DNA of 64,000 nt, from NCBI GenBank assembly GCA_028284195.1, contig JANQSE010000006.1:620001-684000 (forward strand), read 5' to 3'. Source of the stretch: Balneola sp. Lineage in GTDB: Bacteria > Bacteroidota > Rhodothermia > Balneolales > Balneolaceae. The translations under genes and the position numbers were made by a program. This document shows positions 1 to 64,000 of the stretch, one piece after another; within the stretch, counting starts at the first letter, position 1, and every line of letters starts with the position of its first letter. A model generated the notes under the pieces. It made no database searches and had not been told where the DNA came from. It saw nothing but the letters and a program-made list of their open reading frames with translations.

Positions 1-2024
1 TGTGCCATATATACCGCTCTGGGATCTTTTAATATCAATTGCTCTAAAGTATGCTTTCCATCTCCTGTAACAACGATACCTTCCTTTTTTGTGATAGAGA
101 AAATTTGACCTTTAACCTGATTGGGATATCGGTAATAAAAAATTCCATACTCTTCACCTGGTACAAATTCTTGAAGAATATGGTGTTCATTAATATTTGT
201 TAGTCCATTTATTAATTGGTTTTGCGAACGAATAATTTGAACTCCTTTCCCCCTTTCCCCTTTATCAGGTTTTAAGACTATCGGGAATTCAAGGCTAAAG
301 CGTTCCATAAATCTCTCCGCTTCTGAAGCAAGTTCTTTGTAACTTTTTTTAGAATCGATGAGATAAAACCGAGGTAAAAATTCCCGGGATTTAAACTGCT
401 CAAGTATATTGTATTTCGATTCCCCAATGAAGCCTCCTTCTTCTATAGCCGGATTTGCTGCCGTAACTACTGTGATTTTTTTGAAACGAACCCACAAATA
501 CAAAGAATAGAATACAACCGGTATATAAAGAATTTTTGGGGGCCAAAACTCCCATTTCATAAAACGCTGAAATTTACCGTAGAGTAAACGCCTCCCTTTA
601 AAAGTAAAAAGCGGAATCACTACTTTAAGAACCATAAAGGCCAAAAAAACTACAACGATTAACACCAACAACGCATATTCCTGATAGATTGAGAAATAGT
701 AGATTAACTCCTTCCCCAAAAACATAGCCGCACTTACCAGCATTGGAGTCCACAGTAAAGAAGCTATTCCAAAATATGCGATAAACATGGTAAAGCTGGC
801 TCCTATTACCCCCGCACTGAAATAGGTAGGAAATCGAGTACCAGGTATAAAACGACTGATTAATATGATTACCGGGCCTTTCACTTTAAACCATTCATTA
901 GACCTTTCAATATCTTTTTCGTTCATAAACCATTTAATAGGTGCTTTATGTGCTGCATTTTCTCCCAACCATCGGCCTGCCAGATAAATCAGAATGTCTC
1001 CAATAAAAATACCTAAAAAACTAGCTGTTACAGCAGGCAGAAATCCCAACAAGCCCCGGGCAGCCATCAAACCGGCCCCAATACAAGCAAGGTCTTCGGA
1101 AATAAACGTACTAAAAATAATAAGGAGCATAAGGCCGATAAGCAGCCAGCCTTCTGCCTCAATTATCCTTGAGTTAGAAAACGGTAATAAGGATTTGATT
1201 TTAGCTAACACTGTAGTTTTTTGAGCTTGAGAAGGCGTTAGTAAAAACTCAATATTCGATGCTAAATAAGCTTCATTGTTATCAAATTTTTGGTAATTGC
1301 TGTATGCGATCAATCTGTGTATCTCAATAGCAGCATTTAATTGGTTTTTAGTGCTGTTTGAAAAGTTATTGATCAAAGTGGATATTTCTAACTTTCTTAA
1401 TTCGTTTCTAAGAAGTCTTTTGTCAGTGTCCAAGTGTGCCCGGAAAATCTTATACCCAAAGCCAGAGTTTGCAACTGCTCCAAAATCCGGAGTAAAGTTC
1501 TCTAAAACCCATGCTGTTATTGAAGCCGCTCCATAAACACCTTTGTTCAATTGGTATCCACCTAAAAGCTCATATTCTATAATACCGCCCGGATCGTTTA
1601 GTATTAATGATCTGGTGCTCAATTTTTTCTGGTTTATTAACCACGTTGCTATTACACTACCAAAACCTTCGGCAACAATATGAACAGAATCTATCCCTGC
1701 TACCTCTAATTCTTTGAGTATAGCCTCGGCCTGCGCCCTTGCCGAATATATGTTACTATCAGGTTTAAAGTGCTTAAAATTGACTGTATACACCTTAAAA
1801 TGATCAAAAAGAGCACCCAATAATTCTTTTTGATTTACTTCGGAGTTAAGATCTCCCAAAAAAAGAATTACCTGACCTGACGTTAAGCTATCGGAATGCC
1901 TACTTAATAGTGGTTTTTCTTTGTCAATTTGTAGCTCAAATACAAAAGAAATGAAAAGCAAAATCAAGTAGAGCAGAAAAACTAACCTCCACCCTTTCAT
2001 CATAGACTTGAGGAGGTTTTTCAT
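1..2024 (-). CDS. Degenerate alpha/beta hydrolase - DedA (VTT) - ATP-grasp fusion protein, partial
   Basis: The reading frame is open from an ATG at 2024 to the window edge, so 674 residues are visible and the C-terminus is missing. Residues 1-30 hold one hydrophobic segment. Residues about 40-260 have alpha/beta-hydrolase character, but the nucleophile elbow reads AEGFG, with Gly at about 120 where Ser is expected, so hydrolysis is unlikely. Residues about 285-440 are a clear DedA/SNARE-associated (VTT) membrane domain with SEDLA, GD..Y..GRW.G and RFIPGTRFP. After two more helices, residues about 530-674 look like ATP-grasp (LKPDKGERGKGV, LQEFVPGEEYG, VTGDGKHTLEQL). Known DedA proteins act as membrane lipid carriers or flippases; ATP-grasp enzymes ligate a carboxylate to an amine or thiol. 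It starts 6 bases after the DinB gene, as the last visible gene of the operon. In-frame ATGs at 2003 and 2000 are alternative starts. The joint function is unknown. Confidence 0.8.
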   Translation of the reverse strand, partial: MKNLLKSMMKGWRLVFLLYLILLFISFVFELQIDKEKPLLSRHSDSLTSGQVILFLGDLNSEVNQKELLGALFDHFKVYTVNFKHFKPDSNIYSARAQAEAILKELEVAGIDSVHIVAEGFGSVIATWLINQKKLSTRSLILNDPGGIIEYELLGGYQLNKGVYGAASITAWVLENFTPDFGAVANSGFGYKIFRAHLDTDKRLLRNELRKLEISTLINNFSNSTKNQLNAAIEIHRLIAYSNYQKFDNNEAYLASNIEFLLTPSQAQKTTVLAKIKSLLPFSNSRIIEAEGWLLIGLMLLIIFSTFISEDLACIGAGLMAARGLLGFLPAVTASFLGIFIGDILIYLAGRWLGENAAHKAPIKWFMNEKDIERSNEWFKVKGPVIILISRFIPGTRFPTYFSAGVIGASFTMFIAYFGIASLLWTPMLVSAAMFLGKELIYYFSIYQEYALLVLIVVVFLAFMVLKVVIPLFTFKGRRLLYGKFQRFMKWEFWPPKILYIPVVFYSLYLWVRFKKITVVTAANPAIEEGGFIGESKYNILEQFKSREFLPRFYLIDSKKSYKELASEAERFMERFSLEFPIVLKPDKGERGKGVQIIRSQNQLINGLTNINEHHILQEFVPGEEYGIFYYRYPNQVKGQIFSITKKEGIVVTGDGKHTLEQLILKDPRAVYMA

Positions 2025-2030
2025 GAACTA

Positions 2031-2588
2031 CTACGAAGTATGAGAAGATTCAGCTTTGGCTAGCTCGTATTTGAGAGTAGATGGCGCAACCCCAAAGTCA
2101 TCCGGAATCTGCACGTCCATAGTTCTGAGAATCAATCCTATAAGAGCGTAGTGATGCACAGTATGGCTGATTAAGAACTGAAGCTCTCTTCGGATAGTAG
2201 AAGAGCTCCAAGGCAGGTTTTCTTCCCCTATGCCTTCATTACTCATTACATCAATCTGTTTATCAATAAGGCCGGGTTTATTTAAAAATATTTCTATTGA
2301 ATCAATAATGGTTCGTAATGTTGTTATTGAAAACTCTCTGTCTGTTTCCAATTTTAAATCCCTGTCGCGTTCATCATAATTTACTTTACTTGTATAGCCA
2401 TTAACCAAGCTTATGTAGTGTTCTATTATGTGCCTGAAATGCCTGCCAATACCACTTTTAAAATACTTGCCATTATTAAAAGCGTACTGCTCATCAGTTA
2501 TAGATGACAAAAGATCAACTCCCTGGTTAAGGAAAAAAATATTAGACTTAACTACTGCTGTATTGTTTTGCATGTTCTGATTGTTCAA
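2031..2588 (-). CDS. DinB-fold family protein
   Basis: A 185-residue soluble protein predicted to be a four-helix DinB/YfiT-like bundle. Three His positions typical of the metal site can be picked out: one in GRHFRHIIEHY near residue 50 and the SHTVHH pair near residue 142. DinB-fold proteins include metal-dependent thiol transferases and many members of unknown activity. The start region overlaps the end of the upstream acyltransferase by 41 bases (26 if the second Met at 2573 is used), which points to translational coupling in the lipid operon. A role in lipid metabolism is only inferred from the neighbours. Confidence 0.75.
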   Translation of the reverse strand: MNNQNMQNNTAVVKSNIFFLNQGVDLLSSITDEQYAFNNGKYFKSGIGRHFRHIIEHYISLVNGYTSKVNYDERDRDLKLETDREFSITTLRTIIDSIEIFLNKPGLIDKQIDVMSNEGIGEENLPWSSSTIRRELQFLISHTVHHYALIGLILRTMDVQIPDDFGVAPSTLKYELAKAESSHTS

Positions 2589-3339
2589 TTATCGGTACAA
2601 ACCCTTCGCTTACTTTCCTATATAAATGTTCAGCAAGCAACTTACGATCATTATTGAGAATAGGTTCATCCCCAAAGGTAATTGTACCGTAAATTTTCTT
2701 AAGCTTCAACAAGTCTGTGAAATGTGAGAGAAAAGTTACATCTCCCCACCAACATACAGAATCTGAAGCATTTATTTCTCCTTCCGGAGTTTCGTACCTG
2801 ATTGTTGAGTAGTGAACCGGAATGTTATTTTCAGCCGGATAGACCAATAAAGATGCTTTAAACGGTAACACCTTAAACCCTCCACTGGTTGTACTTTCCG
2901 GAAAAAGAAGTATCCCTTGTTCTTCGGTTATATTATCAGATATAAGTTTATTTACTCGCTTAACATCACTGCGTTTGTTCCTGTTTACAAATAGCATACC
3001 AACTGTGCGTGTCATAAATCCAAATAATGGCCAGCTTAGTACATCATTTTTAGCTACAAAAACACATCTCAGTTTCGAAATAAGCATCATAATATCTACA
3101 TAGCTAAGATGATTAGAAACAAAAAAGAAAGGCGGTTTAGGGGGAGTACCATGTACCGTAATTTCTAACCTAATCACTTTACACATTAGTGCCCCCCATA
3201 AACTTAAAAAATAAGTCGACCATGCCCTCCCCTTTAAACCAATTAGTGAAAATACATAACCGGGAAGCACTAATAAGTAGCAAAATACTGTTACCAGCAT
3301 AATCAGCAACAGCTTTATCATAACAATTAAAAACCTCAT
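2548..3339 (-). CDS. 1-acyl-glycerol-3-phosphate acyltransferase family (PlsC/OlsA-like)
   Basis: A membrane acyltransferase of the PlsC family that transfers an acyl chain to a lyso-lipid. The N-terminus is hydrophobic (two predicted helices in the first 40 residues). The catalytic NH(X4)D motif is present as NHLSYVD (residues 76-82), and FPEST about 65 residues later matches the substrate-binding motif. I chose the ATG at 3339 (263 aa): the longer frame from 3405 would overlap the preceding gene by 50 bases and add a non-conserved leader. It lies directly after an OlsB-like N-acyltransferase, the arrangement known for ornithine-lipid (olsBA) and Bacteroidota glycine-lipid (glsBA) synthesis, where this enzyme adds the second, ester-linked chain. 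The head-group amino acid cannot be read from sequence. Confidence 0.85.
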   Translation of the reverse strand: MRFLIVMIKLLLIMLVTVFCYLLVLPGYVFSLIGLKGRAWSTYFLSLWGALMCKVIRLEITVHGTPPKPPFFFVSNHLSYVDIMMLISKLRCVFVAKNDVLSWPLFGFMTRTVGMLFVNRNKRSDVKRVNKLISDNITEEQGILLFPESTTSGGFKVLPFKASLLVYPAENNIPVHYSTIRYETPEGEINASDSVCWWGDVTFLSHFTDLLKLKKIYGTITFGDEPILNNDRKLLAEHLYRKVSEGFVPIIEQSEHAKQYSSS

Positions 3340-3355
3340 GAAGAAAGGTAAAAAA

Positions 3356-4144
3356 CTATTTAAAAAATAATGCTCTTGTTTGTTCAGAAATAGCTTCCAG
3401 ATCAAGCAGAATTAAGAAATCAATAGTTTTAAATTGAGTATCTAAGGCAGGCGGACTGCATACTTTACATCCCACATCAAGGTATAGCCGAAATAATTGT
3501 GGAAGCTTAATTACACCGTTAAATTTTGAATGATTATCAGTGAAGCAATCGAAATCGGGTTTAACGGCTACTAAATAATCCGGATGCATAAAACCGTTTT
3601 CCCTTAGGTGTTTATAAAATGCTTGCCCTTCTGATTTATCCTGACTTGTTATCGAGCAACAACCAAATAAATATCTCTTATTTGTAGCAAGCATATATTT
3701 AGCCAATCCCCTCCATAGGAGATATAAAACACGTCCATTTCTGTGGTCCCTGTCTATGCAAGCTCTTCCAAGTTCAAATGCGTCGTTAAGTATAAATTCC
3801 GGGAACTCTGAAATGTCAAACTCATTCATAGTATAAAAACCTTCCCCGGAAGCGGCACTTTCACTATCCTGCAAGCGATACGTACCTACTATTTTTGAAG
3901 ACTTGGTTTCTATTACAATAAGGTGATCGCAGTATTTATCATATATGTCTTCGTCCATTTCTGATTTGTATGACTCCTGCAACCCTTCTCCCAATTCTAT
4001 ATTGAATACATAAAATCGTAACCGAAGTGCTTCTTCTATTTCCTGCCTGTTACTGGCTAAACGAACCGTGTATTTACCACTTTCAATGATTAATTCATTT
4101 TTTTTTTGGTCAGAGTATTTTTTTGCTCGTAAATCCATAGTCAT
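3356..4144 (-). CDS. GNAT-family N-acyltransferase, OlsB/GlsB-like (hemolysin-type acetyltransferase)
   Basis: A 262-residue protein of the OlsB/hemolysin-A-like acyl-ACP-dependent N-acyltransferase family, which makes lyso-aminolipids by attaching a 3-hydroxy fatty acid to an amino-acid amine. Family features seen: ALRLRFYVFNIELGEG near residue 40, DKYCDHLIVIE and IVGTYRL in the middle, then FELGRACIDRDHRNGRVLYLLWRGL (split as FELGRACID and NGRVLYLLWRGL) and FGCCSI. It is the first gene of the minus-strand operon, followed 16 bases later by the PlsC-like gene. A second ATG two codons in (4138) is an equally good start. A simple protein acetyltransferase is less likely given the PlsC partner. 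Confidence 0.82.
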   Translation of the reverse strand: MTMDLRAKKYSDQKKNELIIESGKYTVRLASNRQEIEEALRLRFYVFNIELGEGLQESYKSEMDEDIYDKYCDHLIVIETKSSKIVGTYRLQDSESAASGEGFYTMNEFDISEFPEFILNDAFELGRACIDRDHRNGRVLYLLWRGLAKYMLATNKRYLFGCCSITSQDKSEGQAFYKHLRENGFMHPDYLVAVKPDFDCFTDNHSKFNGVIKLPQLFRLYLDVGCKVCSPPALDTQFKTIDFLILLDLEAISEQTRALFFK

Positions 4145-4155
4145 TAAATATGATT

Positions 4156-4163
4156 CAAAAGTA
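4156..4163 (-). promoter_or_regulatory. Possible -7 element of the aminolipid operon promoter
   Basis: On the minus strand this reads TACTTTTG, a match to the TAnnTTTG consensus of Bacteroidota primary sigma-factor promoters, placed 12 bases before the first ATG. I see no convincing TTG box at the expected distance upstream, and use of this consensus in the present lineage is assumed, so confidence is low. Confidence 0.25.
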
Positions 4164-4246
4164 TAAAGCCTGTATCATCGTAGTTTCACATTAATGTTAA
4201 CAAATTATAGCTGATTCCAATTGAATGGTTTGATAACTTACAAACA

Positions 4247-5035
4247 ATGCTTTATTACAAGGAATATATAAAATCTGAAGTAGCAGAATGGGTTGTTTTT
4301 GTGCACGGAGCCGGTGGAAGCTCAAGTATTTGGTTTAGCCAAATTAAAGCATTTAAAGAAGAATTTAATGTGCTTCTTATCGATTTACGCGGCCATGGCC
4401 GATCAAAAGACCTTCTCCAAAAGTATTATGAAGAAAATTATTCTTTTGAAAACATAAGCAAAGATATTCTGGAGGTTATCGACCATTTAAGTATTGAAAA
4501 AGCCCATTTTGTTGGGGTTTCTTTGGGAACCATAATAATACGCTCTTTGAGTGAAATTGCACCTGAGCGCGTACATTCTTCCATTCTTTGTGGGGCTATT
4601 ACCCATATGAATATCCGATCCAGAATATTGGTTTTTATTGGGCATTTATTTAAACGGGTAGTGCCATATATGTGGCTCTACAGGTTTTTTGCATGGATAA
4701 TAATGCCTCGAAAACATCATGAAAAATCAAGAAGCCTTTTTATTGGTGAAGCAAAAAAATTAGCCCAAAAAGAGTTCATTAAGTGGTTTAAACTCACTAA
4801 TGAGGTAAATCCGTTACTGCGTTACTTCAAAGAAAAAGAAGTGGCAATTCCAATGCTTTATGTTATGGGAGAAGAGGATTATATGTTTTTACCTCCGGTA
4901 AAAAACATTGTAGAAAACCATGAAATGTCTTTTCTAAAGGTAATTAAAAATTGCGGGCATGTTTGCAACGTAGAAAAACCTGATCAATTCAATGAAGTAT
5001 CAATCAATTTTCTGAAAAAATACTCAATGAGCTAA
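4247..5035 (+). CDS. Alpha/beta hydrolase
   Basis: A 262-residue soluble alpha/beta-fold hydrolase. The oxyanion HGAGG motif is at 20-24, the nucleophile elbow GVSLG places Ser at 92, and the acid and base are probably Asp211 (GEEDYMF) and His238 (NCGHVCNVEKP). The cap region (about 125-190) is basic and aromatic. Substrate cannot be deduced. It is divergent from the lipid operon across a 102-base gap and converges with the secretin gene, whose end lies one base away. Unlike the hydrolase-like domain of the fusion protein at 1-2024, its triad is intact. Confidence 0.85.
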   Translation: MLYYKEYIKSEVAEWVVFVHGAGGSSSIWFSQIKAFKEEFNVLLIDLRGHGRSKDLLQKYYEENYSFENISKDILEVIDHLSIEKAHFVGVSLGTIIIRSLSEIAPERVHSSILCGAITHMNIRSRILVFIGHLFKRVVPYMWLYRFFAWIIMPRKHHEKSRSLFIGEAKKLAQKEFIKWFKLTNEVNPLLRYFKEKEVAIPMLYVMGEEDYMFLPPVKNIVENHEMSFLKVIKNCGHVCNVEKPDQFNEVSINFLKKYSMS

Positions 5036-5036
5036 A

Positions 5037-6908
5037 CTAATTGTCTTTTTTAAACTCAACATCTGACTGTATTGTAAACAGCCAGGTTTCATCGTTTATT
5101 TCTTTTCTCATCCTTTTTGCAGTTTCAACTGCTTCGTCATAGTCAGAAAAACTGTAGTATGCTACATAGTTAAAACGTGTACTAGGATGAAATAAAATTC
5201 TCGATTCATATCCCTGAGAGTCTAACAGTTTTGCAAAGTTAGTTGCGTTGTTTGGCACAATAAATGATCCGCCTATTACAAAGTACTTCAGGTTCGAATC
5301 ATCTGCCGGAGTTTCAACTTCTCCTTGTTCTCGCTTAGCAAGATATTCATTCAGGTCGAAAGCCTTAGGAACCACTACCATCAATTCCGGGTTTTTGATA
5401 GGCATGCTCAATTTTTCAAGCTCTTGTTTTTGTTCGTTAGTAAGCTCCTTTTTTTCCTCTGTTGAATCGGCTTTTTGAACCGGTGTTTCTTTTTCGATCA
5501 CATCTGGTTCTTTGTTTACTATGGCTGTATCTGGCTTCTCTTCCATTTTAGTTTCCTCCGTTTTAGGAGTAGGAAGCCCTCGTTCTTCTTCCGAAATCAC
5601 ATAGTCCATTTCATTTTTAAAACGATCGCGAGCTGCTGCCAAAACTTCACCTTTAGACTGTAATTTTTCATCCATTCTCTCTGCTAAAGTTTTTTCCAAC
5701 TCAGCCTGAATGATTATAACTAACTCGTTCTCAACTTTGTCATTTGAGCTGTAACCAAATAAATATTTAAGCCCCAAAAACCAACCAGGAAGATCTTTAA
5801 GAAATGGTATTCCACGACGAACTTTAATTTCAGAAGTCCTGTAAAGCCCTGCGATTGCAGTCGCTTCACCATTTAATACTAATGTTTGGGTATCTACCTG
5901 TTGTTTATTGATAATAGTACTTACGGCATCCGGTAGTGCAGAAGAACGTTCCGCACTTATATCCAGATGAATAAAGGTAGTGTCATTGTAATCAATTACA
6001 GTAGGTGTAACGGTAAGAATAGTACCTGTGCTAAAAAATGCATCGGTTACATTACCAGCAAAATCTCTTTGCTTTACAGAAAAATCCTGACCATCCTGAA
6101 TCTTTCCCTCAACTCCATCTACTACTTTTACTGAAGGAGTAGCTATAACACTTCCTAAGTTGTTTGATTCAAATGTGCTAAAAAGAGCCTGTACACTAAT
6201 ACCAGGGCCTATTTCACCTAAGTTAACCAAAGCATTAAATACATTTTGAGAAACCTGATTCGCATTAGAAGCATTTATAGATACAAACTGATCAACAAAA
6301 GCTGTTTGTGGAATAGATTCGTTTGCACCGGCACCAACAAAATCTTGAATATTGGCAGGAACATTACTTGTTAATGTGGACCAATCAATACCTATTTCTT
6401 CTAACGCCCTTCGGTTGCCTTCAAAAAAGGTAGCATTAATTCGTACTTCCCTGGTTTCTGTGGTATGAGTGGTAGCTATTGAAGCAGGATCGACAGCACC
6501 TGCATTGGAGACTTGTGCCTCTCCACTACCGGGAGAATCTGAAATTGGAGTAACAATTATCTCATAATAATCTGGATATTCTTTAAGTGTCAACTCCCGT
6601 ATTCTAAGTATATAATTCAGAGCGTCTTTCCAGTGCATTGGAGGTAAACTAACACCAATTTCCCCTGTGTAACCAGAAAGATCTACCACGAACTTATTCT
6701 CATACTCTTGCATGAATTGATTTATTACCTCAACTGTTTCAGTAAAATCAGTGCTGCGATCAAAGGTTACAATCTCATCCGGGTTTGTGTATTCCCTGAA
6801 TGGATTCTTGGTTTGTGCCATACTATTTGAAGTAACCAAAACGCATAGCAAAGCAAGTAGCATAGCACTTGTTGAATATGTTGTGATATTTTTTGCAAAT
6901 GATTTCAT
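5037..6908 (-). CDS. Secretin (PilQ/GspD-like) with C-terminal SPOR-like domain
   Basis: Predicted outer-membrane secretin, 623 aa, forming the exit pore of the pilus/secretion machine. A Sec signal peptide ends near SMAQ (30-32). Residues about 55-120 resemble an STN/N0 domain; residues about 235-405 are the secretin homology domain, with ATPSV, VTPTV and the late signature GIPFLKDLPGWFLGLKYLF at 366-384. A long Glu/Lys/Pro-rich linker (405-535) leads to a SPOR-like alpha/beta repeat (540-615: FVIGGSFI...YVAYYSFSDYDEAVETAKRM). SPOR domains of other proteins bind denuded peptidoglycan glycan strands, so this one could anchor the pore to the wall. The fusion is unusual. Its ATG overlaps the stop of the PilO-like gene (ATGA), so it is the last gene of the operon. 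Confidence 0.85.
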   Translation of the reverse strand: MKSFAKNITTYSTSAMLLALLCVLVTSNSMAQTKNPFREYTNPDEIVTFDRSTDFTETVEVINQFMQEYENKFVVDLSGYTGEIGVSLPPMHWKDALNYILRIRELTLKEYPDYYEIIVTPISDSPGSGEAQVSNAGAVDPASIATTHTTETREVRINATFFEGNRRALEEIGIDWSTLTSNVPANIQDFVGAGANESIPQTAFVDQFVSINASNANQVSQNVFNALVNLGEIGPGISVQALFSTFESNNLGSVIATPSVKVVDGVEGKIQDGQDFSVKQRDFAGNVTDAFFSTGTILTVTPTVIDYNDTTFIHLDISAERSSALPDAVSTIINKQQVDTQTLVLNGEATAIAGLYRTSEIKVRRGIPFLKDLPGWFLGLKYLFGYSSNDKVENELVIIIQAELEKTLAERMDEKLQSKGEVLAAARDRFKNEMDYVISEEERGLPTPKTEETKMEEKPDTAIVNKEPDVIEKETPVQKADSTEEKKELTNEQKQELEKLSMPIKNPELMVVVPKAFDLNEYLAKREQGEVETPADDSNLKYFVIGGSFIVPNNATNFAKLLDSQGYESRILFHPSTRFNYVAYYSFSDYDEAVETAKRMRKEINDETWLFTIQSDVEFKKDN

Positions 6909-7774
6909 CGTTCCACCTTTAAAGTGAATAGTTCTTTTATGCCGCCTTTATTAAGATCAAAAATAACTTCTCTGTTGTTTGTGTCAATTGAATCAAGATA
7001 ACCTAAATATACTTTATCTCCCGGTCTCAAAATTTTTGTATCACCATTTTGATCAACCAAAAAAACTCTGGCGCTTGTAAACCCAAGTAATCTTGAACTT
7101 TCTACATTAACAAGGTTATCGATATTTTCAGGAACCTCATTAAGGATTAATGGTTTAAAAGGGTTGAAAACTGAAACATCAGGATTTACTCTGAATCGTT
7201 CTGATTCAGATGCGTTTGTCGCAAGTTCTTCTTTTTGATAATAGCTTTTTAGTTCCAGTGAAAAACTAATGTATTCGTTAACATCAAAATCAGAAGTGCT
7301 GGGAACGGGGTTTAAATTCACTTGTTCTATTTTATTGAGCAGCTGGCTGTTTTCAATTTTGTTAATAAAGGTAATAAAATCTGAATAGGTACTTGTACCC
7401 TTTACAGTTGAATTAATGATTCCATACAGATCTTGAGCTACAGAATCTTCAAAAGTAAAGTCATAGAAAAGTTCCAAATTTCCCTCGTTAATTTCACTCA
7501 AATAGTCATAAACATCATCAGGATTGTTTGCCTTATACATAGTTTTATCGTAGCCAAGTATGATGTCTTTTGCTAAATTATATCGCTCTAACAACGGGGG
7601 ATACTGATTACTTATATTCGTTTTTTCTGTTAAATCCTGTTCCAAAGAACTTAACTCAGTAGTTAATTTTTCTATTTCTGCTTCTTGTACAAACTTTATA
7701 TATGCAAAAGCTGCGCCTGCAAAAATAAGTAATGTAACTAGTAGAATAATGGTATTTCTTATTGCGTACGACAC
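6905..7774 (-). CDS. PilO-like inner-membrane protein with PilP-like C-terminal domain
   Basis: A 289-residue bitopic membrane protein: short cytoplasmic start, one helix (about 7-28), a coiled coil (about 29-60), a ferredoxin-like PilO-type periplasmic part, then a beta-rich tail from about 195 that begins FNPFKPL and runs through SSRLLGF, RPGDKVYLGYLDSI and ELFTLKV. That tail matches the usual pattern of PilP, the lipoprotein linking PilN/PilO to the secretin, which here seems to be fused rather than separate. It sits three bases after the PilM/N fusion gene and overlaps the secretin gene by four bases. Assignment rests on topology, order and the PilP-like motifs. Confidence 0.7.
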   Translation of the reverse strand: MSYAIRNTIILLVTLLIFAGAAFAYIKFVQEAEIEKLTTELSSLEQDLTEKTNISNQYPPLLERYNLAKDIILGYDKTMYKANNPDDVYDYLSEINEGNLELFYDFTFEDSVAQDLYGIINSTVKGTSTYSDFITFINKIENSQLLNKIEQVNLNPVPSTSDFDVNEYISFSLELKSYYQKEELATNASESERFRVNPDVSVFNPFKPLILNEVPENIDNLVNVESSRLLGFTSARVFLVDQNGDTKILRPGDKVYLGYLDSIDTNNREVIFDLNKGGIKELFTLKVER

Positions 7775-7776
7775 TA

Positions 7777-9534
7777 TTAACCTCCACCTAGCACTTGTTT
7801 TAACCCTTGAGCACTTTCCGGGGTATATATTTCTTTGTCTGCAACAATCTTAGTTACCCTGTATTTAAAAGAAAATACTTCTTGCCCTCGTATTGTGATT
7901 CTACTTACATCAAGAAGAACAGCTTCACTAAAAATATCTGCCACCATCGGAATCCTGTCTCTTTGTAAAGCTATTCCATCAATGTTCAAAGCTGTACTAT
8001 TTTGTGCGCTGGCAATCCTTGTAAACCAAATAGAATTTATGTTATCAATTCCTTTGTTGATTAAATTCAGATTTGTAGACCATGCTAATGTTCCTTCACT
8101 TAAATCGTTTAGTAACTGTAGCTGCACTTGTATTCCGGAAAGCTCGCTACTTACCCGATTATACTCCTGAACTATGGATTCTAAACTAGTGATTTGAGAT
8201 TTGGTATTAGAAATGTTGGTACTAAGACTAGTGATCTGATCTGAGTTTTTTTGATAGAAAAAATTCGTGATTGGAAAAGTAGCAACTATAAGTATTAAAA
8301 GCAGAATGCCGTGCCATTGCAGTTTAAATATTTTTTGGCGGTCTTTAATGTATTCCGGTAAAAAATTAATATCGGGATATGATTTTTTTTGAAAACCGGC
8401 ATCGGCCCATGCCATTGAAATAGCAGTAGTAAAAGAAGCAACGGCTTGCTTGTCGTGGTTTTCAGTTACAAACAAGTTTTCATTAAATTCAAAATCAGAA
8501 ACTTCTATATCCGGGAATCTATCCCTAAAAAAGGATATAGCCTCATCACCTAAAGTGTTATTACAAAGTATAAGTCTATCTAAGTTTGGAATTTCTCCCG
8601 TATCAAGTTGAAATAGAATTTTACTGAATACCGTATTAAGAAATTTTTTCGAAGATGAACCTTCTGCAATAATTGGTGAAACGATCAGTATATCAGTTCC
8701 TTCCAGAAATATAACTCTACAGTTTTCTTCTCCATATTGAATTAAAGCTGTAATGCTTTCCGGATCCAGATCATAGTTAGCTCGCAGCAGACCAATAGTT
8801 AGTGCTTCATCAGGGATAACCTCATTAAATACCAATTTACCGCTGTATACATTTCCAGCAGAAAGTAGTAACTGAAGAGTTTGTGGTTCTTCATCAACAG
8901 ATACTAATAAAAGAGAGCCATCTTCCCGAACCGAATAGGAATGATAATCTTTTCCTTTTGGATTGCCATACAAAGATTCAAGGCGGTCATCCACAATTAT
9001 TTGCAGATCTTTATTCTTAATAGATCCAAAGTCTACATCTTTTAAAATTTGGAATACCGTTGATCCCGCTGGAACATTAGTACTTAGCTTTACTCCTGAA
9101 GGATCTATCTCTGTTAAAACGTTATAGATTACAAGCTCATTACTTGTAGCAGCTTCTCCTTCCAGTTCACTCGCCGCCATATCACCTAAGTTCAAAATAT
9201 CGCCGTCATCCTTATCATCATCCAAACCAGCAAGATCCAAATCAAGATCTAACTCGTCATTTTCCACATCAAGATCATCAAGATTAAGATTTAAGTCTTC
9301 TTCAGCTTTTGGCCTATCATCAGTATTAAAAACAGAATCGTCTTCAAGCGTGTCATCAAATGCATCGAAAATCTCTTCTGATCCTGAGGTGCTATCTGCT
9401 CTTTGAACAGCTTGTGCCAACTTAATCTTATCAAGTTTTTCAAGATAGGCGGTTTTTCCTGAAATACTTATTTGTGCAATCTTAATTGAATTGTCTTCTA
9501 ATACTACACCGGTATAAAGCTTTTTACCTGCCAT
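7777..9534 (-). CDS. PilM-PilN fusion-like pilus assembly protein
   Basis: About 585 aa from an ATG at 9534; a GTG at 9552 would overlap the preceding gene by 17 bases. The N-terminus (TGVVLEDNSIKIAQIS) resembles the first strands of actin-like PilM. An Asp/Leu-rich acidic insertion (about 60-125) interrupts it, and a beta/alpha region follows to about 385. Next comes the PilN entry motif (DINFLPEYIKDRQ, near 390), a membrane helix (about 407-425), a Ser/Gln-rich coiled coil and a PilN-like periplasmic domain. In ordinary type IVa pili PilM and PilN are separate proteins that bind through this very INxLP peptide; here they are one chain. The ATP-binding residues of PilM are not obvious, so nucleotide binding is doubtful. 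Confidence 0.75.
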   Translation of the reverse strand: MAGKKLYTGVVLEDNSIKIAQISISGKTAYLEKLDKIKLAQAVQRADSTSGSEEIFDAFDDTLEDDSVFNTDDRPKAEEDLNLNLDDLDVENDELDLDLDLAGLDDDKDDGDILNLGDMAASELEGEAATSNELVIYNVLTEIDPSGVKLSTNVPAGSTVFQILKDVDFGSIKNKDLQIIVDDRLESLYGNPKGKDYHSYSVREDGSLLLVSVDEEPQTLQLLLSAGNVYSGKLVFNEVIPDEALTIGLLRANYDLDPESITALIQYGEENCRVIFLEGTDILIVSPIIAEGSSSKKFLNTVFSKILFQLDTGEIPNLDRLILCNNTLGDEAISFFRDRFPDIEVSDFEFNENLFVTENHDKQAVASFTTAISMAWADAGFQKKSYPDINFLPEYIKDRQKIFKLQWHGILLLILIVATFPITNFFYQKNSDQITSLSTNISNTKSQITSLESIVQEYNRVSSELSGIQVQLQLLNDLSEGTLAWSTNLNLINKGIDNINSIWFTRIASAQNSTALNIDGIALQRDRIPMVADIFSEAVLLDVSRITIRGQEVFSFKYRVTKIVADKEIYTPESAQGLKQVLGGG

Positions 9535-9535
9535 T

Positions 9536-10780
9536 TTAGTAATCTGCCTCACTTAAAAGTTGAACCATCTTGGTTTTGTTATTTGAGTAGTTGATTGCAT
9601 TTTCTTTTGAAATTTTGCCTCCAAGAAATAAGCGTTTCAGGTCTTGCTCTAAGGTATTCATGCCTTGTTGGCTGCCTTCCATTTGCATCTGGTAAATTTC
9701 ACCAATGTTATTATTTCGAATAGCTGCTTTAACCGATGCATTAGCTATTAATACTTCCTTAGCCAAAACACGCTTCCTGTCTAGGCTTGGCACCAGTTTT
9801 TGACTGATTACACATGTTAATACATCCGCAAGCCTGTTTCTTACACGGTTCTGTTCTTCGGTAGGAACTTCACCCAAAATCCGCTCGATGCTATCCATTG
9901 CTGATGATGTATGGAGAGTACTAAATGTTTTATGCCCTGAATCAGTAATCTCGAGAGCAGTTAAAATTGTATCTGAATCTCTAAGCTCTCCAATCACTAT
10001 TATATCCGGATCCTGCCTAAGTGCCTGGATAGCTCCATCTTTAAAAGATTCCACATCACGACCAACCTCGCGATGCCTTACAACAGAACGAATAGGTTTA
10101 TGAATTAACTCAACTGGAGAAGAAATTACAACTATATGTGAATCTACAGTTCGGTTATTAGCATCAATAATAGTATCTAATGTTGAAGATTTACCCGAAC
10201 CTGTAATACCTGTAATTAAACTGAGCCCATATTTGTAATACTTTAAACTCAGTGCTTTTGCTACTTCTGCACCTACCCCAAGAGATTTAAATGGCCGAAT
10301 GGTGTTATCGATTTTACGCATATTAAGAGCAAGATGCCCCATATCTAAATACATATCCGCCCTGAATCTTTGAGTATTCCCTTCGCCTAACTCAACACTA
10401 TATGAAAAATCTAAATTTCTATCATTATGCAGCTTTTCTCTTTGCCTGTCGATTATAATATTTAGTAGTAAAAAATCTGTTTCTTGTAAAGTAAAATTCT
10501 GATTTTTATCTGTAGGAGATTTGTCTCCATAAATTCTGTACCACACTTTTCCATCGCAACCGGGACCACCCAGGTCTATATCAGATGCTTCGTTTTTAAG
10601 CATAGCCTTTAAATAGCCATCTAATATATCTTTTAAAGCAGAACGAGCTTCTTGTGATTGTCCGTCTACAATCTCTCCCATTTTAACAAACAGCTCACTC
10701 CCGCTAGCGGCAAACGGTATCTGCTTTATAAGGGGAGCTGCAAGCTCTGTTAGTGTATGTTTTTTTTCAGCCGTCTGCAT
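9536..10780 (-). CDS. PilT/GspE-family ATPase (retraction-type)
   Basis: A 414-residue hexameric secretion-ATPase family member. Walker A is GITGSGKSS (191-199), the Walker B/Glu region is DPDIIVIGELRD (258-268) and the His box is FSTLHTS. The short N-terminal PAS-like half and the absence of a CxxC zinc motif fit PilT/PilU rather than PilB. The Asp box, usually carrying acidic residues before P(I/V)E, reads ISSPVE, a departure worth noting. Its stop is immediately followed by the PilM/N ATG. It may power retraction or be an accessory motor to the PilB-like ATPase encoded upstream. Confidence 0.85.
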   Translation of the reverse strand: MQTAEKKHTLTELAAPLIKQIPFAASGSELFVKMGEIVDGQSQEARSALKDILDGYLKAMLKNEASDIDLGGPGCDGKVWYRIYGDKSPTDKNQNFTLQETDFLLLNIIIDRQREKLHNDRNLDFSYSVELGEGNTQRFRADMYLDMGHLALNMRKIDNTIRPFKSLGVGAEVAKALSLKYYKYGLSLITGITGSGKSSTLDTIIDANNRTVDSHIVVISSPVELIHKPIRSVVRHREVGRDVESFKDGAIQALRQDPDIIVIGELRDSDTILTALEITDSGHKTFSTLHTSSAMDSIERILGEVPTEEQNRVRNRLADVLTCVISQKLVPSLDRKRVLAKEVLIANASVKAAIRNNNIGEIYQMQMEGSQQGMNTLEQDLKRLFLGGKISKENAINYSNNKTKMVQLLSEADY

Positions 10781-10873
10781 AAATACTCATTCTTATAGAA
10801 TGATTTGTGTAATAGATGATTCTTTAAAAAAATATTGTGATATACTTAAGTTGAAATCAGATTATTGTGTTTG

Positions 10874-11371
10874 TTACCAATTGTTATCGTTTAATAACCT
10901 TTTTTTCAAATTAAGCAACTGTACATTCATGTTACTAATTTTTCTTTGTTGTATTTCGATGATATTTTTTGTGAAAATGTTAAACAATTTTTCTGGTTTT
11001 TTTCGGAAAAAATTGAGCGCATCATATCTTTTATACCTTAGTAAAATACAATCACCTTCTGCAGTTACTTTTGCCATTCTACTATTCTTGCTAAAAAGAA
11101 ACGCTTCTCCTAAAAAATTTCCTTCCGAAAGTGTTGCCAGTTGGATCCCATCCTTCCATATCGCAACTTTTCCTGTAGCTACAAGATAAGCGGAATTTAC
11201 ACTCTCTGATTCATTTAAAATACTATCGCTATCCATATAGCGTTCTTCCACACCAATTTGAAGGAACTCCAATACATCTTCATAATGAAAATTTCTTAAA
11301 AGAAGCGGAGGCTCCTTTAAAAACTTCTTCAAATATTCTGGCGTTTTATCTGTGTTATCCTGCTTATCCAT
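10874..11371 (-). CDS. Cyclic nucleotide-binding domain protein
   Basis: A 165-residue protein with one CNB beta-barrel (about 30-135) and no DNA-binding or enzyme domain. The phosphate-binding-cassette pattern is kept as LGEAFLFSKNSRMAKV, with the Gly-Glu pair and the Arg-x-Ala of nucleotide-binding members. A lysine-rich helix ends the protein. It lies between the two pilus ATPase genes on the same strand, so it may be a cAMP- or c-di-GMP-responsive control subunit of the machine. That role is inferred from position only; the gaps of 78 and 93 bases on either side leave room for separate transcription. Confidence 0.8.
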   Translation of the reverse strand: MDKQDNTDKTPEYLKKFLKEPPLLLRNFHYEDVLEFLQIGVEERYMDSDSILNESESVNSAYLVATGKVAIWKDGIQLATLSEGNFLGEAFLFSKNSRMAKVTAEGDCILLRYKRYDALNFFRKKPEKLFNIFTKNIIEIQQRKISNMNVQLLNLKKRLLNDNNW

Positions 11372-11449
11372 AGTAGTTAGTCCCCTGAAACCATAATATC
11401 GGTAAAATGATTATTAATATTTAATAAGTCCATCGATATTTCAAAAAAA

Positions 11450-13231
11450 TTAATCTTCTAATGTGCCTGCTATTACTTCTTCAATTGTAGTAATACCTTC
11501 TTTGATACGCTCTATACCTGAACCCCTAAGTGTTAGCATTCCCTGAGACATAGCAAGTTCTTTGATTGCACCTTCATCAACATCACTACCAGATTCAAGT
11601 ACTAATTCTTTAATTTCTTTAGAAAAAAATAATGCTTCATGAATAGCAGAGCGCCCTTTAAAGCCTGAGGTTCCACATACCTTACAGCCTACAGCTTTAT
11701 AAAAAGTAGTCTTTTCATATTCCTCATCTGTAAAGCCAATACCTTTTGCCGTTTCAATATGAGGGCGATACTCTTCTTTGCATTCATTACATAATCTTCT
11801 TATCAGCCGCTGTGCCATAACCAGATTAACAGCGTTGGCGATCAAAAAAGGTTCTACTCCCATCTTAAACAAACGAGAAACAGCACTGGGAGCATCATTT
11901 GTATGTAAAGTTGAAAATGTTAAGTGACCTGTATTTGCTAATTTAATTGCAATCTCAGCAGTTTTTAGATCACGCATCTCACCTACCAAAACAATATCCG
12001 GGTCATGACGAAGAATACCTCTTATTGATTGGTCGAAGGTCATATGGTTACTGATTTTTAACTGACGAGCACCTTCAATGATATATTCTACAGGTTCCTC
12101 AATGGTTAAAACATTTTTTGTTGGATCAATTACTGAGTACAAAGCTGCAACTAAAGTAGTAGATTTACCACTACCTGTGGGGCCCGTTATAATTACAATC
12201 CCAGAAGGTTGACTAATCGATTTCACAAAATTTTCTTTTGCTACTTTTTGCAATCCCAGCAGATCCAAATCCCGGATTACTTTTCTATCATCAAGAACCC
12301 GAATTACTGTAGATTCAAATTTCCGATCGTATTGATTTCCTACGATCGGCATGATAGAAACACGGTATCTAATTCCAATACCATCAATTTGTCGCTGTAT
12401 AAACCCATCCTGAGAAGCATCTCTTTCAAAACGGTCAACATTTCTGGTCTTATCTTTAATTACTGCAGAAATTGCTTCCGGCTTTACATTTTTCTGTTGA
12501 TACCAGAGTTGTAGTTTACCATCGATTCGAAATCTTATATCAGTGGTGGTAGGCCCACTTGGTATTATATGCAAATCACTAACTCCTTGGCGAACCGATT
12601 CTACTAACATACCTTCTACCAGAGAATTAAGCATACTTTGATTAATCTCTGCATCAATCTCTTCTTCATCAATACTCTCTTCTTCTTCAGCGCCTACTAA
12701 TTGGTTTTCTTCCTGGTCAATTTCTTCCAGAAGATCTAAAAATTCATTTTTCTGCTCATATACATTATTAAGGATACTCTCTATAAAATCATACCTACAA
12801 TAAACAAGTTCTGTATTTTTAAAATTAAGTTTTTGAATTACATTTTGAATATTAGGATCAGAAGGATCTGCAGCTGCTACAGTAATTGCATTGTTCGCTC
12901 TATGAAAAGGAATAGCTTTTAGTACTACAAGTTCGTCTATAACGTCATTATCGATATCTTCTATATTTTTTTTTATATGCTGAATAATCTCTTCTGAAAC
13001 CGCTTCAGCACCTTCAAGAACTTCCCGGAAAGCATAAATCTCAGCAACTTCTTTCATTATTGTATGCCTGTCAAGGCCAATATCTTGAAAGAGAATTTGT
13101 CCCAATCTTCTGTTACTAGTCTCTGGTTCGAGCTCCAAAATCTCCAAGGCCTCTTTTAACTGATCTTCAGTGATGATTTTCTTTTTTACAAGAATTTCAC
13201 CGATATGCCTTCTAACATTTATTTTACCCAT
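11450..13231 (-). CDS. PilB/GspE-like assembly ATPase
   Basis: A 593-residue assembly ATPase. Residues 1-165 form an N-terminal T2SSE_N/MshEN-like region (RRHIGEILVKKKIITEDQL...). An acidic linker (166-195) follows, then the motor: Walker A GPTGSGKST (350-358), Asp box TIEEPVEY (377-384), Walker B DPDIVLVGEMRD (410-421), His box FSTLHTND. The zinc site is present as CNEC (481-484) and CKVC (516-519). MshEN-type domains often bind c-di-GMP, but I cannot confirm the ligand residues. It should drive polymerisation of the pilins encoded upstream, and abuts the PilC gene with no spacing. Confidence 0.92.
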   Translation of the reverse strand: MGKINVRRHIGEILVKKKIITEDQLKEALEILELEPETSNRRLGQILFQDIGLDRHTIMKEVAEIYAFREVLEGAEAVSEEIIQHIKKNIEDIDNDVIDELVVLKAIPFHRANNAITVAAADPSDPNIQNVIQKLNFKNTELVYCRYDFIESILNNVYEQKNEFLDLLEEIDQEENQLVGAEEEESIDEEEIDAEINQSMLNSLVEGMLVESVRQGVSDLHIIPSGPTTTDIRFRIDGKLQLWYQQKNVKPEAISAVIKDKTRNVDRFERDASQDGFIQRQIDGIGIRYRVSIMPIVGNQYDRKFESTVIRVLDDRKVIRDLDLLGLQKVAKENFVKSISQPSGIVIITGPTGSGKSTTLVAALYSVIDPTKNVLTIEEPVEYIIEGARQLKISNHMTFDQSIRGILRHDPDIVLVGEMRDLKTAEIAIKLANTGHLTFSTLHTNDAPSAVSRLFKMGVEPFLIANAVNLVMAQRLIRRLCNECKEEYRPHIETAKGIGFTDEEYEKTTFYKAVGCKVCGTSGFKGRSAIHEALFFSKEIKELVLESGSDVDEGAIKELAMSQGMLTLRGSGIERIKEGITTIEEVIAGTLED

Positions 13232-14569
13232 CTAAATACCGGAATTCGGCTTAATAACAGCGGATTCTGATGAAACAACAGTAATACCTACTAATGCTAT
13301 CATAATAAATAAATTAACAAAAAGGCTGATAGTATCAACAACCGATTGCATTTTATAGGTAGTTTGAACTTCATAATACTCAGCTAATTGCTTGGCATTT
13401 TCTCTTAATGACCCTGATTCAGCTCCTAATCTAAACCTGCTAATAGCTGTTCGTGTAAATACACCTGTTTCTTCCATAGACTCGATAAGCCCTGCGCCAT
13501 CTTTAAGCATGCGTTTTATGGCAATATCTTTAATCTGCTTTTCCATATAAGTATTTCTGCAGGCTTCGCTGGCAACTTTTATCACTTCAATGTTTTGTCC
13601 AGACCCGCTGTACAAAGTGTAAAATACTCTTGCAAAAATCTCAATACTTGTTTTATGCAAAAGATCTCCTATAACGGGTATTTTAATTATATAACGATCA
13701 ATCAGAAGTTTACCCTTTACTGTTTTACCAAAATAAATAAGTCCTGCTACTGGAGCTAAAAAACTTACCAGCAAGAGTATCCAGTTATCCGAAAGCCAAT
13801 AACTAATGTCGAGTGTGGTTGCCGTCATCGGAGGGAGTTCAATTCCCATTTCAACAAAAAGTTCAGCAGTTGATGGAAAAATATACCCTACATAAAATAA
13901 AACAACCCCGATAACAGCTACTACAGTCACAGCAGGCATCATCAAAGAGCGTTTCATATTTTTCTTAAACTCGGCATCTCTTTCTAAAAACTTGGCAGTA
14001 CTTTCAAAAACCAATCCCATATTACCCGAAGTGGATGCTACACTAAGCATGTATGCTGCAAATTTCCCAAATATAGCTTCGTGTTTTCCATAAACCTCTG
14101 AACCTTCTTTACCAGCTTTAAGATCTTTCTGAATAGTTTTAATAACCTCTTTCATTCTTTTATTGCCAGTATCTTCATATAGAAGATTGAGAATTTCGTC
14201 AAAAGTAAGTTGCTGATTTAATAAGTCGGCCGATAAACTTATGAAAGTAACAACTTCGCTATGCGGTACACCTCCCTGAAAGTTAAAAAGCTTTTTGTTT
14301 ATGCTAACAACTTCATAACCAAGTTTAACCAGTGCTTTTTCTACTTCTTCTTTTGTATAAGCTTCTTGCTCTCCATTTAACGCAGGCTTACCGAGTCGCC
14401 TGACTCTATAAAGAAAAACAGATTTCTCTTCTATCGATTGAACTTTAAGGCCATTCGTCTTAGAAATCTTATCTACTTTAATTTGAGCATCTTTTTTTGT
14501 GTCTGCTTCAAATTCTTTTTGAATTATCTTACCGGCATTAGAAACAGCCTTTAATCTAAATTGTGCCAT
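13232..14569 (-). CDS. PilC/GspF-like inner-membrane platform protein
   Basis: A 445-residue type II secretion F-family protein. The first 100 residues are soluble and contain two short repeats like those found before T2SSF domains. Two GspF domains follow (about 105-230 and 305-430), each ending in membrane helices, with a third helix pair between them. Recognisable segments include GKFAAYMLSVASTSGNMG and FRLGAESGSLRENAKQLAEYY. It is the membrane base on which PilB turns and pilins are added. It begins 18 bases after the second pilin gene and ends where PilB begins, consistent with one transcript. Confidence 0.92.
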   Translation of the reverse strand: MAQFRLKAVSNAGKIIQKEFEADTKKDAQIKVDKISKTNGLKVQSIEEKSVFLYRVRRLGKPALNGEQEAYTKEEVEKALVKLGYEVVSINKKLFNFQGGVPHSEVVTFISLSADLLNQQLTFDEILNLLYEDTGNKRMKEVIKTIQKDLKAGKEGSEVYGKHEAIFGKFAAYMLSVASTSGNMGLVFESTAKFLERDAEFKKNMKRSLMMPAVTVVAVIGVVLFYVGYIFPSTAELFVEMGIELPPMTATTLDISYWLSDNWILLLVSFLAPVAGLIYFGKTVKGKLLIDRYIIKIPVIGDLLHKTSIEIFARVFYTLYSGSGQNIEVIKVASEACRNTYMEKQIKDIAIKRMLKDGAGLIESMEETGVFTRTAISRFRLGAESGSLRENAKQLAEYYEVQTTYKMQSVVDTISLFVNLFIMIALVGITVVSSESAVIKPNSGI

Positions 14570-14587
14570 ATACTATTATTTAGAAAA

Positions 14588-14953
14588 TTAATTCCAGGTT
14601 AAGCCAGATTTAGTAACTGTGGCCGAAATTGTATCTTTCCGATCCCGGGTTACGGCAGATATAGTAAAAGATTCCGTACCTCTAGTCAAAATAAAATAAA
14701 ATCCATTGAAACCGGTAGTATCTATTCCTAAATCTTCATAAGAAATGCTAGCGAAGCTACCGCCCCCGCCTCCTAATATAACTGGTTTTGCAAAATATGA
14801 TTGAGCTTGAGTTGCTCCTAGCAGCATTTCTTGTCTAATTGCATCCTTATTCGATTCGTTATTTAATTCACCAAAAGTTGTTACTGCTACGGCAATAGAG
14901 ATACCAACAATTAACATTACTAAGATCGTTAGAAGCAATTCTTTATTTGCCAT
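14588..14953 (-). CDS. Atypical pilin-like protein, second copy
   Basis: A 121-residue pilin paralogue of the protein encoded just upstream. A five-residue polar start (MANKE) leads straight into a 22-residue hydrophobic helix, then a polar helix containing KDAIRQEM and AQSYFAKP, the motif VILGGGGGSF, and a small beta domain ending SGLTWN. There is no canonical prepilin site (Gly then Phe-Thr-Leu-x-Glu). It shares with its paralogue the DAxRQ...AQxYFxKPxxLGGGGxSF block and the GLTW tail. It lies beyond an intrinsic terminator, so is probably made in smaller amounts and may be a minor subunit. Homology to type IV pilins is inferred from topology and operon. Confidence 0.72.
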   Translation of the reverse strand: MANKELLLTILVMLIVGISIAVAVTTFGELNNESNKDAIRQEMLLGATQAQSYFAKPVILGGGGGSFASISYEDLGIDTTGFNGFYFILTRGTESFTISAVTRDRKDTISATVTKSGLTWN

Positions 14954-14975
14954 GACATTGAATCAATTTAAACTT

Positions 14976-15001
14976 AAAAAAAAAGCCCCATGAAGGGGCT
15001 T
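14976..15001 (-). terminator. Intrinsic terminator between the two pilin genes
   Basis: A 7-bp perfect stem (AAGCCCC/GGGGCTT, 14983-14989 with 14995-15001) with a 5-base loop is followed on the minus strand by a run of about nine T. It lies 28 bases after the first pilin gene and before the second, so it probably limits read-through into the assembly genes while the major pilin is made in excess. Confidence 0.85.
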
Positions 15002-15028
15002 ATAATTTTATATAACTAATTACCAGAA

Positions 15029-15472
15029 TTAGTTATTTGCAACCCAAGTTAGTCCTGATGGACCAATTGTTCCTTGTAAAGCATTTGAACCGGCTTCAAG
15101 AGATGAAGTAAGTGACAATGGACCATCAGCTCTTGATGATGGTATTGCTGTAATAGTAACGGTAGTGTCATTAGTAGAGATTACATAATGCCCGTTAGAG
15201 TTAAATGCAGTTAATCCATCACCAGATACATCATTAGTAGGGAAAGCTACTTGGTTGAAAGTAATACCATTGAAGCTATTTCCACCTCCACCAAGCATTG
15301 TTGGCTTCATGAAGTAACCTTGTGCAGAAGAAGCAAACTGAGCAACGTCTTGACGAACAGCGTCAAGGTTCGCATTATCAGATGCACTAGAGAAGGTATT
15401 AATAGCAACTACAGTTGCAATACCTACGATAATTGTTACTAGAATAACTAGAAGTAATTGTTGTTGTCCCAT
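15029..15472 (-). CDS. Atypical major pilin-like protein
   Basis: A 147-residue protein, probably the main filament subunit. MGQQQ precedes a hydrophobic helix (about 6-27), followed by an amphipathic stretch with LDAVRQDV and AQGYFMKP, then the TMLGGGGNSF motif and a Ser/Thr/Asn-rich globular part ending SGLTWVANN. If a leader is removed it is only two residues (after Gly2), and the mature position 5 would be Leu rather than Glu. An AGGAGA ribosome site lies five bases before the ATG (15478-15483). As first gene of the locus, with its own terminator, it should be strongly expressed. The same layout occurs, from memory, in hypothetical proteins of other FCB bacteria. Confidence 0.75.
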   Translation of the reverse strand: MGQQQLLLVILVTIIVGIATVVAINTFSSASDNANLDAVRQDVAQFASSAQGYFMKPTMLGGGGNSFNGITFNQVAFPTNDVSGDGLTAFNSNGHYVISTNDTTVTITAIPSSRADGPLSLTSSLEAGSNALQGTIGPSGLTWVANN

Positions 15473-15483
15473 TGGGATCTCCT

Positions 15484-15731
15484 ATTTTATTGTTGTTTGT
15501 TTATTTTGTTATGCCGCAAAGTTCTGAAAAGTATTTGTAAATGTAAATTAGAAAATACTTATTCTAATTAAGTTCATTTGTTTGGTAAACAATAAAAGAA
15601 TTTATTACAAAGAATTAGAGAGATTTTTCGATTTGTGGGTTTGTAATATTTAGTTAACCTAATTCAATTATATATACTGGGGTTTTTATTCAGAACTTTA
15701 AGTTATTAAGTTAGCTTTGAATAAATTTACA
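15484..15731. promoter_or_regulatory. Divergent promoter region of pilus locus and MFS gene
   Basis: This A+T-rich spacer separates the divergent pilin and MFS genes and must hold promoters for both. On the minus strand TACTTTTC near 15526-15533 is one mismatch from the TAnnTTTG -7 box, but no element could be fixed with confidence. I see no ORF or clear operator here. Confidence 0.35.
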
Positions 15732-16955
15732 ATGAGTAAAAATAACTCCGCTTCTTATTATATACTTTTCTCCCTGTGGTTGTTGGTTTTTTCTGCAAGC
15801 AGCCAGATAATGATTATAGCACCTATCCTTCCTGAAATAGGCAAAACCTTAAATACACCGGTAGAATTTTTGGGTAACCTGGTTACTGTATATGCTGTAA
15901 TGGTGGGTGTTTTTGCAATTATCATGGGCCCCTTTTCTGACAAAATTGGAAGAAGAAAAATTCTGTTAATTGGAACGGGCTGTTTATCTGTATTTCTTTT
16001 TTGCCATGCTTTAGTAGTTGATTTCACAAGCTTCCTGATTGTTAGAGCAATGGCTGGTATGGCAGGTGGGGTTTTAAGCGGTGCCGCAGTAGCATATGTA
16101 GGCGACTACTTCCCATACGAAAAAAGAGGTTGGGCTAACGGGTGGGTTATGAGTGGAATTGCAGTTGGGCAGATCCTAGGTATACCATTAGGTACATTTC
16201 TTGCCGAGCAATATGGTTTTAAATCTCCCTTTCTTGTCTTTGGATTTATTATGGCACTCACTTTTTTCCTTATATATATAAAGGTACCCCAACCTAATGT
16301 AGAACTACACAAGGGTAAACTTACAATTGTATCCTCTTTATCAAAGTATATAGAACTCTTGAAGCGATCGGAAGTTAGTTTTGTGGCTTTATGTTATTTA
16401 TTGATGTTCCTTAGCTTGTCGGTTTTTATTATTTATCTTCCAACATGGCTTGAAGATTCTTTCAATTCTTCCTTAACAACAATTGGTTATATATTTGCTG
16501 TTGGTGGAGTAGCCAATGTTATAGCGGGCCCTAGTTCGGGATGGGTTTCAGATAAGATCGGTAGAAAAAACATGATTATTACGTCTTGCCTGGGGCTATT
16601 CGTACTAATGGTTTTTACAACACACTTTGTAACTGACCTTGTATTAGCCTTTATACTTTTTCCGGCAGTTATGACATTGGTTGCTATGAGGATCAGCCCA
16701 TTTCAAGCACTTTCTTCTGAGCTTATCACTTCAAATAATCGTGGAACTATGATGAGTTTGCTTGTGGCAATTGGTCAGGTAGGCTATGGTATTGGAGGAA
16801 CCATAGCCGGCCCTCTTTATTCTGCAGAAGGCTATGCCAGTAATACCTACTTTGGTGCTTTTGCAATTTTAATTACGGCGTTTATTGTATGGAAATACGT
16901 ACCTGAACCGGAGCTTAAAAAAGCTGCCACCATAAATACAGGAATTATTGAATAA
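15732..16955 (+). CDS. MFS transporter
   Basis: A 407-residue transporter of the major facilitator superfamily with about 12 membrane helices. The loop 2-3 signature appears as GPFSDKIGRRKILL and the matching loop in the second half as GWVSDKIGRKNMI. The overall pattern (APILPEIGKTL near the start, RAMAGMAGG in helix 4) fits the drug:H+ antiporter-1 type of efflux pump; the substrate is unknown. An in-frame TTG five codons earlier (15717) exists, but the ATG at 15732 gives the usual short N-terminus. It is divergent from the pilus locus and I see no regulator gene beside it. Confidence 0.88.
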   Translation: MSKNNSASYYILFSLWLLVFSASSQIMIIAPILPEIGKTLNTPVEFLGNLVTVYAVMVGVFAIIMGPFSDKIGRRKILLIGTGCLSVFLFCHALVVDFTSFLIVRAMAGMAGGVLSGAAVAYVGDYFPYEKRGWANGWVMSGIAVGQILGIPLGTFLAEQYGFKSPFLVFGFIMALTFFLIYIKVPQPNVELHKGKLTIVSSLSKYIELLKRSEVSFVALCYLLMFLSLSVFIIYLPTWLEDSFNSSLTTIGYIFAVGGVANVIAGPSSGWVSDKIGRKNMIITSCLGLFVLMVFTTHFVTDLVLAFILFPAVMTLVAMRISPFQALSSELITSNNRGTMMSLLVAIGQVGYGIGGTIAGPLYSAEGYASNTYFGAFAILITAFIVWKYVPEPELKKAATINTGIIE

Positions 16956-17063
16956 ATAGATTATTTAAGAACTTTTCTTTCAAGTACGATAAATTTATAT
17001 GTAACTTTACGGCCGTTTAAAATATCTTTTAAAAAGAAAAAAATATCCATGAAAGGAAAAGCC

Positions 17064-18536
17064 ATGAAAACATATCATCTGTCACGCATATTCCTATTAT
17101 TTTCTGTTGCTGCTTTTTTAGGTTGTGAAAGCCCCAGCAGTAACGATGTATCCATATCAGGACGAGTTGTAAACAATAGCTCTGGAGAGCCACTCAGTGA
17201 AGCAGTTGTCGTAATAACAGCTCCCGCTCAATTTCAAAACGAATCTAAAATTACTGGAGCTGATGGATCTTTTCGATTTTCGGGATTAAATGTAAATGAA
17301 GCTACAGATATCAGCATTGAAGCTCGTAAAACTGGGTTTGACAGAGTTTCTATTACGGTACCGGCCACTCCCGGACGGGATATTAATGTAGAGCAGCCGA
17401 TTGCTTTAATTCCTGAGGATACAGGTGGCGGCGGAGACAATGGCGGCGGCGGTGTTGCAGGGCCATCTACAGGTCCTGCTCAATTAATCTTAACCAGCGT
17501 TCCTGTTCAGGCTATAAATATTGCAGAAACCGGAGATCAAATTAGTGCGGCTTTTACATTTCAGGTTCAGGATTCTGCGGGTAGAGCACTTACTATTAGT
17601 AACCCTGCAAGGGTTAACTTTGATATTATATCAGGCCCTGGAGGCGGAGAACAGGTAACCCCTTCCAGTTTAACAACAAATGCAGCTGGAGAAGTTACAA
17701 CTGCTCTGTTTAGTGGTAATACAGCCGGACCCGTTAAAATACAAGCAAGCATTACCCGTGAAGATAATGGCCAGGTTATTCGCTCAACCCCTGTACTTAT
17801 TGCTATTCATGGAGGATTCCCGGATCAGAACCATTTTAGTATAACAATGGAGCCATTTAGCATTGAAGGGTACAACTTTAATAATGTAAGGAGTAATGTT
17901 ACAGTGATTGTTGGTGATCAATTCAGTAATCCTGTTAAACCCGGAACGGTTGTTTATTTTTCTACTTCAGGTGGCATCATACAAGGTTCCAGTCAAACCA
18001 ATGAAGATGGAGTGGCTAGCGTACAACTGATTACTGCTGCCCCCCGCCCTTCAGATAATATAACTGGAAGTGGAGGGCGTCTTGGTTACGGTACAGTTAC
18101 TGCAAGAACAATAGATCAAAATGATAATGCTATACTGGCAACTGCAGAATTTCTTTTTTCCGGAATCCCCCAAACGCCGATAGTTACCAGAAATGGCGGC
18201 GCAAACCCGGGCGATGGTTTTGCAATTCCACCTAATGGTGGGGTAAGTTTTGAATATACCGTAACCGACCAAAATGGAAACCCCTTGCCATCTGGAACAA
18301 TGTTTAAAGTGGAAGTTGGTGAAGGCTTGGATGCTACCGGAGACGTTGAATTTGAATTAGGTGATTTCTTATTCCCCGGCGAAGGTGCTACTCAATTTTC
18401 ATTCTCGGTTAGTGATATCGATGAAGATGCCAGCGATGTTGGTGGAACATCAATCAAAATTATAGTTACAACCCCCAAAGGAGTTTCAGCTTCAACCTCT
18501 ATTGAAGGAACAAGGGCAAAACGGATAAAAAATTGA
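17064..18536 (+). CDS. Lipoprotein with carboxypeptidase-regulatory-like and Ig-like (Big-1-type) domains
   Basis: A 490-residue surface or periplasmic lipoprotein. The ATG at 17064 is preferred to that at 17049 because AAAGGA lies five to ten bases before it; this gives a clean signal with lipobox FLGC and Cys21. Residues about 30-120 form a CarboxypepD_reg-like beta sandwich (ISGRVVNNSSGEPLSEAVV). A Gly-rich hinge follows, then two or three Ig-like domains of invasin/Big-1 type (TTNAAGEVTTALFSGNTAGPVKI; TNEDGVASVQLITA; TVTDQNGNPLPSGT). Such proteins are usually adhesive or structural. The gene ends four bases before the next one, suggesting co-transcription. Confidence 0.78.
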   Translation: MKTYHLSRIFLLFSVAAFLGCESPSSNDVSISGRVVNNSSGEPLSEAVVVITAPAQFQNESKITGADGSFRFSGLNVNEATDISIEARKTGFDRVSITVPATPGRDINVEQPIALIPEDTGGGGDNGGGGVAGPSTGPAQLILTSVPVQAINIAETGDQISAAFTFQVQDSAGRALTISNPARVNFDIISGPGGGEQVTPSSLTTNAAGEVTTALFSGNTAGPVKIQASITREDNGQVIRSTPVLIAIHGGFPDQNHFSITMEPFSIEGYNFNNVRSNVTVIVGDQFSNPVKPGTVVYFSTSGGIIQGSSQTNEDGVASVQLITAAPRPSDNITGSGGRLGYGTVTARTIDQNDNAILATAEFLFSGIPQTPIVTRNGGANPGDGFAIPPNGGVSFEYTVTDQNGNPLPSGTMFKVEVGEGLDATGDVEFELGDFLFPGEGATQFSFSVSDIDEDASDVGGTSIKIIVTTPKGVSASTSIEGTRAKRIKN

Positions 18537-18540
18537 TTAA

Positions 18541-19095
18541 ATGAGCGATAAATTTTTCGATTATAACTCAACCAGTTATAACGAATTTTTAGATGACTTT
18601 AGAAAAAATCCCAGCAAAAAAAGGATCATTATCTTAGCGGGAAATTTTAAAGAGAATAGAACATTTGCTCTCTCTCAGTTTGAAATGGAAGCATTGGGTA
18701 ACATCAAAGAAATTTATCTTTCAGACTATATTACCGAGTTTGAAAACGAAACGTATCAAAAACTGAATGGGCTTTTTGAAAAACTTAAAACCTTAAACTC
18801 ATTAATAGTTTTCAAAAAAGCTGAGCAGCTATGCGGCGTTTATGTTGGGCATACGTATTCTGTTGTTAAATATGCCACCCCTCAGGAAAAATACTTCATT
18901 AAGAAGTTGAACGAGCTGGCCCCGCCTGTCATTCTAGAGTTTGAGAATGAATACAATCTTGATAAAGCAATCGAACGAATTGCTGATGTTATAATCCGGT
19001 TTCCTGTTCCTTCTTCTTCTATTGAGAAAATTTTCTTTGCAATCTCTCAATTCAGGGTAAACGGATCTAACCTCCCCTGCAAGCGCCCGGTGTAA
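18541..19095 (+). CDS. AAA+-like protein with degenerate ATP-binding motifs
   Basis: A 184-residue soluble protein that tracks the layout of an AAA+ ATPase core while lacking its catalytic residues. RIIILAGNFKENRT sits where Walker A would be but has no GxxxxGK[ST]; LNSLIVFKKAEQLCG occupies the Walker B position without DE; PPVILEFENEYNLDKAIERI then VIIRFPVP parallels the sensor-1 and 'attempted arginine' stretch of AAA proteins (normally VILATN..., RRF...EFPLP). It is therefore read as a pseudo-ATPase, an inference by eye. It lies between a surface lipoprotein and a MATE transporter, four and three bases from each. Function unknown. Confidence 0.55.
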   Translation: MSDKFFDYNSTSYNEFLDDFRKNPSKKRIIILAGNFKENRTFALSQFEMEALGNIKEIYLSDYITEFENETYQKLNGLFEKLKTLNSLIVFKKAEQLCGVYVGHTYSVVKYATPQEKYFIKKLNELAPPVILEFENEYNLDKAIERIADVIIRFPVPSSSIEKIFFAISQFRVNGSNLPCKRPV

Positions 19096-19098
19096 ATA

Positions 19099-20514
19099 AT
19101 GGCACAAACAGAGTCAGACCAGGAAAAAATAGTTTCGGTCTGGCACGATATTAAAACATCGCTTTCGGGTACAGATAAAGATTTTACCAAAGGTAGTATA
19201 GGCAGGGCTATAATTGTGCTCTCTATCCCAATGGTTTTAGAAATGCTGATGGAGTCGGTGTTCGCAGTAGTCGATATCTTCTTTGTTTCTAAATTGGGAG
19301 CAGAAGCTATTGCAACGGTCGGGATCACAGAATCACTAATGACCCTTATCTACGCACTGGCAATTGGCTTTGCAATGGCCACAACGGCACTTGTAGCCCG
19401 CAGATACGGAGAAAAGAACTACGACCAAGCCTCCATAACCGCAGTACAAGCAATTCTGGTAGCAATTATAATATCTATACCAATCGCTTTACTCGGGGGA
19501 TTATTTGCATCAGAGCTGCTTATACTTATGGGTGCAACAGGAAAAATCGTTTCTGAATTCTCGATTTACACAACCATCATGTTCAGCACGAATTTTGTAA
19601 TCATGCTGATCTTTATAATAAATGCCGTATTTCGAGGGGCCGGTGACGCAAACATTGCAATGAGATCACTTTGGATAGCCAATGGAATTAATATTGTTCT
19701 GGATCCACTATTAATTTTTGGAGTTTGGATTTTTCCTGAAATGGGAATTGCCGGAGCAGCAGTTGCGACATCAATCGGACGCGGGATCGGAGTCGGATAC
19801 CAGTTCTATAAACTCTTTGATGGGAAAACCCGGATCAACCTTCTTAGAAAACACCTGGTTGCCCGATGGGATATTATGTGGAATCTGATAAAAGTCTCGT
19901 TGGGAGGAATCGGCCAATTTATTATAGCAACAAGCAGTTGGATTGGTTTGGTTCGCATTATCGCCGAATTCGGCAGTGTTTCTTTGGCTGGTTATACCAT
20001 TGCAGTGCGAATTTTGATCTTTTCGATCCTTCCCTCCTGGGGAATGAGCAATGCCGCGGCAACACTTGTAGGCCAGAATCTTGGGGCTGAACAACCAGAC
20101 CGTGCAGAAAAATCAACCTGGATATCGGCATTTGCAAATATGGTGTTTCTGGGAATGGTAGGAATTGTGTTCTACACTAATGCTGAACTACTAATGAGTA
20201 TTTTTACGGCAGATGTTGACATTATAGCTATTGGTGCCCAATGCCTTCGAATTATGAGTTATGGATATTTGGCTTACGCATTTGGTATGGTCATAATCCA
20301 GGCATTTAATGGAGCCGGAGATACCTTTACCCCGACACTGATAAATCTTATCTGTTTCTGGCTGGTTGAAATTCCCCTTGCTTACTTGCTTGCTATGGAA
20401 TTTGGTTTTGCAGAGGAAGGTGTTTTCTATTCAATAGTGGTTGCAGAAACATTGTTAGGGGTAATTGGGTTTGTACTATTTAAAAAAGGAAAGTGGAAAA
20501 CAACACAGGTTTAG
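19099..20514 (+). CDS. MATE family efflux transporter
   Basis: A 471-residue multidrug and toxin extrusion transporter with about 12 helices in two pseudo-symmetric bundles. Family features: LSIPMVLEMLMESVFAVVDIFFVSKLG in the first helix pair, NAVFRGAGDANIAM in the first half and the related QAFNGAGDTFTPT in the second. It should exchange organic cations for Na+ or H+ across the inner membrane; specificity cannot be read. The first 30 residues are cytoplasmic. It belongs to the run that starts at 17064. Confidence 0.93.
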   Translation: MAQTESDQEKIVSVWHDIKTSLSGTDKDFTKGSIGRAIIVLSIPMVLEMLMESVFAVVDIFFVSKLGAEAIATVGITESLMTLIYALAIGFAMATTALVARRYGEKNYDQASITAVQAILVAIIISIPIALLGGLFASELLILMGATGKIVSEFSIYTTIMFSTNFVIMLIFIINAVFRGAGDANIAMRSLWIANGINIVLDPLLIFGVWIFPEMGIAGAAVATSIGRGIGVGYQFYKLFDGKTRINLLRKHLVARWDIMWNLIKVSLGGIGQFIIATSSWIGLVRIIAEFGSVSLAGYTIAVRILIFSILPSWGMSNAAATLVGQNLGAEQPDRAEKSTWISAFANMVFLGMVGIVFYTNAELLMSIFTADVDIIAIGAQCLRIMSYGYLAYAFGMVIIQAFNGAGDTFTPTLINLICFWLVEIPLAYLLAMEFGFAEEGVFYSIVVAETLLGVIGFVLFKKGKWKTTQV

Positions 20515-20515
20515 C

Positions 20516-20737
20516 ATGAAAGTAACCATCACTTTAGACCGTTCGGGCCGCCGCGGCAAAGAAGTAACACTGATAAAAAATATTCAGCACAACCCACAGC
20601 ATATCGAAAAAATTGCCAAAAAATTAAAAGGCCAGCTGGGAACCGGCGGAACCGTTAAAGGCAAAACCATCGAAATTCAAGGCAACCACATTGAACGGGT
20701 TAAATCCTTGCTCGAAAAAGAAGGATTCACTTTTTAG
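20516..20737 (+). CDS. SUI1/eIF1-like translation factor (YciH family)
   Basis: A 73-residue SUI1-domain protein, the bacterial counterpart of eIF1. The core VTLIKNIQHNPQHIEKIAKKLKGQLGTGGTV (read in parts) and GKTIEIQGNHIERVKSLL is well conserved, with the basic KLKxxLGTGGTVK loop that contacts the ribosome in eIF1. The ATG at 20516 follows the MATE stop by one base; the longer frame from 20465 would overlap the transporter and is not supported. Bacterial members probably influence start-codon fidelity. Confidence 0.88.
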   Translation: MKVTITLDRSGRRGKEVTLIKNIQHNPQHIEKIAKKLKGQLGTGGTVKGKTIEIQGNHIERVKSLLEKEGFTF

Positions 20738-21225
20738 AGCGAAACCTTATTTTCCTGCCGGGGATCCAGATCATACAAAGAAGAAGCTGTAGCCTGTACC
20801 GTTTTATACCATTCGTTTCCATATTTATCATTGATGGTATAAAAATCAGCAAAATCAGGCTTCCGTAAATTCATCTTCCACTCCTGGGTTTTAGACTTGA
20901 AAGACGGATCAATGTGGAGCAATTCATGATAAATTACCATCTCTTTAGTTTTACCGTCCAGCATATCCCATAACTCTCCTGACACTTCAATCAAATAATC
21001 ATTTCCGGAATAGTACTTTACTTCGCGGGTAGCCTTCATACATTTAGCAGCTCGCTGTTTCGAAATATTCGGATACACCAGAAAATAGCCGATCTCAGCC
21101 GGGCCAAAATCTAAATTATTCTTTTCTATTACTGTTTTGGCTATTGCTTCTATTTCAGGAGATTCCATTAGCTGCTTTTCGCTGGAAACTACTTCAACCG
21201 GCTGTAACAAATCATTGTCATTCAT
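20734..21225 (-). CDS. Putative phage-type metallopeptidase (HExxH)
   Basis: A 163-residue soluble protein with a zinc-metallopeptidase signature in VIYHELLHI (about 99-107) followed by a possible third ligand in the downstream Asp/His-poor segment. The pattern GPAEIGYFLVYPNISKQRAAKCMKAT near residue 40 matches the putative phage metallopeptidase family as I know it, whose substrates are unknown. It converges on the SUI1 gene with a 4-base overlap of the ends and is followed upstream by a DUF4920 gene. Confidence 0.7.
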   Translation of the reverse strand: MNDNDLLQPVEVVSSEKQLMESPEIEAIAKTVIEKNNLDFGPAEIGYFLVYPNISKQRAAKCMKATREVKYYSGNDYLIEVSGELWDMLDGKTKEMVIYHELLHIDPSFKSKTQEWKMNLRKPDFADFYTINDKYGNEWYKTVQATASSLYDLDPRQENKVSL

Positions 21226-21231
21226 ATGTTC

Positions 21232-21723
21232 TTAATCTTTGTATAAAATTACTGAAGTTGCCACAATAGAGTATTCTGCCTGCTCTCCTTTAATATCATC
21301 AGCATCTTTTCCTGCATCTTCTGCAAAATGCTTTGCTTTCTCTTCGGTCAACATCTTTTTACTGAACGTTCCTACAATAGTAACTTCTTTCCCTTCCGAA
21401 TCGGTAGGGATAAAAAAGCCATAATCTTTAAATGTAATTCTCGCTGAATTCTCTCCATCCCGGGCAACAAAAAAGCATCCCTTCTTTTCACACACTTCAG
21501 CAATAGTAGCTTTAATGACAACATCTTTGTTGATGGCCCCTTCATCTTCAATAACTTCAGATAATGATCTTGATCGCTCCGGAGTTTCTAATACCGCTCC
21601 AAATACTTCGAACTCGTCAGTAACCTGAACCGGCTCCGAAAGCCTGATTACTTCTTTCTTGTTCTGGGCATGAACCGTTCCTGCAAAAAAAATGATTACT
21701 GTAATAACTACTAACTTTTTCAT
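21232..21723 (-). CDS. DUF4920 domain protein, exported
   Basis: A 163-residue protein with a Sec signal peptide ending at VHAQ (about 17-20). The mature part is a small OB-like beta domain typical of DUF4920: FGAVLETPERSRSLSEVI, then VIKATIAEVCEKKGCFFVARDGE with a Cys pair (CEKKGC) that recurs in the family, and VTIVGTF. The Cys pair suggests metal or redox chemistry in the periplasm, but no activity is known to me. It lies just upstream of, and in the same direction as, the metallopeptidase gene. Confidence 0.75.
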   Translation of the reverse strand: MKKLVVITVIIFFAGTVHAQNKKEVIRLSEPVQVTDEFEVFGAVLETPERSRSLSEVIEDEGAINKDVVIKATIAEVCEKKGCFFVARDGENSARITFKDYGFFIPTDSEGKEVTIVGTFSKKMLTEEKAKHFAEDAGKDADDIKGEQAEYSIVATSVILYKD

Positions 21724-21842
21724 GTCTCTTTTTTTCGATTATTGATTCAGCACAAAAATACTAATTAAGCAGCCAATTGTTACCCTTGATTATTAATTAT
21801 TCTTTATTATCCGGTAATTCTTAGTCATCTAATTTCGGTTTA

Positions 21843-22241
21843 TTGAAAAGCTTCCTTTCGGCCCTTTTTGGATTTTTGTTCAGCCTTTTTGTTGAAGGGT
21901 TTTCCCGCATCATTATTTCCTTTTTCCATAGCCTGGAATTTTCTTTCTTCGGGATTGATGCGCTCCCCGGTGTTTCCTGGATTATTGCCGCATATCTTGT
22001 TTCTTTAATAGCAACCTGGCTGGGTACAATGCTGGCTTTAAGCATCGCTAACCACGATCCGGAAACAACATTCAAATTTGTACTTACATTTGTATTTGCA
22101 TGGATTGCGTTTGAAACTTTATCATCCTTTAAAGTAATTCCTGCATGGTATTTAATTACTTTTCCGGTTACTTCTTTAACAGGACTGTTTCTTGCAAAAT
22201 ACACCTATACACTTAATCAACATGCGATTACTGATTCTTAG
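21843..22241 (+). CDS. Small integral membrane protein of unknown function
   Basis: A 132-residue protein with four predicted hydrophobic segments (about 4-20, 40-62, 75-92 and 98-115). No ATG is available at the N-terminus; the only full-length start is TTG at 21843, as the preceding in-frame codons reach a stop at 21822. The C-terminus overlaps the start of the following lipoprotein gene by 20 bases, which suggests coupling. No family recognised. Confidence 0.55.
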   Translation: MKSFLSALFGFLFSLFVEGFSRIIISFFHSLEFSFFGIDALPGVSWIIAAYLVSLIATWLGTMLALSIANHDPETTFKFVLTFVFAWIAFETLSSFKVIPAWYLITFPVTSLTGLFLAKYTYTLNQHAITDS

Positions 22242-23442
22242 CTGCCTGGTAGTTTCTTTTTTGGGATGCTATTCTAACCCGGAGTTCAGCACCCGGACAC
22301 TATCATCTCCTTCAGGAGAAAACGCCTCCCTCCCACGACTTTATACCGACAACTCCGGAACTGTTTTTATGAGCTGGATTGAAACCAAAAACGATACCTC
22401 TACTCTTTTTTATTCAAAACTTGACGGAAATAAAAACTGGTCTCCTCCGGAAAAAATCGCCTCCTCAAACAGTTGGTTTGTAAACTGGGCCGACTTCCCA
22501 TCAGTAATTGCGCGAAACGGAAAACCTCTGGCCGCTCACTGGCTTAAAAAAACTCCTGGTGGAACCTACGCTTATAACGTAGAAATAGCTTCTGCTTTAA
22601 ATGACTGGGAAACATCTGTTACTCCGCATAATGATAATACAGCAACTGAACATGGATTCGTAAGTATGGTGCCGGTTTCTGACTCTACATTTCTAAGCAT
22701 TTGGCTGGATGGAAGAAATACTGCAGGGCATGGCGGCCACGATGCACATGATTCCGGTACCGATCTTTCAACTGCAATGACATTGAGATCTGCTACCCTG
22801 GATATGAGTTTAAATATTCTGGAAGAACATGAAATTGATGCCAGCGTTTGTGATTGCTGCGGAACTGCCGCAGTGCAAACTTCGAATGGCTTTATTACGG
22901 CTTACAGAAACCGGTCTGAACAAGAGATAAGAGATATTTATGTAGCCCGGTTTGTGAATGGAACATGGAGTACTCCAACTCCCGTCCATAATGATAACTG
23001 GAACATAGCAGCATGCCCGGTAAACGGGCCGGCCATAGCAGCTTCAGGAAACCTGGTAGCTGTTGCATGGTACACTGCTGCTCATGATTCTGCTAAAATA
23101 AAACTTGCCATTTCTGATGATGAGGGTACATCTTTTAATAGCACTTACGAAATAAACAATGGAAATCCTTTAGGTCGGGTTGATATTGAGATTTTAAATA
23201 ACGGCTCTTTTCTCATTAGCTGGATGGAGCGAAATACAGAAGATCGCTCCAAAGCGGATTTTATCGCAAAGCAAATTAATGAAAGTGGAAACGTAATAAA
23301 CGAATATAAGATCGCTGATATGTCTTCCAGCAGGCGAAGCGGTTTCCCTCAGTTAACTGGTTTGGGAAACAAAATAATTGCTGCATGGACACATCTGGAA
23401 GAAAACAAGCCTTCTGAAGTTAGACTGGCTGTTTTAGAATAA
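22222..23442 (+). CDS. Sialidase/BNR-repeat-like lipoprotein
   Basis: A 406-residue lipoprotein: the ATG at 22222 gives a short signal with lipobox SFLGC; the frame open from 22192 adds ten non-signal residues. The mature part is a six-bladed beta-propeller in appearance, with repeated units of the type (Y/V)TDNSGTVFMSWIE, HDSAKIKLAISDDEGTSF and GLGNKIIAAWTH, similar to exo-alpha-sialidase/BNR folds. A conserved ASVCDCCGTAAV segment with three Cys near residue 208 is unusual for sialidases and may bind a metal. The catalytic Arg triad of true sialidases is not evident, so enzyme activity is uncertain. Confidence 0.68.
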   Translation: MRLLILSCLVVSFLGCYSNPEFSTRTLSSPSGENASLPRLYTDNSGTVFMSWIETKNDTSTLFYSKLDGNKNWSPPEKIASSNSWFVNWADFPSVIARNGKPLAAHWLKKTPGGTYAYNVEIASALNDWETSVTPHNDNTATEHGFVSMVPVSDSTFLSIWLDGRNTAGHGGHDAHDSGTDLSTAMTLRSATLDMSLNILEEHEIDASVCDCCGTAAVQTSNGFITAYRNRSEQEIRDIYVARFVNGTWSTPTPVHNDNWNIAACPVNGPAIAASGNLVAVAWYTAAHDSAKIKLAISDDEGTSFNSTYEINNGNPLGRVDIEILNNGSFLISWMERNTEDRSKADFIAKQINESGNVINEYKIADMSSSRRSGFPQLTGLGNKIIAAWTHLEENKPSEVRLAVLE

Positions 23443-23476
23443 TTACATCTCAGGCAGGTAATCCCCGGTCTTTTAA

Positions 23477-23667
23477 TTTTAAGTCTTGAGCGAAAGCAGT
23501 GACTTAAAAGCATCAATGCATAGAAGTTTTTGACTTCGATGAAATCATCCATAGTAACATTTCATTCATTCTGGTCAGGCCCGTTTTATCTTTATGCCAA
23601 CCTGCCTGGCTTGCAATGCAAGTTACAAACTTGCTTTACCCTCACTCTTAAGTCACAGACTTAAGAG
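23477..23667. repeat. Cluster of REP-like palindromes
   Basis: Three hairpins lie close together in the non-coding gap 23443-23706: TTTTAAGTC/GACTTAAAA (23477-23485 with 23501-23509), GCAAGTT/AACTTGC with loop ACA (23618-23634), and a perfect 10-bp stem CTCTTAAGTC/GACTTAAGAG with loop ACA (23645-23667). Shared AAGT...ACA...ACTT cores resemble the REP sequences that accompany RAYT transposases in Bacteroidota. No transposase is left here. Confidence 0.5.
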
Positions 23668-23706
23668 ATCTTTGGGGATTCAAATAGAATTATGGTTAAT
23701 CTTTTC

Positions 23707-23943
23707 TTACTCATTTTCCTTTGCTAATTGTCTCTGCTTCTTATGTAGGTAATATGTTGCAACAGCAGCTAATAAGGAGACTCCTAATGGTATTAGAGAA
23801 GTACTCCAATAGCTAATTTTGTCCGCATATATTTTAGAAGCTCCCATTCCTGTGATATTCGTAAAGAAGACCCAGAACATGATAGCTGTCGTTATCACAA
23901 AAAATAACTCAAAAAGTATCAGGGCAATTCTTTTGTATCTCAT
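23707..23943 (-). CDS. Two-helix membrane protein, candidate immunity protein
   Basis: A 78-residue protein with two hydrophobic helices (about 7-28 and 47-66) joined by a 20-residue loop and ending in a charged Lys/Gln/Glu tail. Its ATG overlaps the stop of the L,D-transpeptidase-like tip by four bases (ATGA), the usual toxin-then-immunity order. A membrane location fits protection against an enzyme that attacks peptidoglycan in the periplasm. No family recognised; the immunity role is inferred from position and topology. Confidence 0.55.
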   Translation of the reverse strand: MRYKRIALILFELFFVITTAIMFWVFFTNITGMGASKIYADKISYWSTSLIPLGVSLLAAVATYYLHKKQRQLAKENE

Positions 23944-24197
23944 TTTCTTTTCCTTCTGAGTTTTTGATAGTTCACGTGCAGGAATACCGGATTACTGCTT
24001 TTCCTGAAGGCGTTAAAAAACGCAGGCGCATTTCCACACAGGTCTATGCACCCTGCTGAGCCCGGAAATGTTCCCCCGTGAATGGAGAAACCACTTCGGG
24101 TAACTCCCCCTGGGCCTTTTACCTGCCCCGGTAATAAGAACAATCGACTTTGTCCCCAAGAATGTGTACCACCCGGCCATTCTCCTCTACCTACCAA
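23940..24197 (-). CDS. L,D-transpeptidase/Tlde1-like toxin tip, orphan
   Basis: The coding frame is open from 24260 (106 residues) and a TTG at 24197 is the first usable start (85 residues). Its middle carries GGTHSWGQSRLFL, then RSGFSIHGGTFPGSAGCIDL, a good match to the HxxxxxxSxGC-type catalytic motif of YkuD/DUF2778 L,D-transpeptidase-fold proteins, the fold of the type VI effector Tlde1; His61 and Cys71 of the open frame would be catalytic. No signal peptide and no RHS core precede it: the frame is cut at 24263, next to a truncated XRE gene. It is best read as a displaced C-terminal toxin module that could be expressed only after recombination with an RHS core. Confidence 0.62.
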   Translation of the reverse strand: MVGRGEWPGGTHSWGQSRLFLLPGQVKGPGGVTRSGFSIHGGTFPGSAGCIDLCGNAPAFFNAFRKSSNPVFLHVNYQKLRRKRK

Positions 24198-24259
24198 TGC
24201 TGCTACTTGTTGTGCCGCAGATAGGTTCTTCCAGTCTTGGATCTGGCCGAGTGTTGTGA

Positions 24260-24472
24260 ATTACCAACCCTTCCATTGAGGTGATTATAAATATCGCTGA
24301 CGCTTTGGAAGTGAGCATAGATTTCTTAGTCGGCAAATCTTCGGTAGAAGTGGACAAACAAACCTTAAAGCGGTTAGAGGAAATACAAAACCTCCCAGAA
24401 GCAGATCGGGAAGCACTCATGCTAAACATCGATAACTTCATTAAGGCTACCAAGCTCAAAGCTATTCAATAG
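24260..24472 (+). pseudogene. Truncated XRE-family regulator (C-terminal part)
   Basis: The frame reads TNPSIEVIINIADALEVSIDFLVG, the end of a Cro/C1-type HTH domain (given here in under 25 residues across two helices), followed by the dimerisation tail NLPEADREALMLNIDNFIKA. The first about 45 residues with the recognition helix are missing; a stop at 24257 ends the upstream frame. The break coincides with the 5' end of the toxin tip on the other strand, so insertion of the toxin cassette probably cut it. Confidence 0.7.
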
Positions 24473-24483
24473 CCCAAACAAAA

Positions 24484-24508
24484 AAGCCCCGACACGTTGC
24501 CGGGGCTT
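24484..24508 (-). terminator. Intrinsic terminator
   Basis: An 8-bp stem AAGCCCCG/CGGGGCTT (24484-24491 with 24501-24508) with a 9-base loop is followed on the minus strand by a T-run (A at 24478-24485). It lies 37 bases after the small gene that ends at 24545 and closes that transcript. Confidence 0.8.
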
Positions 24509-24544
24509 GAATTATTGTTAAAGGTTTTCTATTAATAAAAGTAT

Positions 24545-24805
24545 TTAAAGGGCGCTTAACTTATCAATTACACTCTCACAGAGTAGCCCTTTTTTGGTTG
24601 GTTGATAGTCAGCGTCAAAACCTTCAGTCTGTAAGATATGCTCAATCTTCTCGATTAAAGATGTTACAAGATCGTCATCATCTTTCAATTTGATCATTAC
24701 TTCTTCATCGTTTGGGTTATCTATTTTGAAAGAATCAAAATCAATCCCATCACTTGAGTTTTTTACCAAATCATATTCTTTTTTAGTCAGTCTTAATTTC
24801 AACAT
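24545..24805 (-). CDS. Small acidic protein, possible immunity protein
   Basis: An 86-residue soluble acidic protein (MLKLRLTKKEYDLV...LIEKIEHILQTEGF...LLCESVIDKLSAL). AGGAG at 24813-24817 decides for the ATG at 24805 over the in-frame one at 24826. Size, charge and place in the toxin island suggest an immunity protein, perhaps left from a lost toxin, because the closest RHS tip (24959-25657) has a tiny lipoprotein gene between. No family recognised. Confidence 0.55.
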   Translation of the reverse strand: MLKLRLTKKEYDLVKNSSDGIDFDSFKIDNPNDEEVMIKLKDDDDLVTSLIEKIEHILQTEGFDADYQPTKKGLLCESVIDKLSAL

Positions 24806-24868
24806 TGTCGGACTCCTAGTTTCCATTTAGTAATTTTTTTACGATTCGACTACTGGTAGGCCATGCGG

Positions 24869-24955
24869 TTATTCTTTTTCCACGTGTTGTTGAGTTGTTG
24901 CACACCCGGAAACAAGGAGACAAACAAAAATAAATTTATATATTAAATTTTTCAT
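24869..24955 (-). CDS. 28-residue lipoprotein
   Basis: A very short ORF: ATG at 24955, TAA at 24869. The peptide is a complete lipoprotein signal (KNLIYKFIFVCLLVSGC) followed by ATTQQHVEKE, so the mature lipopeptide has only 11 residues. It starts three bases after the stop of the RHS tip at 24959. It may be a remnant of a longer immunity lipoprotein, or resemble in size the lysis lipoproteins of colicin operons; neither is shown. Confidence 0.45.
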   Translation of the reverse strand: MKNLIYKFIFVCLLVSGCATTQQHVEKE

Positions 24956-24958
24956 GAT

Positions 24959-25657
24959 TTACCTTCTCCATCTTTTAGTGTAGTGGAAATACGAGAATTT
25001 AGAATAATACCCTTTAGCTGTCCTTAGCTGCATTGCGGGCGCATAACGTTTAGGGTTAGGATTTACGGGGTCGAATGTGATCGTATCATTAAATTTACCT
25101 CTCGGAGAATAGTGAAAGCCTATGGCTCCAAAATTGGTAGGCACACTCAAAAACCGTAATGGTATATTTCCATCACTCGTTCTTAAAAAGACATCTTTCA
25201 CTGATACTGCTACAGACGTACCTGGACCAACCCCCGTAAAATAATCACCTACCAAAAAACCGTCTTTTCCAGTACCCATTGAATGCGCCATTGCAAAGGC
25301 TAACTGATCCACAAATTGTTGATCACTCAATGCATCAATATCAGCTTTCAAATAAGTATCGGAGGTAAAAGAAGAACCAACATCAATGCCCGGTGCCTTC
25401 TTTCCAAATAATGCATCCTTGATCTTACCAAAGAAGCCTTCTCTTGCCTGAGGCAAGTAGCTTTCCATTCCATTATTCTTAAAAAAGTCAGTGACTTCAG
25501 ATTTATTCATTCCGTATTGCTCCCGGAATGTATCAAAGTTATCTCCATCTCCATCTTCATATCGGATATTCCCATCCTCATCATAGCTTTGTATCCACAT
25601 GCCCGTTGGATCGATATAAAGTAGTGGGTTATTTGCTACGTAGGCATACGGACTCAA
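24959..25657 (-). CDS. Orphan RHS tip with unknown toxin domain
   Basis: A 232-residue fragment. It opens inside the end of an RHS core (LSPYAYVANNPLLYIDPTG), with the core boundary DPTG at about 16-19, and continues with about 210 residues of variable tip. The sequence upstream of 25672 is unrelated, so the fragment has no signal peptide, core or native start. The tip has an acidic linker, a small Gly/Lys segment and a C-terminal domain with MGTGKDGFLVGDYFTG and FGAIGFHYSPRGKFNDTITFD. No toxin family recognised. It belongs to the row of displaced C-termini downstream of the full RHS gene. Confidence 0.7.
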   Translation of the reverse strand: MSPYAYVANNPLLYIDPTGMWIQSYDEDGNIRYEDGDGDNFDTFREQYGMNKSEVTDFFKNNGMESYLPQAREGFFGKIKDALFGKKAPGIDVGSSFTSDTYLKADIDALSDQQFVDQLAFAMAHSMGTGKDGFLVGDYFTGVGPGTSVAVSVKDVFLRTSDGNIPLRFLSVPTNFGAIGFHYSPRGKFNDTITFDPVNPNPKRYAPAMQLRTAKGYYSKFSYFHYTKRWRR

Positions 25658-25687
25658 TCCCGGGCATAAGTTAGTTTGAAATAATTT

Positions 25688-26170
25688 TTATAGTACTATC
25701 TCAACTTTATGATTATAGAAGTCGATTATTAGCGTAGTATCTTTACTTGAATAAACCCATTCTATATCACCAAATGAATTGTATGTTCCTGTAAAATCAA
25801 TAGCTGAAAAGATGTTCTTATCTTTGATTTCAAATTCTTTAAGTATCTCAAATGAATCTTCATCAAATATAACATCTTGATCACATTCATCTAATTCATC
25901 CATTGCACATTCTTTATCTAAATCATATTTAGATTGGAATTCTAATGTAGTTTTGTAAATAATTGTCTCAACAAAATATGTTGAATCCCTATTAATAAAA
26001 TCCTCTTCAAAGCCAGACATTGTAATAGCCAAATATTTTTCGTCAGTAGTAAATAAAAAACTTGTTAATTCAGATACGTAGTTTCGTTTAGTAATAGCAT
26101 CTTCATTTTTTTTACCACAAGAAATTGTAATAATCAGAAGAAAGATTAGCTTTATTAGTTTTTTTTTCAT
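25688..26170 (-). CDS. Lipoprotein, candidate immunity protein
   Basis: A 160-residue lipoprotein with a lysine-rich start and lipobox ITISC (Cys18). The mature part is acidic and begins KKNEDAITKRNY; a CAMDELDEC segment holds two Cys. The gene starts one base after the stop of the RHS tip at 26172, the standard position for its immunity gene. Export to the periplasm suggests that the partner toxin acts there. No known immunity family recognised. Confidence 0.6.
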   Translation of the reverse strand: MKKKLIKLIFLLIITISCGKKNEDAITKRNYVSELTSFLFTTDEKYLAITMSGFEEDFINRDSTYFVETIIYKTTLEFQSKYDLDKECAMDELDECDQDVIFDEDSFEILKEFEIKDKNIFSAIDFTGTYNSFGDIEWVYSSKDTTLIIDFYNHKVEIVL

Positions 26171-26171
26171 C

Positions 26172-27062
26172 TTATTTTGATTTTATGTTTCTAAGCTTAC
26201 GTACCAAGGAATTATAAAAATTTTGCTCACTACCTGTAATCACTCTCATCTTAATAGCAAAGGCATGAGGTGTAGATTGCAATTGCATAAATCTATATTG
26301 TTTTAATATTTGTCTACCATCTTTGTTACGAATAGCATTTCCATATTGGTCTATCTTATTTTGTAAATGATTTGGTTTTGGAAGGTTTGCGTATCCAGGT
26401 CCATTTTGTTCGATATTAAATTTAGTGTAATCTGGAAAATTAACTCTATTTGTCGTGGCAGAAATAAAGAACTGCACATGACCATCAAAAGATCCAAAAC
26501 TCGTTTTTGCAATAAATTCGTAAACTCCAGATTCAGCACTTGGCCCATTTACTTTACCAATTCTTTCATCATAAAAGTCAAATATATCATTTAAATCTCC
26601 ATTTCTAAGATCATTTTCTGCTAGATATAATAAATAATCAACTATAGCTTGACCTCTAGCAGAATTATCGATCTGATGCCAGTTTGGCTTTTTGCTTTGA
26701 GGAGATTCAATGTTGCTAGATATTCTATTCAATATGCTATTCGCACCCCACACATCAGAAGCACTTGCTCCGGCATCTATGGCATCCCACTCCGCTTGTG
26801 CTTCCTGTGCATACCGCTGGTTACATTCATCCCGGGATTCCCCGTCATTACACGAAAACATCCCGGTAGGGTCAATCAGATTGACAGGATTATTCCCTAC
26901 ATATACATACGGTGAAGAGTATTCCAGCATCGGATCCACCTGCAGGAACCGTGCAAGAGTAGGATCATACCCCCGGGCAAGCATATAGTCTATGTTTATG
27001 CCGGTTTCTTTATCCCGTTCATGGCCGGTGTATTTGTAGGCATCGGGGGTTCGCATCTTCAA
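26172..27062 (-). CDS. Orphan RHS tip with unknown toxin domain
   Basis: A 296-residue fragment. Residues about 7-69 are the last part of an RHS core (YKYTGHERDKETG, ARGYDPTLARFLQVDP, YVGNNPVNLIDPTG), nearly the same as the matching part of the complete RHS protein. A tip of about 225 residues follows with a Cys pair (CNDGESRDEC) and a domain containing SARGQAIVDYLLY and FDGHVQFFISATTN. No toxin family recognised. The frame opens with TTG within a junction to another fragment, so it is not expected to be secreted by itself. Confidence 0.72.
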   Translation of the reverse strand: MKMRTPDAYKYTGHERDKETGINIDYMLARGYDPTLARFLQVDPMLEYSSPYVYVGNNPVNLIDPTGMFSCNDGESRDECNQRYAQEAQAEWDAIDAGASASDVWGANSILNRISSNIESPQSKKPNWHQIDNSARGQAIVDYLLYLAENDLRNGDLNDIFDFYDERIGKVNGPSAESGVYEFIAKTSFGSFDGHVQFFISATTNRVNFPDYTKFNIEQNGPGYANLPKPNHLQNKIDQYGNAIRNKDGRQILKQYRFMQLQSTPHAFAIKMRVITGSEQNFYNSLVRKLRNIKSK

Positions 27063-27165
27063 AAAATTTATTCCACTCAGCTATTGTATATGTATGATCT
27101 TGGAAAGTAACTCCTGTAAAATTTCCCTTCTTATCTACATTAATTGTAAGGTTCCGCAATGTTTT
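27063..27165 (-). pseudogene. Remnant of a further toxin or immunity C-terminus
   Basis: On the minus strand a short frame after a stop at 27166-27168 reads LTINVDKKGNFTGVTFQ then DHTYTIAEWNKFFED before it runs out of frame into the RHS tip near 27050. It looks like the end of another protein cut at the recombination junction. Family unknown. Confidence 0.35.
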
Positions 27166-27169
27166 TTAG

Positions 27170-27589
27170 TTAGTTGGATTCAGTATCCAGAGATTTAATT
27201 GTATAGCTTTTCAATAAAGCAACAATTAATAGAAGTAATCCAATTAAAAGCCCTCCCAAAAGTATCTGCAAAAAATAGGGTTCTTCTGCAATTATGTTTT
27301 CAGAAAAAAGCATAAATAATGGCAGCAAAAAAGTCGTTAATACTAAAACTGCAATTATTCTAAGTTTTATTGTTTTAGCTTTATAAAACAGAATTAAGCT
27401 ATAGACAGACATAACTCCATTAACAGCCATTATTAGGTAGATTCCTTTATCGGGGAGCAAGACTGTTACAGGGTAAAATATTAACCCGTTTAATTGGAAT
27501 AATAATATTTGAATCAATGGGATGAAAGAAGTTGCTATTAAGATTAAACCTGTAAATAGAGCGATATTTAGATCCTTGGATTTATTCAT
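27170..27589 (-). CDS. Four-helix membrane protein, candidate immunity protein
   Basis: A 139-residue hydrophobic protein with four predicted helices (about 10-35, 50-68, 78-96 and 105-125). It starts seven bases after the stop of the RHS fragment at 27597. Position suggests immunity against a membrane- or periplasm-acting toxin, but the tip of that fragment is only about 15 residues long, so the matching toxin appears to have been lost. No family recognised. Confidence 0.55.
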   Translation of the reverse strand: MNKSKDLNIALFTGLILIATSFIPLIQILLFQLNGLIFYPVTVLLPDKGIYLIMAVNGVMSVYSLILFYKAKTIKLRIIAVLVLTTFLLPLFMLFSENIIAEEPYFLQILLGGLLIGLLLLIVALLKSYTIKSLDTESN

Positions 27590-27596
27590 AATTCAA

Positions 27597-28142
27597 TCAA
27601 TTATTTATGTGATCATTCCACTCTTCGTCGGTATGCGTCGAAAGCAACCCGGTAGGGTCAATTCTGTTCAGTGGATTATTCAACGTGTAATGGTAAGGTG
27701 TCCATCCGTTTTGTCCTCCCTGATCGTGAAGTGGATCAATCTGCAAGAATCTACCTGTAACCGGATCCATTGTTCGGGCATTCATATGATACATATCCAA
27801 TCCTGCCTCTTCGTCAAACTCATGCCCGGTGAATTTGTAATTATCCGCAGGATTGGCGGAGTTCGAAGAACGCCCCGGCATTTCCAGCCCAAACGGGTAG
27901 TAATCAAAGCTCTCCTCATGGTTGCCTGCATCATCCACAATGGCCCGGATGCTGCCCAGGTGGTCTTTGAGGTAGAATTTGCTCTCCAGAGAGCTGGTGG
28001 ACGTTCCGTCTAAGTCTATCACGTAGTAATACCCGGAGGCGTAGTCCGGGGAGTACACCCGCACGTAGTAGGTTTGGGTGGTATATCCACTCTCAAACAT
28101 TTTTAGTATCGCTATCCTTGTAATACTAGCAACCAAACTCAA
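27597..28142 (-). CDS. RHS core fragment with very short tip
   Basis: A 181-residue piece of RHS core. It holds FYLKDHLGSIRAIVDDAG, DYYPFGLEMPGRSS, YKFTGHEFDEEAGLDMYHMNARTMDPVTGRF (in separate conserved blocks) and NNPLNRIDPTG, then only about 15 residues (LLSTHTDEEWNDHINN). Upstream of about 28100 similarity to the full RHS protein stops. About 105 bases (27879-27983) are almost identical to the full gene. It is either a recombination donor or a decayed tip whose toxin is gone. Confidence 0.7.
   Translation of the reverse strand: MSLVASITRIAILKMFESGYTTQTYYVRVYSPDYASGYYYVIDLDGTSTSSLESKFYLKDHLGSIRAIVDDAGNHEESFDYYPFGLEMPGRSSNSANPADNYKFTGHEFDEEAGLDMYHMNARTMDPVTGRFLQIDPLHDQGGQNGWTPYHYTLNNPLNRIDPTGLLSTHTDEEWNDHINN
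27879..27983 (-). repeat. RHS core repeat, copy A
   Basis: About 105 bases with only four differences from 30581-30685 in the complete RHS gene. It encodes the end of the core (KDHLGSIRAIVDDAG to FGLEMP). Such tracts of near-identity just before the variable tip allow tip exchange by homologous recombination. Confidence 0.85.
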
Positions 28143-28204
28143 ACCATTCAGTAGCTACAAATATAAAAGCCACGACAAAATGCCGAAGCTTTAGTTTCGT
28201 AAAC

Positions 28205-28453
28205 TTACTCTATTTCTTTATGAATATGGATTCCAAATTTTGAAGCTTTTGAAAAAAATTTATTACCAGCACCATTAGGAGCTATGCTAAAACTTTCATC
28301 ATCTTCATAGTCAGCTTGTGATAGTATTAAACTCCCTAAAAATTTTAAAGATTGCTCGTTTCCCTCAAGTACAATACTATCAGATAATTTATAGATGTTG
28401 AGTTTTACATCTTCTTCGCTAAATTGCATACATATTTCGTCAGGTGTTTTCAT
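28205..28453 (-). CDS. Imm32-like immunity protein
   Basis: An 82-residue soluble protein. The block EQSLKFLGSLILSQADY...FSIAPNGAGNKFFSKASKFGIHIHKE recalls immunity protein 32 as I know it (L.FLG..I, P.GAG..FF, GI.IH). It begins three bases after the stop of the RHS tip at 28456 and so should protect against that tip. A cytoplasmic immunity protein fits a nuclease-type toxin. Family naming is from memory of the pattern. Confidence 0.6.
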   Translation of the reverse strand: MKTPDEICMQFSEEDVKLNIYKLSDSIVLEGNEQSLKFLGSLILSQADYEDDESFSIAPNGAGNKFFSKASKFGIHIHKEIE

Positions 28454-28455
28454 AG

Positions 28456-29376
28456 TTACTTTTTAAAAATTTGTTTGACTCGGCCATCAAACCATACAGA
28501 TCTGTCTCTATTACCGTTGTCAAAGTTTTTCTTGTTTTTATATACTTCCCAATGATTTTTGTGAAACATGTCCTTCATCCAAATTTCACCTGTTTTCTTA
28601 TTTTTTTTAGCTTTTGTTCCACGAACGTTTTCAAAATCTTCCGGCTTTGAATTTGGGGTCTTTTCTAAATTATGAGCACTAGGTATATTCAGAGTAATCG
28701 TCTCTTGATCCGCAAAGGTAATCGCATTATAAGCAGCATCGGCAACTAAGCCTAACAGTATTCCTCCTGCAACTACATCGGCCGGGCCAGGTGCCGGAGA
28801 ATCTACTGCTGCTGTACCAAGAACTACGGGCATTCCTGCGGATAATCTCGAACCAAATGATGGTCTTTCATAACTCACAGTCGTAGTCATCTCAAAGGAT
28901 TCATTTAATGACACTGTGGTTATAGAACCGTCTTCTTCAATCCTGAAAGTTCCAATTGTATTTTCTACAATGGCCCCTGGTGCGTATTTCTCCAAGCATT
29001 GTTTTTGTGTACTACAATCCGGGTATTTACCAGTTGGATCATTATATAGAATCGGGTTATTTAAAGCATAAGTATAAGGACTTAGATTTGGGTATAATCT
29101 CGCATAGGGATCAATCTGCAGGAATCTTCCTGTAACAGGATCATATCCCCGTGCAAGCATATAGTCGAGGTTTATGCCGGTTTCCTTGTCCCGCTCATGG
29201 CCGGTGTACTTGTAGGGGTAATCAGAAGTGGAAGACCGATCCGGCATTTCCAGTCCAAAGGGATAGTAGTCCCGGTTTTCTTTGACCGCTCCGGCCTGAT
29301 CGACTACGGCCCGGGTACTTCCCAAGTGGTCGGTGATGTAGTAGCAAAGTTGGGAGCTATCCCAGGTTCCAATCAT
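28456..29376 (-). CDS. Orphan RHS tip with nuclease-like C-terminus
   Basis: A 306-residue fragment. Residues about 1-115 match the end of the RHS core (ITDHLGSTRAVVDQAG, YPFGLEMPDRSS, LARGYDPVTGRFLQIDP, NNPILYNDPTG). A linker with a Gly/Ala-rich hydrophobic stretch (about 180-215) precedes a basic C-terminal domain: GTKAKKNKKTGEIWMKDMFH, HWEV, RDRSVWFDGRVKQIF. The W..D..HK.HWEV...DGR pattern and the cationic charge suggest a small RNase-type toxin, but the family is not fixed. The paired Imm32-like gene follows after three bases. Confidence 0.7.
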   Translation of the reverse strand: MIGTWDSSQLCYYITDHLGSTRAVVDQAGAVKENRDYYPFGLEMPDRSSTSDYPYKYTGHERDKETGINLDYMLARGYDPVTGRFLQIDPYARLYPNLSPYTYALNNPILYNDPTGKYPDCSTQKQCLEKYAPGAIVENTIGTFRIEEDGSITTVSLNESFEMTTTVSYERPSFGSRLSAGMPVVLGTAAVDSPAPGPADVVAGGILLGLVADAAYNAITFADQETITLNIPSAHNLEKTPNSKPEDFENVRGTKAKKNKKTGEIWMKDMFHKNHWEVYKNKKNFDNGNRDRSVWFDGRVKQIFKK

Positions 29377-29397
29377 ATCATTACCCAGGCTATAGAT

Positions 29398-29727
29398 TTA
29401 TAACTCTGGATAGGATATACGAGGTTCCAAACTCCCTTTCCAGACATCCAATTCATAAAGAAACCCATCACTATCCTTAAATAGAGTCATAAGAATATCG
29501 ATACCATCAGAATCCCTGTAGTCAAATTTACCAATCACTCCTCCAAGTTTTCGCTCTTCATATAACTTGTCATTTCGTATGAATGCTATGCTTCCCATAC
29601 TTCCATCTTCTAATTCTATTACTTCAAAATTTGGAAAATCCTTTGATAGACTAAATTTTGCATCCTTAGCAATCTTTTCAACGATTTTTATCTCATAACT
29701 ATTAATTTTTCTTCTTTTCATGATCAC
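29398..29727 (-). CDS. DUF6984-like protein, immunity for the complete RHS toxin
   Basis: A 109-residue soluble protein. ELEDGSMGSIAFI, FDYRDSDGIDILMTLFKDSDGFLYELDVWKG and the closing Pro resemble the DUF6984 pattern (DGGMGS...D.DG....L..D..G.LFELD.WK). Its ATG lies four bases after the RHS stop, and an in-frame second Met is at 29721. Position makes it the cognate immunity protein for the tip of the 2061-residue RHS protein; that the family is an immunity family is inference. Confidence 0.65.
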   Translation of the reverse strand: MIMKRRKINSYEIKIVEKIAKDAKFSLSKDFPNFEVIELEDGSMGSIAFIRNDKLYEERKLGGVIGKFDYRDSDGIDILMTLFKDSDGFLYELDVWKGSLEPRISYPEL

Positions 29728-29731
29728 TTAA

Positions 29732-32700
29732 TTACTTATCAAAAATAGTTCCCACATTAACTTCACCTTTAGCATTCTTAAATGCTGAATATTTATAGGT
29801 CTTTCCATTTACGGTAACAGTAAATCTTTTCCCTTGGTTAATCGGCAAACTATTGTATCGTGCTTTTAAATCTTTTGCAATGGCATCTGCTACTTTCACA
29901 CCATCTGCTCCTGTTTCATGTAAATGTCTAAAAGCATGATATGATTGATTCTTATTTCTACCAAACACAAGTTTAAAACCACCACTTCCTGTCTTAACAA
30001 ACATAGAAATACCTTTACCGAGTATATATCCACCAGCAATTCCGATGGCAGCGTCTCGCCACCATCCAAATATGATATCAGATGATGTCTGGTAAGTTAT
30101 ATTGCCTTTACTATCAGTTGATACTTTGACTTCCCCGTTAAAAGCATCATATATGTTATCAGCTATTGTGTTTGCCCACCTTCGATACTTTTTTCTATCT
30201 GTAATCAGCGTAAAGCTATTCTTATCATTTCTTACACCATCCCAATCAACCACACCATCATCATCTGTAAAACTATCAAGGATGTCTTGAGTGGTATATA
30301 CATTCAGTGCATTATCTTCTCCATCATCAAATACAGCTTTTCCATTAACATAGTATATAGTTCTACCATCTGGATCAATTGCGTTTAATGGGTTATTTCC
30401 TACATAGGCATATGGGCTCATTTCTGGATAATTATCGTAAAGCGGATCCACCTGCAAGAACCGGGCAAGAGTAGGATCATATCCCCGGGCAAGCATATAA
30501 TCTATGTTTATGCCGGTTTCCTTGTCCCGCTCGTGTCCTGTATACTTATAGGCGTAATCAGAAGTGGAAGACCGGTCCGGCATTTCCAGTCCAAACGGGT
30601 AGTAGTCAAAGCTCTCCTCGTGGTTGCCTGCATCATCCACAATGGCCCGGATGCTGCCCAGGTGGTCTTTGAGGTAGAACTTGCTGGCTATAGTAGCCAG
30701 CGGGGTCCCGGAAAGCTGTATTCCGTAGCCTTCCCCGGAGGTATAGGCGTAGCTATATACCCGCACATAGTATCTGCCGGGTGTTACCGAGAAAGAACTG
30801 CTCAACGGACGCATTCCCGAGGAGGATTTCACCGTGGTCAGCCCGCTGTTCTTGAATTCTATCTGATAACTGGTGGAGGTGTTGGAGGGCTGGTAATAGG
30901 CGTGGCTGGTGAGGGTGTAGTTTACCGTTCCGGCGTTGGTTATATCAAAGTAGTACCAGTCGTAATTTTGCCAATCCAGCACCCCACTGGTTTTTCCTGC
31001 CTTTATCCGCCCATCGGCGGAGCCCGAGGTGTTGTTATTTTCGCTTTCAAAGGTGATGGTACCGGAGGTATTAAAGACTCCCGAGGGGTTGCTTACCTCG
31101 GCCACGCCTTCCACACCCAGCCCCAGGATGTTAAACTCCACATCTCCGGCGTTGTTAATGGTAGCCAGGGTTTCGCTTCCGTCGCGCAGGTAGTAAGTCC
31201 AGGTTCCGCTGGAGTATTCTTTCAGTATCCGGTTTCCTGAGGAGTTGTACAGGGCGTCCAGCGTCTGGGAGCCGGTATTGACGGTGGAGGGAAGATTGAA
31301 CTCATTGTAGGTAATGCTGGTGAACTTCCCGGCCTGGCTGGTCATATTGCCGTTGGCGTCGTAGCCGAAGGAACCGGTGTATTCTGCGTCCCAGTCAATG
31401 CTCCCTGTTGTTCCGGCAAATTCGTCTATTTCGGATAGCTTATTGGTTCCTGCATTATAGAAATACTCCAGGTAATCAATGTAACTTCCGTTTTCATCAT
31501 ACCGGGTAAGGGATTCAATGTTGCCTTGTTTGTCATATCCCAGGTTATTCACTTTGAATTTGTTGCTGGCTATCCAGCTACCGTTGTAGTTTTGGTAGCT
31601 GGCGCTTTTTAACCGGTTGAGGTTGTCGTAGGTGTGTACGTATTTGTAGCGATTGTGCCCGCTGGCTACGGCTTGCAGCGGGTTATAAAATTCTGATTCC
31701 TGGATATTGCCGTTATCGAAGTAGGTGTATTTTGCCGAAAACGGGTAGCTGGCGGATGCCGGGTTGTTGATTCTGGTTAAGCGCCCTTGTATGTCGTAGG
31801 TGTAGTCCATGGCGGTGCCGCCGCGGAAGGTTCGTTTCTTTAGTTGTCCGTCGGCATGGTATTCATAGGTTACTTCTGCTGGTTCGGTGTCGGCGGTTCC
31901 GTCCATAGTCAGGGTTACTTCGGTTAACTGGCCCAGATCATTATACTCATAATGATGGTACAATGTCTTACTGTTAAAGGTGACTTTGCGGCGGGTTACT
32001 TCTCCCTGGCGGTTGTAGGTGTAGGTGATGGTTCCTTTCCAGGCGGTTTTAGCTCCCATATGGACTTCTTTGGTTACCACTCTGCCTTCTTCGTCATAGC
32101 TGTATAGTTCTAACTGCCAGGGATTGGTGGTTCCTGCCGGGCTGTTGGTGCCTACCCGGTAGATGCCGGCTACCATTTTGCCTTTGGTGTTGTTGGCTGT
32201 AAACCCGGTAATGAGCGAAGAGCTGACCTGGTTCCAGGGAAAGACCGATGTACCGGGCTTGGCGTCATAGGCATTGGCTCCGTTTATGTTTGCACTTGTA
32301 CTTTCAAAAGCCTGGCTGCTATTGCCGTCTAAAGCGGTAAAACTTCCTGTATAGGGGGCAATCCCGGTGGTTTTTATGCGCCCGAGCTCATCGTAGGTGC
32401 TGAATGCTACTTCATTATCATTGGCTTGTTGTTGAGTCTGACTGTAGCGCAGCAGTCCGGCTTTGTTGTAGGCGTATTTAACGGTGCCGAAGTCGGTGCC
32501 TGTTTTGCTGATCATGTTGCCTTGCTTGTCGTAGGCGTAGGTGGTTTTCCAGTCGGAAGCGCTACTCCCGCCGGGAGGGCTGAAGTAATTGGGATGGCGG
32601 GTTTCGGTGAGCTGGCCCAGTTCGTTGTATATATTTTCGGTGATGGCGTTAATCCCGGCCGGATCGGCTACCACCCGCCTTGTTCGCCCCCAGCCGTCGG

Positions 32701-35700
32701 TATAGGTTTTAACTTTTTTGCCATCGGGATCGGTGGTTTCAGTGAACGATAGTTTCTCTGATCCTACGGTTTCTACCCCATAGGCCTGCACCACAGATCC
32801 GTACGTGCTTTTGCCTCCCATGGGGATGGCTTCTTTAAGGCGGGAAAGTGGTGTTTTCTCGTATTCATTTTCGGCATAGGCGTAGCTGCCGTAGGCGGTG
32901 TTTGCCCGGCTTGCGTAGTCGTTTACGTACCCGAGCGACGAGCCTGTTTTGCTGAAGGGGCGGTAGCTTTCCCAGGGGCGGCCCAGGCTGTCGAAGTTAC
33001 TGGCGCTTACTATTACATTGCTGCCTTTTTTGGTTACGGTTTGGATGGCGCGGCCTAACCCGTCGGTGTATTCCCGGGAAGTACGGGTGGATGATCCTGT
33101 ATAAGAATCTGTTTCTACCCAGTTGGGATTGGTGGGACTGAACCCGGTTCCGGTGAATGTATAGTTAAATTCGTTGAGGGTTTGCCCGGCATTGTTCTTG
33201 ATTCTTTCCAGACGCTGATGGGAGTCGTATTCAAAGGTTTTTTTGTTGTCTTCGGGATCTGTTAATTCTGTGGCATTCCCATAGGTATCGTATTTCACGC
33301 TGTAGCATAAATCATCGGAAGCGCAGGGGGAGGAATCGAAACTGCCTATTTTTTTCTGGATGCCGGTGAGATACACCCCCCGGGTGTTGTTTACGGCATT
33401 TGCTGCTGTGCTCGCATTGGTAAACGGGCTGGCATTACTGCCGTAGTAGTATTTGGTTGCCCCTCCGTTGGCATCTTCTGTCTCTGTGGGATTACCGTAG
33501 GCGTCGTAGGTTTTTACCTCGGACAGAAGCACCGCATTACTCGTGGAAGGAGCGCTTGTTGTACTCCCGCTTTTCCATTGCCAGGTTTTATGCAGCCTCC
33601 ATGTGCTGCCCGGAGAAATGGAGGAGGAGTTGGTCCACTGCGTCCAGTTCTTGGCCAGGGTGGTGCTTCCGTTCTTTACTTCTACCGAGTAGGGCTGGGC
33701 GAACATATTCGCTGTGGCCATGCCCGGGTACTGCTGGTGGGCGTAGGCGTAGTGGGTGGTGCGTACCTGCCCACCGGAGTTGGTTTCGGCCTTGGAGATC
33801 AGCTGCATAAACCGGTTACTTCCATAGCTGCTGTCGGCATAGGTGTATTCGTTGATCACTTCAACAGGAGTTGCCCCGCCGTTAAAGACTTTAAGCGTAT
33901 CGCTTTTCAGGTGCTTCCACTGGTCATTGATCGTGTACGAACGTTGTACATAGGTGGTGTCTTCCGAGCCATTTAAGCCCGGTTCAATTTTTCGTTCCAA
34001 TTCCATGCCTTTCGCCCAGCTGTAAAAGAGAGAGGGGTAAGTTAAAAAACCTATTTTGTATTCATAATCCTGTGAGCGTGATTCTACCAACCCGCCTGTG
34101 TTATTGAATACTTCTTTTTTAACCAGGTTGCCCGAATAGGCATAGGGGATCTTTTCAAAATGGTGTACCACCTTGCCGTTTTCGCTTTGCGAGGAAATGG
34201 TTTCAGTTACTTTTTGGTAGCCCAGGTGGCCGCCTCTCACATCGCCCAGCTGGTAAAAGGCACTGGGTAGTATCTCATGATAATTGCACGTATAATACCC
34301 GTTGGTATCCGGGTCAGGAATAATGGAACTGCCGGTTTTTACGTATGTGGGCTCTCCGGAAATGGATCCGCTGGAACGCCCGCTGCCGTCGTCCATGTCG
34401 TAGGTATAGTTTTTTACGATATCATTGACACTGGAAACACCATCATGGAGTACGATCTTTTTTACCCGCATCCCTCCTGCTGCAATCTGGCCGGACTGTG
34501 CCGAGCCACCTACAAAACTATAATCATTGCCTTCGTAGGTAAACTGCGCGCTCCCCCCGGTAGGATAGGTGATCTTTGTTAACATACCATCGGTGGTGGG
34601 AGAAGGGTTCTGGTTGGCACCGGTATAGATTAGGGTTCCAAAGTAGGAGGTAGTGGGCACAAAGTGGGTGTTGGATGTTTGCCCGTTGTAATACCCCCAG
34701 TAGTCCACGGCGTAGGAGTTATAAGCAGGCAGCGACGATGGGTCATAGTCAAATTCATAGGCAGGCAACGCAGCAGTGCCTGTATGGTCGTATTCCCGAA
34801 TGCTGTCTAACCGTAATCTTGATGAGGTGCCTGCAAAGTATCCATGGGTAAAGCGCACTTCTTTCAGCAAGGCGCCGTTTTCATAAACCTTTATATTGGA
34901 TAAGCGTCGTTCATTGGGCAGATCGCTGCGGGAGGCATGGTTGAATTGAATATAGGTATTGGGATTTTCTGAGCTCTTTATTTTTGTAAGATAGGTTACA
35001 AAGTTGCTTACATCGGTCATGGTTTCCAGCTCTCCGTCCGGCACGGCGTTGCAGGGAACCCCGGAGTTTTCGTAGATGATCCGGCCGTGCGAGAAGGTAG
35101 TTTGTGAGCTGAGATACGAACCGGTTGTGTATTCCAGGATAATATCGTCGGTGGTTTGGGGATGGTCGATTTTTTCCAGGTACCATGCGGTGTATGCCGA
35201 ATGAGAAGAGCTTCCTGCTTCGTTACCGCTATAGGAAGAATTTGTGATCGTAGTAGTTTGTTCTGTCTTACCAAAGGTGTACACAATACCTTGCTCGTCG
35301 GTTACCTCCCAGGAGGTAATGGTATAGCCGGATTTGATGGGTTCTATTTTTACTTTTTGCTTGAACTGTAACCGAAAATGCCCGTCCATAAATATCATTT
35401 TCCCGGAAACGGTTGGGGTGGAAATGTAAAATTCGTCGGGCTCCGCATCATAATCTCCTTCGGCTATCTGGTCCAGTATTACTTTGCCGGCGTGGGTATT
35501 GGGCTGGGGAAGCGATGCCTTTAAACTGCTTGCGGTATGGATGTATGCTTTGTTGTCTTTATCGTCGGCTATACCTCTGATGACCCGCGTGATGACTCCC
35601 CCGGCCTGCAGGTTCCAACCCAGGCCAACCCAGCTGGCCCGCTCCTGTACTTTCAGCCCGGTGCTTTGGTAGTTCAGGGTAACGGGCAGCGAAATGTTTC

Positions 35701-35917
35701 CCCTGTCAAAAGTATATATGGGTATGGGTATCGAGGAGGTTCCGTTGTACAGATCTACCGGAATCTCTTCGATCTTTGCAAAAGAAAAGGCTGTTGGGGA
35801 TGGAAAGGCTTTTACCCCCGAATGATGAAATAAATTATCATCCTGGGCTAGTGTCCAATTGGGGGCTATCATCAACACAAAGAAACTAAACAGTACTATA
35901 CTTTTTCTACAACTCAT
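29732..35917 (-). CDS. Complete secreted RHS-repeat polymorphic toxin
   Basis: A 2061-residue protein. A signal peptide ends at LAQ (about 23-25). The N-terminal beta-rich region is typical of Bacteroidota RHS proteins (SPTAFSFAKIEEIPVDLYNG, LPVTLNYQSTGLKVQ, GLGWNLQAGG). YD/RHS repeats fill about 800-1650 (for example YDKQGNMISKTGTD, YDIQGRLTRINN), making the shell that encloses the toxin in known RHS proteins. The core ends at DPDG near 1848-1851. The 210-residue tip contains a Gly-rich hydrophobic segment (GIAGGYILGKGI) and a last domain with FGRNKNQSYHAFRHLHETG and NGKTYKYSAFKNAKGEVNVG, of RNase-like look but no firm family. The core is visibly richer in G+C than the tip and the surroundings. 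No type IX sorting domain seen. Confidence 0.9.
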   Translation of the reverse strand: MSCRKSIVLFSFFVLMIAPNWTLAQDDNLFHHSGVKAFPSPTAFSFAKIEEIPVDLYNGTSSIPIPIYTFDRGNISLPVTLNYQSTGLKVQERASWVGLGWNLQAGGVITRVIRGIADDKDNKAYIHTASSLKASLPQPNTHAGKVILDQIAEGDYDAEPDEFYISTPTVSGKMIFMDGHFRLQFKQKVKIEPIKSGYTITSWEVTDEQGIVYTFGKTEQTTTITNSSYSGNEAGSSSHSAYTAWYLEKIDHPQTTDDIILEYTTGSYLSSQTTFSHGRIIYENSGVPCNAVPDGELETMTDVSNFVTYLTKIKSSENPNTYIQFNHASRSDLPNERRLSNIKVYENGALLKEVRFTHGYFAGTSSRLRLDSIREYDHTGTAALPAYEFDYDPSSLPAYNSYAVDYWGYYNGQTSNTHFVPTTSYFGTLIYTGANQNPSPTTDGMLTKITYPTGGSAQFTYEGNDYSFVGGSAQSGQIAAGGMRVKKIVLHDGVSSVNDIVKNYTYDMDDGSGRSSGSISGEPTYVKTGSSIIPDPDTNGYYTCNYHEILPSAFYQLGDVRGGHLGYQKVTETISSQSENGKVVHHFEKIPYAYSGNLVKKEVFNNTGGLVESRSQDYEYKIGFLTYPSLFYSWAKGMELERKIEPGLNGSEDTTYVQRSYTINDQWKHLKSDTLKVFNGGATPVEVINEYTYADSSYGSNRFMQLISKAETNSGGQVRTTHYAYAHQQYPGMATANMFAQPYSVEVKNGSTTLAKNWTQWTNSSSISPGSTWRLHKTWQWKSGSTTSAPSTSNAVLLSEVKTYDAYGNPTETEDANGGATKYYYGSNASPFTNASTAANAVNNTRGVYLTGIQKKIGSFDSSPCASDDLCYSVKYDTYGNATELTDPEDNKKTFEYDSHQRLERIKNNAGQTLNEFNYTFTGTGFSPTNPNWVETDSYTGSSTRTSREYTDGLGRAIQTVTKKGSNVIVSASNFDSLGRPWESYRPFSKTGSSLGYVNDYASRANTAYGSYAYAENEYEKTPLSRLKEAIPMGGKSTYGSVVQAYGVETVGSEKLSFTETTDPDGKKVKTYTDGWGRTRRVVADPAGINAITENIYNELGQLTETRHPNYFSPPGGSSASDWKTTYAYDKQGNMISKTGTDFGTVKYAYNKAGLLRYSQTQQQANDNEVAFSTYDELGRIKTTGIAPYTGSFTALDGNSSQAFESTSANINGANAYDAKPGTSVFPWNQVSSSLITGFTANNTKGKMVAGIYRVGTNSPAGTTNPWQLELYSYDEEGRVVTKEVHMGAKTAWKGTITYTYNRQGEVTRRKVTFNSKTLYHHYEYNDLGQLTEVTLTMDGTADTEPAEVTYEYHADGQLKKRTFRGGTAMDYTYDIQGRLTRINNPASASYPFSAKYTYFDNGNIQESEFYNPLQAVASGHNRYKYVHTYDNLNRLKSASYQNYNGSWIASNKFKVNNLGYDKQGNIESLTRYDENGSYIDYLEYFYNAGTNKLSEIDEFAGTTGSIDWDAEYTGSFGYDANGNMTSQAGKFTSITYNEFNLPSTVNTGSQTLDALYNSSGNRILKEYSSGTWTYYLRDGSETLATINNAGDVEFNILGLGVEGVAEVSNPSGVFNTSGTITFESENNNTSGSADGRIKAGKTSGVLDWQNYDWYYFDITNAGTVNYTLTSHAYYQPSNTSTSYQIEFKNSGLTTVKSSSGMRPLSSSFSVTPGRYYVRVYSYAYTSGEGYGIQLSGTPLATIASKFYLKDHLGSIRAIVDDAGNHEESFDYYPFGLEMPDRSSTSDYAYKYTGHERDKETGINIDYMLARGYDPTLARFLQVDPLYDNYPEMSPYAYVGNNPLNAIDPDGRTIYYVNGKAVFDDGEDNALNVYTTQDILDSFTDDDGVVDWDGVRNDKNSFTLITDRKKYRRWANTIADNIYDAFNGEVKVSTDSKGNITYQTSSDIIFGWWRDAAIGIAGGYILGKGISMFVKTGSGGFKLVFGRNKNQSYHAFRHLHETGADGVKVADAIAKDLKARYNSLPINQGKRFTVTVNGKTYKYSAFKNAKGEVNVGTIFDK
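30581..30685 (-). repeat. RHS core repeat, copy B
   Basis: The copy of 27879-27983 that lies inside the complete RHS gene (four mismatches in about 105 bases). It lies about 210 bases before the core/tip boundary, where a crossover would swap toxin and immunity genes together. Confidence 0.85.
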
Positions 35918-36242
35918 AATACATACACTTTATATTTTGGCATTATAATTAATGGCAGGTAAGACAGGTTCACACCTTATTGCTTACAAAGAAGATTGTA
36001 AACAATTGTAAAACACTATCTGTAAAAAAGCAAGGTGTTTGTTGGATGGCGCCAGCCTTTAGTACTGCACTGCAACAAAGAAAAGAGCTGGAGCGGGGTA
36101 ACTTGATGACTGATTACGGTTTTGGCAGAAAGCCAGTTTCATACTCAACCAGCTATGAATTATTGTAAAAGCTATGGGTGTATCAAGAATACAGATTCCT
36201 GTTTGCGTGGGAATTATCTAACGTCCACAGAAATCGTTACAA
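35918..36242. other. Intergenic region between RHS and alkaline phosphatase genes
   Basis: Here 325 bases hold no convincing gene. The 62-codon frame at 35980-36168 has no family pattern or ribosome site. The minus-strand promoter of the RHS gene must be near 35920-36000, but I could not place it. ACACCTTattGC (near 35971) and GCAAGGTGT (near 36031) form a loose inverted repeat. Confidence 0.4.
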
Positions 36243-37409
36243 TTATTTCTTAATAACCGGAAATTCACCAAAGTTCATTAGCTCGGCAATCTTAATACCT
36301 ACATCCGTATTTTCGTGCCAGCCCGAAAATTGAATAGCGTGCGGGCCGTAGGCAGCCATTGAAATAGGAATTCCTGTGTGATAATCGGTTACCCAGCTTA
36401 CTTTTAATTTTTTTGGATCTTCAGAGGTGTTTAGCATAGTCATCCCTCCTGTTTCATGATCGGCTGTAAGCACAACTAAGGTTTCACCATCTTTTTCTGC
36501 AAAATCTAATGCTACTTTTACGGCGGCATCAAAGTCTTTTACTTCTCTGATAACATAGTCCGCATCATTACTGTGGCCGCCCCAATCAATCTGACTCCCT
36601 TCTATCATCAGGAAAAACCCATTTTCATTGTCTTGCAGCTTTGAAAGTGCAACTTTAGCCATTTCTTCAGAAGTGGGAGTACGCCCTTCGCTAGGCATTC
36701 CTTCATTCGAAAATAATCCGAGTAACTTATCCCCTTCAACATTCTGCATTTCTTCCTTTGTTTCAACAAATACATACCCTTTATTTTCGAATTCTTCAAT
36801 CAGGTTTCTGTCGTCATTTCTGGAACTGCCTTCTTCATCTTTCGGAATAAAATATTCTTTACCTCCGCCTAGTAGAACATCCACGCCAGACTCAACAAAA
36901 TGCTCAGCAATGCCAGCCTGATTTCTGCGAGATTCGACGTGTGCTGCAAAGCTTGCCGGAGTTGCATGTGTGATGGTAGAAGTGGCCACCAAACCGGTAC
37001 TCATTCCACGTTCTTCGGCAATTTCTACCAGGGTTTTGCAGTGCTTTCCGTCAGGCAGGTAAGCAATCATACCATTGTTCGTTTTCATCCCGCAAGAGTA
37101 AGCAGTAGCCCCTGCAGCAGAATCTGTGATTAACGAATTGGCTGAATAGGTTTTAACAACTCCTGTTACAGGCATTCTTTGCATGTTCAAATATCCTCCG
37201 GCCCCAACCAAATTAAGCTGCCCCGATGATATTTGAGCTAAGCCGGTTCCATCTGCAATTAACAGAATTACATTTTTAATCGGCTTATTTTCAACTAATG
37301 AAAAACGCTCAATGTTTGATGTTGTTGTAGGCTTTACATCGATTTCCTGCTTGCCTGATGAACAAGCCAGCCCAAATATTAAAGCTAAAATTATGTATTT
37401 GAATTTCAT
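36243..37409 (-). CDS. Alkaline phosphatase family lipoprotein
   Basis: A 388-residue phosphomonoesterase of the PhoA superfamily, anchored as a lipoprotein (lipobox FGLAC, Cys16). Metal and catalytic positions visible: LLIADGTG with Asp53, TDSAAGATA with nucleophile Ser97, ITHATPASFAAHV, GGHSNDAD and DHETGGM. It would release phosphate from organic esters in the periplasm or at the surface. At 388 aa it is compact, without the long insertions of some PhoA enzymes. It stands alone; no Pho box was recognised. Confidence 0.92.
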   Translation of the reverse strand: MKFKYIILALIFGLACSSGKQEIDVKPTTTSNIERFSLVENKPIKNVILLIADGTGLAQISSGQLNLVGAGGYLNMQRMPVTGVVKTYSANSLITDSAAGATAYSCGMKTNNGMIAYLPDGKHCKTLVEIAEERGMSTGLVATSTITHATPASFAAHVESRRNQAGIAEHFVESGVDVLLGGGKEYFIPKDEEGSSRNDDRNLIEEFENKGYVFVETKEEMQNVEGDKLLGLFSNEGMPSEGRTPTSEEMAKVALSKLQDNENGFFLMIEGSQIDWGGHSNDADYVIREVKDFDAAVKVALDFAEKDGETLVVLTADHETGGMTMLNTSEDPKKLKVSWVTDYHTGIPISMAAYGPHAIQFSGWHENTDVGIKIAELMNFGEFPVIKK

Positions 37410-37471
37410 GCTAAGAGTATTAAAAATTTAAAAGTAGAATATATCTTTTGTGAAACAAACGCACCAGCCAT

Positions 37472-39070
37472 TTACTTGCCAAATTTTGGGATAAAACTTT
37501 TAATTAAACCCCACATTCCTTTTGAAGGTTTGCGAACTGTTTGTTTTCGTTCAGTAGCTTTTCCTATTCTTTCAGGAGCTTCAAAATCTTTTCTGATTGC
37601 GGCTTTCTTTTTCTGGTTTTGTTTTGGTTTTTCTTTCTTAGGGTCTTTTTCTTTTTTGAGTTTTACCTCAACTTTTTTCCCGGAAGCTTTTTTAGAAGGC
37701 TTCTGCTTGTTTTCCTTACCGGGTTCGGGCTTTGGTTTACCTTTCAACTCAATAATAACCTTACCTTCTTTGCTGGTAGATATCTTAACTGTTTCTTTTT
37801 CAAGGTTTATCGGTTTTGAATCAACTGCTTTTTCAGATTTTTCATCTTTCTTTTTGGATGTGCTTTTTCCGGACTGCCTTTTTTCTTTAAGTTTTACCTC
37901 AACTTTTTTATTCCCTTTTGATGACTGAGCTGATTTGCCTGATTTCTCTGCTTCAGCTTTCTCATCTGGTAATTCAAGGACTTTTAAATCGTCTCCTACT
38001 TTTTTCTTAATGGGATCAAAGAACTTCTGATCTGCCTTGCTCACCAATGTTACTGCAATGCCTTCTTTGTCGTATCTCCCCGTTCTGCCTATTCGATGGA
38101 TATAATCTTCTACTGCTTTGGGTACATCATAATTGACTATGAGAGAAACATTATCGATATCTATTCCACGTGCGAGTACATCAGTAGCCACAATTACCGG
38201 AACAGCACCATTTTTAAATGCCCTTAAAGAAGCTGTACGCTCGTCCTGTGTTCGGTCTCCATGAATGCTGCCTGCCTTAATCCCTTTTTGGTTGAGCAAT
38301 CGTTCAAGTTCATTGGTTCCTTTTTTTGTGGCTGAAAAAACAATGCAAGAGCTCCAGTCTAAGTTATCCAACACATATTGAACCGCTCCCAGTTTTTTGC
38401 GCGGCGGAGCAAAATAAGCCCGTTGATCAACCTGCTTTGATGTGGTAGAAACTTCTATTTCTATCTTTACAGGATCTTTCATTACACTGCGCATCAATTT
38501 CTGTAATTCTTTAGGCATAGTTGCTGAAAACAGCATCGTGTGGCGTTTCTTTGGGAGTTTGTCGATGATGTGATTTACATCCGGAAGAAAGCCCATATCC
38601 AGCATCCTGTCAGCTTCATCTAACACCAGAAAATTAATATTACTGAAATCGACATCCAGCACTTTCATCTGATCGATCAATCGCCCCGGCGTCGCCACGA
38701 TTATATCAACCCCTGCCCGAATAGCATCTGCCTGGCGGGAGAAATCCTCACCGCCGATAATAGTGGCCGAGCTGATTCCGGAATGATACCCTAAAGCAAA
38801 TATTTGTTCATCAATTTGCTGAGCAAGTTCCCTCGTGGGTGATAGTATTAACGCCTTTGTACCTTGTGCCGGATTTCTTAGAATTAATTCAATAATCGGA
38901 ATTACAAAGGCTCCCGTTTTGCCTGTTCCTGTTTGTGCCGCCCCTAAAATATCTTTGCCGTGCAAAGCTTCCGGTATGCTCTGTTGCTGAATGGGTGTTG
39001 GTTCTGAGTAACCTATATCATTCAAACCCATTTGCAGAGACTCATGGAGCTCAAAATCATTAAATGTCAA
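37472..39070 (-). CDS. DEAD-box RNA helicase (RhlE-like) with Lys-rich tail
   Basis: A 532-residue RNA helicase. The Q motif (FELHESLQMGL...PTPIQQQSIP), AQTGTGKT, PTRELAQQ, TPGRL, DEADRMLDMGF, SAT, and HRIGRTGR are intact. After residue about 385 comes a 150-residue Lys/Glu/Pro tail with repeated KKVEVKLK units, likely unstructured and RNA-binding. RhlE-type enzymes remodel ribosomal and messenger RNA. The divergent FKBP gene begins 127 bases away. Confidence 0.93.
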   Translation of the reverse strand: MTFNDFELHESLQMGLNDIGYSEPTPIQQQSIPEALHGKDILGAAQTGTGKTGAFVIPIIELILRNPAQGTKALILSPTRELAQQIDEQIFALGYHSGISSATIIGGEDFSRQADAIRAGVDIIVATPGRLIDQMKVLDVDFSNINFLVLDEADRMLDMGFLPDVNHIIDKLPKKRHTMLFSATMPKELQKLMRSVMKDPVKIEIEVSTTSKQVDQRAYFAPPRKKLGAVQYVLDNLDWSSCIVFSATKKGTNELERLLNQKGIKAGSIHGDRTQDERTASLRAFKNGAVPVIVATDVLARGIDIDNVSLIVNYDVPKAVEDYIHRIGRTGRYDKEGIAVTLVSKADQKFFDPIKKKVGDDLKVLELPDEKAEAEKSGKSAQSSKGNKKVEVKLKEKRQSGKSTSKKKDEKSEKAVDSKPINLEKETVKISTSKEGKVIIELKGKPKPEPGKENKQKPSKKASGKKVEVKLKKEKDPKKEKPKQNQKKKAAIRKDFEAPERIGKATERKQTVRKPSKGMWGLIKSFIPKFGK

Positions 39071-39196
39071 AGTGCTAAATTTCTTAAAAGTTCAAAATCA
39101 TGTAAATATACACAGAAAGATGAGAATATATATTCCACTTTGGTTCTATTTTGTCCTACTTTTAACGATTAATAAATTTTAAATAAAACCTAACTC

Positions 39197-39940
39197 ATGA
39201 CTTTTAAAAACATCGCAAAATCGGTTTTTACCTTACTATTTTTAATTACAACAGCCTGCCAAACATCAGACGGACCGCTTATTGATAAAGACAAAAAAAT
39301 TTCATCGAAGCAAGATAGCGTCAGCTTTGCATTAGGATATCAAAATGGAGAATTCTTAGCCCGTGAAGGAGCCACAGAGTTTAATTACGATGCTTATGTA
39401 GCCGGTTTTATTAATGGTATTGAAGGCAATGAAAGCCTGGATCAAACTACCAGAGCTAATCTTATTGATGACTTTCGTTTTGAACTTTCTCAGGCTATAA
39501 AAAAGAAAAATAAAGAAGAGGGAGAAATCTTTCTCGCAGAAAATAAAACTAAAGAAGGCGTGATAGAAACCGCATCGGGCCTGCAATACAAAGTTCTTAA
39601 AGAGGGAACCGGAAAATCTCCTGAAGCTACCAGCACAGTAAGTGTGAATTATGAAGGACAACTGCTTGATGGCACTTATTTTGATACCAACAATAAGGAG
39701 TTGGCGCAAGCAGAAGGTTTATATGATGCACGAAGAGAACCTTACGGCCCTATTGAGTTTCCTTTGAACCGGGTAATATCTGGCTGGACAGAAGGTGTAC
39801 AATTGATGAAAGAAGGAGCTATTTACGAATTTTATATTCCATCTGATTTGGCTTACGGTTCTAATACTCGCCCGGGAGGGCCAATCGGGCCTAACAGCAC
39901 GCTAATCTTTAAAGTTGAACTGTTGGAAGTAAAAGAATAG
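39197..39940 (+). CDS. FKBP-type peptidyl-prolyl isomerase, lipoprotein
   Basis: A 247-residue periplasmic folding factor. The signal ends in lipobox ITTAC (Cys21). Residues about 30-110 are the helical FKBP_N dimerisation domain (QDSVSFALGYQNGEF...). Residues about 125-247 are the isomerase: SGLQYKVLKEGTG, VSVNYEGQLLDGTYFDT, GWTEGVQLMKEG, IPSDLAYG and STLIFKVELL. It corresponds to FkpA/Mip-like proteins. A strong hairpin terminator follows at 40001. Confidence 0.93.
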   Translation: MTFKNIAKSVFTLLFLITTACQTSDGPLIDKDKKISSKQDSVSFALGYQNGEFLAREGATEFNYDAYVAGFINGIEGNESLDQTTRANLIDDFRFELSQAIKKKNKEEGEIFLAENKTKEGVIETASGLQYKVLKEGTGKSPEATSTVSVNYEGQLLDGTYFDTNNKELAQAEGLYDARREPYGPIEFPLNRVISGWTEGVQLMKEGAIYEFYIPSDLAYGSNTRPGGPIGPNSTLIFKVELLEVKE

Positions 39941-40000
39941 GAAAAGGGATATCGTCCCATTTCCTATGAACTCATTGGTTTTTTCGGGATAAAAATCAAA

Positions 40001-40028
40001 AAGCTGTAATATTTCTGTATTACGGCTT
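40001..40028. terminator. Bidirectional intrinsic terminator
   Basis: An 11-bp stem with one G-T pair (40001-40011 with 40018-40028) and a 6-base loop. It is flanked by T at 40027-40034 on the plus strand and by A at 39996-40002 (T on the minus strand), so it can end both the FKBP gene and the converging recD gene. Confidence 0.85.
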
Positions 40029-40043
40029 TTTTTTGATAAAAAG

Positions 40044-41690
40044 TCAGGCTAGCAATTTTTTGGATATTCCACTATTTCTGGAAACTCTGTTAAGAATCGC
40101 CTCCCGAAGAATAGCTTCGCTTCCTATTATAAGGGCAGATTGGCGGGCTCTTGTTACACTTGTGTACAATAATTCTTTTGATAGAACAGGATTAAAAGCA
40201 ACCGGAAGAAGCAAAACCACATCTTTAAACTCTGAACCCTGACTTTTATGTACAGTAATGGCATATGCCGGCTCATGGTGTTTAACTTGAAGAATCGGAA
40301 TGTGTTTGTTCTCTCCAAACAGAACTAAAAACTGGCCATCTTCAGCTTTATAACAAGTCCCGATTTCGCCATTGCTTAATCCTGCAGAAAAATCATTCTT
40401 TGTAATCAGAATTCTTCTGCCGGGATACCATTCGTCCTCGTCTGAAATACCTTGATGCAATTTTATTTTAGTTTCTACCTTTGCATTGATCTGCTCAGAA
40501 CCCAATAGCCCTTTTCTGTTCGAACATAAGATCTGAGTATTGTAATCACCTTCGGCAACTTGCTCAGCATAGCCATCTAATAATTTCGAAATCATTTCTG
40601 TATCCGGAGTTTTAATTTCAACACCTTCAAACATGTTTGCTATCCTGAACACTTCATCAGGTTTTTGAGTGTTAATAGCGGCAGCCAGTTCATTAATTCC
40701 GGAAAAAGTTCCCGAGCGGTACGATTGTGTTAAGAGTACCATGTTTTCTTGCAGCACATTTTTTTGAGGTGATTGATCTTCATCAGCACTATTGGCCGGA
40801 TTAAAACAGATATCACCTAATACGGAACCAGCTTCTACTGATGCGAGTTGATCTTTATCGCCAAGTAAAATCAGCTTAACATCATCCTTTACTGCTCTTA
40901 TCAACCCAATCCACAAACGCAAATCCAGCATAGAAGCTTCGTCAACAATTACCACATCATAGTTTAATTTGTTATGGTAGTTATATCGGAACTCTCCGGA
41001 GCTTTTGGCACCCAGTAAACGATGCAGTGTTACCGGTTCTAAATCACTAAAATCATCTGCCAGCGATTCTTTAAGCCTGCCTGCTGCTTTTCCGGTTGGT
41101 GCAGCAAGTGCAATCCTGGCTGTGCTGTGTAAGCGCACCAGCTCTTTTATAATTTCTCTAACTGTATAGGTTTTACCAGTGCCGGGAGCACCAGAGATAA
41201 TCACAAGATTTTTGCTTACTGATAAATGAACCGCAGCTTTTTGCTGCTTGTGCAGTAATTCCAGGTTTTCATCTAAAGCATCAATAGAAATAGCTTCGTT
41301 CTTTTCTGAGGCTTTCTTCTTTAGCCACTCCACAAATTCCGTCTCGTATTCCCAATACTTTTGCAGGTATAGCCTGTTTTCTTCTAAAACAAGAGGCAGG
41401 TAATCTCCCGGCTTGCCTACAAATTTTGACTTTGCAAGCTCTTTTTTGATTTGAACCGGAGTTAATGATGTTAAACCCAACTTGATTGCAAGTTGAGAAG
41501 AGCCCAGTTTTGACAAATCGCTGCAAATATGCCCCTGCTTTTGCCCATTCGAAAGTAATACTGCGCAATTTACAAGGATTCTGGTTGCTGCCGGCTCTTT
41601 CCTTAGAATAAAGCGGACAAATTCAAATTCAAAGGCTCCTATATCTCCTTCCTGCTTTAACTCCCTTAAAAAGTCCAGGGCATCAAACAT
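40044..41690 (-). CDS. recD: RecD, exodeoxyribonuclease V alpha subunit
   Basis: A 548-residue 5'-3' helicase subunit of RecBCD. An N-terminal RecB-contact domain (about 1-110) precedes the SF1B motor with ISGAPGTGKTYTV (165-177), VDEASMLDL, LLGDKDQLASVEAGSVLGD and the late motif AYAITVHKSQGSEF (UvrD_C_2). Slightly shorter than the Escherichia coli protein (about 608 aa). The start overlaps the recB end by eight bases; order recC-recB-recD differs from the recC-ptrA-recB-recD order of enterobacteria. The complex resects double-strand ends and loads RecA. Confidence 0.92.
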   Translation of the reverse strand: MFDALDFLRELKQEGDIGAFEFEFVRFILRKEPAATRILVNCAVLLSNGQKQGHICSDLSKLGSSQLAIKLGLTSLTPVQIKKELAKSKFVGKPGDYLPLVLEENRLYLQKYWEYETEFVEWLKKKASEKNEAISIDALDENLELLHKQQKAAVHLSVSKNLVIISGAPGTGKTYTVREIIKELVRLHSTARIALAAPTGKAAGRLKESLADDFSDLEPVTLHRLLGAKSSGEFRYNYHNKLNYDVVIVDEASMLDLRLWIGLIRAVKDDVKLILLGDKDQLASVEAGSVLGDICFNPANSADEDQSPQKNVLQENMVLLTQSYRSGTFSGINELAAAINTQKPDEVFRIANMFEGVEIKTPDTEMISKLLDGYAEQVAEGDYNTQILCSNRKGLLGSEQINAKVETKIKLHQGISDEDEWYPGRRILITKNDFSAGLSNGEIGTCYKAEDGQFLVLFGENKHIPILQVKHHEPAYAITVHKSQGSEFKDVVLLLPVAFNPVLSKELLYTSVTRARQSALIIGSEAILREAILNRVSRNSGISKKLLA

Positions 41691-44600
41691 TAGCCTTTAC
41701 CTCCATTGCCTGTTCTATACTTTCTATTACTTCTTTCTTTGGGCAATCAAAAAATACTCCCGAGCCAGCCCCCCCTTTTTCTATCCCTCTTATAAAAAAG
41801 TATATAACTCCTCCAAACTGTGTGTTATAGTCAAAATCAGGTATTCTTTGGGAAAGGTATTTTTTTAGAGCAACTACATATATGTGATATTGGAGATCAA
41901 ACCGGGAAGATCTGATCTTATCGGTTAATTTTTCAACAGTGTAATCGGCGGAAGCATCTCCCAGGTAATTACTCTTATAATCCAGTATATAGAACTTCCC
42001 ATTGTGCTCAAAAATCAAATCAATAAACCCCTTCATAAAACCATTAATCTCAACAGCAGGAACTTGTTTAGTGTACTTGCTTCCCCTTACAATACTTAAC
42101 AGGTTATCTAATGAAATACCCTTTATAGGAAAATGAAATTCCATTTCTTTTAGCACTTTGGCTGGTTCCAGCTTTGATAAAGAAAATTCACCAAAAAGCT
42201 TATGTTCAAGACAATCTGCTACCCATTGTTTTAGGAAAGCTTGCCATTTGTGATTGATTCCAGCTTTTTCTAGCTGTGTATACACTATATCCGCAAGACC
42301 GGCGGGTTCTTTAAAGTCTATTAACTCAAATATATTGTGGATTAAGGTTCCCACTCCGGCACCTTTTGGAAAACTGAATGCAGAATACGTTTCATTTTCA
42401 CCATCAAAGCTGGAGGACGCCATTTCAAAATCGTAGTCTTTTCCGGATTCGCTACTTTCTGCACCTTTGATGAGCGACGAAAAACTTACCGTTCTCGAAA
42501 ATCTGTTCAGATCATTTCTGGAAAATGAGTTTACACAAAGTTTTACTTCATCAAAAGAATCATGAAAAGACACAACTTCCTCTGTTAAATCCAAATCAGC
42601 TGCTGTATGATGAATAATATTTCTATTACTTCCTGCAATACTCTCTAATTCGGAAATGGTTTGTGTACCAATGTCGGGTGAGCGATTTAGCACAGCGTCT
42701 GTACCACAAAGTAATGCCCCCATGGTAGACCTGTTTAAACTTTTATATCTGACAAATGGCACAAAACAAGCCGATTTTGCTCTTGTTAATGCTACATATA
42801 ATAATCTCATCGCATCACCAAGCTCTTCTTTCACAGCCTGCTCTCTGCCTTCTTTATTATATTTAGGAGCCACATCAATCAACAGATTTCCTTGCTTATT
42901 GTGGTATTGAAGAGATTTTAAACCCCAGTTATACGATGTATCGAAGCTGTCCCATATAAATGGAATGAAGGTGATCGGATATTCTAAACCTTTACTGGAA
43001 TGCAGCGTGTTTATAGTCACTAGTTCGTTGTCACTTTCTAACCGGATCCGTTCTTCATCCTCCGGAGTAACATCGCTATTTATCTTACGATACAGAAAAC
43101 GTATCAACCCATTGGGTAACAGTCGCCTTTTTCGTTCTTCAGCCGCCAACAACTCCTGTAAATGAGCCAAATCGGTAAGCATTCGATCAGCGTCCTGCAG
43201 TTTAGAAAGGTTAAGCGAAATGCCAAAAAACGAATCCAATTTATTAAAAGCGACCAATATGCCTTTTGTTTTCCATTCTTCACCGGCTTCGTGAAATACA
43301 GCAAGAATTTTACCCCATTTCCCTTCATCTGTATTTAAGTTTATGATATCGGCTCCTGCAAATCCTATCAGTGTAGTTGCAAGAGCTGTTCTTATAAGAT
43401 CGTGATTACCTGTATCAGCTATCGCTTTCAAAATTAGTTTAAGCTCTTCGCAGACCAAAGTTGAATACATCGATTCATTACTTTGCATGGCTCCTCTTAT
43501 ACCAAATTTCTTTAATACCCGCTTAACCAGATTAGCTTCTGACTTTTTACGGACGAGGATTGCAATATCTCCTGGTTTTACTTTCTCTTCGCCAATGGAA
43601 TAATTTTGGTGAAGCAAAGTACTTACTTGTTTGGCAACATACTCGCAAACTATCGTTCTAAGTTCGTCCATATTTTTTTGGTCGGCATTGCAATCAATGA
43701 ACGAGAAAGGAATTTGAGCAATACCATCTTTCAAAAATTCCGGAGTTTCTTTTTTTTCGGGGTATTCCCCATTTCTGAATTCGGGAACTTCGAACACAAA
43801 CGGATCATTGTGCCTGTTAAACAATACGTTTACAGCTTCTATCAATGATTTTGACGAACGGTAATTTTTGTCCAGAGAAAACCGGTTGGCGGCATCCACA
43901 TCTTTGGTAGCTTTAAAATAAGTGAAAAGATCAGCACCACGAAAACTATAGATCGCCTGCTTCGGATCTCCAATCATAAACAAAGAAGCTTTTGTTTTAG
44001 AGTATATTTGCCTGAAAATGGAATACTGAATGGGATCGGTATCCTGAAACTCATCAACCAATGCTACCGGATACTGCGAGGATATTTGTTTGCTTAACGA
44101 TCCGGTTAAGTTCGTTTCCACAATTTGCAGTAAATCATCAAATCCTAGTACACCGTTTTTGTTCTTTTTTTCATTAATACGGACTTGGATTTCTTCTGTA
44201 GCCTGGATTAAGAAATTGCCCTTTAAGGTTTCAGAAGTTCGTATTTTCAGTAAGTAGGTATCGATTAGTTCACAAATCGGCGGTGCATCTACCCGACTAT
44301 TTTTTTTTGCAGCACGCTCGATTTTACTCTTTCCGAAATGTTCGAGTTTATTAAAACCAGAAAAATAGACATGAGGGCTTTCAATCCACGAAATAAGTTC
44401 TTCCCAAAAAACTTTAAATGCTTCTGGTTTGTAAGAAACTCTATTTAACTCACCGCCAAAAATGACATCTTTTAAATCGTCTTTATCATTGTTCCATCTG
44501 CTTCTTATATCTGACAGTGCCTCCGCTATTTCTTCTGTCCCCGCCCGGAACTCCTCTTCAGATAGTTTACCTGGAAGCACTTTTGCGTACGGTTTAGAAA

Positions 44601-45177
44601 TAAGTTCTTCGACCAACACTTTCAAGGTATCAGGATTTATTTTCTCTTCAATCAAATAGTTCAAAAAGCTTCTCATAACTTCTGAGGCCGAGTACTCACT
44701 CACTATATCGCGCCAATAATCATCTACGCTGTCTTGAACTAGCTCGAAATTATCTTTGATGATCTGAAAATCGGGTTGAACCCCGAAAGCAAGACTCTGT
44801 TCTCTTAAAAGCTTTTGGCAAAAGCCGTGAATAGTAAAAACGGCTGCTTCATCAAAAGAAAACAGCGCATTTTTAAGGTGGTTTATATCGCTCTTATTGT
44901 ATGTTTGCTGGATTTGATTAAGAAATTCATCGGGTTTATCTGAATGGCCCTTCAATGCTTCTATACACTCCAAAATTCTTGAACGAATTCTTGACCTTAA
45001 TTCAGCAGTAGCTGCTTCGGTATAAGTAAGAACAAGTATGTTCTTTGGCAAAAGATGTTGCTCCAGAATAGCACGAACATATAAACACGTAATGTTGTAG
45101 GTTTTTCCCGTCCCTGCTCCGGCCTCTACAAGGTTTAAGCCACCAAATGAACATTCAGATACTTTCAGAGGTTTCAT
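41683..45177 (-). CDS. recB: RecB, exodeoxyribonuclease V beta subunit
   Basis: A 1164-residue 3'-5' helicase-nuclease. UvrD-type helicase motifs: VEAGAGTGKTYNI (18-30), VLTYTEAATAELRSRI, VDEFQDTDPIQYSIF, IGDPKQAIYSFRGAD, LVTINTLHSSKGLEYP and LYVALTRAKSA. The C-terminal PD-(D/E)XK nuclease is intact (GFMKGFIDLIF, ILDYKSNYLG, QYHIYVVAL). It overlaps recC by four bases and recD by eight, so the three subunits are translationally coupled. Confidence 0.95.
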   Translation of the reverse strand: MKPLKVSECSFGGLNLVEAGAGTGKTYNITCLYVRAILEQHLLPKNILVLTYTEAATAELRSRIRSRILECIEALKGHSDKPDEFLNQIQQTYNKSDINHLKNALFSFDEAAVFTIHGFCQKLLREQSLAFGVQPDFQIIKDNFELVQDSVDDYWRDIVSEYSASEVMRSFLNYLIEEKINPDTLKVLVEELISKPYAKVLPGKLSEEEFRAGTEEIAEALSDIRSRWNNDKDDLKDVIFGGELNRVSYKPEAFKVFWEELISWIESPHVYFSGFNKLEHFGKSKIERAAKKNSRVDAPPICELIDTYLLKIRTSETLKGNFLIQATEEIQVRINEKKNKNGVLGFDDLLQIVETNLTGSLSKQISSQYPVALVDEFQDTDPIQYSIFRQIYSKTKASLFMIGDPKQAIYSFRGADLFTYFKATKDVDAANRFSLDKNYRSSKSLIEAVNVLFNRHNDPFVFEVPEFRNGEYPEKKETPEFLKDGIAQIPFSFIDCNADQKNMDELRTIVCEYVAKQVSTLLHQNYSIGEEKVKPGDIAILVRKKSEANLVKRVLKKFGIRGAMQSNESMYSTLVCEELKLILKAIADTGNHDLIRTALATTLIGFAGADIINLNTDEGKWGKILAVFHEAGEEWKTKGILVAFNKLDSFFGISLNLSKLQDADRMLTDLAHLQELLAAEERKRRLLPNGLIRFLYRKINSDVTPEDEERIRLESDNELVTINTLHSSKGLEYPITFIPFIWDSFDTSYNWGLKSLQYHNKQGNLLIDVAPKYNKEGREQAVKEELGDAMRLLYVALTRAKSACFVPFVRYKSLNRSTMGALLCGTDAVLNRSPDIGTQTISELESIAGSNRNIIHHTAADLDLTEEVVSFHDSFDEVKLCVNSFSRNDLNRFSRTVSFSSLIKGAESSESGKDYDFEMASSSFDGENETYSAFSFPKGAGVGTLIHNIFELIDFKEPAGLADIVYTQLEKAGINHKWQAFLKQWVADCLEHKLFGEFSLSKLEPAKVLKEMEFHFPIKGISLDNLLSIVRGSKYTKQVPAVEINGFMKGFIDLIFEHNGKFYILDYKSNYLGDASADYTVEKLTDKIRSSRFDLQYHIYVVALKKYLSQRIPDFDYNTQFGGVIYFFIRGIEKGGAGSGVFFDCPKKEVIESIEQAMEVKANV

Positions 45178-48100
45178 TTGCTACCCCTCAAAGCTTCCAA
45201 TACAGGCCTCCAGAGTTCGATTGCATTCTTTTGAAATTTTTTTGACTGGATAAAATCTGATCCATTTATAAACAGATTGTTATATGGATCCATGCACTCT
45301 GAAAATCTGGCTCGTTCACCTCCATCCCATTTTTTAAAAGCTTCAGCTTCTGCGTTTTCAACTTCTTTTCCATCTACTAAAAATCTTGCAAAAACATAGC
45401 TTGTTTCGATCGGTAACAACAACGAACCGGGAGATCTCATGCTTTCTTGATAATTAAATACCAACCGGGCTAATAGCTCTTTAGCGTCTTTAATTTCCTT
45501 TAGTTCAATTGACTTTATTGTTTTCTTTTTCTCCAGGTAGGGCAATGTACTCCTAACATCATCACTACACATGCTCAAGGCAAGATGATTTATCCAAAGC
45601 TCAATAATATCTTTGCCTCTTAATTCTCCGAGGCGGATTACCACTCTTTCACATCCGTTAAAAATATTGGAAATGGTACCATAAAGTGTTGACTTATTGA
45701 GAACAGATTCAAATTGTACCTTTTCGATTTTTTGCCAATTAAACTGATTGCGAATATCCTCAAATTGCTCTACTGTTTTTTTTGCCTGATCGAATGCCAT
45801 TTCTCCGGGATATCCTAAAGGGATGAGGCCTTTTTTCTCAACCGGCTTTTTTATGTCAGTCAGGTCCAAATCACTAAAAAAAGAATCCGTTAAAAAGCTC
45901 TTTAAATGGTACTCTTCAAGACCTGAAATTCTAAATAACTCTCTATCTTCGAGTTCCTGATGTTCTTCATAATAGTTTATACCAAATATGTTGTTGGCCA
46001 AATGTTTAGCAGGATGAGAAAAAAATCTGATCAAATCTTGAATGTTGATTTCCTTGTTTGCGTCTTCCGGTGAAAAACCTACATTTTCAGTTACAAATTG
46101 TTTCGTTTCAGTAAATTCATTTGCGGCATTACTGGCTAAATAAAAATGTAACCTAGAATAGCTTTTCGTTTCAGCATCAGAAAAATAAAACGGATCAAAA
46201 CCATGCATTTTGTGTTCCTTTGCACTTATCGCAATACCACTTTCGCTTAACAAATCTGTTAATTGCTGAAGAAGAACAGAGGGATTCTTTTTATTGACAG
46301 AATACAAATCCTGTCCTATATAACTGATATGCAAATATTCCCCGGCAGCCTGGAACAGGTCAAAAAAAGTATTTCGGTCTTCATCAAGTGTTATCCGATC
46401 ACCCGGTTCAGGATTTTTATAAATAAGATCAAAGGCAGGACGATTTATAGAACGAGGCAACTCTTTTTCGTTGAGGCCTAAAACAGCCACAAATTTATAT
46501 GGAACGCTTCGATTTGGTACATACTCTCCTATTGTAATCCCATGCCCTGCTCTCGAAAAAGAAGAAGCTGAGCGCGATAGATATTCTTTAACCCAATTCG
46601 AGAAAATATCGAAGCCCACCTCGTCTTTTAAAATACTTTTTTGCACACTCCTTTTTAGGTAATCCAGAGTTTTAAGTAGTTCTGCGCTTCTAAATTCATC
46701 ATCAGAGCCGACAACTATAAACTTTTTTGCCACTATTTGCAGCTTCCCTATCCATTCAGTTAAAGTTCTTTTACCTGAGAAAATGATGGCATACTTAGCA
46801 AGCTCGTTGATAAATAATGATATTTTACCAACAAGCTCTACCGAACCAATAGTTGATATTCCATAAAATGGAAATGTCTCCATTACCAATTCAGAATCTT
46901 TCGCTTCCATTGCGTATCCCATAAACAGCTTGTCCAGGCCTTCGAGCCACGAAAAGACATCACCATCCATAAACCGGTGTATATGAAGCTCAGAGGCCCA
47001 TTTTCTAAGCCGCTGTACCTCTTCGTTCGAAAAACCCCATTTTGCCGAAATCATCATATTATCGATAAGATCCAGCACTTCATTTACCTTGAAACCTGAA
47101 CTCAACACATTAATAATGGCAACTAAGGTTGAATTTATGAACTCTTCATGATCTTCGAATCCCAAACTTACAGGCACTTCGGGCTTTGATGAAAATGAGT
47201 TATAGATCAGATCCTGATAGTTATCCATATCGGGAACCAAAATCAGGATATCCTCTGGTAAAAGATCATTGTTCTCTTCTAAAGCATTCAGGATTGCATC
47301 TTTTGCAACTTCCACTTCTCTTTTCTTGCTGTGACACGAATTAACCGATAAGGTACTATCAGGTTCAGAGTTTGGAAACGAAACATTACCTCCATACCAC
47401 AGAAATTTTTGTACAATTCCCAGCGTAGTGTTTTTAAACTTAGGTGCATCTAATAACTCGTTTTTACTTTTTACGCCATACTTATCCAGGCTTTGTTTTA
47501 AGATGTAGCTGCTTTGAATGAGAGGCTGAAGAAGTTTCTTTCCAAATGGATGCTCTTCTGTTTCTTTCGGAATTTCATAGCCAAAGTTGTATATATCTTT
47601 TTGCATAGCCAGCAAAGATATAATTTCGGAAAAAGGCTCTGGCATTTGAGGCAGACCAAATAACCATAGTTCTTCAGGAAGTTTGTGAAACGGAAATTCT
47701 CCGGATGTAAGAAAACCCTTTAACTCAGTGAATGCCTGAACTCTTGATACCTGAGCTGTTTCTTTTTTCCATTCCTGAACAAGTATATTCCACAGTTTTG
47801 CCTGCCATTTCTCCTCGCTGGTATTATATTTCAACTGCCCGAATTGCCACGCTTTAATCATATCGGGCCTAAATACCTGGTATAGATCAAATACATCTGC
47901 AATCGATTTGCTTAGCTCATACAAGAGCTCATCAGGTACTTCTTTTTTACAGACGATCTCTGCCAACAGAGCTTGGTTGGAACTAAGAATGGCAAATACC
48001 GACCATTGGATTGGCATCAGGTCAGAAACAAGTACAGTGTCCAGTTCAGGGTTTTTCAACCTATACAATTTCCATAAAAACTCGGAGGGAAAAATAAATT

Positions 48101-48281
48101 CTTTGTTTGCCGAAATAGAGTACGATTTAGCTTCATTAAACGTCAACCATTGTTGCATTTCTCTGTTTTGTACTATAATCCACTGTTCCTGAAATGGATT
48201 GACAGGCCTTTTTTGGCGCAAAAGCTTTAAAAAAGTATCCAATAATTGAGGTCGGGAAAGCGATCTGTAGTCGTAAAACAT
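45174..48281 (-). CDS. recC: RecC, exodeoxyribonuclease V gamma subunit
   Basis: A 1035-residue inactive-helicase subunit that recognises Chi in well-studied systems. Family segments: ENPFQEQWIIVQNREMQQWL-like start (VNPFQEQWIIVQNREMQQW), SLGFEDHE, VAVLGLNEKELPRSINRPAFDLI and FFDLFQAAGEYLHISYIGQD. First gene of recCBD. Its ATG follows a small GCCAG/CTGGC hairpin (48283-48297), which may influence translation. The Chi sequence of this genome cannot be told from the window. Confidence 0.93.
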   Translation of the reverse strand: MFYDYRSLSRPQLLDTFLKLLRQKRPVNPFQEQWIIVQNREMQQWLTFNEAKSYSISANKEFIFPSEFLWKLYRLKNPELDTVLVSDLMPIQWSVFAILSSNQALLAEIVCKKEVPDELLYELSKSIADVFDLYQVFRPDMIKAWQFGQLKYNTSEEKWQAKLWNILVQEWKKETAQVSRVQAFTELKGFLTSGEFPFHKLPEELWLFGLPQMPEPFSEIISLLAMQKDIYNFGYEIPKETEEHPFGKKLLQPLIQSSYILKQSLDKYGVKSKNELLDAPKFKNTTLGIVQKFLWYGGNVSFPNSEPDSTLSVNSCHSKKREVEVAKDAILNALEENNDLLPEDILILVPDMDNYQDLIYNSFSSKPEVPVSLGFEDHEEFINSTLVAIINVLSSGFKVNEVLDLIDNMMISAKWGFSNEEVQRLRKWASELHIHRFMDGDVFSWLEGLDKLFMGYAMEAKDSELVMETFPFYGISTIGSVELVGKISLFINELAKYAIIFSGKRTLTEWIGKLQIVAKKFIVVGSDDEFRSAELLKTLDYLKRSVQKSILKDEVGFDIFSNWVKEYLSRSASSFSRAGHGITIGEYVPNRSVPYKFVAVLGLNEKELPRSINRPAFDLIYKNPEPGDRITLDEDRNTFFDLFQAAGEYLHISYIGQDLYSVNKKNPSVLLQQLTDLLSESGIAISAKEHKMHGFDPFYFSDAETKSYSRLHFYLASNAANEFTETKQFVTENVGFSPEDANKEINIQDLIRFFSHPAKHLANNIFGINYYEEHQELEDRELFRISGLEEYHLKSFLTDSFFSDLDLTDIKKPVEKKGLIPLGYPGEMAFDQAKKTVEQFEDIRNQFNWQKIEKVQFESVLNKSTLYGTISNIFNGCERVVIRLGELRGKDIIELWINHLALSMCSDDVRSTLPYLEKKKTIKSIELKEIKDAKELLARLVFNYQESMRSPGSLLLPIETSYVFARFLVDGKEVENAEAEAFKKWDGGERARFSECMDPYNNLFINGSDFIQSKKFQKNAIELWRPVLEALRGSK

Positions 48282-48332
48282 AAGCCAGTTAATCTGGCAG
48301 CAGTATACTAAAATGGAGGGGGTAAATCAGTT

Positions 48333-48608
48333 CTATTCAGAAGTATTTTCTTTTTCTATCGATTCTTTCAAAAGCTTACCAGCAACATAGCTATAGGTTT
48401 TTTTCTCCTCATTTGCTTTGTTTCGGATTTGATCTATCAATGACTGTTCAAGATAATAACTTACCACCTTTTTTTTAGGTGAGGACTTAGAATCGTTTTT
48501 GCCAGCTTCTTTTTGCTGATTCTGAGTACTTTTTATAAAATCGAATGAAGCATGACTCTTTAGACTATATGCTAAAGGATTATGACCCAGGCTTGGTTTT
48601 TTAGACAT
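48333..48608 (-). CDS. Ribbon-helix-helix protein, ParA partner
   Basis: A 91-residue basic protein. The first 45 residues are polar and probably disordered; residues about 46-85 read as a ribbon-helix-helix domain (KVVSYYLEQSLIDQIRNKA, TYSYVAGKLLKESIE). It begins three bases after the parA stop. Small RHH proteins of this type serve as centromere-binding partners and autorepressors of ParA in plasmid partition systems (ParG/Omega-like). No large ParB is nearby. Confidence 0.7.
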   Translation of the reverse strand: MSKKPSLGHNPLAYSLKSHASFDFIKSTQNQQKEAGKNDSKSSPKKKVVSYYLEQSLIDQIRNKANEEKKTYSYVAGKLLKESIEKENTSE

Positions 48609-48611
48609 CTT

Positions 48612-49367
48612 TTAGTTGCCGTTCTTTATTTCTTTTGCCAAAGCGAAGTAATCGTGCGCCCCATTACTATTCTCATCATATTCAAAAATCGTTTTATGAT
48701 GACTGGGAGCTTCCGCTAATGCCACATTATCCCGAATTATAGTGCTAAACACTTTATCACCAAAATAATCCTTGATATGGCCGACTACTTCTCTGTTTAA
48801 ATTCTTCCTGTTATCAAACAACGTGCAAATAATCCCACCTACTTCCAGGCGGTTGTTCAAACGTTGCTGAACTATTTTAATCAGATCCAACAGCTTAGAC
48901 AAACCATGCAAAGCCAAATATTCAGACTGGAGAACAATGAACACATCTTCCACAGCCGTAAAAGCATTCAGAGTAAGTAAACCTAAGTTTGGAGGACAAT
49001 CTATAAGCACAAAATCATACTCACCTTCTTTGAACTGCCCTAAAACATTTTTTAACAGACTTTCGCGAGCCGGCTCGTTTGCAAGCTCCATTTCCGCACC
49101 AGAGAGTTCTAAAGACGATGGGATAAAGTCAAATCCGTTATGGTTAATAATAGTTTCGTGAACTTTTGCCTGCCCTTTTAATGCATGATAGATGTTTTTT
49201 TTCATGCGGTTAGAGTGCATTTTGAGCGAATAGGTGAGGTTTGCTTGTGGATCAAGATCAATCAATAAAACCTTTTTCCCTAGTTTGGCTAATCCCGCCC
49301 CGATATTAATTGTAGAAGTTGTTTTGCCAACCCCGCCTTTTTGGTTTGTTAATGCTATGGTTTTCAT
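48612..49367 (-). CDS. ParA-family partition ATPase
   Basis: A 251-residue deviant-Walker ATPase of the ParA/Soj/MinD family: KGGVGKTTSTINIG (9-22), LLIDLDPQANLTYSL and FVLIDCPPNLGLLTL are intact, with LQSEYLALHGLSKL near the dimer interface. No N-terminal HTH, so it is the short (Ib/Soj-like) type. Together with the RHH partner it may position a replicon or a large cargo. The setting beside recCBD suggests a chromosomal or integrated copy. Confidence 0.88.
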   Translation of the reverse strand: MKTIALTNQKGGVGKTTSTINIGAGLAKLGKKVLLIDLDPQANLTYSLKMHSNRMKKNIYHALKGQAKVHETIINHNGFDFIPSSLELSGAEMELANEPARESLLKNVLGQFKEGEYDFVLIDCPPNLGLLTLNAFTAVEDVFIVLQSEYLALHGLSKLLDLIKIVQQRLNNRLEVGGIICTLFDNRKNLNREVVGHIKDYFGDKVFSTIIRDNVALAEAPSHHKTIFEYDENSNGAHDYFALAKEIKNGN

Positions 49368-49386
49368 TTTAAACGCTGTGTATTTT

Positions 49387-49402
49387 CTTATAAATATATA
49401 AG
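49387..49402. promoter_or_regulatory. Inverted repeat before parA, possible operator
   Basis: CTTATA-AATA-TATAAG, a perfect 6-bp palindrome 20 bases before the parA start, in A+T-rich DNA that must contain its promoter. RHH partners of ParA usually repress from such sites. A chance palindrome in A+T-rich sequence is possible. Confidence 0.3.
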
Positions 49403-49587
49403 TTTTGGTACAATAATAGAGCTTTATTATCTAACATTGTTACGTCAGTAGCAAAAATTCTGAAAAAAAAAGATACATAGAAATAGAATTTTATAATACA
49501 GGGTAATTAGCGTTAGAATTTTCTTAATAACAAAAAGCTTTAGTTCAGTTTCCAGAATCATCGTACATTCTTTCAAATACTTTTGCG

Positions 49588-49959
49588 ATGCGCTTTTTTA
49601 GCAGAAAACTTATCAAACCTCAAGACCTAAACGCACATGGAACATTGTTTGGCGGCACTGTTCTTAGTTGGATTGATGAAGAAGCCGCTATTTTTGTTTT
49701 ATGCCAACTTGGCAAAGGCAACATTGTCACTAAGTATATGTCTGAGATAAATTTTGTAAACTCTGCCCCTTTAGGCGAAGTAATAGAAATCGGAATGGAA
49801 ACAGTTCGATTTGGCAGAACTTCCATTACAGTAAAATGCGAAGTTCGTACCAAGTTTGAGAAAAAAACTATTATTACAATAGACGAGATTGTGTTTGTAC
49901 ATGTTGATGAATTTGGCAAACCTTCTCCTCATTTTATAACAGAAGCAGTAAATAATTAA
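49588..49959 (+). CDS. Acyl-CoA thioesterase, YciA-like hotdog fold
   Basis: A 123-residue hotdog-fold thioesterase. LIKPQDLNAHGTLFGGTVLSWIDEEA is the YciA/BFIT signature, with the Asn-x-x-Gly-x-x-x-Gly-Gly motif and the Asp of the active site near residue 30; TVRFGRTSITV is the matching core strand. It hydrolyses acyl-CoA in the cytoplasm, chain length unknown. Four bases separate it from the Hpt gene. Confidence 0.9.
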   Translation: MRFFSRKLIKPQDLNAHGTLFGGTVLSWIDEEAAIFVLCQLGKGNIVTKYMSEINFVNSAPLGEVIEIGMETVRFGRTSITVKCEVRTKFEKKTIITIDEIVFVHVDEFGKPSPHFITEAVNN

Positions 49960-49963
49960 TAAC

Positions 49964-50305
49964 GTGGCAAACCTGGTAGATTTTTCATCTTTAAATGAAA
50001 TGCTTTACGGCGATGACCGATACATTAAGGAATTTGCTGAAGCTGCTGTGGTTTCTTTTAACGAATTTAAAGAAAGCTTTAAAAACCTTTTAATTGCCAA
50101 AGATGAAGAAAACCTCAGAAAAGCCGGACATAAAATAAAACCGGTAGCACAAATGTTGGGGTTGCAGCAGATTATTGATGAGTATGAGCACGCTAAAGCT
50201 TTACTCTGGGACGAAAATCCCGATGAAGGGATTCAAGCTTCAATTAAAAAAATGAATGATATTTGCGAGCAAGTTTGCGCTGAACTGAATGGTATTATTC
50301 AATGA
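49964..50305 (+). CDS. Hpt-domain phosphotransfer protein
   Basis: A 113-residue single-domain histidine phosphotransfer protein, all-helical. The phospho-acceptor motif is AGHKIKPVAQMLG with His56, and helices before and after fit the four-helix Hpt bundle. The start is GTG at 49964, four bases after the thioesterase gene. It is followed by a response regulator and a kinase. The kinase has no receiver domain, so this Hpt probably also serves hybrid kinases elsewhere. Confidence 0.8.
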   Translation: MANLVDFSSLNEMLYGDDRYIKEFAEAAVVSFNEFKESFKNLLIAKDEENLRKAGHKIKPVAQMLGLQQIIDEYEHAKALLWDENPDEGIQASIKKMNDICEQVCAELNGIIQ

Positions 50306-50374
50306 TAATAAATGTTATTTCTGTGTGATACTTTTATTTCCTGCGGCACTTAGTTTTAAAATAAAAGTATCAAA

Positions 50375-51100
50375 ATGATTTCTCCGTCTAACCCTATTTT
50401 AATTGTTGAGGACGACCTTGACCTCTCTGAGCTGATAAAAATTCAGCTTACTGATAGTGACTATGAAGTAGATCAGGTAACAAACGGCCGGCTTGCCCTG
50501 GAAAAAGCTCTCAATAACAAATACTCTCTCATTATTTTAGATATAATGCTTCCCGAACTTGATGGATTCGAGATATGCAAGGCTGTAAGAAAAGAAGACC
50601 AACAGATACCCATTTTAATGCTTACAGCAAAAGCAGAAGAAATTGATAAAATAATGGGATTAGAATTCGGAGCTGATGATTACCTCACAAAACCATTTTC
50701 TATTCGTGAACTTACCGCAAGAGTAAAAGCCCTTCTGAGACGGGCAGCAAATTCAGAACCTCAGGATAGTTCCACCATCGACAAAATGGATTTCGGAGAT
50801 CTCATAATCTTCCCAAAAAAACGGTCGGTACAATTAGACGATAACCTAATAGAATTAACCTCCAAAGAATTTGACCTGTTGTTGCTTTTCGCAACTAACC
50901 CCGGACGGGCATACAGCAGGCAAGAATTACTCGATATTGTTTGGGGGTATCAATACAGCGGTTATAGCCATACTGTAAATTCCCACATTAACCGCTTGCG
51001 AAGTAAAATTGAAAAAGACCCCTCTGAACCAAAGTTTATTACCACTGTATGGGGAATGGGTTATAAATTTGCTGAACTTGAAGAACTAGGTATAGAATGA
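50375..51100 (+). CDS. OmpR/PhoB-family response regulator
   Basis: A 241-residue regulator. The receiver domain (1-125) has the acidic pair EDD, phospho-acceptor Asp56 (LIILDIMLPELDG), Thr in LMLTAKA and Lys in LTKPFS. The C-terminal winged helix (140-235) carries ELTSKEFDLLLLF, VWGYQYSGYSHTVNSHINRLRSKI (in parts) and TVWGMGYKF. Its end overlaps the kinase start by four bases. Targets unknown. Confidence 0.93.
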   Translation: MISPSNPILIVEDDLDLSELIKIQLTDSDYEVDQVTNGRLALEKALNNKYSLIILDIMLPELDGFEICKAVRKEDQQIPILMLTAKAEEIDKIMGLEFGADDYLTKPFSIRELTARVKALLRRAANSEPQDSSTIDKMDFGDLIIFPKKRSVQLDDNLIELTSKEFDLLLLFATNPGRAYSRQELLDIVWGYQYSGYSHTVNSHINRLRSKIEKDPSEPKFITTVWGMGYKFAELEELGIE

Positions 51101-52569
51101 ACTTTAAGAAAAGCTTTTATACAAAAATCTCAACAGCATTTTTAGTACTGGTTTTAGCACTTGGGATTTCGTTCGCTTATCTCGGGGTTTCATCTTCATT
51201 AATGTTTGTTGAAGAAACCGGACAAAAAGTAAGTAAAATGCTCGCAGCCGATATGGCTCCTCATTTCCAGCCTTATTTAATGGATTCCATTGATGGTGAT
51301 AAGATCATCGAGCAGATTCAATATTTAAATGGCATTAACCCACAGATTGATATTTATCTGCTGGGCAGTAATGGAATGATAAAATGGTACTACCCAAGCC
51401 AAAATCCTGAAGCTGAAATTCAAATAGATCGTGTAAACACAAAACCATTGGATGAGTTTCTGGCAAATAACACCCTTCCCATATATGGGGATGACCCATT
51501 GAATGCCGGAGTACAAAAACCATTTTCGGTAGCGCCAATTTCAATTATGGGTAGCACCGGCTGTTATTTGTATGTAATACTTTCCGGTCAACAGTTTGAT
51601 GAAGCTGCTGCCATGGTTCAAAACAGTTATATCCTGCAAAATACTTTTATCGGCCTCGCTTTGATATTAGCTGTTACACTGGTTCTGGGTTTAATTGTCT
51701 TCCGATTGCTAACAGGGCGATTACGCCACGTAAGCGAAACTGTTAAGTCTTTTGAACAAGGTCAATTAGAGAAAAGGGTAACTGTAAATTCAGAAGATGA
51801 AATTGGATTGCTTGGCACTTCATTTAATCAAATGGCGGATACATTAGTGGCCAATATGAATGAGATCAAACAAATTGATAAGCTCAGAAGAGAACTGGTA
51901 GCCAATGTATCTCACGACTTGCGCAGCCCCCTTGCTTCTATTCAAGGATACCTAGAAACAATTTTGAGCAAAGAACCGGAAATCGATCCCCAGGAACGTT
52001 CAAAGTATTACGAAACGGTACTAAGAAATACTAAAAAGCTTGGTTCTCTGATAGAAGAGCTGTTTGAACTGTCAAAATTTGATGCAAGAGATGTACAACC
52101 AGACATGGAGCCTGTTTCTATGGCTGAACTGGCTCAAGATTTGGTACAACAATTCAAACCTATTGCAGAACAAAAGGGTATTACACTCCAGGCCGTTTTA
52201 CCGGATGAGCCTGTAAACCTTGTTTATGCCGATATAGCTTTAATGGAACGTGCTATATCAAACCTGATTGATAACGCACTGAAACATACGCCTGAAGGTG
52301 GAATTGTTTCCATCATTTCTTCTAATGAAAATGAGAATGTGAGCTTCACTATTTCGGATACCGGTAAAGGTATTGCTGAGGAAAATATCCAACGAATCTT
52401 TGATCGCTTTTACCAGGAGGACCCAAGCAGAACAGTTGGCTCAGGGGCCGGGCTAGGGTTATCTATTGCCCAAAAGATCCTTGAGCTCCACGGTTCCAAA
52501 TTATTGGTGCAAAGTGGTATTGGAAAAGGCACCTCTTTTAACTTTGTACTATCTCCCAAAGTAGCTTAA
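51097..52569 (+). CDS. Sensor histidine kinase with HAMP domain
   Basis: A 490-residue membrane kinase. Two helices (about 10-30 and 183-203) enclose a periplasmic sensor of about 150 residues. HAMP follows (about 204-256), then HisKA with NVSHDLRSPL (His273) and HATPase_c with NLIDNALKHT, DTGKGI and GSGAGLGLSIAQKI. It forms a two-component pair with the overlapping upstream regulator. The sensor fold is like dCACHE/PAS periplasmic domains in size, but the ligand cannot be predicted. Confidence 0.93.
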   Translation: MNFKKSFYTKISTAFLVLVLALGISFAYLGVSSSLMFVEETGQKVSKMLAADMAPHFQPYLMDSIDGDKIIEQIQYLNGINPQIDIYLLGSNGMIKWYYPSQNPEAEIQIDRVNTKPLDEFLANNTLPIYGDDPLNAGVQKPFSVAPISIMGSTGCYLYVILSGQQFDEAAAMVQNSYILQNTFIGLALILAVTLVLGLIVFRLLTGRLRHVSETVKSFEQGQLEKRVTVNSEDEIGLLGTSFNQMADTLVANMNEIKQIDKLRRELVANVSHDLRSPLASIQGYLETILSKEPEIDPQERSKYYETVLRNTKKLGSLIEELFELSKFDARDVQPDMEPVSMAELAQDLVQQFKPIAEQKGITLQAVLPDEPVNLVYADIALMERAISNLIDNALKHTPEGGIVSIISSNENENVSFTISDTGKGIAEENIQRIFDRFYQEDPSRTVGSGAGLGLSIAQKILELHGSKLLVQSGIGKGTSFNFVLSPKVA

Positions 52570-52572
52570 TAA

Positions 52573-52603
52573 AAAACCTGATTATTAATTATAACCAGGT
52601 TTT
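52573..52603. terminator. Intrinsic terminator after the kinase gene and tRNA
   Basis: An 8-bp stem AAAACCTG/CAGGTTTT (52573-52580 with 52596-52603) with a 15-base loop. On the minus strand a run of six T follows, ending tRNA-Leu transcription; on the plus strand it closes the two-component operon with a weaker T-run. Confidence 0.65.
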
Positions 52604-52611
52604 AATACTTG

Positions 52612-52693
52612 TACCAAAGGTGGGAATCGAACCCACACTCCCGAAGGAACACGATTTTGAGTCGTGCGCGTCTACCAATTCCGCCACTTTGGC
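52612..52693 (-). tRNA. tRNA-Leu (anticodon CAA)
   Basis: The minus strand folds into a class II tRNA: acceptor GCCAAAG with CTTTGGT (a G-T first pair), discriminator A, D-arm with TGGTAGACGCG, anticodon stem CACGA/TCGTG around loop CTCAAAA giving CAA (reads UUG), a variable arm TTCCTTCGGGA and T-loop GGTTCGATTCC. CCA is not encoded. Confidence 0.93.
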
Positions 52694-52943
52694 TAAACGG
52701 GCTGAAAAGATACGAGTACTCCAATACAAATCGCAAAGAAGAATTCTTAGTTAGTGATTGTTTGAATAAAAAAGTTGGCGAGTAGCAAAAGTACATAAAA
52801 GCTATTCCTGCCTATCCACTGTATTTGTACTTGGGAAAGTGAAAATCAAGATTTTTACTATTACACTATTCTTTATGCTTTTAATAAAATCCAGGTTCCA
52901 AGCCTTCACCGTAGAATGACCTTGCTTTTATTTCTTATTGTCG

Positions 52944-53954
52944 CTATTCGTACCCATCCGGATTTTCTGACTGCCATTTCCATACATCTTTGCACATCTC
53001 TTTAATTCCTCTTTCTGCTTTCCAACCCAATTCTTCTTCTGCTTTGGTAGGATCTGCATAGCAGGCAGCAATATCCCCCGGCCTTCTCGGGGCGATTTTG
53101 TAATTCACAGTTTTTCCAGAAGCCTCTTCAAATGCTTTAACCATTTCCAGTACACTTGTTCCCTTACCAGTACCCAAATTATAAATAACCAGCCCGGGAT
53201 TCGATTCAAGTTTTTCTATGGCTTTTAAATGGCCAATTGCCAGATCAACCACGTGGATATAATCACGAACCCCGGTTCCATCGGGTGTAGGATAATCATC
53301 ACCAAAAACAGAAAGCTGACCTAGTTTACCAACTGCTACCTGAGAAACGTATGGCATAAGATTATTGGGAATATCATTAGGATCTTCACCAATCAAACCG
53401 CTTTTATGAGCACCAACAGGGTTAAAATATCGAAGCAAAGCAATATTCCAGCTATCATCAGATATATAAAGATCTTTCATCATGTATTCGATAAATAGCT
53501 TAGTTCTCCCATAAGGATTGGTAGCCGATAAAGGAAAACCCTCAGTAATTGGTACAGTCTCAGACTCACCATAAACAGTAGCAGATGAACTAAATACAAT
53601 GCTTTTTACTGCATGCTTTTTCATTAACTCACAAAGAACCAGTGTACTGTCAATGTTGTTTTGATAGTACATCATTGGTTTTTGAACAGACTCCCCTACC
53701 GCTTTATATCCTGCAAAATGGATCACCGCATCAATCTTGTGGGCTTCAAATACTTTATTCAACGCTTCTTTATCGAGCAAATCAACATTGTAGAATACAG
53801 CTTCTTTGCCTGTAATTGATGCCACTCTTTTCAACGACTCTTCGCTGCTGTTTGAGAGGTTATCAACAACAATTACTTCATTGCCTCTCTCGAGCAGTTC
53901 CAACACCGTGTGGCTGCCAATATACCCTGCTCCTCCTGTTACTAAAATCGCCAT
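52944..53954 (-). CDS. galE: UDP-glucose 4-epimerase
   Basis: A 336-residue short-chain dehydrogenase-type epimerase interconverting UDP-glucose and UDP-galactose. NAD binding: [12 protein letters not shown] (5-16). Catalytic residues: Ser122-124 in [10 protein letters not shown], and Tyr148/Lys152 in [11 protein letters not shown]. The segments [19 protein letters not shown] and DYIHVVDLA are diagnostic of GalE. Supplies galactose for surface polysaccharide. It is a single gene between tRNA-Leu and a divergent surface protein. Confidence 0.95.
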
Positions 53955-54116
53955 GTTTTTCCTTTTCGATTATGACTAAAGTTTATGGCTTTGTTTTCTT
54001 CAAACCAAAGAAATGATTTAAATGAAGAAAAAATTTATGACCTATAGAGAAACAATTCTTCGATAACCCCGTAGCCATGCTCGAAATTTTAATCTCCTCT
54101 TTCATTTATATCATTT

Positions 54117-55601
54117 ATGAAAAAATTCTCTTCATTTTTCTTTTTTTCGTTCACTTTAGTGCTTCTTTTATCTTCTAATGCAATTTCTCAAAATTCATAC
54201 GATCGATATGGAGACCTTAAATACAGAAAATGGCGAGTAACACTTTTTCCGCCTCTCGGTACCAATGGAATTGCCGCCCCTAAATACACAGCTAAGTATT
54301 CTATAAATTTACTAGGCGGGTATCATGGAGGATTGGATGGTTTTGAGCTTGGAACCCTTATCAATTATAACAAAGAATATGCAAGTGGTTTCCAGATTGC
54401 TGGTTTAGCGAATGCTACAGGTGGGAATCTGGAGGGCGTTAACATTGCCGGTTTGGGTAATTTTTCGAGGAGCAACATGTCTGGAATACAAGTATCTGGT
54501 TTAACTAATTTCTCAGGTGGATCGTTAGAAGGCCTTCAGGCAGCAGGGGGAATAAATTTTTCTTCCAGGGGTATGAGCGGGCTTCAAGCTGCTGGTTTGG
54601 CGAATATCAGTAAAGATGATATTGACGGGCTGCAAGCTGCCGGTGCTTTTAACTATTCAAATGGGTTCCTCTCAGGATTACAAGGTGCGATTGGAGCTAA
54701 CATTGCCAGAGGAAGTGTGGAGGGGCTTCAGGCATCAGGTTTTTTAAACTTTGCGGGGAATGATCTTTCAGGACTACAAGCAACGGGCGGTGGTAATATT
54801 GCTTTAGATGATATGGAGGGATTAATGTTTTCAGGGCTTTTTAATATTGCTACAGAATATTCAAGCGGCCTTTTGATCACAGGCGGTGTTAATTTTTCAA
54901 GATATCAGGAAGGGTTAATGATTTCTGGTGGGGTAAATGTTTCTCAACAAATGGAAGGGCTTCAGATTGGGGGAGCTTTTAACTATGCAACCAGAGCTAC
55001 CGGAATGCAGATTGGAATAATTAATGTAGCTAAAGAATTTGAAGGCGCTTCTGTGGGAGCATTAAGCCTCTATGGAAATGGACGAAAGAACATTGATGTG
55101 CGCTATGCTGATGCAGGATTTACCGATGTTGGTATTACAACAGGAACACACCGTGTGTATAACATGGTCGTTTTTGGATACAATACTTCGTTAGATAGAA
55201 ATGTGTACAGGATTGGTGTAGGTGTTGGTCTTGAAAAGAATATCAACGATTCTTTCCAAAAAATTGAAAGTGAAAAGCTTTTTGTGAACCAGGAATTCAC
55301 GGTTCTTCATCATTTTGAAGAGAATTGGTCAAAAAGAACCAATCTTATTTTTTCGTACAAATATCTGCTAGGTAAAAGATTTGCATCCGGGTTTTCAGTT
55401 TATGGAGGGCCATCCTACAACATTCAGGTTACAAGAGTAAACGGGGCCAACGATTACACTTGGTATAGCTTATGGAGCCCTGAGTGGAAAGGACGCCAGT
55501 ACAGAATGTGGGTTGGATTTAATATTGGTATCCGTTTCTTCAAGCAAAAAAACCTTCCTCCTCTTGATGATTATGAATTTACGTACGAAAATGATTTCTA
55601 A
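54117..55601 (+). CDS. LA_2272-like surface repeat protein
   Basis: A 494-residue exported protein with a signal peptide ending near ISQ (about 25). Residues about 85-320 contain about 14 tandem units of 17-20 residues with the pattern G(L/M)Q(A/V)(A/S)G..N(F/I), for example SGLQAAGLANISKDDIDG, typical of the LA_2272/LA_2273 surface repeat proteins. These repeats probably form stacked short strands, a beta-solenoid or beta-barrel. The last 150 residues (after GTHRVYNMVVFGYN) look like an outer-membrane beta-barrel or sandwich. Function unknown. Confidence 0.75.
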   Translation: MKKFSSFFFFSFTLVLLLSSNAISQNSYDRYGDLKYRKWRVTLFPPLGTNGIAAPKYTAKYSINLLGGYHGGLDGFELGTLINYNKEYASGFQIAGLANATGGNLEGVNIAGLGNFSRSNMSGIQVSGLTNFSGGSLEGLQAAGGINFSSRGMSGLQAAGLANISKDDIDGLQAAGAFNYSNGFLSGLQGAIGANIARGSVEGLQASGFLNFAGNDLSGLQATGGGNIALDDMEGLMFSGLFNIATEYSSGLLITGGVNFSRYQEGLMISGGVNVSQQMEGLQIGGAFNYATRATGMQIGIINVAKEFEGASVGALSLYGNGRKNIDVRYADAGFTDVGITTGTHRVYNMVVFGYNTSLDRNVYRIGVGVGLEKNINDSFQKIESEKLFVNQEFTVLHHFEENWSKRTNLIFSYKYLLGKRFASGFSVYGGPSYNIQVTRVNGANDYTWYSLWSPEWKGRQYRMWVGFNIGIRFFKQKNLPPLDDYEFTYENDF

Positions 55602-55677
55602 ATCAAATTTTATACATCTGTGAAACAAAACGCTTTGTATTCTTGTTATGTTGACGGTGAATTAAAAACGAAAAGAT

Positions 55678-56235
55678 ATGAAGAAATTAATCCCACTATT
55701 GTTACTTGGAGTGATAGGTTTAACACTTATTGCTGTAAGTTCTCATAAAGAAGTAAATGCGCACTCTGAACACGATCATTCAGAAAACCTAATGTTCGAA
55801 ACATCCCAGCCTGATCCCGAAAAAAAATACCCTTACCAAAAATCAAAAGCAGAGTGGAAACAAATTCTCACTCCAAAACAGTACAAGATATTAAGAGAAA
55901 AAGGTACTGAAGCTCCCTGGTTTAACGAGTACAATGATAACAAGAAAGAAGGCTTGTATGTTTGTGCAGGGTGCGGGCAAAAACTATACAGTTCGGAACA
56001 TAAATATAACAGTCGTACCGGATGGCCCAGCTTTTGGAAACCATTGGCAGACAGTTTAGTAGCTGAAGAAATAGACAAAAGCTATTTTATGACGCGAACC
56101 GAGATTGTTTGCTCTAATTGTGGAGGCCACCTGGGTCATGTATTTGATGACGGCCCGGAACCCACCGGTTTACGTTATTGCATGAATTCTGCAGCAATGA
56201 AATTTATTCCTAAAGAAGAAATAGCAGATAAATAG
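55678..56235 (+). CDS. msrB: Peptide-methionine (R)-S-oxide reductase, exported
   Basis: A 185-residue MsrB that reduces methionine-R-sulfoxide in damaged proteins. An N-terminal helix/signal (1-28) and a His/Glu-rich spacer precede the domain. Structural zinc is held by CAGC (96-99) and CSNC (145-148); catalytic Cys168 is in RYCMNS; GWPSFW and GHVFDDGP are conserved. The export signal suggests repair of cell-envelope proteins. A strong terminator follows at 56269. Confidence 0.95.
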   Translation: MKKLIPLLLLGVIGLTLIAVSSHKEVNAHSEHDHSENLMFETSQPDPEKKYPYQKSKAEWKQILTPKQYKILREKGTEAPWFNEYNDNKKEGLYVCAGCGQKLYSSEHKYNSRTGWPSFWKPLADSLVAEEIDKSYFMTRTEIVCSNCGGHLGHVFDDGPEPTGLRYCMNSAAMKFIPKEEIADK

Positions 56236-56268
56236 AGCTAGTTCTGATTTTTAGAATTGACTATACTC

Positions 56269-56297
56269 AAGGCGGGCAAATTGTCCGCCTTTTTTAT
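56269..56297 (+). terminator. Intrinsic terminator of msrB
   Basis: Stem AAGGCGG/CCGCCTT (56269-56275 with 56285-56291), extended by two inner pairs around loop AAATT, followed by six T. It lies just before the next gene's ATG at 56317, supporting that later start over the frame open from 56257. Confidence 0.88.
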
Positions 56298-56316
56298 TGA
56301 ACCAATTTTCTTTTTT

Positions 56317-56847
56317 ATGGCAGAACAAGCAAGAACTTTACTTGAAGCGGATTTCAACCCAAAAATAAAAGCCTACTTACTTTGGTATGGAGCATTCATC
56401 TTATTTATTAGCCTGATAACCATTCCTGCTATTCCTTTTTGGTTCATTATTGCTCCTTTTTTTGTGAATAAGTACTTCGACCGGCTACACTGCGAGCTTA
56501 CCACGCGATCATTAAAGTTTAGTAAAGGCTACATTTTCAAAACCGAAAAAACCATCCCTCTGGATAAGATCCAGGATCTTACTTTTAAAGAAGGCCCCCT
56601 TTTAAAAGCTTTTGGGTTAAGTATTCTCAGGATTGAAACAGCTGGAAATTCTGCTGCCGGATCTCCAGATCTAACACTGATAGGAATTGTGAACGCAGCT
56701 GATTTTAGAAATAAAGTATTTGACCAACGTGATATTGTTACAGAAAATATTTCTTCGCCCGCTCCTAACGATTCAGAGAATATGCTTTCAGTGCTTAAAG
56801 AGATCAGAGATTCTTTAAAGAAAATTGAAGATAAAAGCAGCGTTTAG
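56317..56847 (+). CDS. Bacterial PH-domain (YdbS-like) membrane protein
   Basis: A 176-residue protein: two helices (about 20-55, forming a hairpin in the membrane) followed by a bPH_2 domain (about 60-145: LTTRSLKFSKGYIFKTEKTIPLDKIQDLTFKEG in parts, LRIETAGNS, IGIVNAADFR) and a polar tail. The segment KTIPLDKIQDLTFKEG is the recognisable YdbS core. Role unknown. The end overlaps the converging transporter gene by four bases. Confidence 0.8.
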   Translation: MAEQARTLLEADFNPKIKAYLLWYGAFILFISLITIPAIPFWFIIAPFFVNKYFDRLHCELTTRSLKFSKGYIFKTEKTIPLDKIQDLTFKEGPLLKAFGLSILRIETAGNSAAGSPDLTLIGIVNAADFRNKVFDQRDIVTENISSPAPNDSENMLSVLKEIRDSLKKIEDKSSV

Positions 56848-58331
56848 CCTGTTGTACCAGCAGCCACCAGTTTTTTGTTGAACACTTTTACTAAAAAGAT
56901 TGCTAACGCCCATTGTATGAGAACGGTAGCAACTGAAAAAGCACTTAGAGGATTGTACCAGGTATCCGGGGCATATTCGGTAGCACTTAAAAACATCCAC
57001 CATCCCAAAAGTGTAACCACTTCGACCGGAACCACATATTTTAGTATAATCTCCCACCAAGGCCCCAAAGTGGTACTTCGTTCTTCGGTATTAACCAGTT
57101 CAGTCCTGAACTTAGTTACCCCATAGTTAATTACTGCATAACTTATAAATGCTCCTGAAACCATCAAACCAACACCCCACACAAAATCCTGGTTTGCAAA
57201 GAAATTCAGGTTCATTGCCGAAGGAATTCCAAAACCAAAGCCAGCTAGGCAAATAATACCCGTTGCTTTTTTACGGGTGGCCCCTGCATCTACAAATACT
57301 TTAACTGCTAATTCTATCATTGAGATTAAAGAACTGAACGCAGCAAATGTAAGGCCCAGGAAAAACAAAACAGAGAAGATTCCCCCACCCCCCATAGTAG
57401 CAAATAACCGAGGCATCCAGATAAATGTTAAACCCGTGGAAGCCGGGCCCGATGTTTTCATTACATCCAGAATTTCGGTGTTGCTCATGGTCGATCCCAA
57501 CGTACCGAATACAGTTGAAAAAATAATGATGGCAGCAGTTATAGAAACTATGTTATTTCCAACCCCGGTTTGGAAAGCACTAATTGTAATATCATCTTGT
57601 TTACGCATATAAGCTCCGTAAGTGAGGATCAAACCCCAGGCTGCTCCGGTATCCCACGCATTTTGCGTGAGTGCCTCAAGCCAAAGTTTTGGGTTGGCAA
57701 GATCGCTCCAATCCGGAGTAAACAAATATTGAATTCCGGTGCCGCTGCCTTCAAGTGTTAATGCCTTTACCAAAGAGATAACCAAAACAAGCAATAAAGA
57801 CGGAATCAGAATCTTATTCACTTTTTCAATGGACTTAATTCCTTTAAGAATTACGTACCCTCCAAGCAGCATTACCACACCATGCGTAACTATTGGCCAG
57901 TTCGAGGCCTGGAATGTATTCCAAATCCCTAGTGCCTGGTCAGCTGTTTCGGGAAGCGGGCTAAAAATGGATTGGCTTAAATAATACAAGCACCACCCGG
58001 CAACCACGCTGTAGTAAAACATTATAGCTGTTGCAACAAAACCAACAAATCCACCCATCCATCCTTTTTTCTCACCTATTAGTTTAGAAAAAGATTGAAC
58101 GACCCCTTTACGCCCGTTTCTGCCAATCCCGTACTCAGCAATTATTAACGGCACCGACCACATAAACAAAAATATAACCCACGCAAGTAAAAAAGCCCCT
58201 GCCCCATCCTCACCACCATTTTGAGCTGCAATTCTGGGAAAACGCCAGATGTTTCCTGTACCAACGGCTATACCGAGCACACTTAAGATCATTCCGAGTT
58301 TGGAGGAAAAAACTTCTTTTTGATTGTCCAT
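56844..58331 (-). CDS. Sodium-dependent NSS-family transporter
   Basis: A 495-residue member of the neurotransmitter:sodium symporter family (LeuT/TnaT/MhsT-like) with 11-12 helices. Signature: LGMILSVLGIAVGTGNIWRFP (helix 1, sodium site) and EDGAGAFLLAWVIFLF. The substrate is probably an amino acid. Helix 6 holds the SLLVLVISLVKALTLEG and QNAWDTGAAWGLILTYGAYM segments. It stands alone, convergent with the PH-domain gene. Confidence 0.93.
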   Translation of the reverse strand: MDNQKEVFSSKLGMILSVLGIAVGTGNIWRFPRIAAQNGGEDGAGAFLLAWVIFLFMWSVPLIIAEYGIGRNGRKGVVQSFSKLIGEKKGWMGGFVGFVATAIMFYYSVVAGWCLYYLSQSIFSPLPETADQALGIWNTFQASNWPIVTHGVVMLLGGYVILKGIKSIEKVNKILIPSLLLVLVISLVKALTLEGSGTGIQYLFTPDWSDLANPKLWLEALTQNAWDTGAAWGLILTYGAYMRKQDDITISAFQTGVGNNIVSITAAIIIFSTVFGTLGSTMSNTEILDVMKTSGPASTGLTFIWMPRLFATMGGGGIFSVLFFLGLTFAAFSSLISMIELAVKVFVDAGATRKKATGIICLAGFGFGIPSAMNLNFFANQDFVWGVGLMVSGAFISYAVINYGVTKFRTELVNTEERSTTLGPWWEIILKYVVPVEVVTLLGWWMFLSATEYAPDTWYNPLSAFSVATVLIQWALAIFLVKVFNKKLVAAGTTG

Positions 58332-58507
58332 TCTAAAAAACTTGTTAATTAAAAAATACCTTTCAACGGCTGCCGTTTATTGCACTGAAGTTTTCTATCT
58401 TCATGTTTCTACATTTTGAATAGAAAGTGGCTATGCCTATCATTGCATGCCAAGCATAACGGTAAAAAACGACTATCCAAAAAACAATTTCACGAGCCAT
58501 ATTTTCG

Positions 58508-61498
58508 ATGTTTTCAGACCACAAGACAACCAATAAGTATCTCGCCCTTTTCACATTTTTTGCTTCGCTTATTATTTACACGCTAACTCTTGCGCCAACT
58601 GCCAGCTTTTGGGATGCAGGAGAATTTATAGCTGTAGCGCATGGGCTTCAGGTAAACCATCCTCCCGGGGCTCCTTTCTATTCCATTTTAGGGCGGATTT
58701 TTTCCATGTTTATGCCCACAGAATACGTTGCTGTAAGCGTGAACTTTATAAGTGCGCTGGCATCTGCCCTAACAATTATGCTACTTTACCTCATTATTGT
58801 ACGGCTTATTCGTGAATGGAAAGGCGAGCTTGAAGGCTTTGATTTGATGGACAAAATTGGAATGTATGGTGGTGCTTTTACAGGAGCACTTACTTTTGCC
58901 GTAACCGATACCTTTTGGTTTAACGCCGTAGAGGCAGAGGTATATGCTTTGTCTATGTTCTTTACGGCAATAGTGGTTTGGTTAGCACTAAAATGGTCAG
59001 AACGGCACGAAGAACCCTACAATGAGAAATGGCTGGTAATGATAGCATATATGTTTGGCCTGGCTATTGGGGTTCACCTTCTCAATCTACTGGCATTATT
59101 TTTTGTAGCACTCATCATTTACTTCAAAAAAAGGGAATTTACTTTTGTTTCTTTCAGCGTGATGGGAGCTATCTCAGTACTTTCTTTCTTTATCATCTAC
59201 CCGCTTACTATTCAAAGCATTCCGGATGTTTCTTCAAAAATAGGTGAGGCAACATATGGATTGATCGGACCAATCACCTTCATCATACTTATAATAATTG
59301 CAGTGGCAGCCGGCATATACTACACGCATGTAAAAAAGCACCGTTTATCAAACATTGTTATGATTAGTTATGCAATGATATTGATTGGGTATTCTTCGTA
59401 TTCAGTGATTATGATCCGCTCTATTGCCAACCCTCCTATCGATGAAAATGATCCTGAAACGGTGGAGGCTTTTGTTAAATATTTAAAGCGTGAACAGTAT
59501 GGTTCCACCCCAATTTTAAAAGGAAATACTTTTGATGACGCTACCGGCCAGGTTTCCCGGGGTAAGCAAGCCGAAGTTCTGTTTCCCAGGCGACATTCCC
59601 CCGATCCCAGGCATGGAAATTTCTATGCAAAGTATGATAGTGACTGGAGTTTCTTTTGGGGATATCAAGTCAATCATATGTACATACGGTATTTTAATTG
59701 GAATTTTATAGGGCGGGCAGCAGATATTCAGGATACCGGCTGGCAATCAGGGTTTTCGGCACCTAAGTACCCAAGTAACAAAGCTAGTAACTCATTTTTC
59801 TATATTCCTTTTTTGCTGGGACTCTTTGGCATGATTTATCATTTTTCATCTGATTGGAAACGTGCGTTTGCTGTGTTGGTTTTGTTCATAGTTACCGGTT
59901 TTGCGATCATTATTTTCCTCAATCAGCCCCCATTCCAACCCAGAGAAAGAGATTACGCTTATGTAGGTTCATTCTTTGCTTTTTCGATATGGATAGGTAT
60001 AGGAGTAACCGGATTGGTTGATCTGATAAAATCATACATGAAAGAGAATGCAGTAGCAGCTTATGCCGTTATTGGTATTTGTTTGTTAGCCTCTCCCGTT
60101 TGGATGGGCTATCAAAATTGGGACGATCATGACAGAAGCGAACGGTATGTAGCACCTGATTACGCCAAAAACCTGCTAAATTCATTAGCACCAAATGCAC
60201 TAGTATTCACAAATGGCGATAATGATACTTTCCCATTGTGGTACGCCCAGGAAGTCGAAGGAGTGCGTACAGATGTTCGTATTGTATGCCTGAGCCTGTT
60301 AAATACAGATTGGTATATAAAACAATTAAAAAACCAATGGTCTCATGAATCTGCCCCTCTTCCGATTAATTTAACGGATAAAGAGATTGACGTACTTACA
60401 TCAGGAATTTCGCAATGGCAGCCTCAAACCATCGAAATCCCGGTAGATAAAGAAATGTTAAAAAAAGCTTTTTCTGAAGATCAACAATACAAAGAAGCAA
60501 TTGGTGTAAAAAATGCTGATCTGCCGATTCTGCAAACAGGAACCGATTTTGAGATGCCGGTGGATTCTTTGGACGATGTTATGAGCTGGGATTTGCAAGG
60601 GCGGCTTTATGGACAGGATCCTAATACAGGCAATCAAATTTATTACCTTCAAATTCAGGACCGGATGATCCTTGAGATATTAAAAAGCAATAACTGGCTG
60701 CGACCGGTATATTTTGCAAATACGGTTTCCAGTCAAAGCCAATTAAACCTGCAGGATTACTTCCGCACCGAAGGTAAAGCATATCGCGTAATCCCTAAAA
60801 AAATGGAAAGTGATTACACAGGATACATCGATACAGAAATTCATGCCCGCCGTTTCCGCACATTCGAACACAGAAACTGGGGAGATACCGATGCTTACCT
60901 GGATGAAAACATCCGCCGGATGATGGGCAATTACCGGTATAATTATCTTCAATTAGCCGAAACATTTATCGACAATGAACAGCCTGACAGTGCTGCTTAT
61001 TGGTTAAAGTATGGAGAAGAAGTTGTTCCTTTCCGGGATGATGAAGAAGTAAATACCATCCGCATTCTTTATGCGAACAGATATGCGCAGCTAGGGCTTA
61101 CTGAAGATGCTATCCGAATCATGGACAACTCTATTGAAGCGTTGATCGATAATTTCGATACACAATTCAATGCTTTTCTTTCATTACAAAACGAAATGGC
61201 GGCCATTGCAAATGAATATGAACAAGCAAGACGGGTTGGAGACATCCGTAAACAACGTGCACTAAATACCAGAAATACCAACGTGTACCGGCAGGCACAG
61301 AACAAATCACGGGATGTAATGCGGGAACAGCAAGCATTAGTCATTGCCCAGTATGTGTATTTTAAAGCAGGAGAAGATCAAAAAGCATTAGACATTGCAA
61401 ATGAAGTTAATACCATGATAGCTGATACACAGGTCCCCGCCATCCCTTCTTCCAAACAAGAAAGTATGGTTCAGGGGGCAAGATTCGGCTTAAATTAA
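58508..61498 (+). CDS. DUF2723 membrane protein (GT-C-like, TMEM260 family)
   Basis: A 996-residue protein. The first 550 residues hold about 12 helices with the DUF2723 signature LAPTASFWDAGEFIAVAHGLQVNHPPGAP (in parts); the Asp-Glu pair and HPPG are the likely active-site loop of a GT-C glycosyltransferase. Residues about 560-996 are soluble, with NGDNDTFPLWYAQEVEGVR and helical repeats near the end that may bind protein. The human homologue TMEM260 is known as an O-mannosyltransferase, so a role in protein glycosylation is plausible. Confidence 0.88.
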   Translation: MFSDHKTTNKYLALFTFFASLIIYTLTLAPTASFWDAGEFIAVAHGLQVNHPPGAPFYSILGRIFSMFMPTEYVAVSVNFISALASALTIMLLYLIIVRLIREWKGELEGFDLMDKIGMYGGAFTGALTFAVTDTFWFNAVEAEVYALSMFFTAIVVWLALKWSERHEEPYNEKWLVMIAYMFGLAIGVHLLNLLALFFVALIIYFKKREFTFVSFSVMGAISVLSFFIIYPLTIQSIPDVSSKIGEATYGLIGPITFIILIIIAVAAGIYYTHVKKHRLSNIVMISYAMILIGYSSYSVIMIRSIANPPIDENDPETVEAFVKYLKREQYGSTPILKGNTFDDATGQVSRGKQAEVLFPRRHSPDPRHGNFYAKYDSDWSFFWGYQVNHMYIRYFNWNFIGRAADIQDTGWQSGFSAPKYPSNKASNSFFYIPFLLGLFGMIYHFSSDWKRAFAVLVLFIVTGFAIIIFLNQPPFQPRERDYAYVGSFFAFSIWIGIGVTGLVDLIKSYMKENAVAAYAVIGICLLASPVWMGYQNWDDHDRSERYVAPDYAKNLLNSLAPNALVFTNGDNDTFPLWYAQEVEGVRTDVRIVCLSLLNTDWYIKQLKNQWSHESAPLPINLTDKEIDVLTSGISQWQPQTIEIPVDKEMLKKAFSEDQQYKEAIGVKNADLPILQTGTDFEMPVDSLDDVMSWDLQGRLYGQDPNTGNQIYYLQIQDRMILEILKSNNWLRPVYFANTVSSQSQLNLQDYFRTEGKAYRVIPKKMESDYTGYIDTEIHARRFRTFEHRNWGDTDAYLDENIRRMMGNYRYNYLQLAETFIDNEQPDSAAYWLKYGEEVVPFRDDEEVNTIRILYANRYAQLGLTEDAIRIMDNSIEALIDNFDTQFNAFLSLQNEMAAIANEYEQARRVGDIRKQRALNTRNTNVYRQAQNKSRDVMREQQALVIAQYVYFKAGEDQKALDIANEVNTMIADTQVPAIPSSKQESMVQGARFGLN

Positions 61499-61513
61499 CC
61501 TTCATATTTATAG

Positions 61514-61548
61514 TTAACGCTCAGAGTAGTATATTCTCTGAGCGTTAA
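61514..61548. terminator. Strong hairpin after the DUF2723 gene
   Basis: A perfect 13-bp stem (61514-61526 with 61536-61548) and a 9-base loop, 15 bases after the stop. The following T-run is short (AAAATTTTATAC), so it is a terminator of moderate strength that may let some transcription enter the next genes. Confidence 0.7.
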
Positions 61549-61559
61549 AATTTTATACT

Positions 61560-62006
61560 ATGATCCACAAGTTTACACCTGAAAATATTTCTACTATTGG
61601 CGAAGTTCTGGGAGCAACTCCAAAACCCCTTGGAGATGACGTATTTAGGATTGAAGTAAAAAACGAGGAAGAAAACCGCAGGCTGGCATTAGAAATCCAC
61701 CTTGGTTTGAATGCAAATGGCGAACAAATGAATATGGTTTCGGTGTATGCCTATAATACATTTCTTCAATTGCACAACTGTACTGCTTTTGTAGCAAGCG
61801 ACATGCTACAACAAGTTACTTTTTTTGGGAAATCAGGTGATAAAACATCCGGCTTAATTGTAGAGCGAGCCGCTGGCTGCAGCCTTTACGCTAATGTGGA
61901 TGAAAGCCTGATTACAGGAGATTTCACTCAACTTCCTGAAGATTTAATGATGTGTGGAATAGCTCTGTCTCTTACAGATTCTATGGATGATGGTTTCAGC
62001 TTTTAA
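61560..62006 (+). CDS. Conserved hypothetical protein next to ybeY
   Basis: A 148-residue soluble acidic protein. I recognise no motif with a known function; visible features are a mixed beta/alpha pattern (FRIEVKNEEENRRLALEIHL, MVSVYAYNTFLQLHNC) and an AAGCSLYANVD segment with a Cys. The stop is directly followed by the ybeY start codon, so the two are translated together and it may act in ribosome maturation. Confidence 0.65.
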   Translation: MIHKFTPENISTIGEVLGATPKPLGDDVFRIEVKNEEENRRLALEIHLGLNANGEQMNMVSVYAYNTFLQLHNCTAFVASDMLQQVTFFGKSGDKTSGLIVERAAGCSLYANVDESLITGDFTQLPEDLMMCGIALSLTDSMDDGFSF

Positions 62007-62456
62007 TTGCTGATTGTGACAGACACCTATCCTCTTCAAATATTTAACACCACCAACGCAGAGCTTCCTTGTAAAGAAATTGATTGCCGTAAAATATTTG
62101 AGTTTATCTGCCAGCACGAAAAAGCAACATTCGAGCTTGTTGAAGTGGCATTTGTCGATGAAAATGAAATTGTTCGAATCAACAAAGAGTTTTTAAAAAG
62201 GGATTATATAACCGATATAATTTCCTTTCGCTATAACGATACCGAAGACAACTCAGCCATTGAGGGAACACTGTACTGCTGTTTACCAAGAATTATCGAA
62301 CAAGCCAAAGAATTCGGAGATCCAAGCGAAAGAGAATGCCTGCGGGTATTTATTCATGGTTTATTGCATTTAATCGGCTATGATGATAAAACAGAGCCCG
62401 AAAAAAAAGAAATGACCCGATTAGAAGATCTGTATTTATCGATGTTTTATGAGTAA
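62007..62456 (+). CDS. ybeY: rRNA maturation endoribonuclease YbeY
   Basis: A 149-residue zinc-dependent endonuclease needed for 16S rRNA 3' processing and ribosome quality control. The metal motif is HGLLHLIGYDD, and VDENEIVRINKEFLKRDYITDIISF is the usual preceding core (read in parts). The last ligand, often His in HGxLHLxGYDH, is Asp here, as in many Bacteroidota-type sequences. The start is TTG at 62007, or GTG at 62016; no ATG is near. Confidence 0.9.
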   Translation: MLIVTDTYPLQIFNTTNAELPCKEIDCRKIFEFICQHEKATFELVEVAFVDENEIVRINKEFLKRDYITDIISFRYNDTEDNSAIEGTLYCCLPRIIEQAKEFGDPSERECLRVFIHGLLHLIGYDDKTEPEKKEMTRLEDLYLSMFYE

Positions 62457-62497
62457 CCATGATATAAGTATTTCGTAGCAGGTTCAAAATCTATATT

Positions 62498-63634
62498 ATG
62501 GAAGAGAAAGAAACGAATATCATTACTCAACGCACCAAAGAATACGGGCGGCAACTTTGGGGAATTATCCAGAAACAAATAGACAAACAAAGCCCCGATT
62601 CAGATATACAACTTAAACGTTCAGCCCCTCCAAAAGAAGAAAATAATCACAAAATACTACTCCGTCTTCTTTTTTTATTTCCGGTTTTTCTCATATTCAC
62701 TTTTATTGGTTCATTCTTCTGGGACTTTGATGGAGTAAAAACTACCCTTTTTGGCTTTTTAATTGAATTTGAAGGTTTGATGAGAATTTTGAGCATTAGC
62801 GGCTTAATTGGTTTTCTAACAAATTGGCTGGCTATTACAATGTTGTTTCGCCCTTCAAAAAAACGGCCAATTTTTGGGCAGGGTTTAGTCCCCAAACAAA
62901 AAAATCGCATTGCATACCGCCTTGCCGCTGCTGTTTCAGAGGATTTAATAAATCCGGACATCATTAAGCAGAAAATTCACGAATCCAATGCTATCTCCAA
63001 ATATAGAGAACAAGCCACTAACTACATCCGGCAGGTAATTGATGATCCTGAGTTTCGATCTGAACTAAAACTGCTTGCCGTTGAATATGTAGATGAAATG
63101 GTTGCCCAACCCGAAGTTAGAACAAATATCGCCGGCTCTATCATTCAACAAATCGAAGAGAACATTGAAGAAAATTCCTTCGAAAAAGTGGCCCTTAAAG
63201 CTTATAGCTTTATAAAGGGACAGGAAATGCAGGATCTGGTTGAGGATGCTTTAACCAGACTCCCCGGTGGTGTTGAAAAAGGGCTGGATAAACTCGATGT
63301 CTTTCTAGACACCCTGCCCGATAAGATAGAAGCCCATAGCCCTGCTATTGAAGATGTAGTTACCTCTTTATTGTACAAACTAATCAACCAGTTGGATGTG
63401 CACGCGCTGGTTGAAGATAACCTGAGAGAATATGATGAGCAACGCCTCGAAAAACTGATCAAAAATGCCAGTAACGATCAACTAAGGTACATCCAATATT
63501 TAGGAGCCGTACTTGGAATGCTAGGTGGTTTTATAATATGGGAACCAATTGGCAGCCTCATATTGTTGATGCTTATTATTTCGGTTACATTAGGTTTGGA
63601 TGTCATTATCCATAAAATGAACCAAAACAAATGA
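62498..63634 (+). CDS. DUF445 family membrane protein
   Basis: A 378-residue DUF445 (YheB/YjiN-like) protein. Helices at about 53-72 and 85-108 flank the family motif NWLAITMLFRP, followed by RPIFGQGLVPKQKNRIA. A long helical, charged middle part (125-345) and two helices at the end (about 345-375) follow. Cellular role unknown. Confidence 0.85.
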   Translation: MEEKETNIITQRTKEYGRQLWGIIQKQIDKQSPDSDIQLKRSAPPKEENNHKILLRLLFLFPVFLIFTFIGSFFWDFDGVKTTLFGFLIEFEGLMRILSISGLIGFLTNWLAITMLFRPSKKRPIFGQGLVPKQKNRIAYRLAAAVSEDLINPDIIKQKIHESNAISKYREQATNYIRQVIDDPEFRSELKLLAVEYVDEMVAQPEVRTNIAGSIIQQIEENIEENSFEKVALKAYSFIKGQEMQDLVEDALTRLPGGVEKGLDKLDVFLDTLPDKIEAHSPAIEDVVTSLLYKLINQLDVHALVEDNLREYDEQRLEKLIKNASNDQLRYIQYLGAVLGMLGGFIIWEPIGSLILLMLIISVTLGLDVIIHKMNQNK

Positions 63635-63687
63635 ACTAACTAACCAGGCATCTTTCAAACCCAAGGTGTCAATTTCAACAGTGTTAA

Positions 63688-64000
63688 GTGGAAAAACCGC
63701 TCTCTTCTTTCGATGCTTTTGTGATAGGCTCAGGTCCTAATGGGCTGGCAGCTGCGGTAGCTTTAGCGCAACAAGGTTTGGCCGTTAAAATTTTTGAAGC
63801 CAAAGATACCGTTGGCGGAGGCACACGTACCCTGGAATTAACCGAACCGGGTTTTAAACATGATATTTGCTCAGCAGTTCATCCTACAGCAGCTGGTTCT
63901 CCTTTTTTTAATACGCTTCCTTTACATAAGTTTGGATTGGAGTGGATTCATCCTGATTATCCTGTAGCACACCCGCTGGAGCATGGCGAAGCGGTAATTA
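63688..64000 (+). CDS. Phytoene-desaturase-like FAD-dependent oxidoreductase, partial
   Basis: The first 104 residues of a gene cut by the window edge, starting at GTG 63688. The Rossmann motif VIGSGPNGLAAAVALAQQG binds FAD; EAKDTVGGGTRTLEL and HDICSAVHPTAAGSPFF are typical of the phytoene dehydrogenase/CrtI-like NAD(P)/FAD proteins. Substrate not determinable from this part. Confidence 0.85.
   Translation, partial: MEKPLSSFDAFVIGSGPNGLAAAVALAQQGLAVKIFEAKDTVGGGTRTLELTEPGFKHDICSAVHPTAAGSPFFNTLPLHKFGLEWIHPDYPVAHPLEHGEAVI

Follow-up and report, generated by a model that had tools for sequence, protein, structure and literature searches.

We think it quite likely that a nine-gene operon in the genome of a Balneola sp. 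specifies a retractile pilus of a type IVa-like kind, with subunits that are synthesized in mature form from the outset. Probably, too, the operon exemplifies a phylum-wide class of filaments that dispenses with prepilin processing: all of its pilins would be leaderless, there would be neither peptidase nor N-methylation, and subunits would assemble unprocessed, with no contact between Glu5 and the N-terminus.

The operon occupies positions 5037-15472 of the window (the whole 64,000-nucleotide stretch of contig JANQSE010000006.1 that was analyzed), where nine ORFs, all on the minus strand, lie as the first-pass annotation had described them. In order of transcription they encode pilin 1, pilin 2, PilC, PilB, a cyclic nucleotide (cNMP)-binding protein, PilT, a PilM-PilN fusion, a PilO-PilP-like protein and a secretin. 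The host genome is 2.68 Mb in size and 98.5% complete; its sole secretin and both of its T2SSE ATPases are encoded in the operon. The suspicion that this group harbors a distinct pilus class was borne out by synteny: the order of the operon is kept in relatives far beyond chance, and both gene order and gene fusions are common to order- and phylum-level relatives.

Some members of the family carry inserted genes between pilin 1, pilin 2 and PilC (L071:12559-13005, L076:12733-14178, L080:1627-3156 and L081:568-2064), including a nucleotidyltransferase-like ORF and multi-membrane proteins of 480-510 aa, and in two genomes (G010 and G028) the pilins lie ~10-15 kb from PilC. Beside the operon, at window positions 2548-4144 and 4247-5035, are genes for a GNAT protein of the Acetyltransf_5 family, a PlsC-type acyltransferase and an alpha/beta hydrolase; the first two resemble the OlsB/OlsA or GlsB/GlsA aminolipid pairs, and the acyltransferase pair and hydrolase hold the same flanking place in most of the family. 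Near the pilin end (17049-18536) is a gene whose lipoprotein-like product carries invasin-D3, Big_1 and carboxypeptidase-regulatory domains.

By profile comparison and predicted fold, the two small proteins of the operon are real type IV pilins. Pilin 1 (15029..15472; 147 aa, beginning MGQQQLLLVILVTIIVGIATVVAINTF) starts with MGQQQLLL, and pilin 2 (14588..14953; 121 aa, beginning MANKELLLTILVMLIVGIS) with MANKELLL. Neither protein matched curated pilin families. With a profile built from 51 relatives, solved type IV pilins were matched along helix 1, among them geopilin (9egp, 4.6e-4), PilE1 and Thermus PilA5. An AlphaFold model built from four sequences (mean pLDDT 79.6) predicts a lollipop, with a 55-residue helix (residues 2-55) followed by a sheet. 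When this model was compared with known structures by VIA-align, the top 11 rows were all type IV pilins (Z 5.3-8.1) and the first unrelated row scored 3.7; plain Foldseek returned nothing significant, its best match (E 0.81) being a PilA fusion. Pilins had been claimed among the nine genes and a PilA-type pilin had been declared missing; the former claim stands on profile and predicted fold, with the amendment that these pilins have no leader of any kind, and the latter gives way to the two leaderless type IV pilins.

The leader is missing in relatives as well. In the profile alignment Gly17 coincides with Gly14, a conserved residue of mature pilins; on this basis the chain begins about three residues before the mature Phe1 and lacks a Glu at position 5. 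All 60 pilins collected from 33 loci start with MGQQQLLL, MANKE or close variants, and these first eight residues (MGQQQLLL) are the best-conserved stretch of the family. In 54 of the 60, an in-frame stop precedes the start by 0-7 codons, often directly adjoining it; in the open upstream stretches of the remaining pilins we found no ATG, GTG or TTG. The upstream stops mean that a leader peptide cannot be encoded, and they rule out misannotated start sites as the explanation. The operon thus has neither a class III signal peptide on its pilins nor a leader-bearing PilA-type major pilin with Glu5, and it is because the pilins are leaderless that standard leader-finding tools miss them.

The residue that precedes the cut in canonical prepilins is Gly, and Gly2 is conserved in more than 90% of the family. 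Met-Gly could therefore be read as a minimal two-residue leader removed by an unrecognized, non-A24 peptidase, and an enzyme of unknown fold could cut after Gly2. We regard this reading as very unlikely, since pilin 2 starts with MA, and the W-like and many V-like minor pilins described below with MN, MS or MH rather than MG; starts of MG, MA and MS are explained by ordinary Met removal through methionine aminopeptidase; and the operon contains no conserved protease gene.

Direct synthesis of mature pilins fits the distribution of prepilin peptidases, which we surveyed in 148 genomes of the phylum, scoring the machine by its PilM-N protein. The machine was present in 50 genomes, and appears to be widespread in the phylum but overlooked; the pilin was present in 55, including all 50 machine genomes. 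The claim that prepilin peptidase is missing was upheld genome-wide: a search of this genome for A24 (PF01478) gave nothing above chance, and the best candidate (E 0.24) was identified as a KefC-like antiporter. PF01478 recovered A24 in 12 of 14 control genomes, and used alone it misses A24 in half of the genomes that have canonical N_methyl pilins. Because it is weak for the short A24 forms of some Bacteroidia, we built a wider profile (A8) that includes them. Short A24 peptidases of ~150-170 aa that PF01478 misses occur in G068, G073, G078, G134 and G146; these peptidases are related to ones in which GSAD or GAAD replaces GxGD.

Neither PF01478 nor the A8 profile found A24 in 43 of the 50 machine genomes. 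The shortcomings of PF01478 in some Bacteroidia could suggest that a divergent A24, overlooked or lost in assembly gaps, processes these pilins, and in principle the gene could lie in the missing 1.5% of this genome, whose class III minor pilins (see below) lack a visible peptidase. We consider this the least credible explanation, scarcely to be entertained: the A8 profile adds five genomes, none of them among the 43 or any other machine genomes, and the pilins offer no leader for a peptidase to cut. The presence of A24 follows canonical pilins. Nine of the 50 machine genomes have canonical N_methyl pilins, and A24 occurs in seven of these nine versus 0 of the 41 others (Fisher p 3.6e-7, without correction for shared ancestry). 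All seven A24-bearing machine genomes have a canonical system apart from the machine, and a second PilC occurs in each.

Two relatives show where the peptidase belongs. G003, of the same genus, and G012 have a separate canonical system elsewhere in the genome with its own secretin, a GFSLTE-type pilin and an adjacent A24, together with an ATPase in G003; the canonical pilin of G003 reads MKTSGRKFINDESGFSLTELLIV, a normal leader. The distribution of A24 and the existence of these separate systems indicate that the peptidase goes with the other system. The Balneola sp. genome has a locus at C4:442030-445351 (L038:8031-11352) that encodes a second PilC together with a PilX-like protein and two minor pilins of the canonical class III type, with no ATPase, secretin or peptidase. 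Only this half, with the minor pilins and PilC, is kept here and in G017; the other half is present in G003 and G012. The locus is a remnant of a different, Cytophaga-type system. Its canonical minor pilins were considered as parts of the machine and rejected, because the machine occurs without them in genus-mates and because, in relatives, they are part of the second system.

The machine has minor pilins of its own, and these too are leaderless. Between pilB and pilT, several order- and phylum-level relatives have three genes for proteins of ~140-175, 165-215 and 350-510 residues in which an N-terminal helix starts at once. The second carries a PilW-like DxRxxG motif, and the third the ARNxAxS motif expected of PilX/GspK; Pfam searches of the trio gave no match, and the names PilV-, PilW- and PilX-like are proposed here from the sizes, order and motifs of the proteins. 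Profile searches detected the X-like protein in 23 of 28 relatives, this genome included (C4:405317-406498, E 1.6e-45; W-like, E 1.2e-35). Its trio lies at C4:405254-407618, 217 kb from the operon, and comprises proteins of 172, 195 and 414 aa whose genes have stops 1 to 6 codons ahead of their starts. Relatives have similar cassettes, in some of which the open stretch upstream is longer, reaching 27 codons at most, and two or three cassettes occur in some genomes. The earlier statement that minor pilins with standard leaders are lacking is literally true, but leaderless ones exist at a distance. The case for a distinct class had rested on missing minor pilins and PilA; both are present, and being leaderless is their real peculiarity.

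In some relatives, leaderless V-W-X cassettes (L163:7958-15409, L170:8410-16096 and L167:279-12173) have as neighbors genes for giant proteins that combine invasin-D3 with T9SS sorting tails, and for small DUF4402-like proteins. Cassettes in such surroundings are possibly exchangeable tip or adhesin cassettes.

The remaining genes specify motors, platform, alignment complex and secretin. Pfam or NCBIfam matches were obtained for both ATPases, the platform, the secretin and the cNMP-binding protein, as originally proposed. PilB (11450..13231; 320 bits to T2SSE) has an MshEN-like N-terminus and a tetracysteine motif and resembles the solved PilB 5zfr (2.8e-97); PilT (9536..10780; 308 bits to pilT_fam) resembles the solved PilT 2ewv (1.1e-65). 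The Walker and His motifs of both ATPases are intact in every locus. Between the two motor genes is that for a protein with a single cyclic-nucleotide-binding domain (10874..11371; PF00027, 45.3 bits). Its phosphate-binding cassette (GNFLGEAFLFSKNSRMAKV) is standard in the window and, by motif comparison of 28 loci, degenerate in some distant relatives.

The fused alignment complex that had been postulated is supported in its PilN and PilO parts by profile searches, the putative PilM and PilP parts being assigned by position and motif. The PilM-PilN protein (7777..9552) has a GspL-like architecture with a PilN-type INFLP motif before its membrane helix, and its family profile matches Myxococcus PilN in the solved pilus machine 3jc8 (1.5e-9); the PilM part is assigned by position and motif. 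The PilO protein (6905..7774) has a C-terminal PilP/HR-like domain. Its family profile matches Myxococcus PilO in 3jc8 (1e-4), and single relatives' proteins match Pfam PilN and PilO. A search with the last 90 aa returned no PilP family, and this part is assigned by motif; the structure prediction, made from two sequences, has a pLDDT of 45. The secretin (5037..6908) matches PF00263 with 95.6 bits. Of the proposed secretin-SPOR combination, the secretin is supported; the C-terminal SPOR-like domain is weak in the window protein (14.2 bits, below the 21-bit Pfam cutoff), passes in one relative (26 bits) and was not found in two secretins from outside the family.

Several of these features are also compatible with a secretion pseudopilus. 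The PilM-PilN fusion has the architecture of GspL; the platform protein (13232..14569; T2SSF, 102 bits; GspF/PilC families) scores best as GspF; and the V-W-X trio parallels GspI/J/K. The operon might accordingly encode a T2SS-like secretion system that builds a short pseudopilus of leaderless pseudopilins rather than a surface pilus. T2SSs lack PilT, whereas a good PilT, nearest to true PilT, is present in 41 of 41 loci; moreover, PilB scores higher as PilB than as GspE, its nearest relative being the PilB of type IV pili, and relatives have a separate, canonical T2SS-like locus. We therefore judge this alternative unlikely, though less so than the two that invoke a peptidase.

Under the favored reading of a retractile pilus, translation would start at the usual cutting site of prepilin peptidase or two to three residues ahead of it, so that no leader would be made and no peptidase needed. 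The N-terminal hydrophobic helix would insert the pilin into the inner membrane with its N-terminus inside, and the initiator Met would optionally be removed before Gly, Ala or Ser. The V-W-X trio may prime the filament and form its tip, behind which the PilM-N/PilO-P alignment complex, PilC and PilB would extract and polymerize subunits; the filament would leave through the secretin and be withdrawn by PilT. The cNMP-binding protein encoded between the motors probably regulates both, and may couple the cycle to a cyclic nucleotide. We infer that the filament forms and retracts with the pilin N-terminus uncut, save for possible removal of Met.

If this is correct, leader and peptidase constitute a targeting and maturation module, and filament assembly is possible without them; the machine would then show what replaces Glu5 and N-methylation. 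For annotators, it would mean that a whole class escapes pilin finders that rely on the leader. A leaderless machine would also offer a ready explanation for gene sets like that of Melioribacter roseus, considered here from its published gene list: pilT, pilQ, pilB and pilC are present in its genome, pilA and pilD were not found, and the set was judged incomplete (PMC3534657).

The finding that would have spoken against a distinct class, one-to-one orthologs of the operon in a known T4aP or T2SS locus complete with standard pilins and a peptidase, did not emerge. Reviews define type 4 prepilins by their class III signal peptide and consider processing by the peptidase to be required before assembly (PMC10191384); our searches of the open-access literature found no description of leaderless type IV pilins or of peptidase-free type IV pili. 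The Akkermansia pilus-like locus Amuc_1098-1102 shows weak likeness: PilM-N matches the Amuc_1101 family (E 0.004) and the secretin the Amuc_1098 family, both far below the family cutoffs. The T2SS shares a GspL-like M-N fusion and a pseudopilin-like trio, but the operon has PilT and a PilB-type ATPase, and neither a peptidase such as GspO nor leader-bearing pseudopilins. The Cytophaga-type T2SS of Bacteroidetes (CHU_3191-3202) comes from the same phylum and likewise has a secretin, an ATPase and a platform. It is divergent and branches with T4aP (Denise et al., PMC6668835), and has the A24 peptidase CHU_3197 and a GspG-type pseudopilin, with no PilT reported (PMC5553014). Its arrangement of A24 beside a canonical GspG-like pilin is absent from the operon and found at the separate locus in G003 and G012. 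With the type IVa pilus of Geobacter, Myxococcus and Thermus the machine shares PilB, the retraction ATPase PilT, PilC, a secretin, PilN and PilO with putative PilM and PilP parts, the predicted lollipop fold of the pilins and putative PilV/W/X-like minor pilins. It differs in its leaderless pilins, the absence of A24, of a Glu5 equivalent and, in the operon, of PilY1, the fusions PilM-N and PilO-P, and the added cNMP-binding protein. Judged by its genes, which include those for a pilin-fold subunit, PilB, PilC and a secretin, the machine resembles the type 4 filament superfamily; it would work like a T4aP, yet two of the usual hallmarks of type 4 filaments are missing from it.

Follow-up and report, generated by a model that had tools for sequence, protein, structure and literature searches.

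The window, by which we mean the whole stretch of 64,000 nucleotides analysed here (Balneola sp., GenBank assembly GCA_028284195.1, contig JANQSE010000006.1, positions 620,001 to 684,000), carries two paralogous pilin-like genes on its minus strand, with a hairpin between them:

15029..15472, minus strand: leaderless major-pilin-like protein 1, 147 aa, beginning MGQQQLLLVILVTIIVGIATVVAINTF... (MGQQQLLL...); first in the operon
14983..15001, minus strand: terminator-like hairpin with a T run, between the two pilin genes (pattern match only)
14588..14953, minus strand: leaderless pilin-like paralogue 2, 121 aa, beginning MANKELLLTILVMLIVGISIAVAVTTF... (MANKELLL...)

The hairpin may perhaps act as an attenuator that keeps expression of the major pilin above that of the machinery.

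The two proteins are 43% identical in alignment and share the motif pairs DAVRQ/DAIRQ, AQGYFMKP/AQSYFAKP and LGGGGNSF/LGGGGGSF (protein 1 first) and the sequence GLTW, all of which had been listed in a preliminary description of this DNA. The same description had reported that both proteins go from a five-residue polar start straight into the hydrophobic helix and that neither has a class III cleavage site, and both observations proved correct. Each protein begins M-(G/A)-x-x-(Q/E) and enters the pilin helix directly. At E <= 1, neither was matched by Pfam N_methyl (PF07963) or by a different pilin family, although PF07963 does score above its cut-off for two further pilin-like proteins encoded in this genome. 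The sequence AGGAG precedes the ATG of the 147-aa gene, and in both genes a stop codon lies in frame 4 codons 5′ of the ATG; no leader can therefore be encoded for either protein. A missed upstream start, which the description had considered, is refuted for the window genes by these stops, and neither product has the hydrophilic leader ending in Gly and the N_methyl motif that make up a class III signal peptide.

The AF2 model of the 147-aa protein (pLDDT 91.1; 29 sequences) consists of a helix spanning residues 2-55 and an antiparallel sheet, so that the predicted model shows the long N-terminal helix on an antiparallel sheet that is the pilin fold. Its 11 best VIA structural matches were pilins or MBP-pilin fusions (Z 8.2-5.9, the best being 4noa at Z 8.2), and the first non-pilin row stood at Z 4.0. 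Foldseek of the model against the PDB gave weak matches only, none below E 0.001, and all matches below E 0.3 in a PDB HMM search were pilins or geopilins. The pilin identity was drawn from the VIA rows, the HMM matches and the operon context, and structure families missing from the VIA lists were not taken as absent. The 147-aa protein is predicted to be a classic type IV pilin.

The register of the helix bears on the question of Glu5. Residue 4 of the model aligned with mature residue 1 of the full-length pilins 3sok and 1ay2, with the row for full-length 8tum starting elsewhere, and in the PDB HMM search several pilins had their mature residue 6 paired with residue 9. From the HMM and structural registers it follows that the canonical Glu5 corresponds to residue 8, which is Leu in both window proteins (and in 205 of the 215 relatives described below, Glu being found there in none), and that the canonical Gly-1 position is occupied by Gln3 in the 147-aa protein and by Asn3 in the 121-aa protein. 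The preliminary description had stated that Glu5 is lacking in the first protein. Counted from the initiating Met, this holds for the MGQQQ protein, and the MANKE protein does have Glu at residue 5; at the canonical position, both proteins lack it.

The remaining genes of the operon encode what appears to be a type IVa-like machine:

13232..14569, minus strand: PilC/GspF inner-membrane platform (Pfam T2SSF 2.9e-29)
11450..13231, minus strand: PilB-like assembly ATPase (T2SSE 1.4e-95, MshEN; TIGR02538 PilB 437 bits, below the cut-off of 675.65)
10874..11371, minus strand: cyclic-nucleotide-binding-domain (cNMP) protein (PF00027 8.6e-12)
9536..10780, minus strand: PilT-like ATPase (TIGR01420 9e-92, 307.9 bits, just below the cut-off of 319.1)
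7777..9552, minus strand: putative fused PilM-PilN, 591 aa (AF2 pLDDT 77; actin-like domain, long helix, C-terminal domain)
6905..7774, minus strand: PilO/PilP-like inner-membrane protein, 289 aa (by position and one N-terminal membrane helix)
5037..6908, minus strand: PilQ-like secretin (PF00263 3.2e-27, 95.6 bits, over the cut-off; TIGR02515 3.3e-27)

The PilB and PilT ATPases and the PilC platform are present, with clear homology and NCBIfam equivalog cut-offs missed, and the two T2SSE matches in the window's genome both belong to this operon. The 591-aa protein gave no convincing sequence match. The six best VIA rows for its model were PilM chains, with 5eou at Z 24.7 over 288 residues (rmsd 3.1; model residues 11-400), so that the PilM/PilN alignment complex is recognised through its PilM part; we read the protein as a PilM-PilN fusion, the PilN part being suggested by the architecture of the model. 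No Pfam family scored over its cut-off for the 289-aa PilO-like protein, and the secretin PilQ was identified by PF00263. Most of the loci listed, as far as the stretches reach, share the gene order pilin(s)-PilC-PilB-(minor pilins, cNMP)-PilT-PilMN-PilO-PilQ. The cNMP-domain protein sits in the Balneolales pilus operon and is possibly a regulator of the machine; at another locus (L262), the gene for a similar-looking protein (8247-8636) separates the two pilin genes. Elsewhere in the window, a putative lipoprotein with carboxypeptidase-regulatory-like and Big_1/invasin-like domains is encoded near the pilus operon on the opposite strand (17049-18536), and a 2061-aa ORF occupies 29732-35917 on the minus strand.

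One could envision that the two proteins are not filament subunits, being instead membrane-anchored or part of a short periplasmic pseudopilus. In favour of this, the anchors are left uncut, and the T2SS models for ATPase and platform give good scores with this operon as well. Against this stand the PilT-like ATPase, the PilM-PilN fusion and the PilQ-type secretin encoded in the same operon, with an order conserved in many lineages, and the pilin fold of the predicted model, and we regard this explanation as highly unlikely.

The start of the protein is conserved among its relatives. We collected 215 distinct pilins with an N-terminal start from the 264 loci examined; two further matches had no start codon at the N-terminus, one being cut off and the other (L241) having ATA in place of ATG. 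This last, a Calditrichota pilin gene at about 5268, has GGAGG ahead of it and adjoins a normal ATG paralogue, and its ATA may be a rare start codon or a sequencing error. The N-terminus is MGQQQ in 204 of the 215, MANKE in 3 and MGSQQ in 3, and five others occur once each. Residue 5 is Q in 210, E in 4 and T in 1. Residue 2, for which the preliminary description had asked whether it is always Gly or Ala, is Gly in 210 and Ala in 4, with Ser as the single exception. A scan seeded with MGQQQLLL contributed 48 of the 215, and outside it the MGQQQ start is found in 158 of 167 pilins, the search profile itself having been built from such proteins. Clustering at 40% identity over residues 26 to the end placed 213 pilins (2 were dropped for length) into 30 clusters. 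Mean frequency of the commonest residue was 0.91 for residues 1-8, 0.65 for residues 9-25 and 0.40 beyond. With 28 of the 30 cluster representatives and 204 of the 215 relatives sharing it, the MGQQQ start is, on these sequences, not a product of chance. Codons 2-8 of the pilin genes vary synonymously, and therefore selection acts on the protein; a constraint on the DNA at the 5′ end of the gene was rejected for the same reason. LGGG is also widely conserved, one Gly being invariant in the 30 representatives and its two neighbours having frequencies of 0.83 and 0.87; the GLTW tail is not widely conserved among the relatives.

These sequences also bear on the possibility that a leader has been missed, either through an upstream start or because PilD lies in an assembly gap. 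An upstream in-frame start codon was found in 6 of the 215 relatives and an open upstream frame of at least 20 codons in 16, and the window's genome is in 19 contigs. Opposed to this are the stops in both window genes and an in-frame stop mostly only a few codons upstream of the start across the 215 relatives; for PilD, four pilin-bearing genomes assembled as single contigs gave no A24 match even at E <= 10 (see below). We consider the chance that a leader or PilD was missed in this way very nearly negligible.

Of 244 genomes of the class, 157 had a match to the pilin profile, as had 131 of 394 genomes in a phylum-wide draw. The MGQQQLLL-seeded scan of named genomes gave 537 matches, 447 of them encoding relatives, and the best 80 include records of Balneola, Gracilimonas, Fodinibius/Aliifodinibius, Rhodohalobacter, Kryptonia, Ignavibacteriae, Melioribacteraceae, KSB1 and Calditrichota. 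Relatives of the leaderless pilins, as recognised by sequence, reach into several bacterial phyla. MGQQQ pilins were also seen on contigs labelled Patescibacteria and Actinomycetota (L233, L236), where we suspect mis-binning rather than transfer. In one genus (g3; G022, L135/L136 and others), no pilin gene lies within 1.5 kb of PilC, and the profile located leaderless pilin genes elsewhere.

To our knowledge, A24 is the only known prepilin peptidase family. In the window's genome (G000; 98.5% complete), its profile PF01478 gave no match at E <= 0.001, and at E <= 10 the single candidate was a 13-bit piece of a 530-aa frame. Within the order, PF01478 was found in 10 of 128 genomes; an orthologue of the window PilC occurs in 87 of the 128 (counted from the PilC matches), one more genome having only a divergent PilC, and the peptidase was undetected in 78 of these 87. 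In the class, 19 of 244 genomes were positive, one of them below the family cut-off. Both PilD and leaderless pilins were present in 15 of the 157 pilin-bearing class genomes, and PF01478 was undetected in the other 142. The phylum-wide draw gave 51 positives among 394 genomes, 15 of them among the 131 that bear the pilin, leaving 116 of 131 in which the profile detected nothing; many of the remaining 36 positives belong to one family (f28) in which the peptidase is present and the leaderless pilin absent. Over the phylum draw, PilD and the leaderless pilin showed no anticorrelation (Fisher p 0.63), because genomes without PilD are the norm in that sample, and the argument rests on the 116 of 131.

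Two other causes of these absences were considered. A search of 15 chosen genomes at E <= 10 returned nothing in 7, including the single-contig G040, G092, G129 and G167, and sub-threshold scraps only in another 7, G003 holding the sole true PilD. Loss of PilD to incomplete assembly was rejected as a general cause on the strength of the four clean single-contig genomes. Insensitivity of the profile was likewise rejected as a general cause, given that it was positive in 12 of 14 control genomes as well as in the class and phylum genomes counted above.

Where PilD does occur, it appears to have another partner. Nine of the 10 order genomes with PilD also carry a second PilC, about 21-25% identical to the window PilC, and PilD adjoins a canonical GFSLTE prepilin in the three loci examined (L032, L033, L034); G003 has a third T2SSE ATPase near its PilD. 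By this gene neighbourhood, and in the cases examined, PilD belongs to a second and canonical pilus system. A second PilC without PilD was found in three genomes, G000 (the window's), G032 and G121. In the window's genome, it lies with three pilin-like proteins bearing class III-like leaders (L035, G000:C4:434500-454000, about 7531-10852), two of which are PF07963-positive, and neither a third T2SSE ATPase nor a prepilin peptidase was found there to go with it. This second system looks like a remnant, and the window's genome, still holding three pilin-like proteins with canonical leaders, may have lost PilD recently.

The minor pilins extend the observation beyond the major subunits. X-, V- and W-like minor pilins, the letters being assigned by size, order and N-terminus, are encoded between PilB and PilT in the relatives and, in the window's genome, at G000:C4 about 405254-407619 (L285), and they have no or almost no leader (MGRSLIFSVIGL, MSDYSDLILLMGA, MNSLLIGYVIGG). 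Their L035 counterparts carry leaders (MYLFDDIRNKEEG-SALI, MSNESG-YSLVE and MVQGINKEEG-FTLVE). All 15 of the genomes tested gave a PilX-like match; neither M1 nor G2 varies among 11 aligned PilX-like proteins that are 16-29% identical to the first, and 24 of 25 rows (some being the same protein from overlapping loci) start M-G, the L282 row having no Met there. PilW-like minors are often bulky at residue 2 (MN, MI, MK), and removal of Met therefore cannot be general. Some PilV-like minors elsewhere keep a Gly before a helix that appears to align with the canonical one (MGTG-QTLIT, L226).

According to the preliminary description, either a divergent peptidase cuts a two-residue leader or the subunits insert uncleaved. 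In its broader form, the first option would be an ultra-short leader (MG, MN or MGTG) processed by a peptidase that does not resemble family A24, with maturation kept and the enzyme replaced. Gly2 is near-invariant in the majors and present in the PilX-like minors compared, whose MG-RALL start presumably resembles the canonical G-xALL start, and since some PilV-like minors keep a Gly before an FTLIE-like start, a leader of 2-4 residues cut by an unrecognised enzyme is still conceivable. However, the register of solved pilins (3sok, 1ay2 and the HMM pairing) puts Gln3, not Gly2, before the cut, and PilW-like minors have Asn or other residues at the would-be site. The residue before the canonical start, with the register of the minors set by eye, is Gln in majors, Asn in many PilW-like proteins and Gly in PilX-like and some PilV-like proteins; this difference by subunit argues against a single Gly-specific cutting enzyme, whereas the Gly of the PilX- and PilV-like proteins speaks for one. 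No unexplained membrane protease was present in the five operons listed, and at E <= 1 Peptidase_A22B (presenilin-like) was undetected in all 11 genomes searched, with what is a weak profile (3 of 14 controls match, none over the cut-off). We therefore think that a replacement enzyme is unlikely. With A24 undetected in the window's genome and in most genomes that bear these pilins, Gln3 before the cut, and residues at the would-be cut that differ between subunits, uncleaved subunits are the better supported of the two options, and subunits that are uncut or trimmed by methionine aminopeptidase are likelier than a single Gly-specific cut.

Among known systems, the machine is like the type IVa pilus (PilA/PilB/PilT/PilC/PilMNOPQ/PilD) in its platform, its assembly and PilT-like ATPases, PilM-PilN, secretin, pilin fold and X/V/W-like minors, but unlike it in that its pilins lack the class III leader and the canonical Glu5, most of the genomes have no PilD, and PilM is fused to PilN. 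The canonical second system (e.g. G003, L032/L036/L037) is found in the same order and sometimes in the same genome, with a homologous PilC and X/V/W-like minors; it differs in its GFSLTE-type prepilins beside PilD and in the divergence of its PilC noted above. In a passage of their review, Berry & Pelicic (PMC4471445) count the prepilin peptidase among the few universally conserved proteins of type IV filaments and name the Nanoarchaeota as the exception. The pili of those organisms resemble the present ones in having the machinery with the peptidase undetected, but they are archaeal, and that passage states no loss of the pilin leader. Denise et al. 2019 (PMC6668835) describe MSH pilus loci without a peptidase gene in genomes that have one elsewhere; the present loci are alike in lacking a peptidase, but here it is usually undetected genome-wide. 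A paper on Nanohaloarchaeota (PMC9563170) mentions clusters without a prepilin peptidase. Bacterial type IV pilins that lack a leader were not found described in the open-access papers searched.

What can be read from the genes is that the majors and three kinds of minor pilins have no leader, that A24 is undetected in most genomes, that the order of the machine is conserved, and that the canonical Glu5 is lacking; the machine is by its sequence type IVa-like, but its pilins have no class III leader and most of the genomes that encode it no detectable peptidase. In our interpretation, the product of the operon is quite probably a type IVa-like pilus that can retract, and its subunits, synthesised with no class III leader, would enter the filament with no prepilin peptidase involved. 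The mechanism that we propose is that the short N-terminus stays in the cytoplasm and the helix is inserted co-translationally by SRP/Sec. Methionine aminopeptidase prefers small second residues, and in the majors and the PilX-like minors it would probably remove Met1 and expose Gly2. PilC and PilB would then extract a subunit carrying two or three extra residues before the usual first residue, the side-chain amides of Gln3-Gln5 would set the subunit contacts in place of N-methylated Phe1 and Glu5, and PilT would power retraction.

More broadly, we put at about 0.68 the probability that a lineage of type IV pili spanning several phyla has dropped the prepilin peptidase along with the class III signal peptide, undergoes at most maturation by methionine aminopeptidase, and polymerises via the conserved GQQQ without Glu5 or N-methyl-Phe1. 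These bacteria seem to have given up a step that is regarded as near-universal in the building of type IV pili. If this is true, then prepilin cleavage is not required for the assembly of type IV filaments, and a conserved and widespread machine without the peptidase would demonstrate that such filaments can do without cleavage, N-methylation and Glu5. The purpose of the prepilin cut would become testable, and pilin finders based on the leader would be missing the pili of these phyla.
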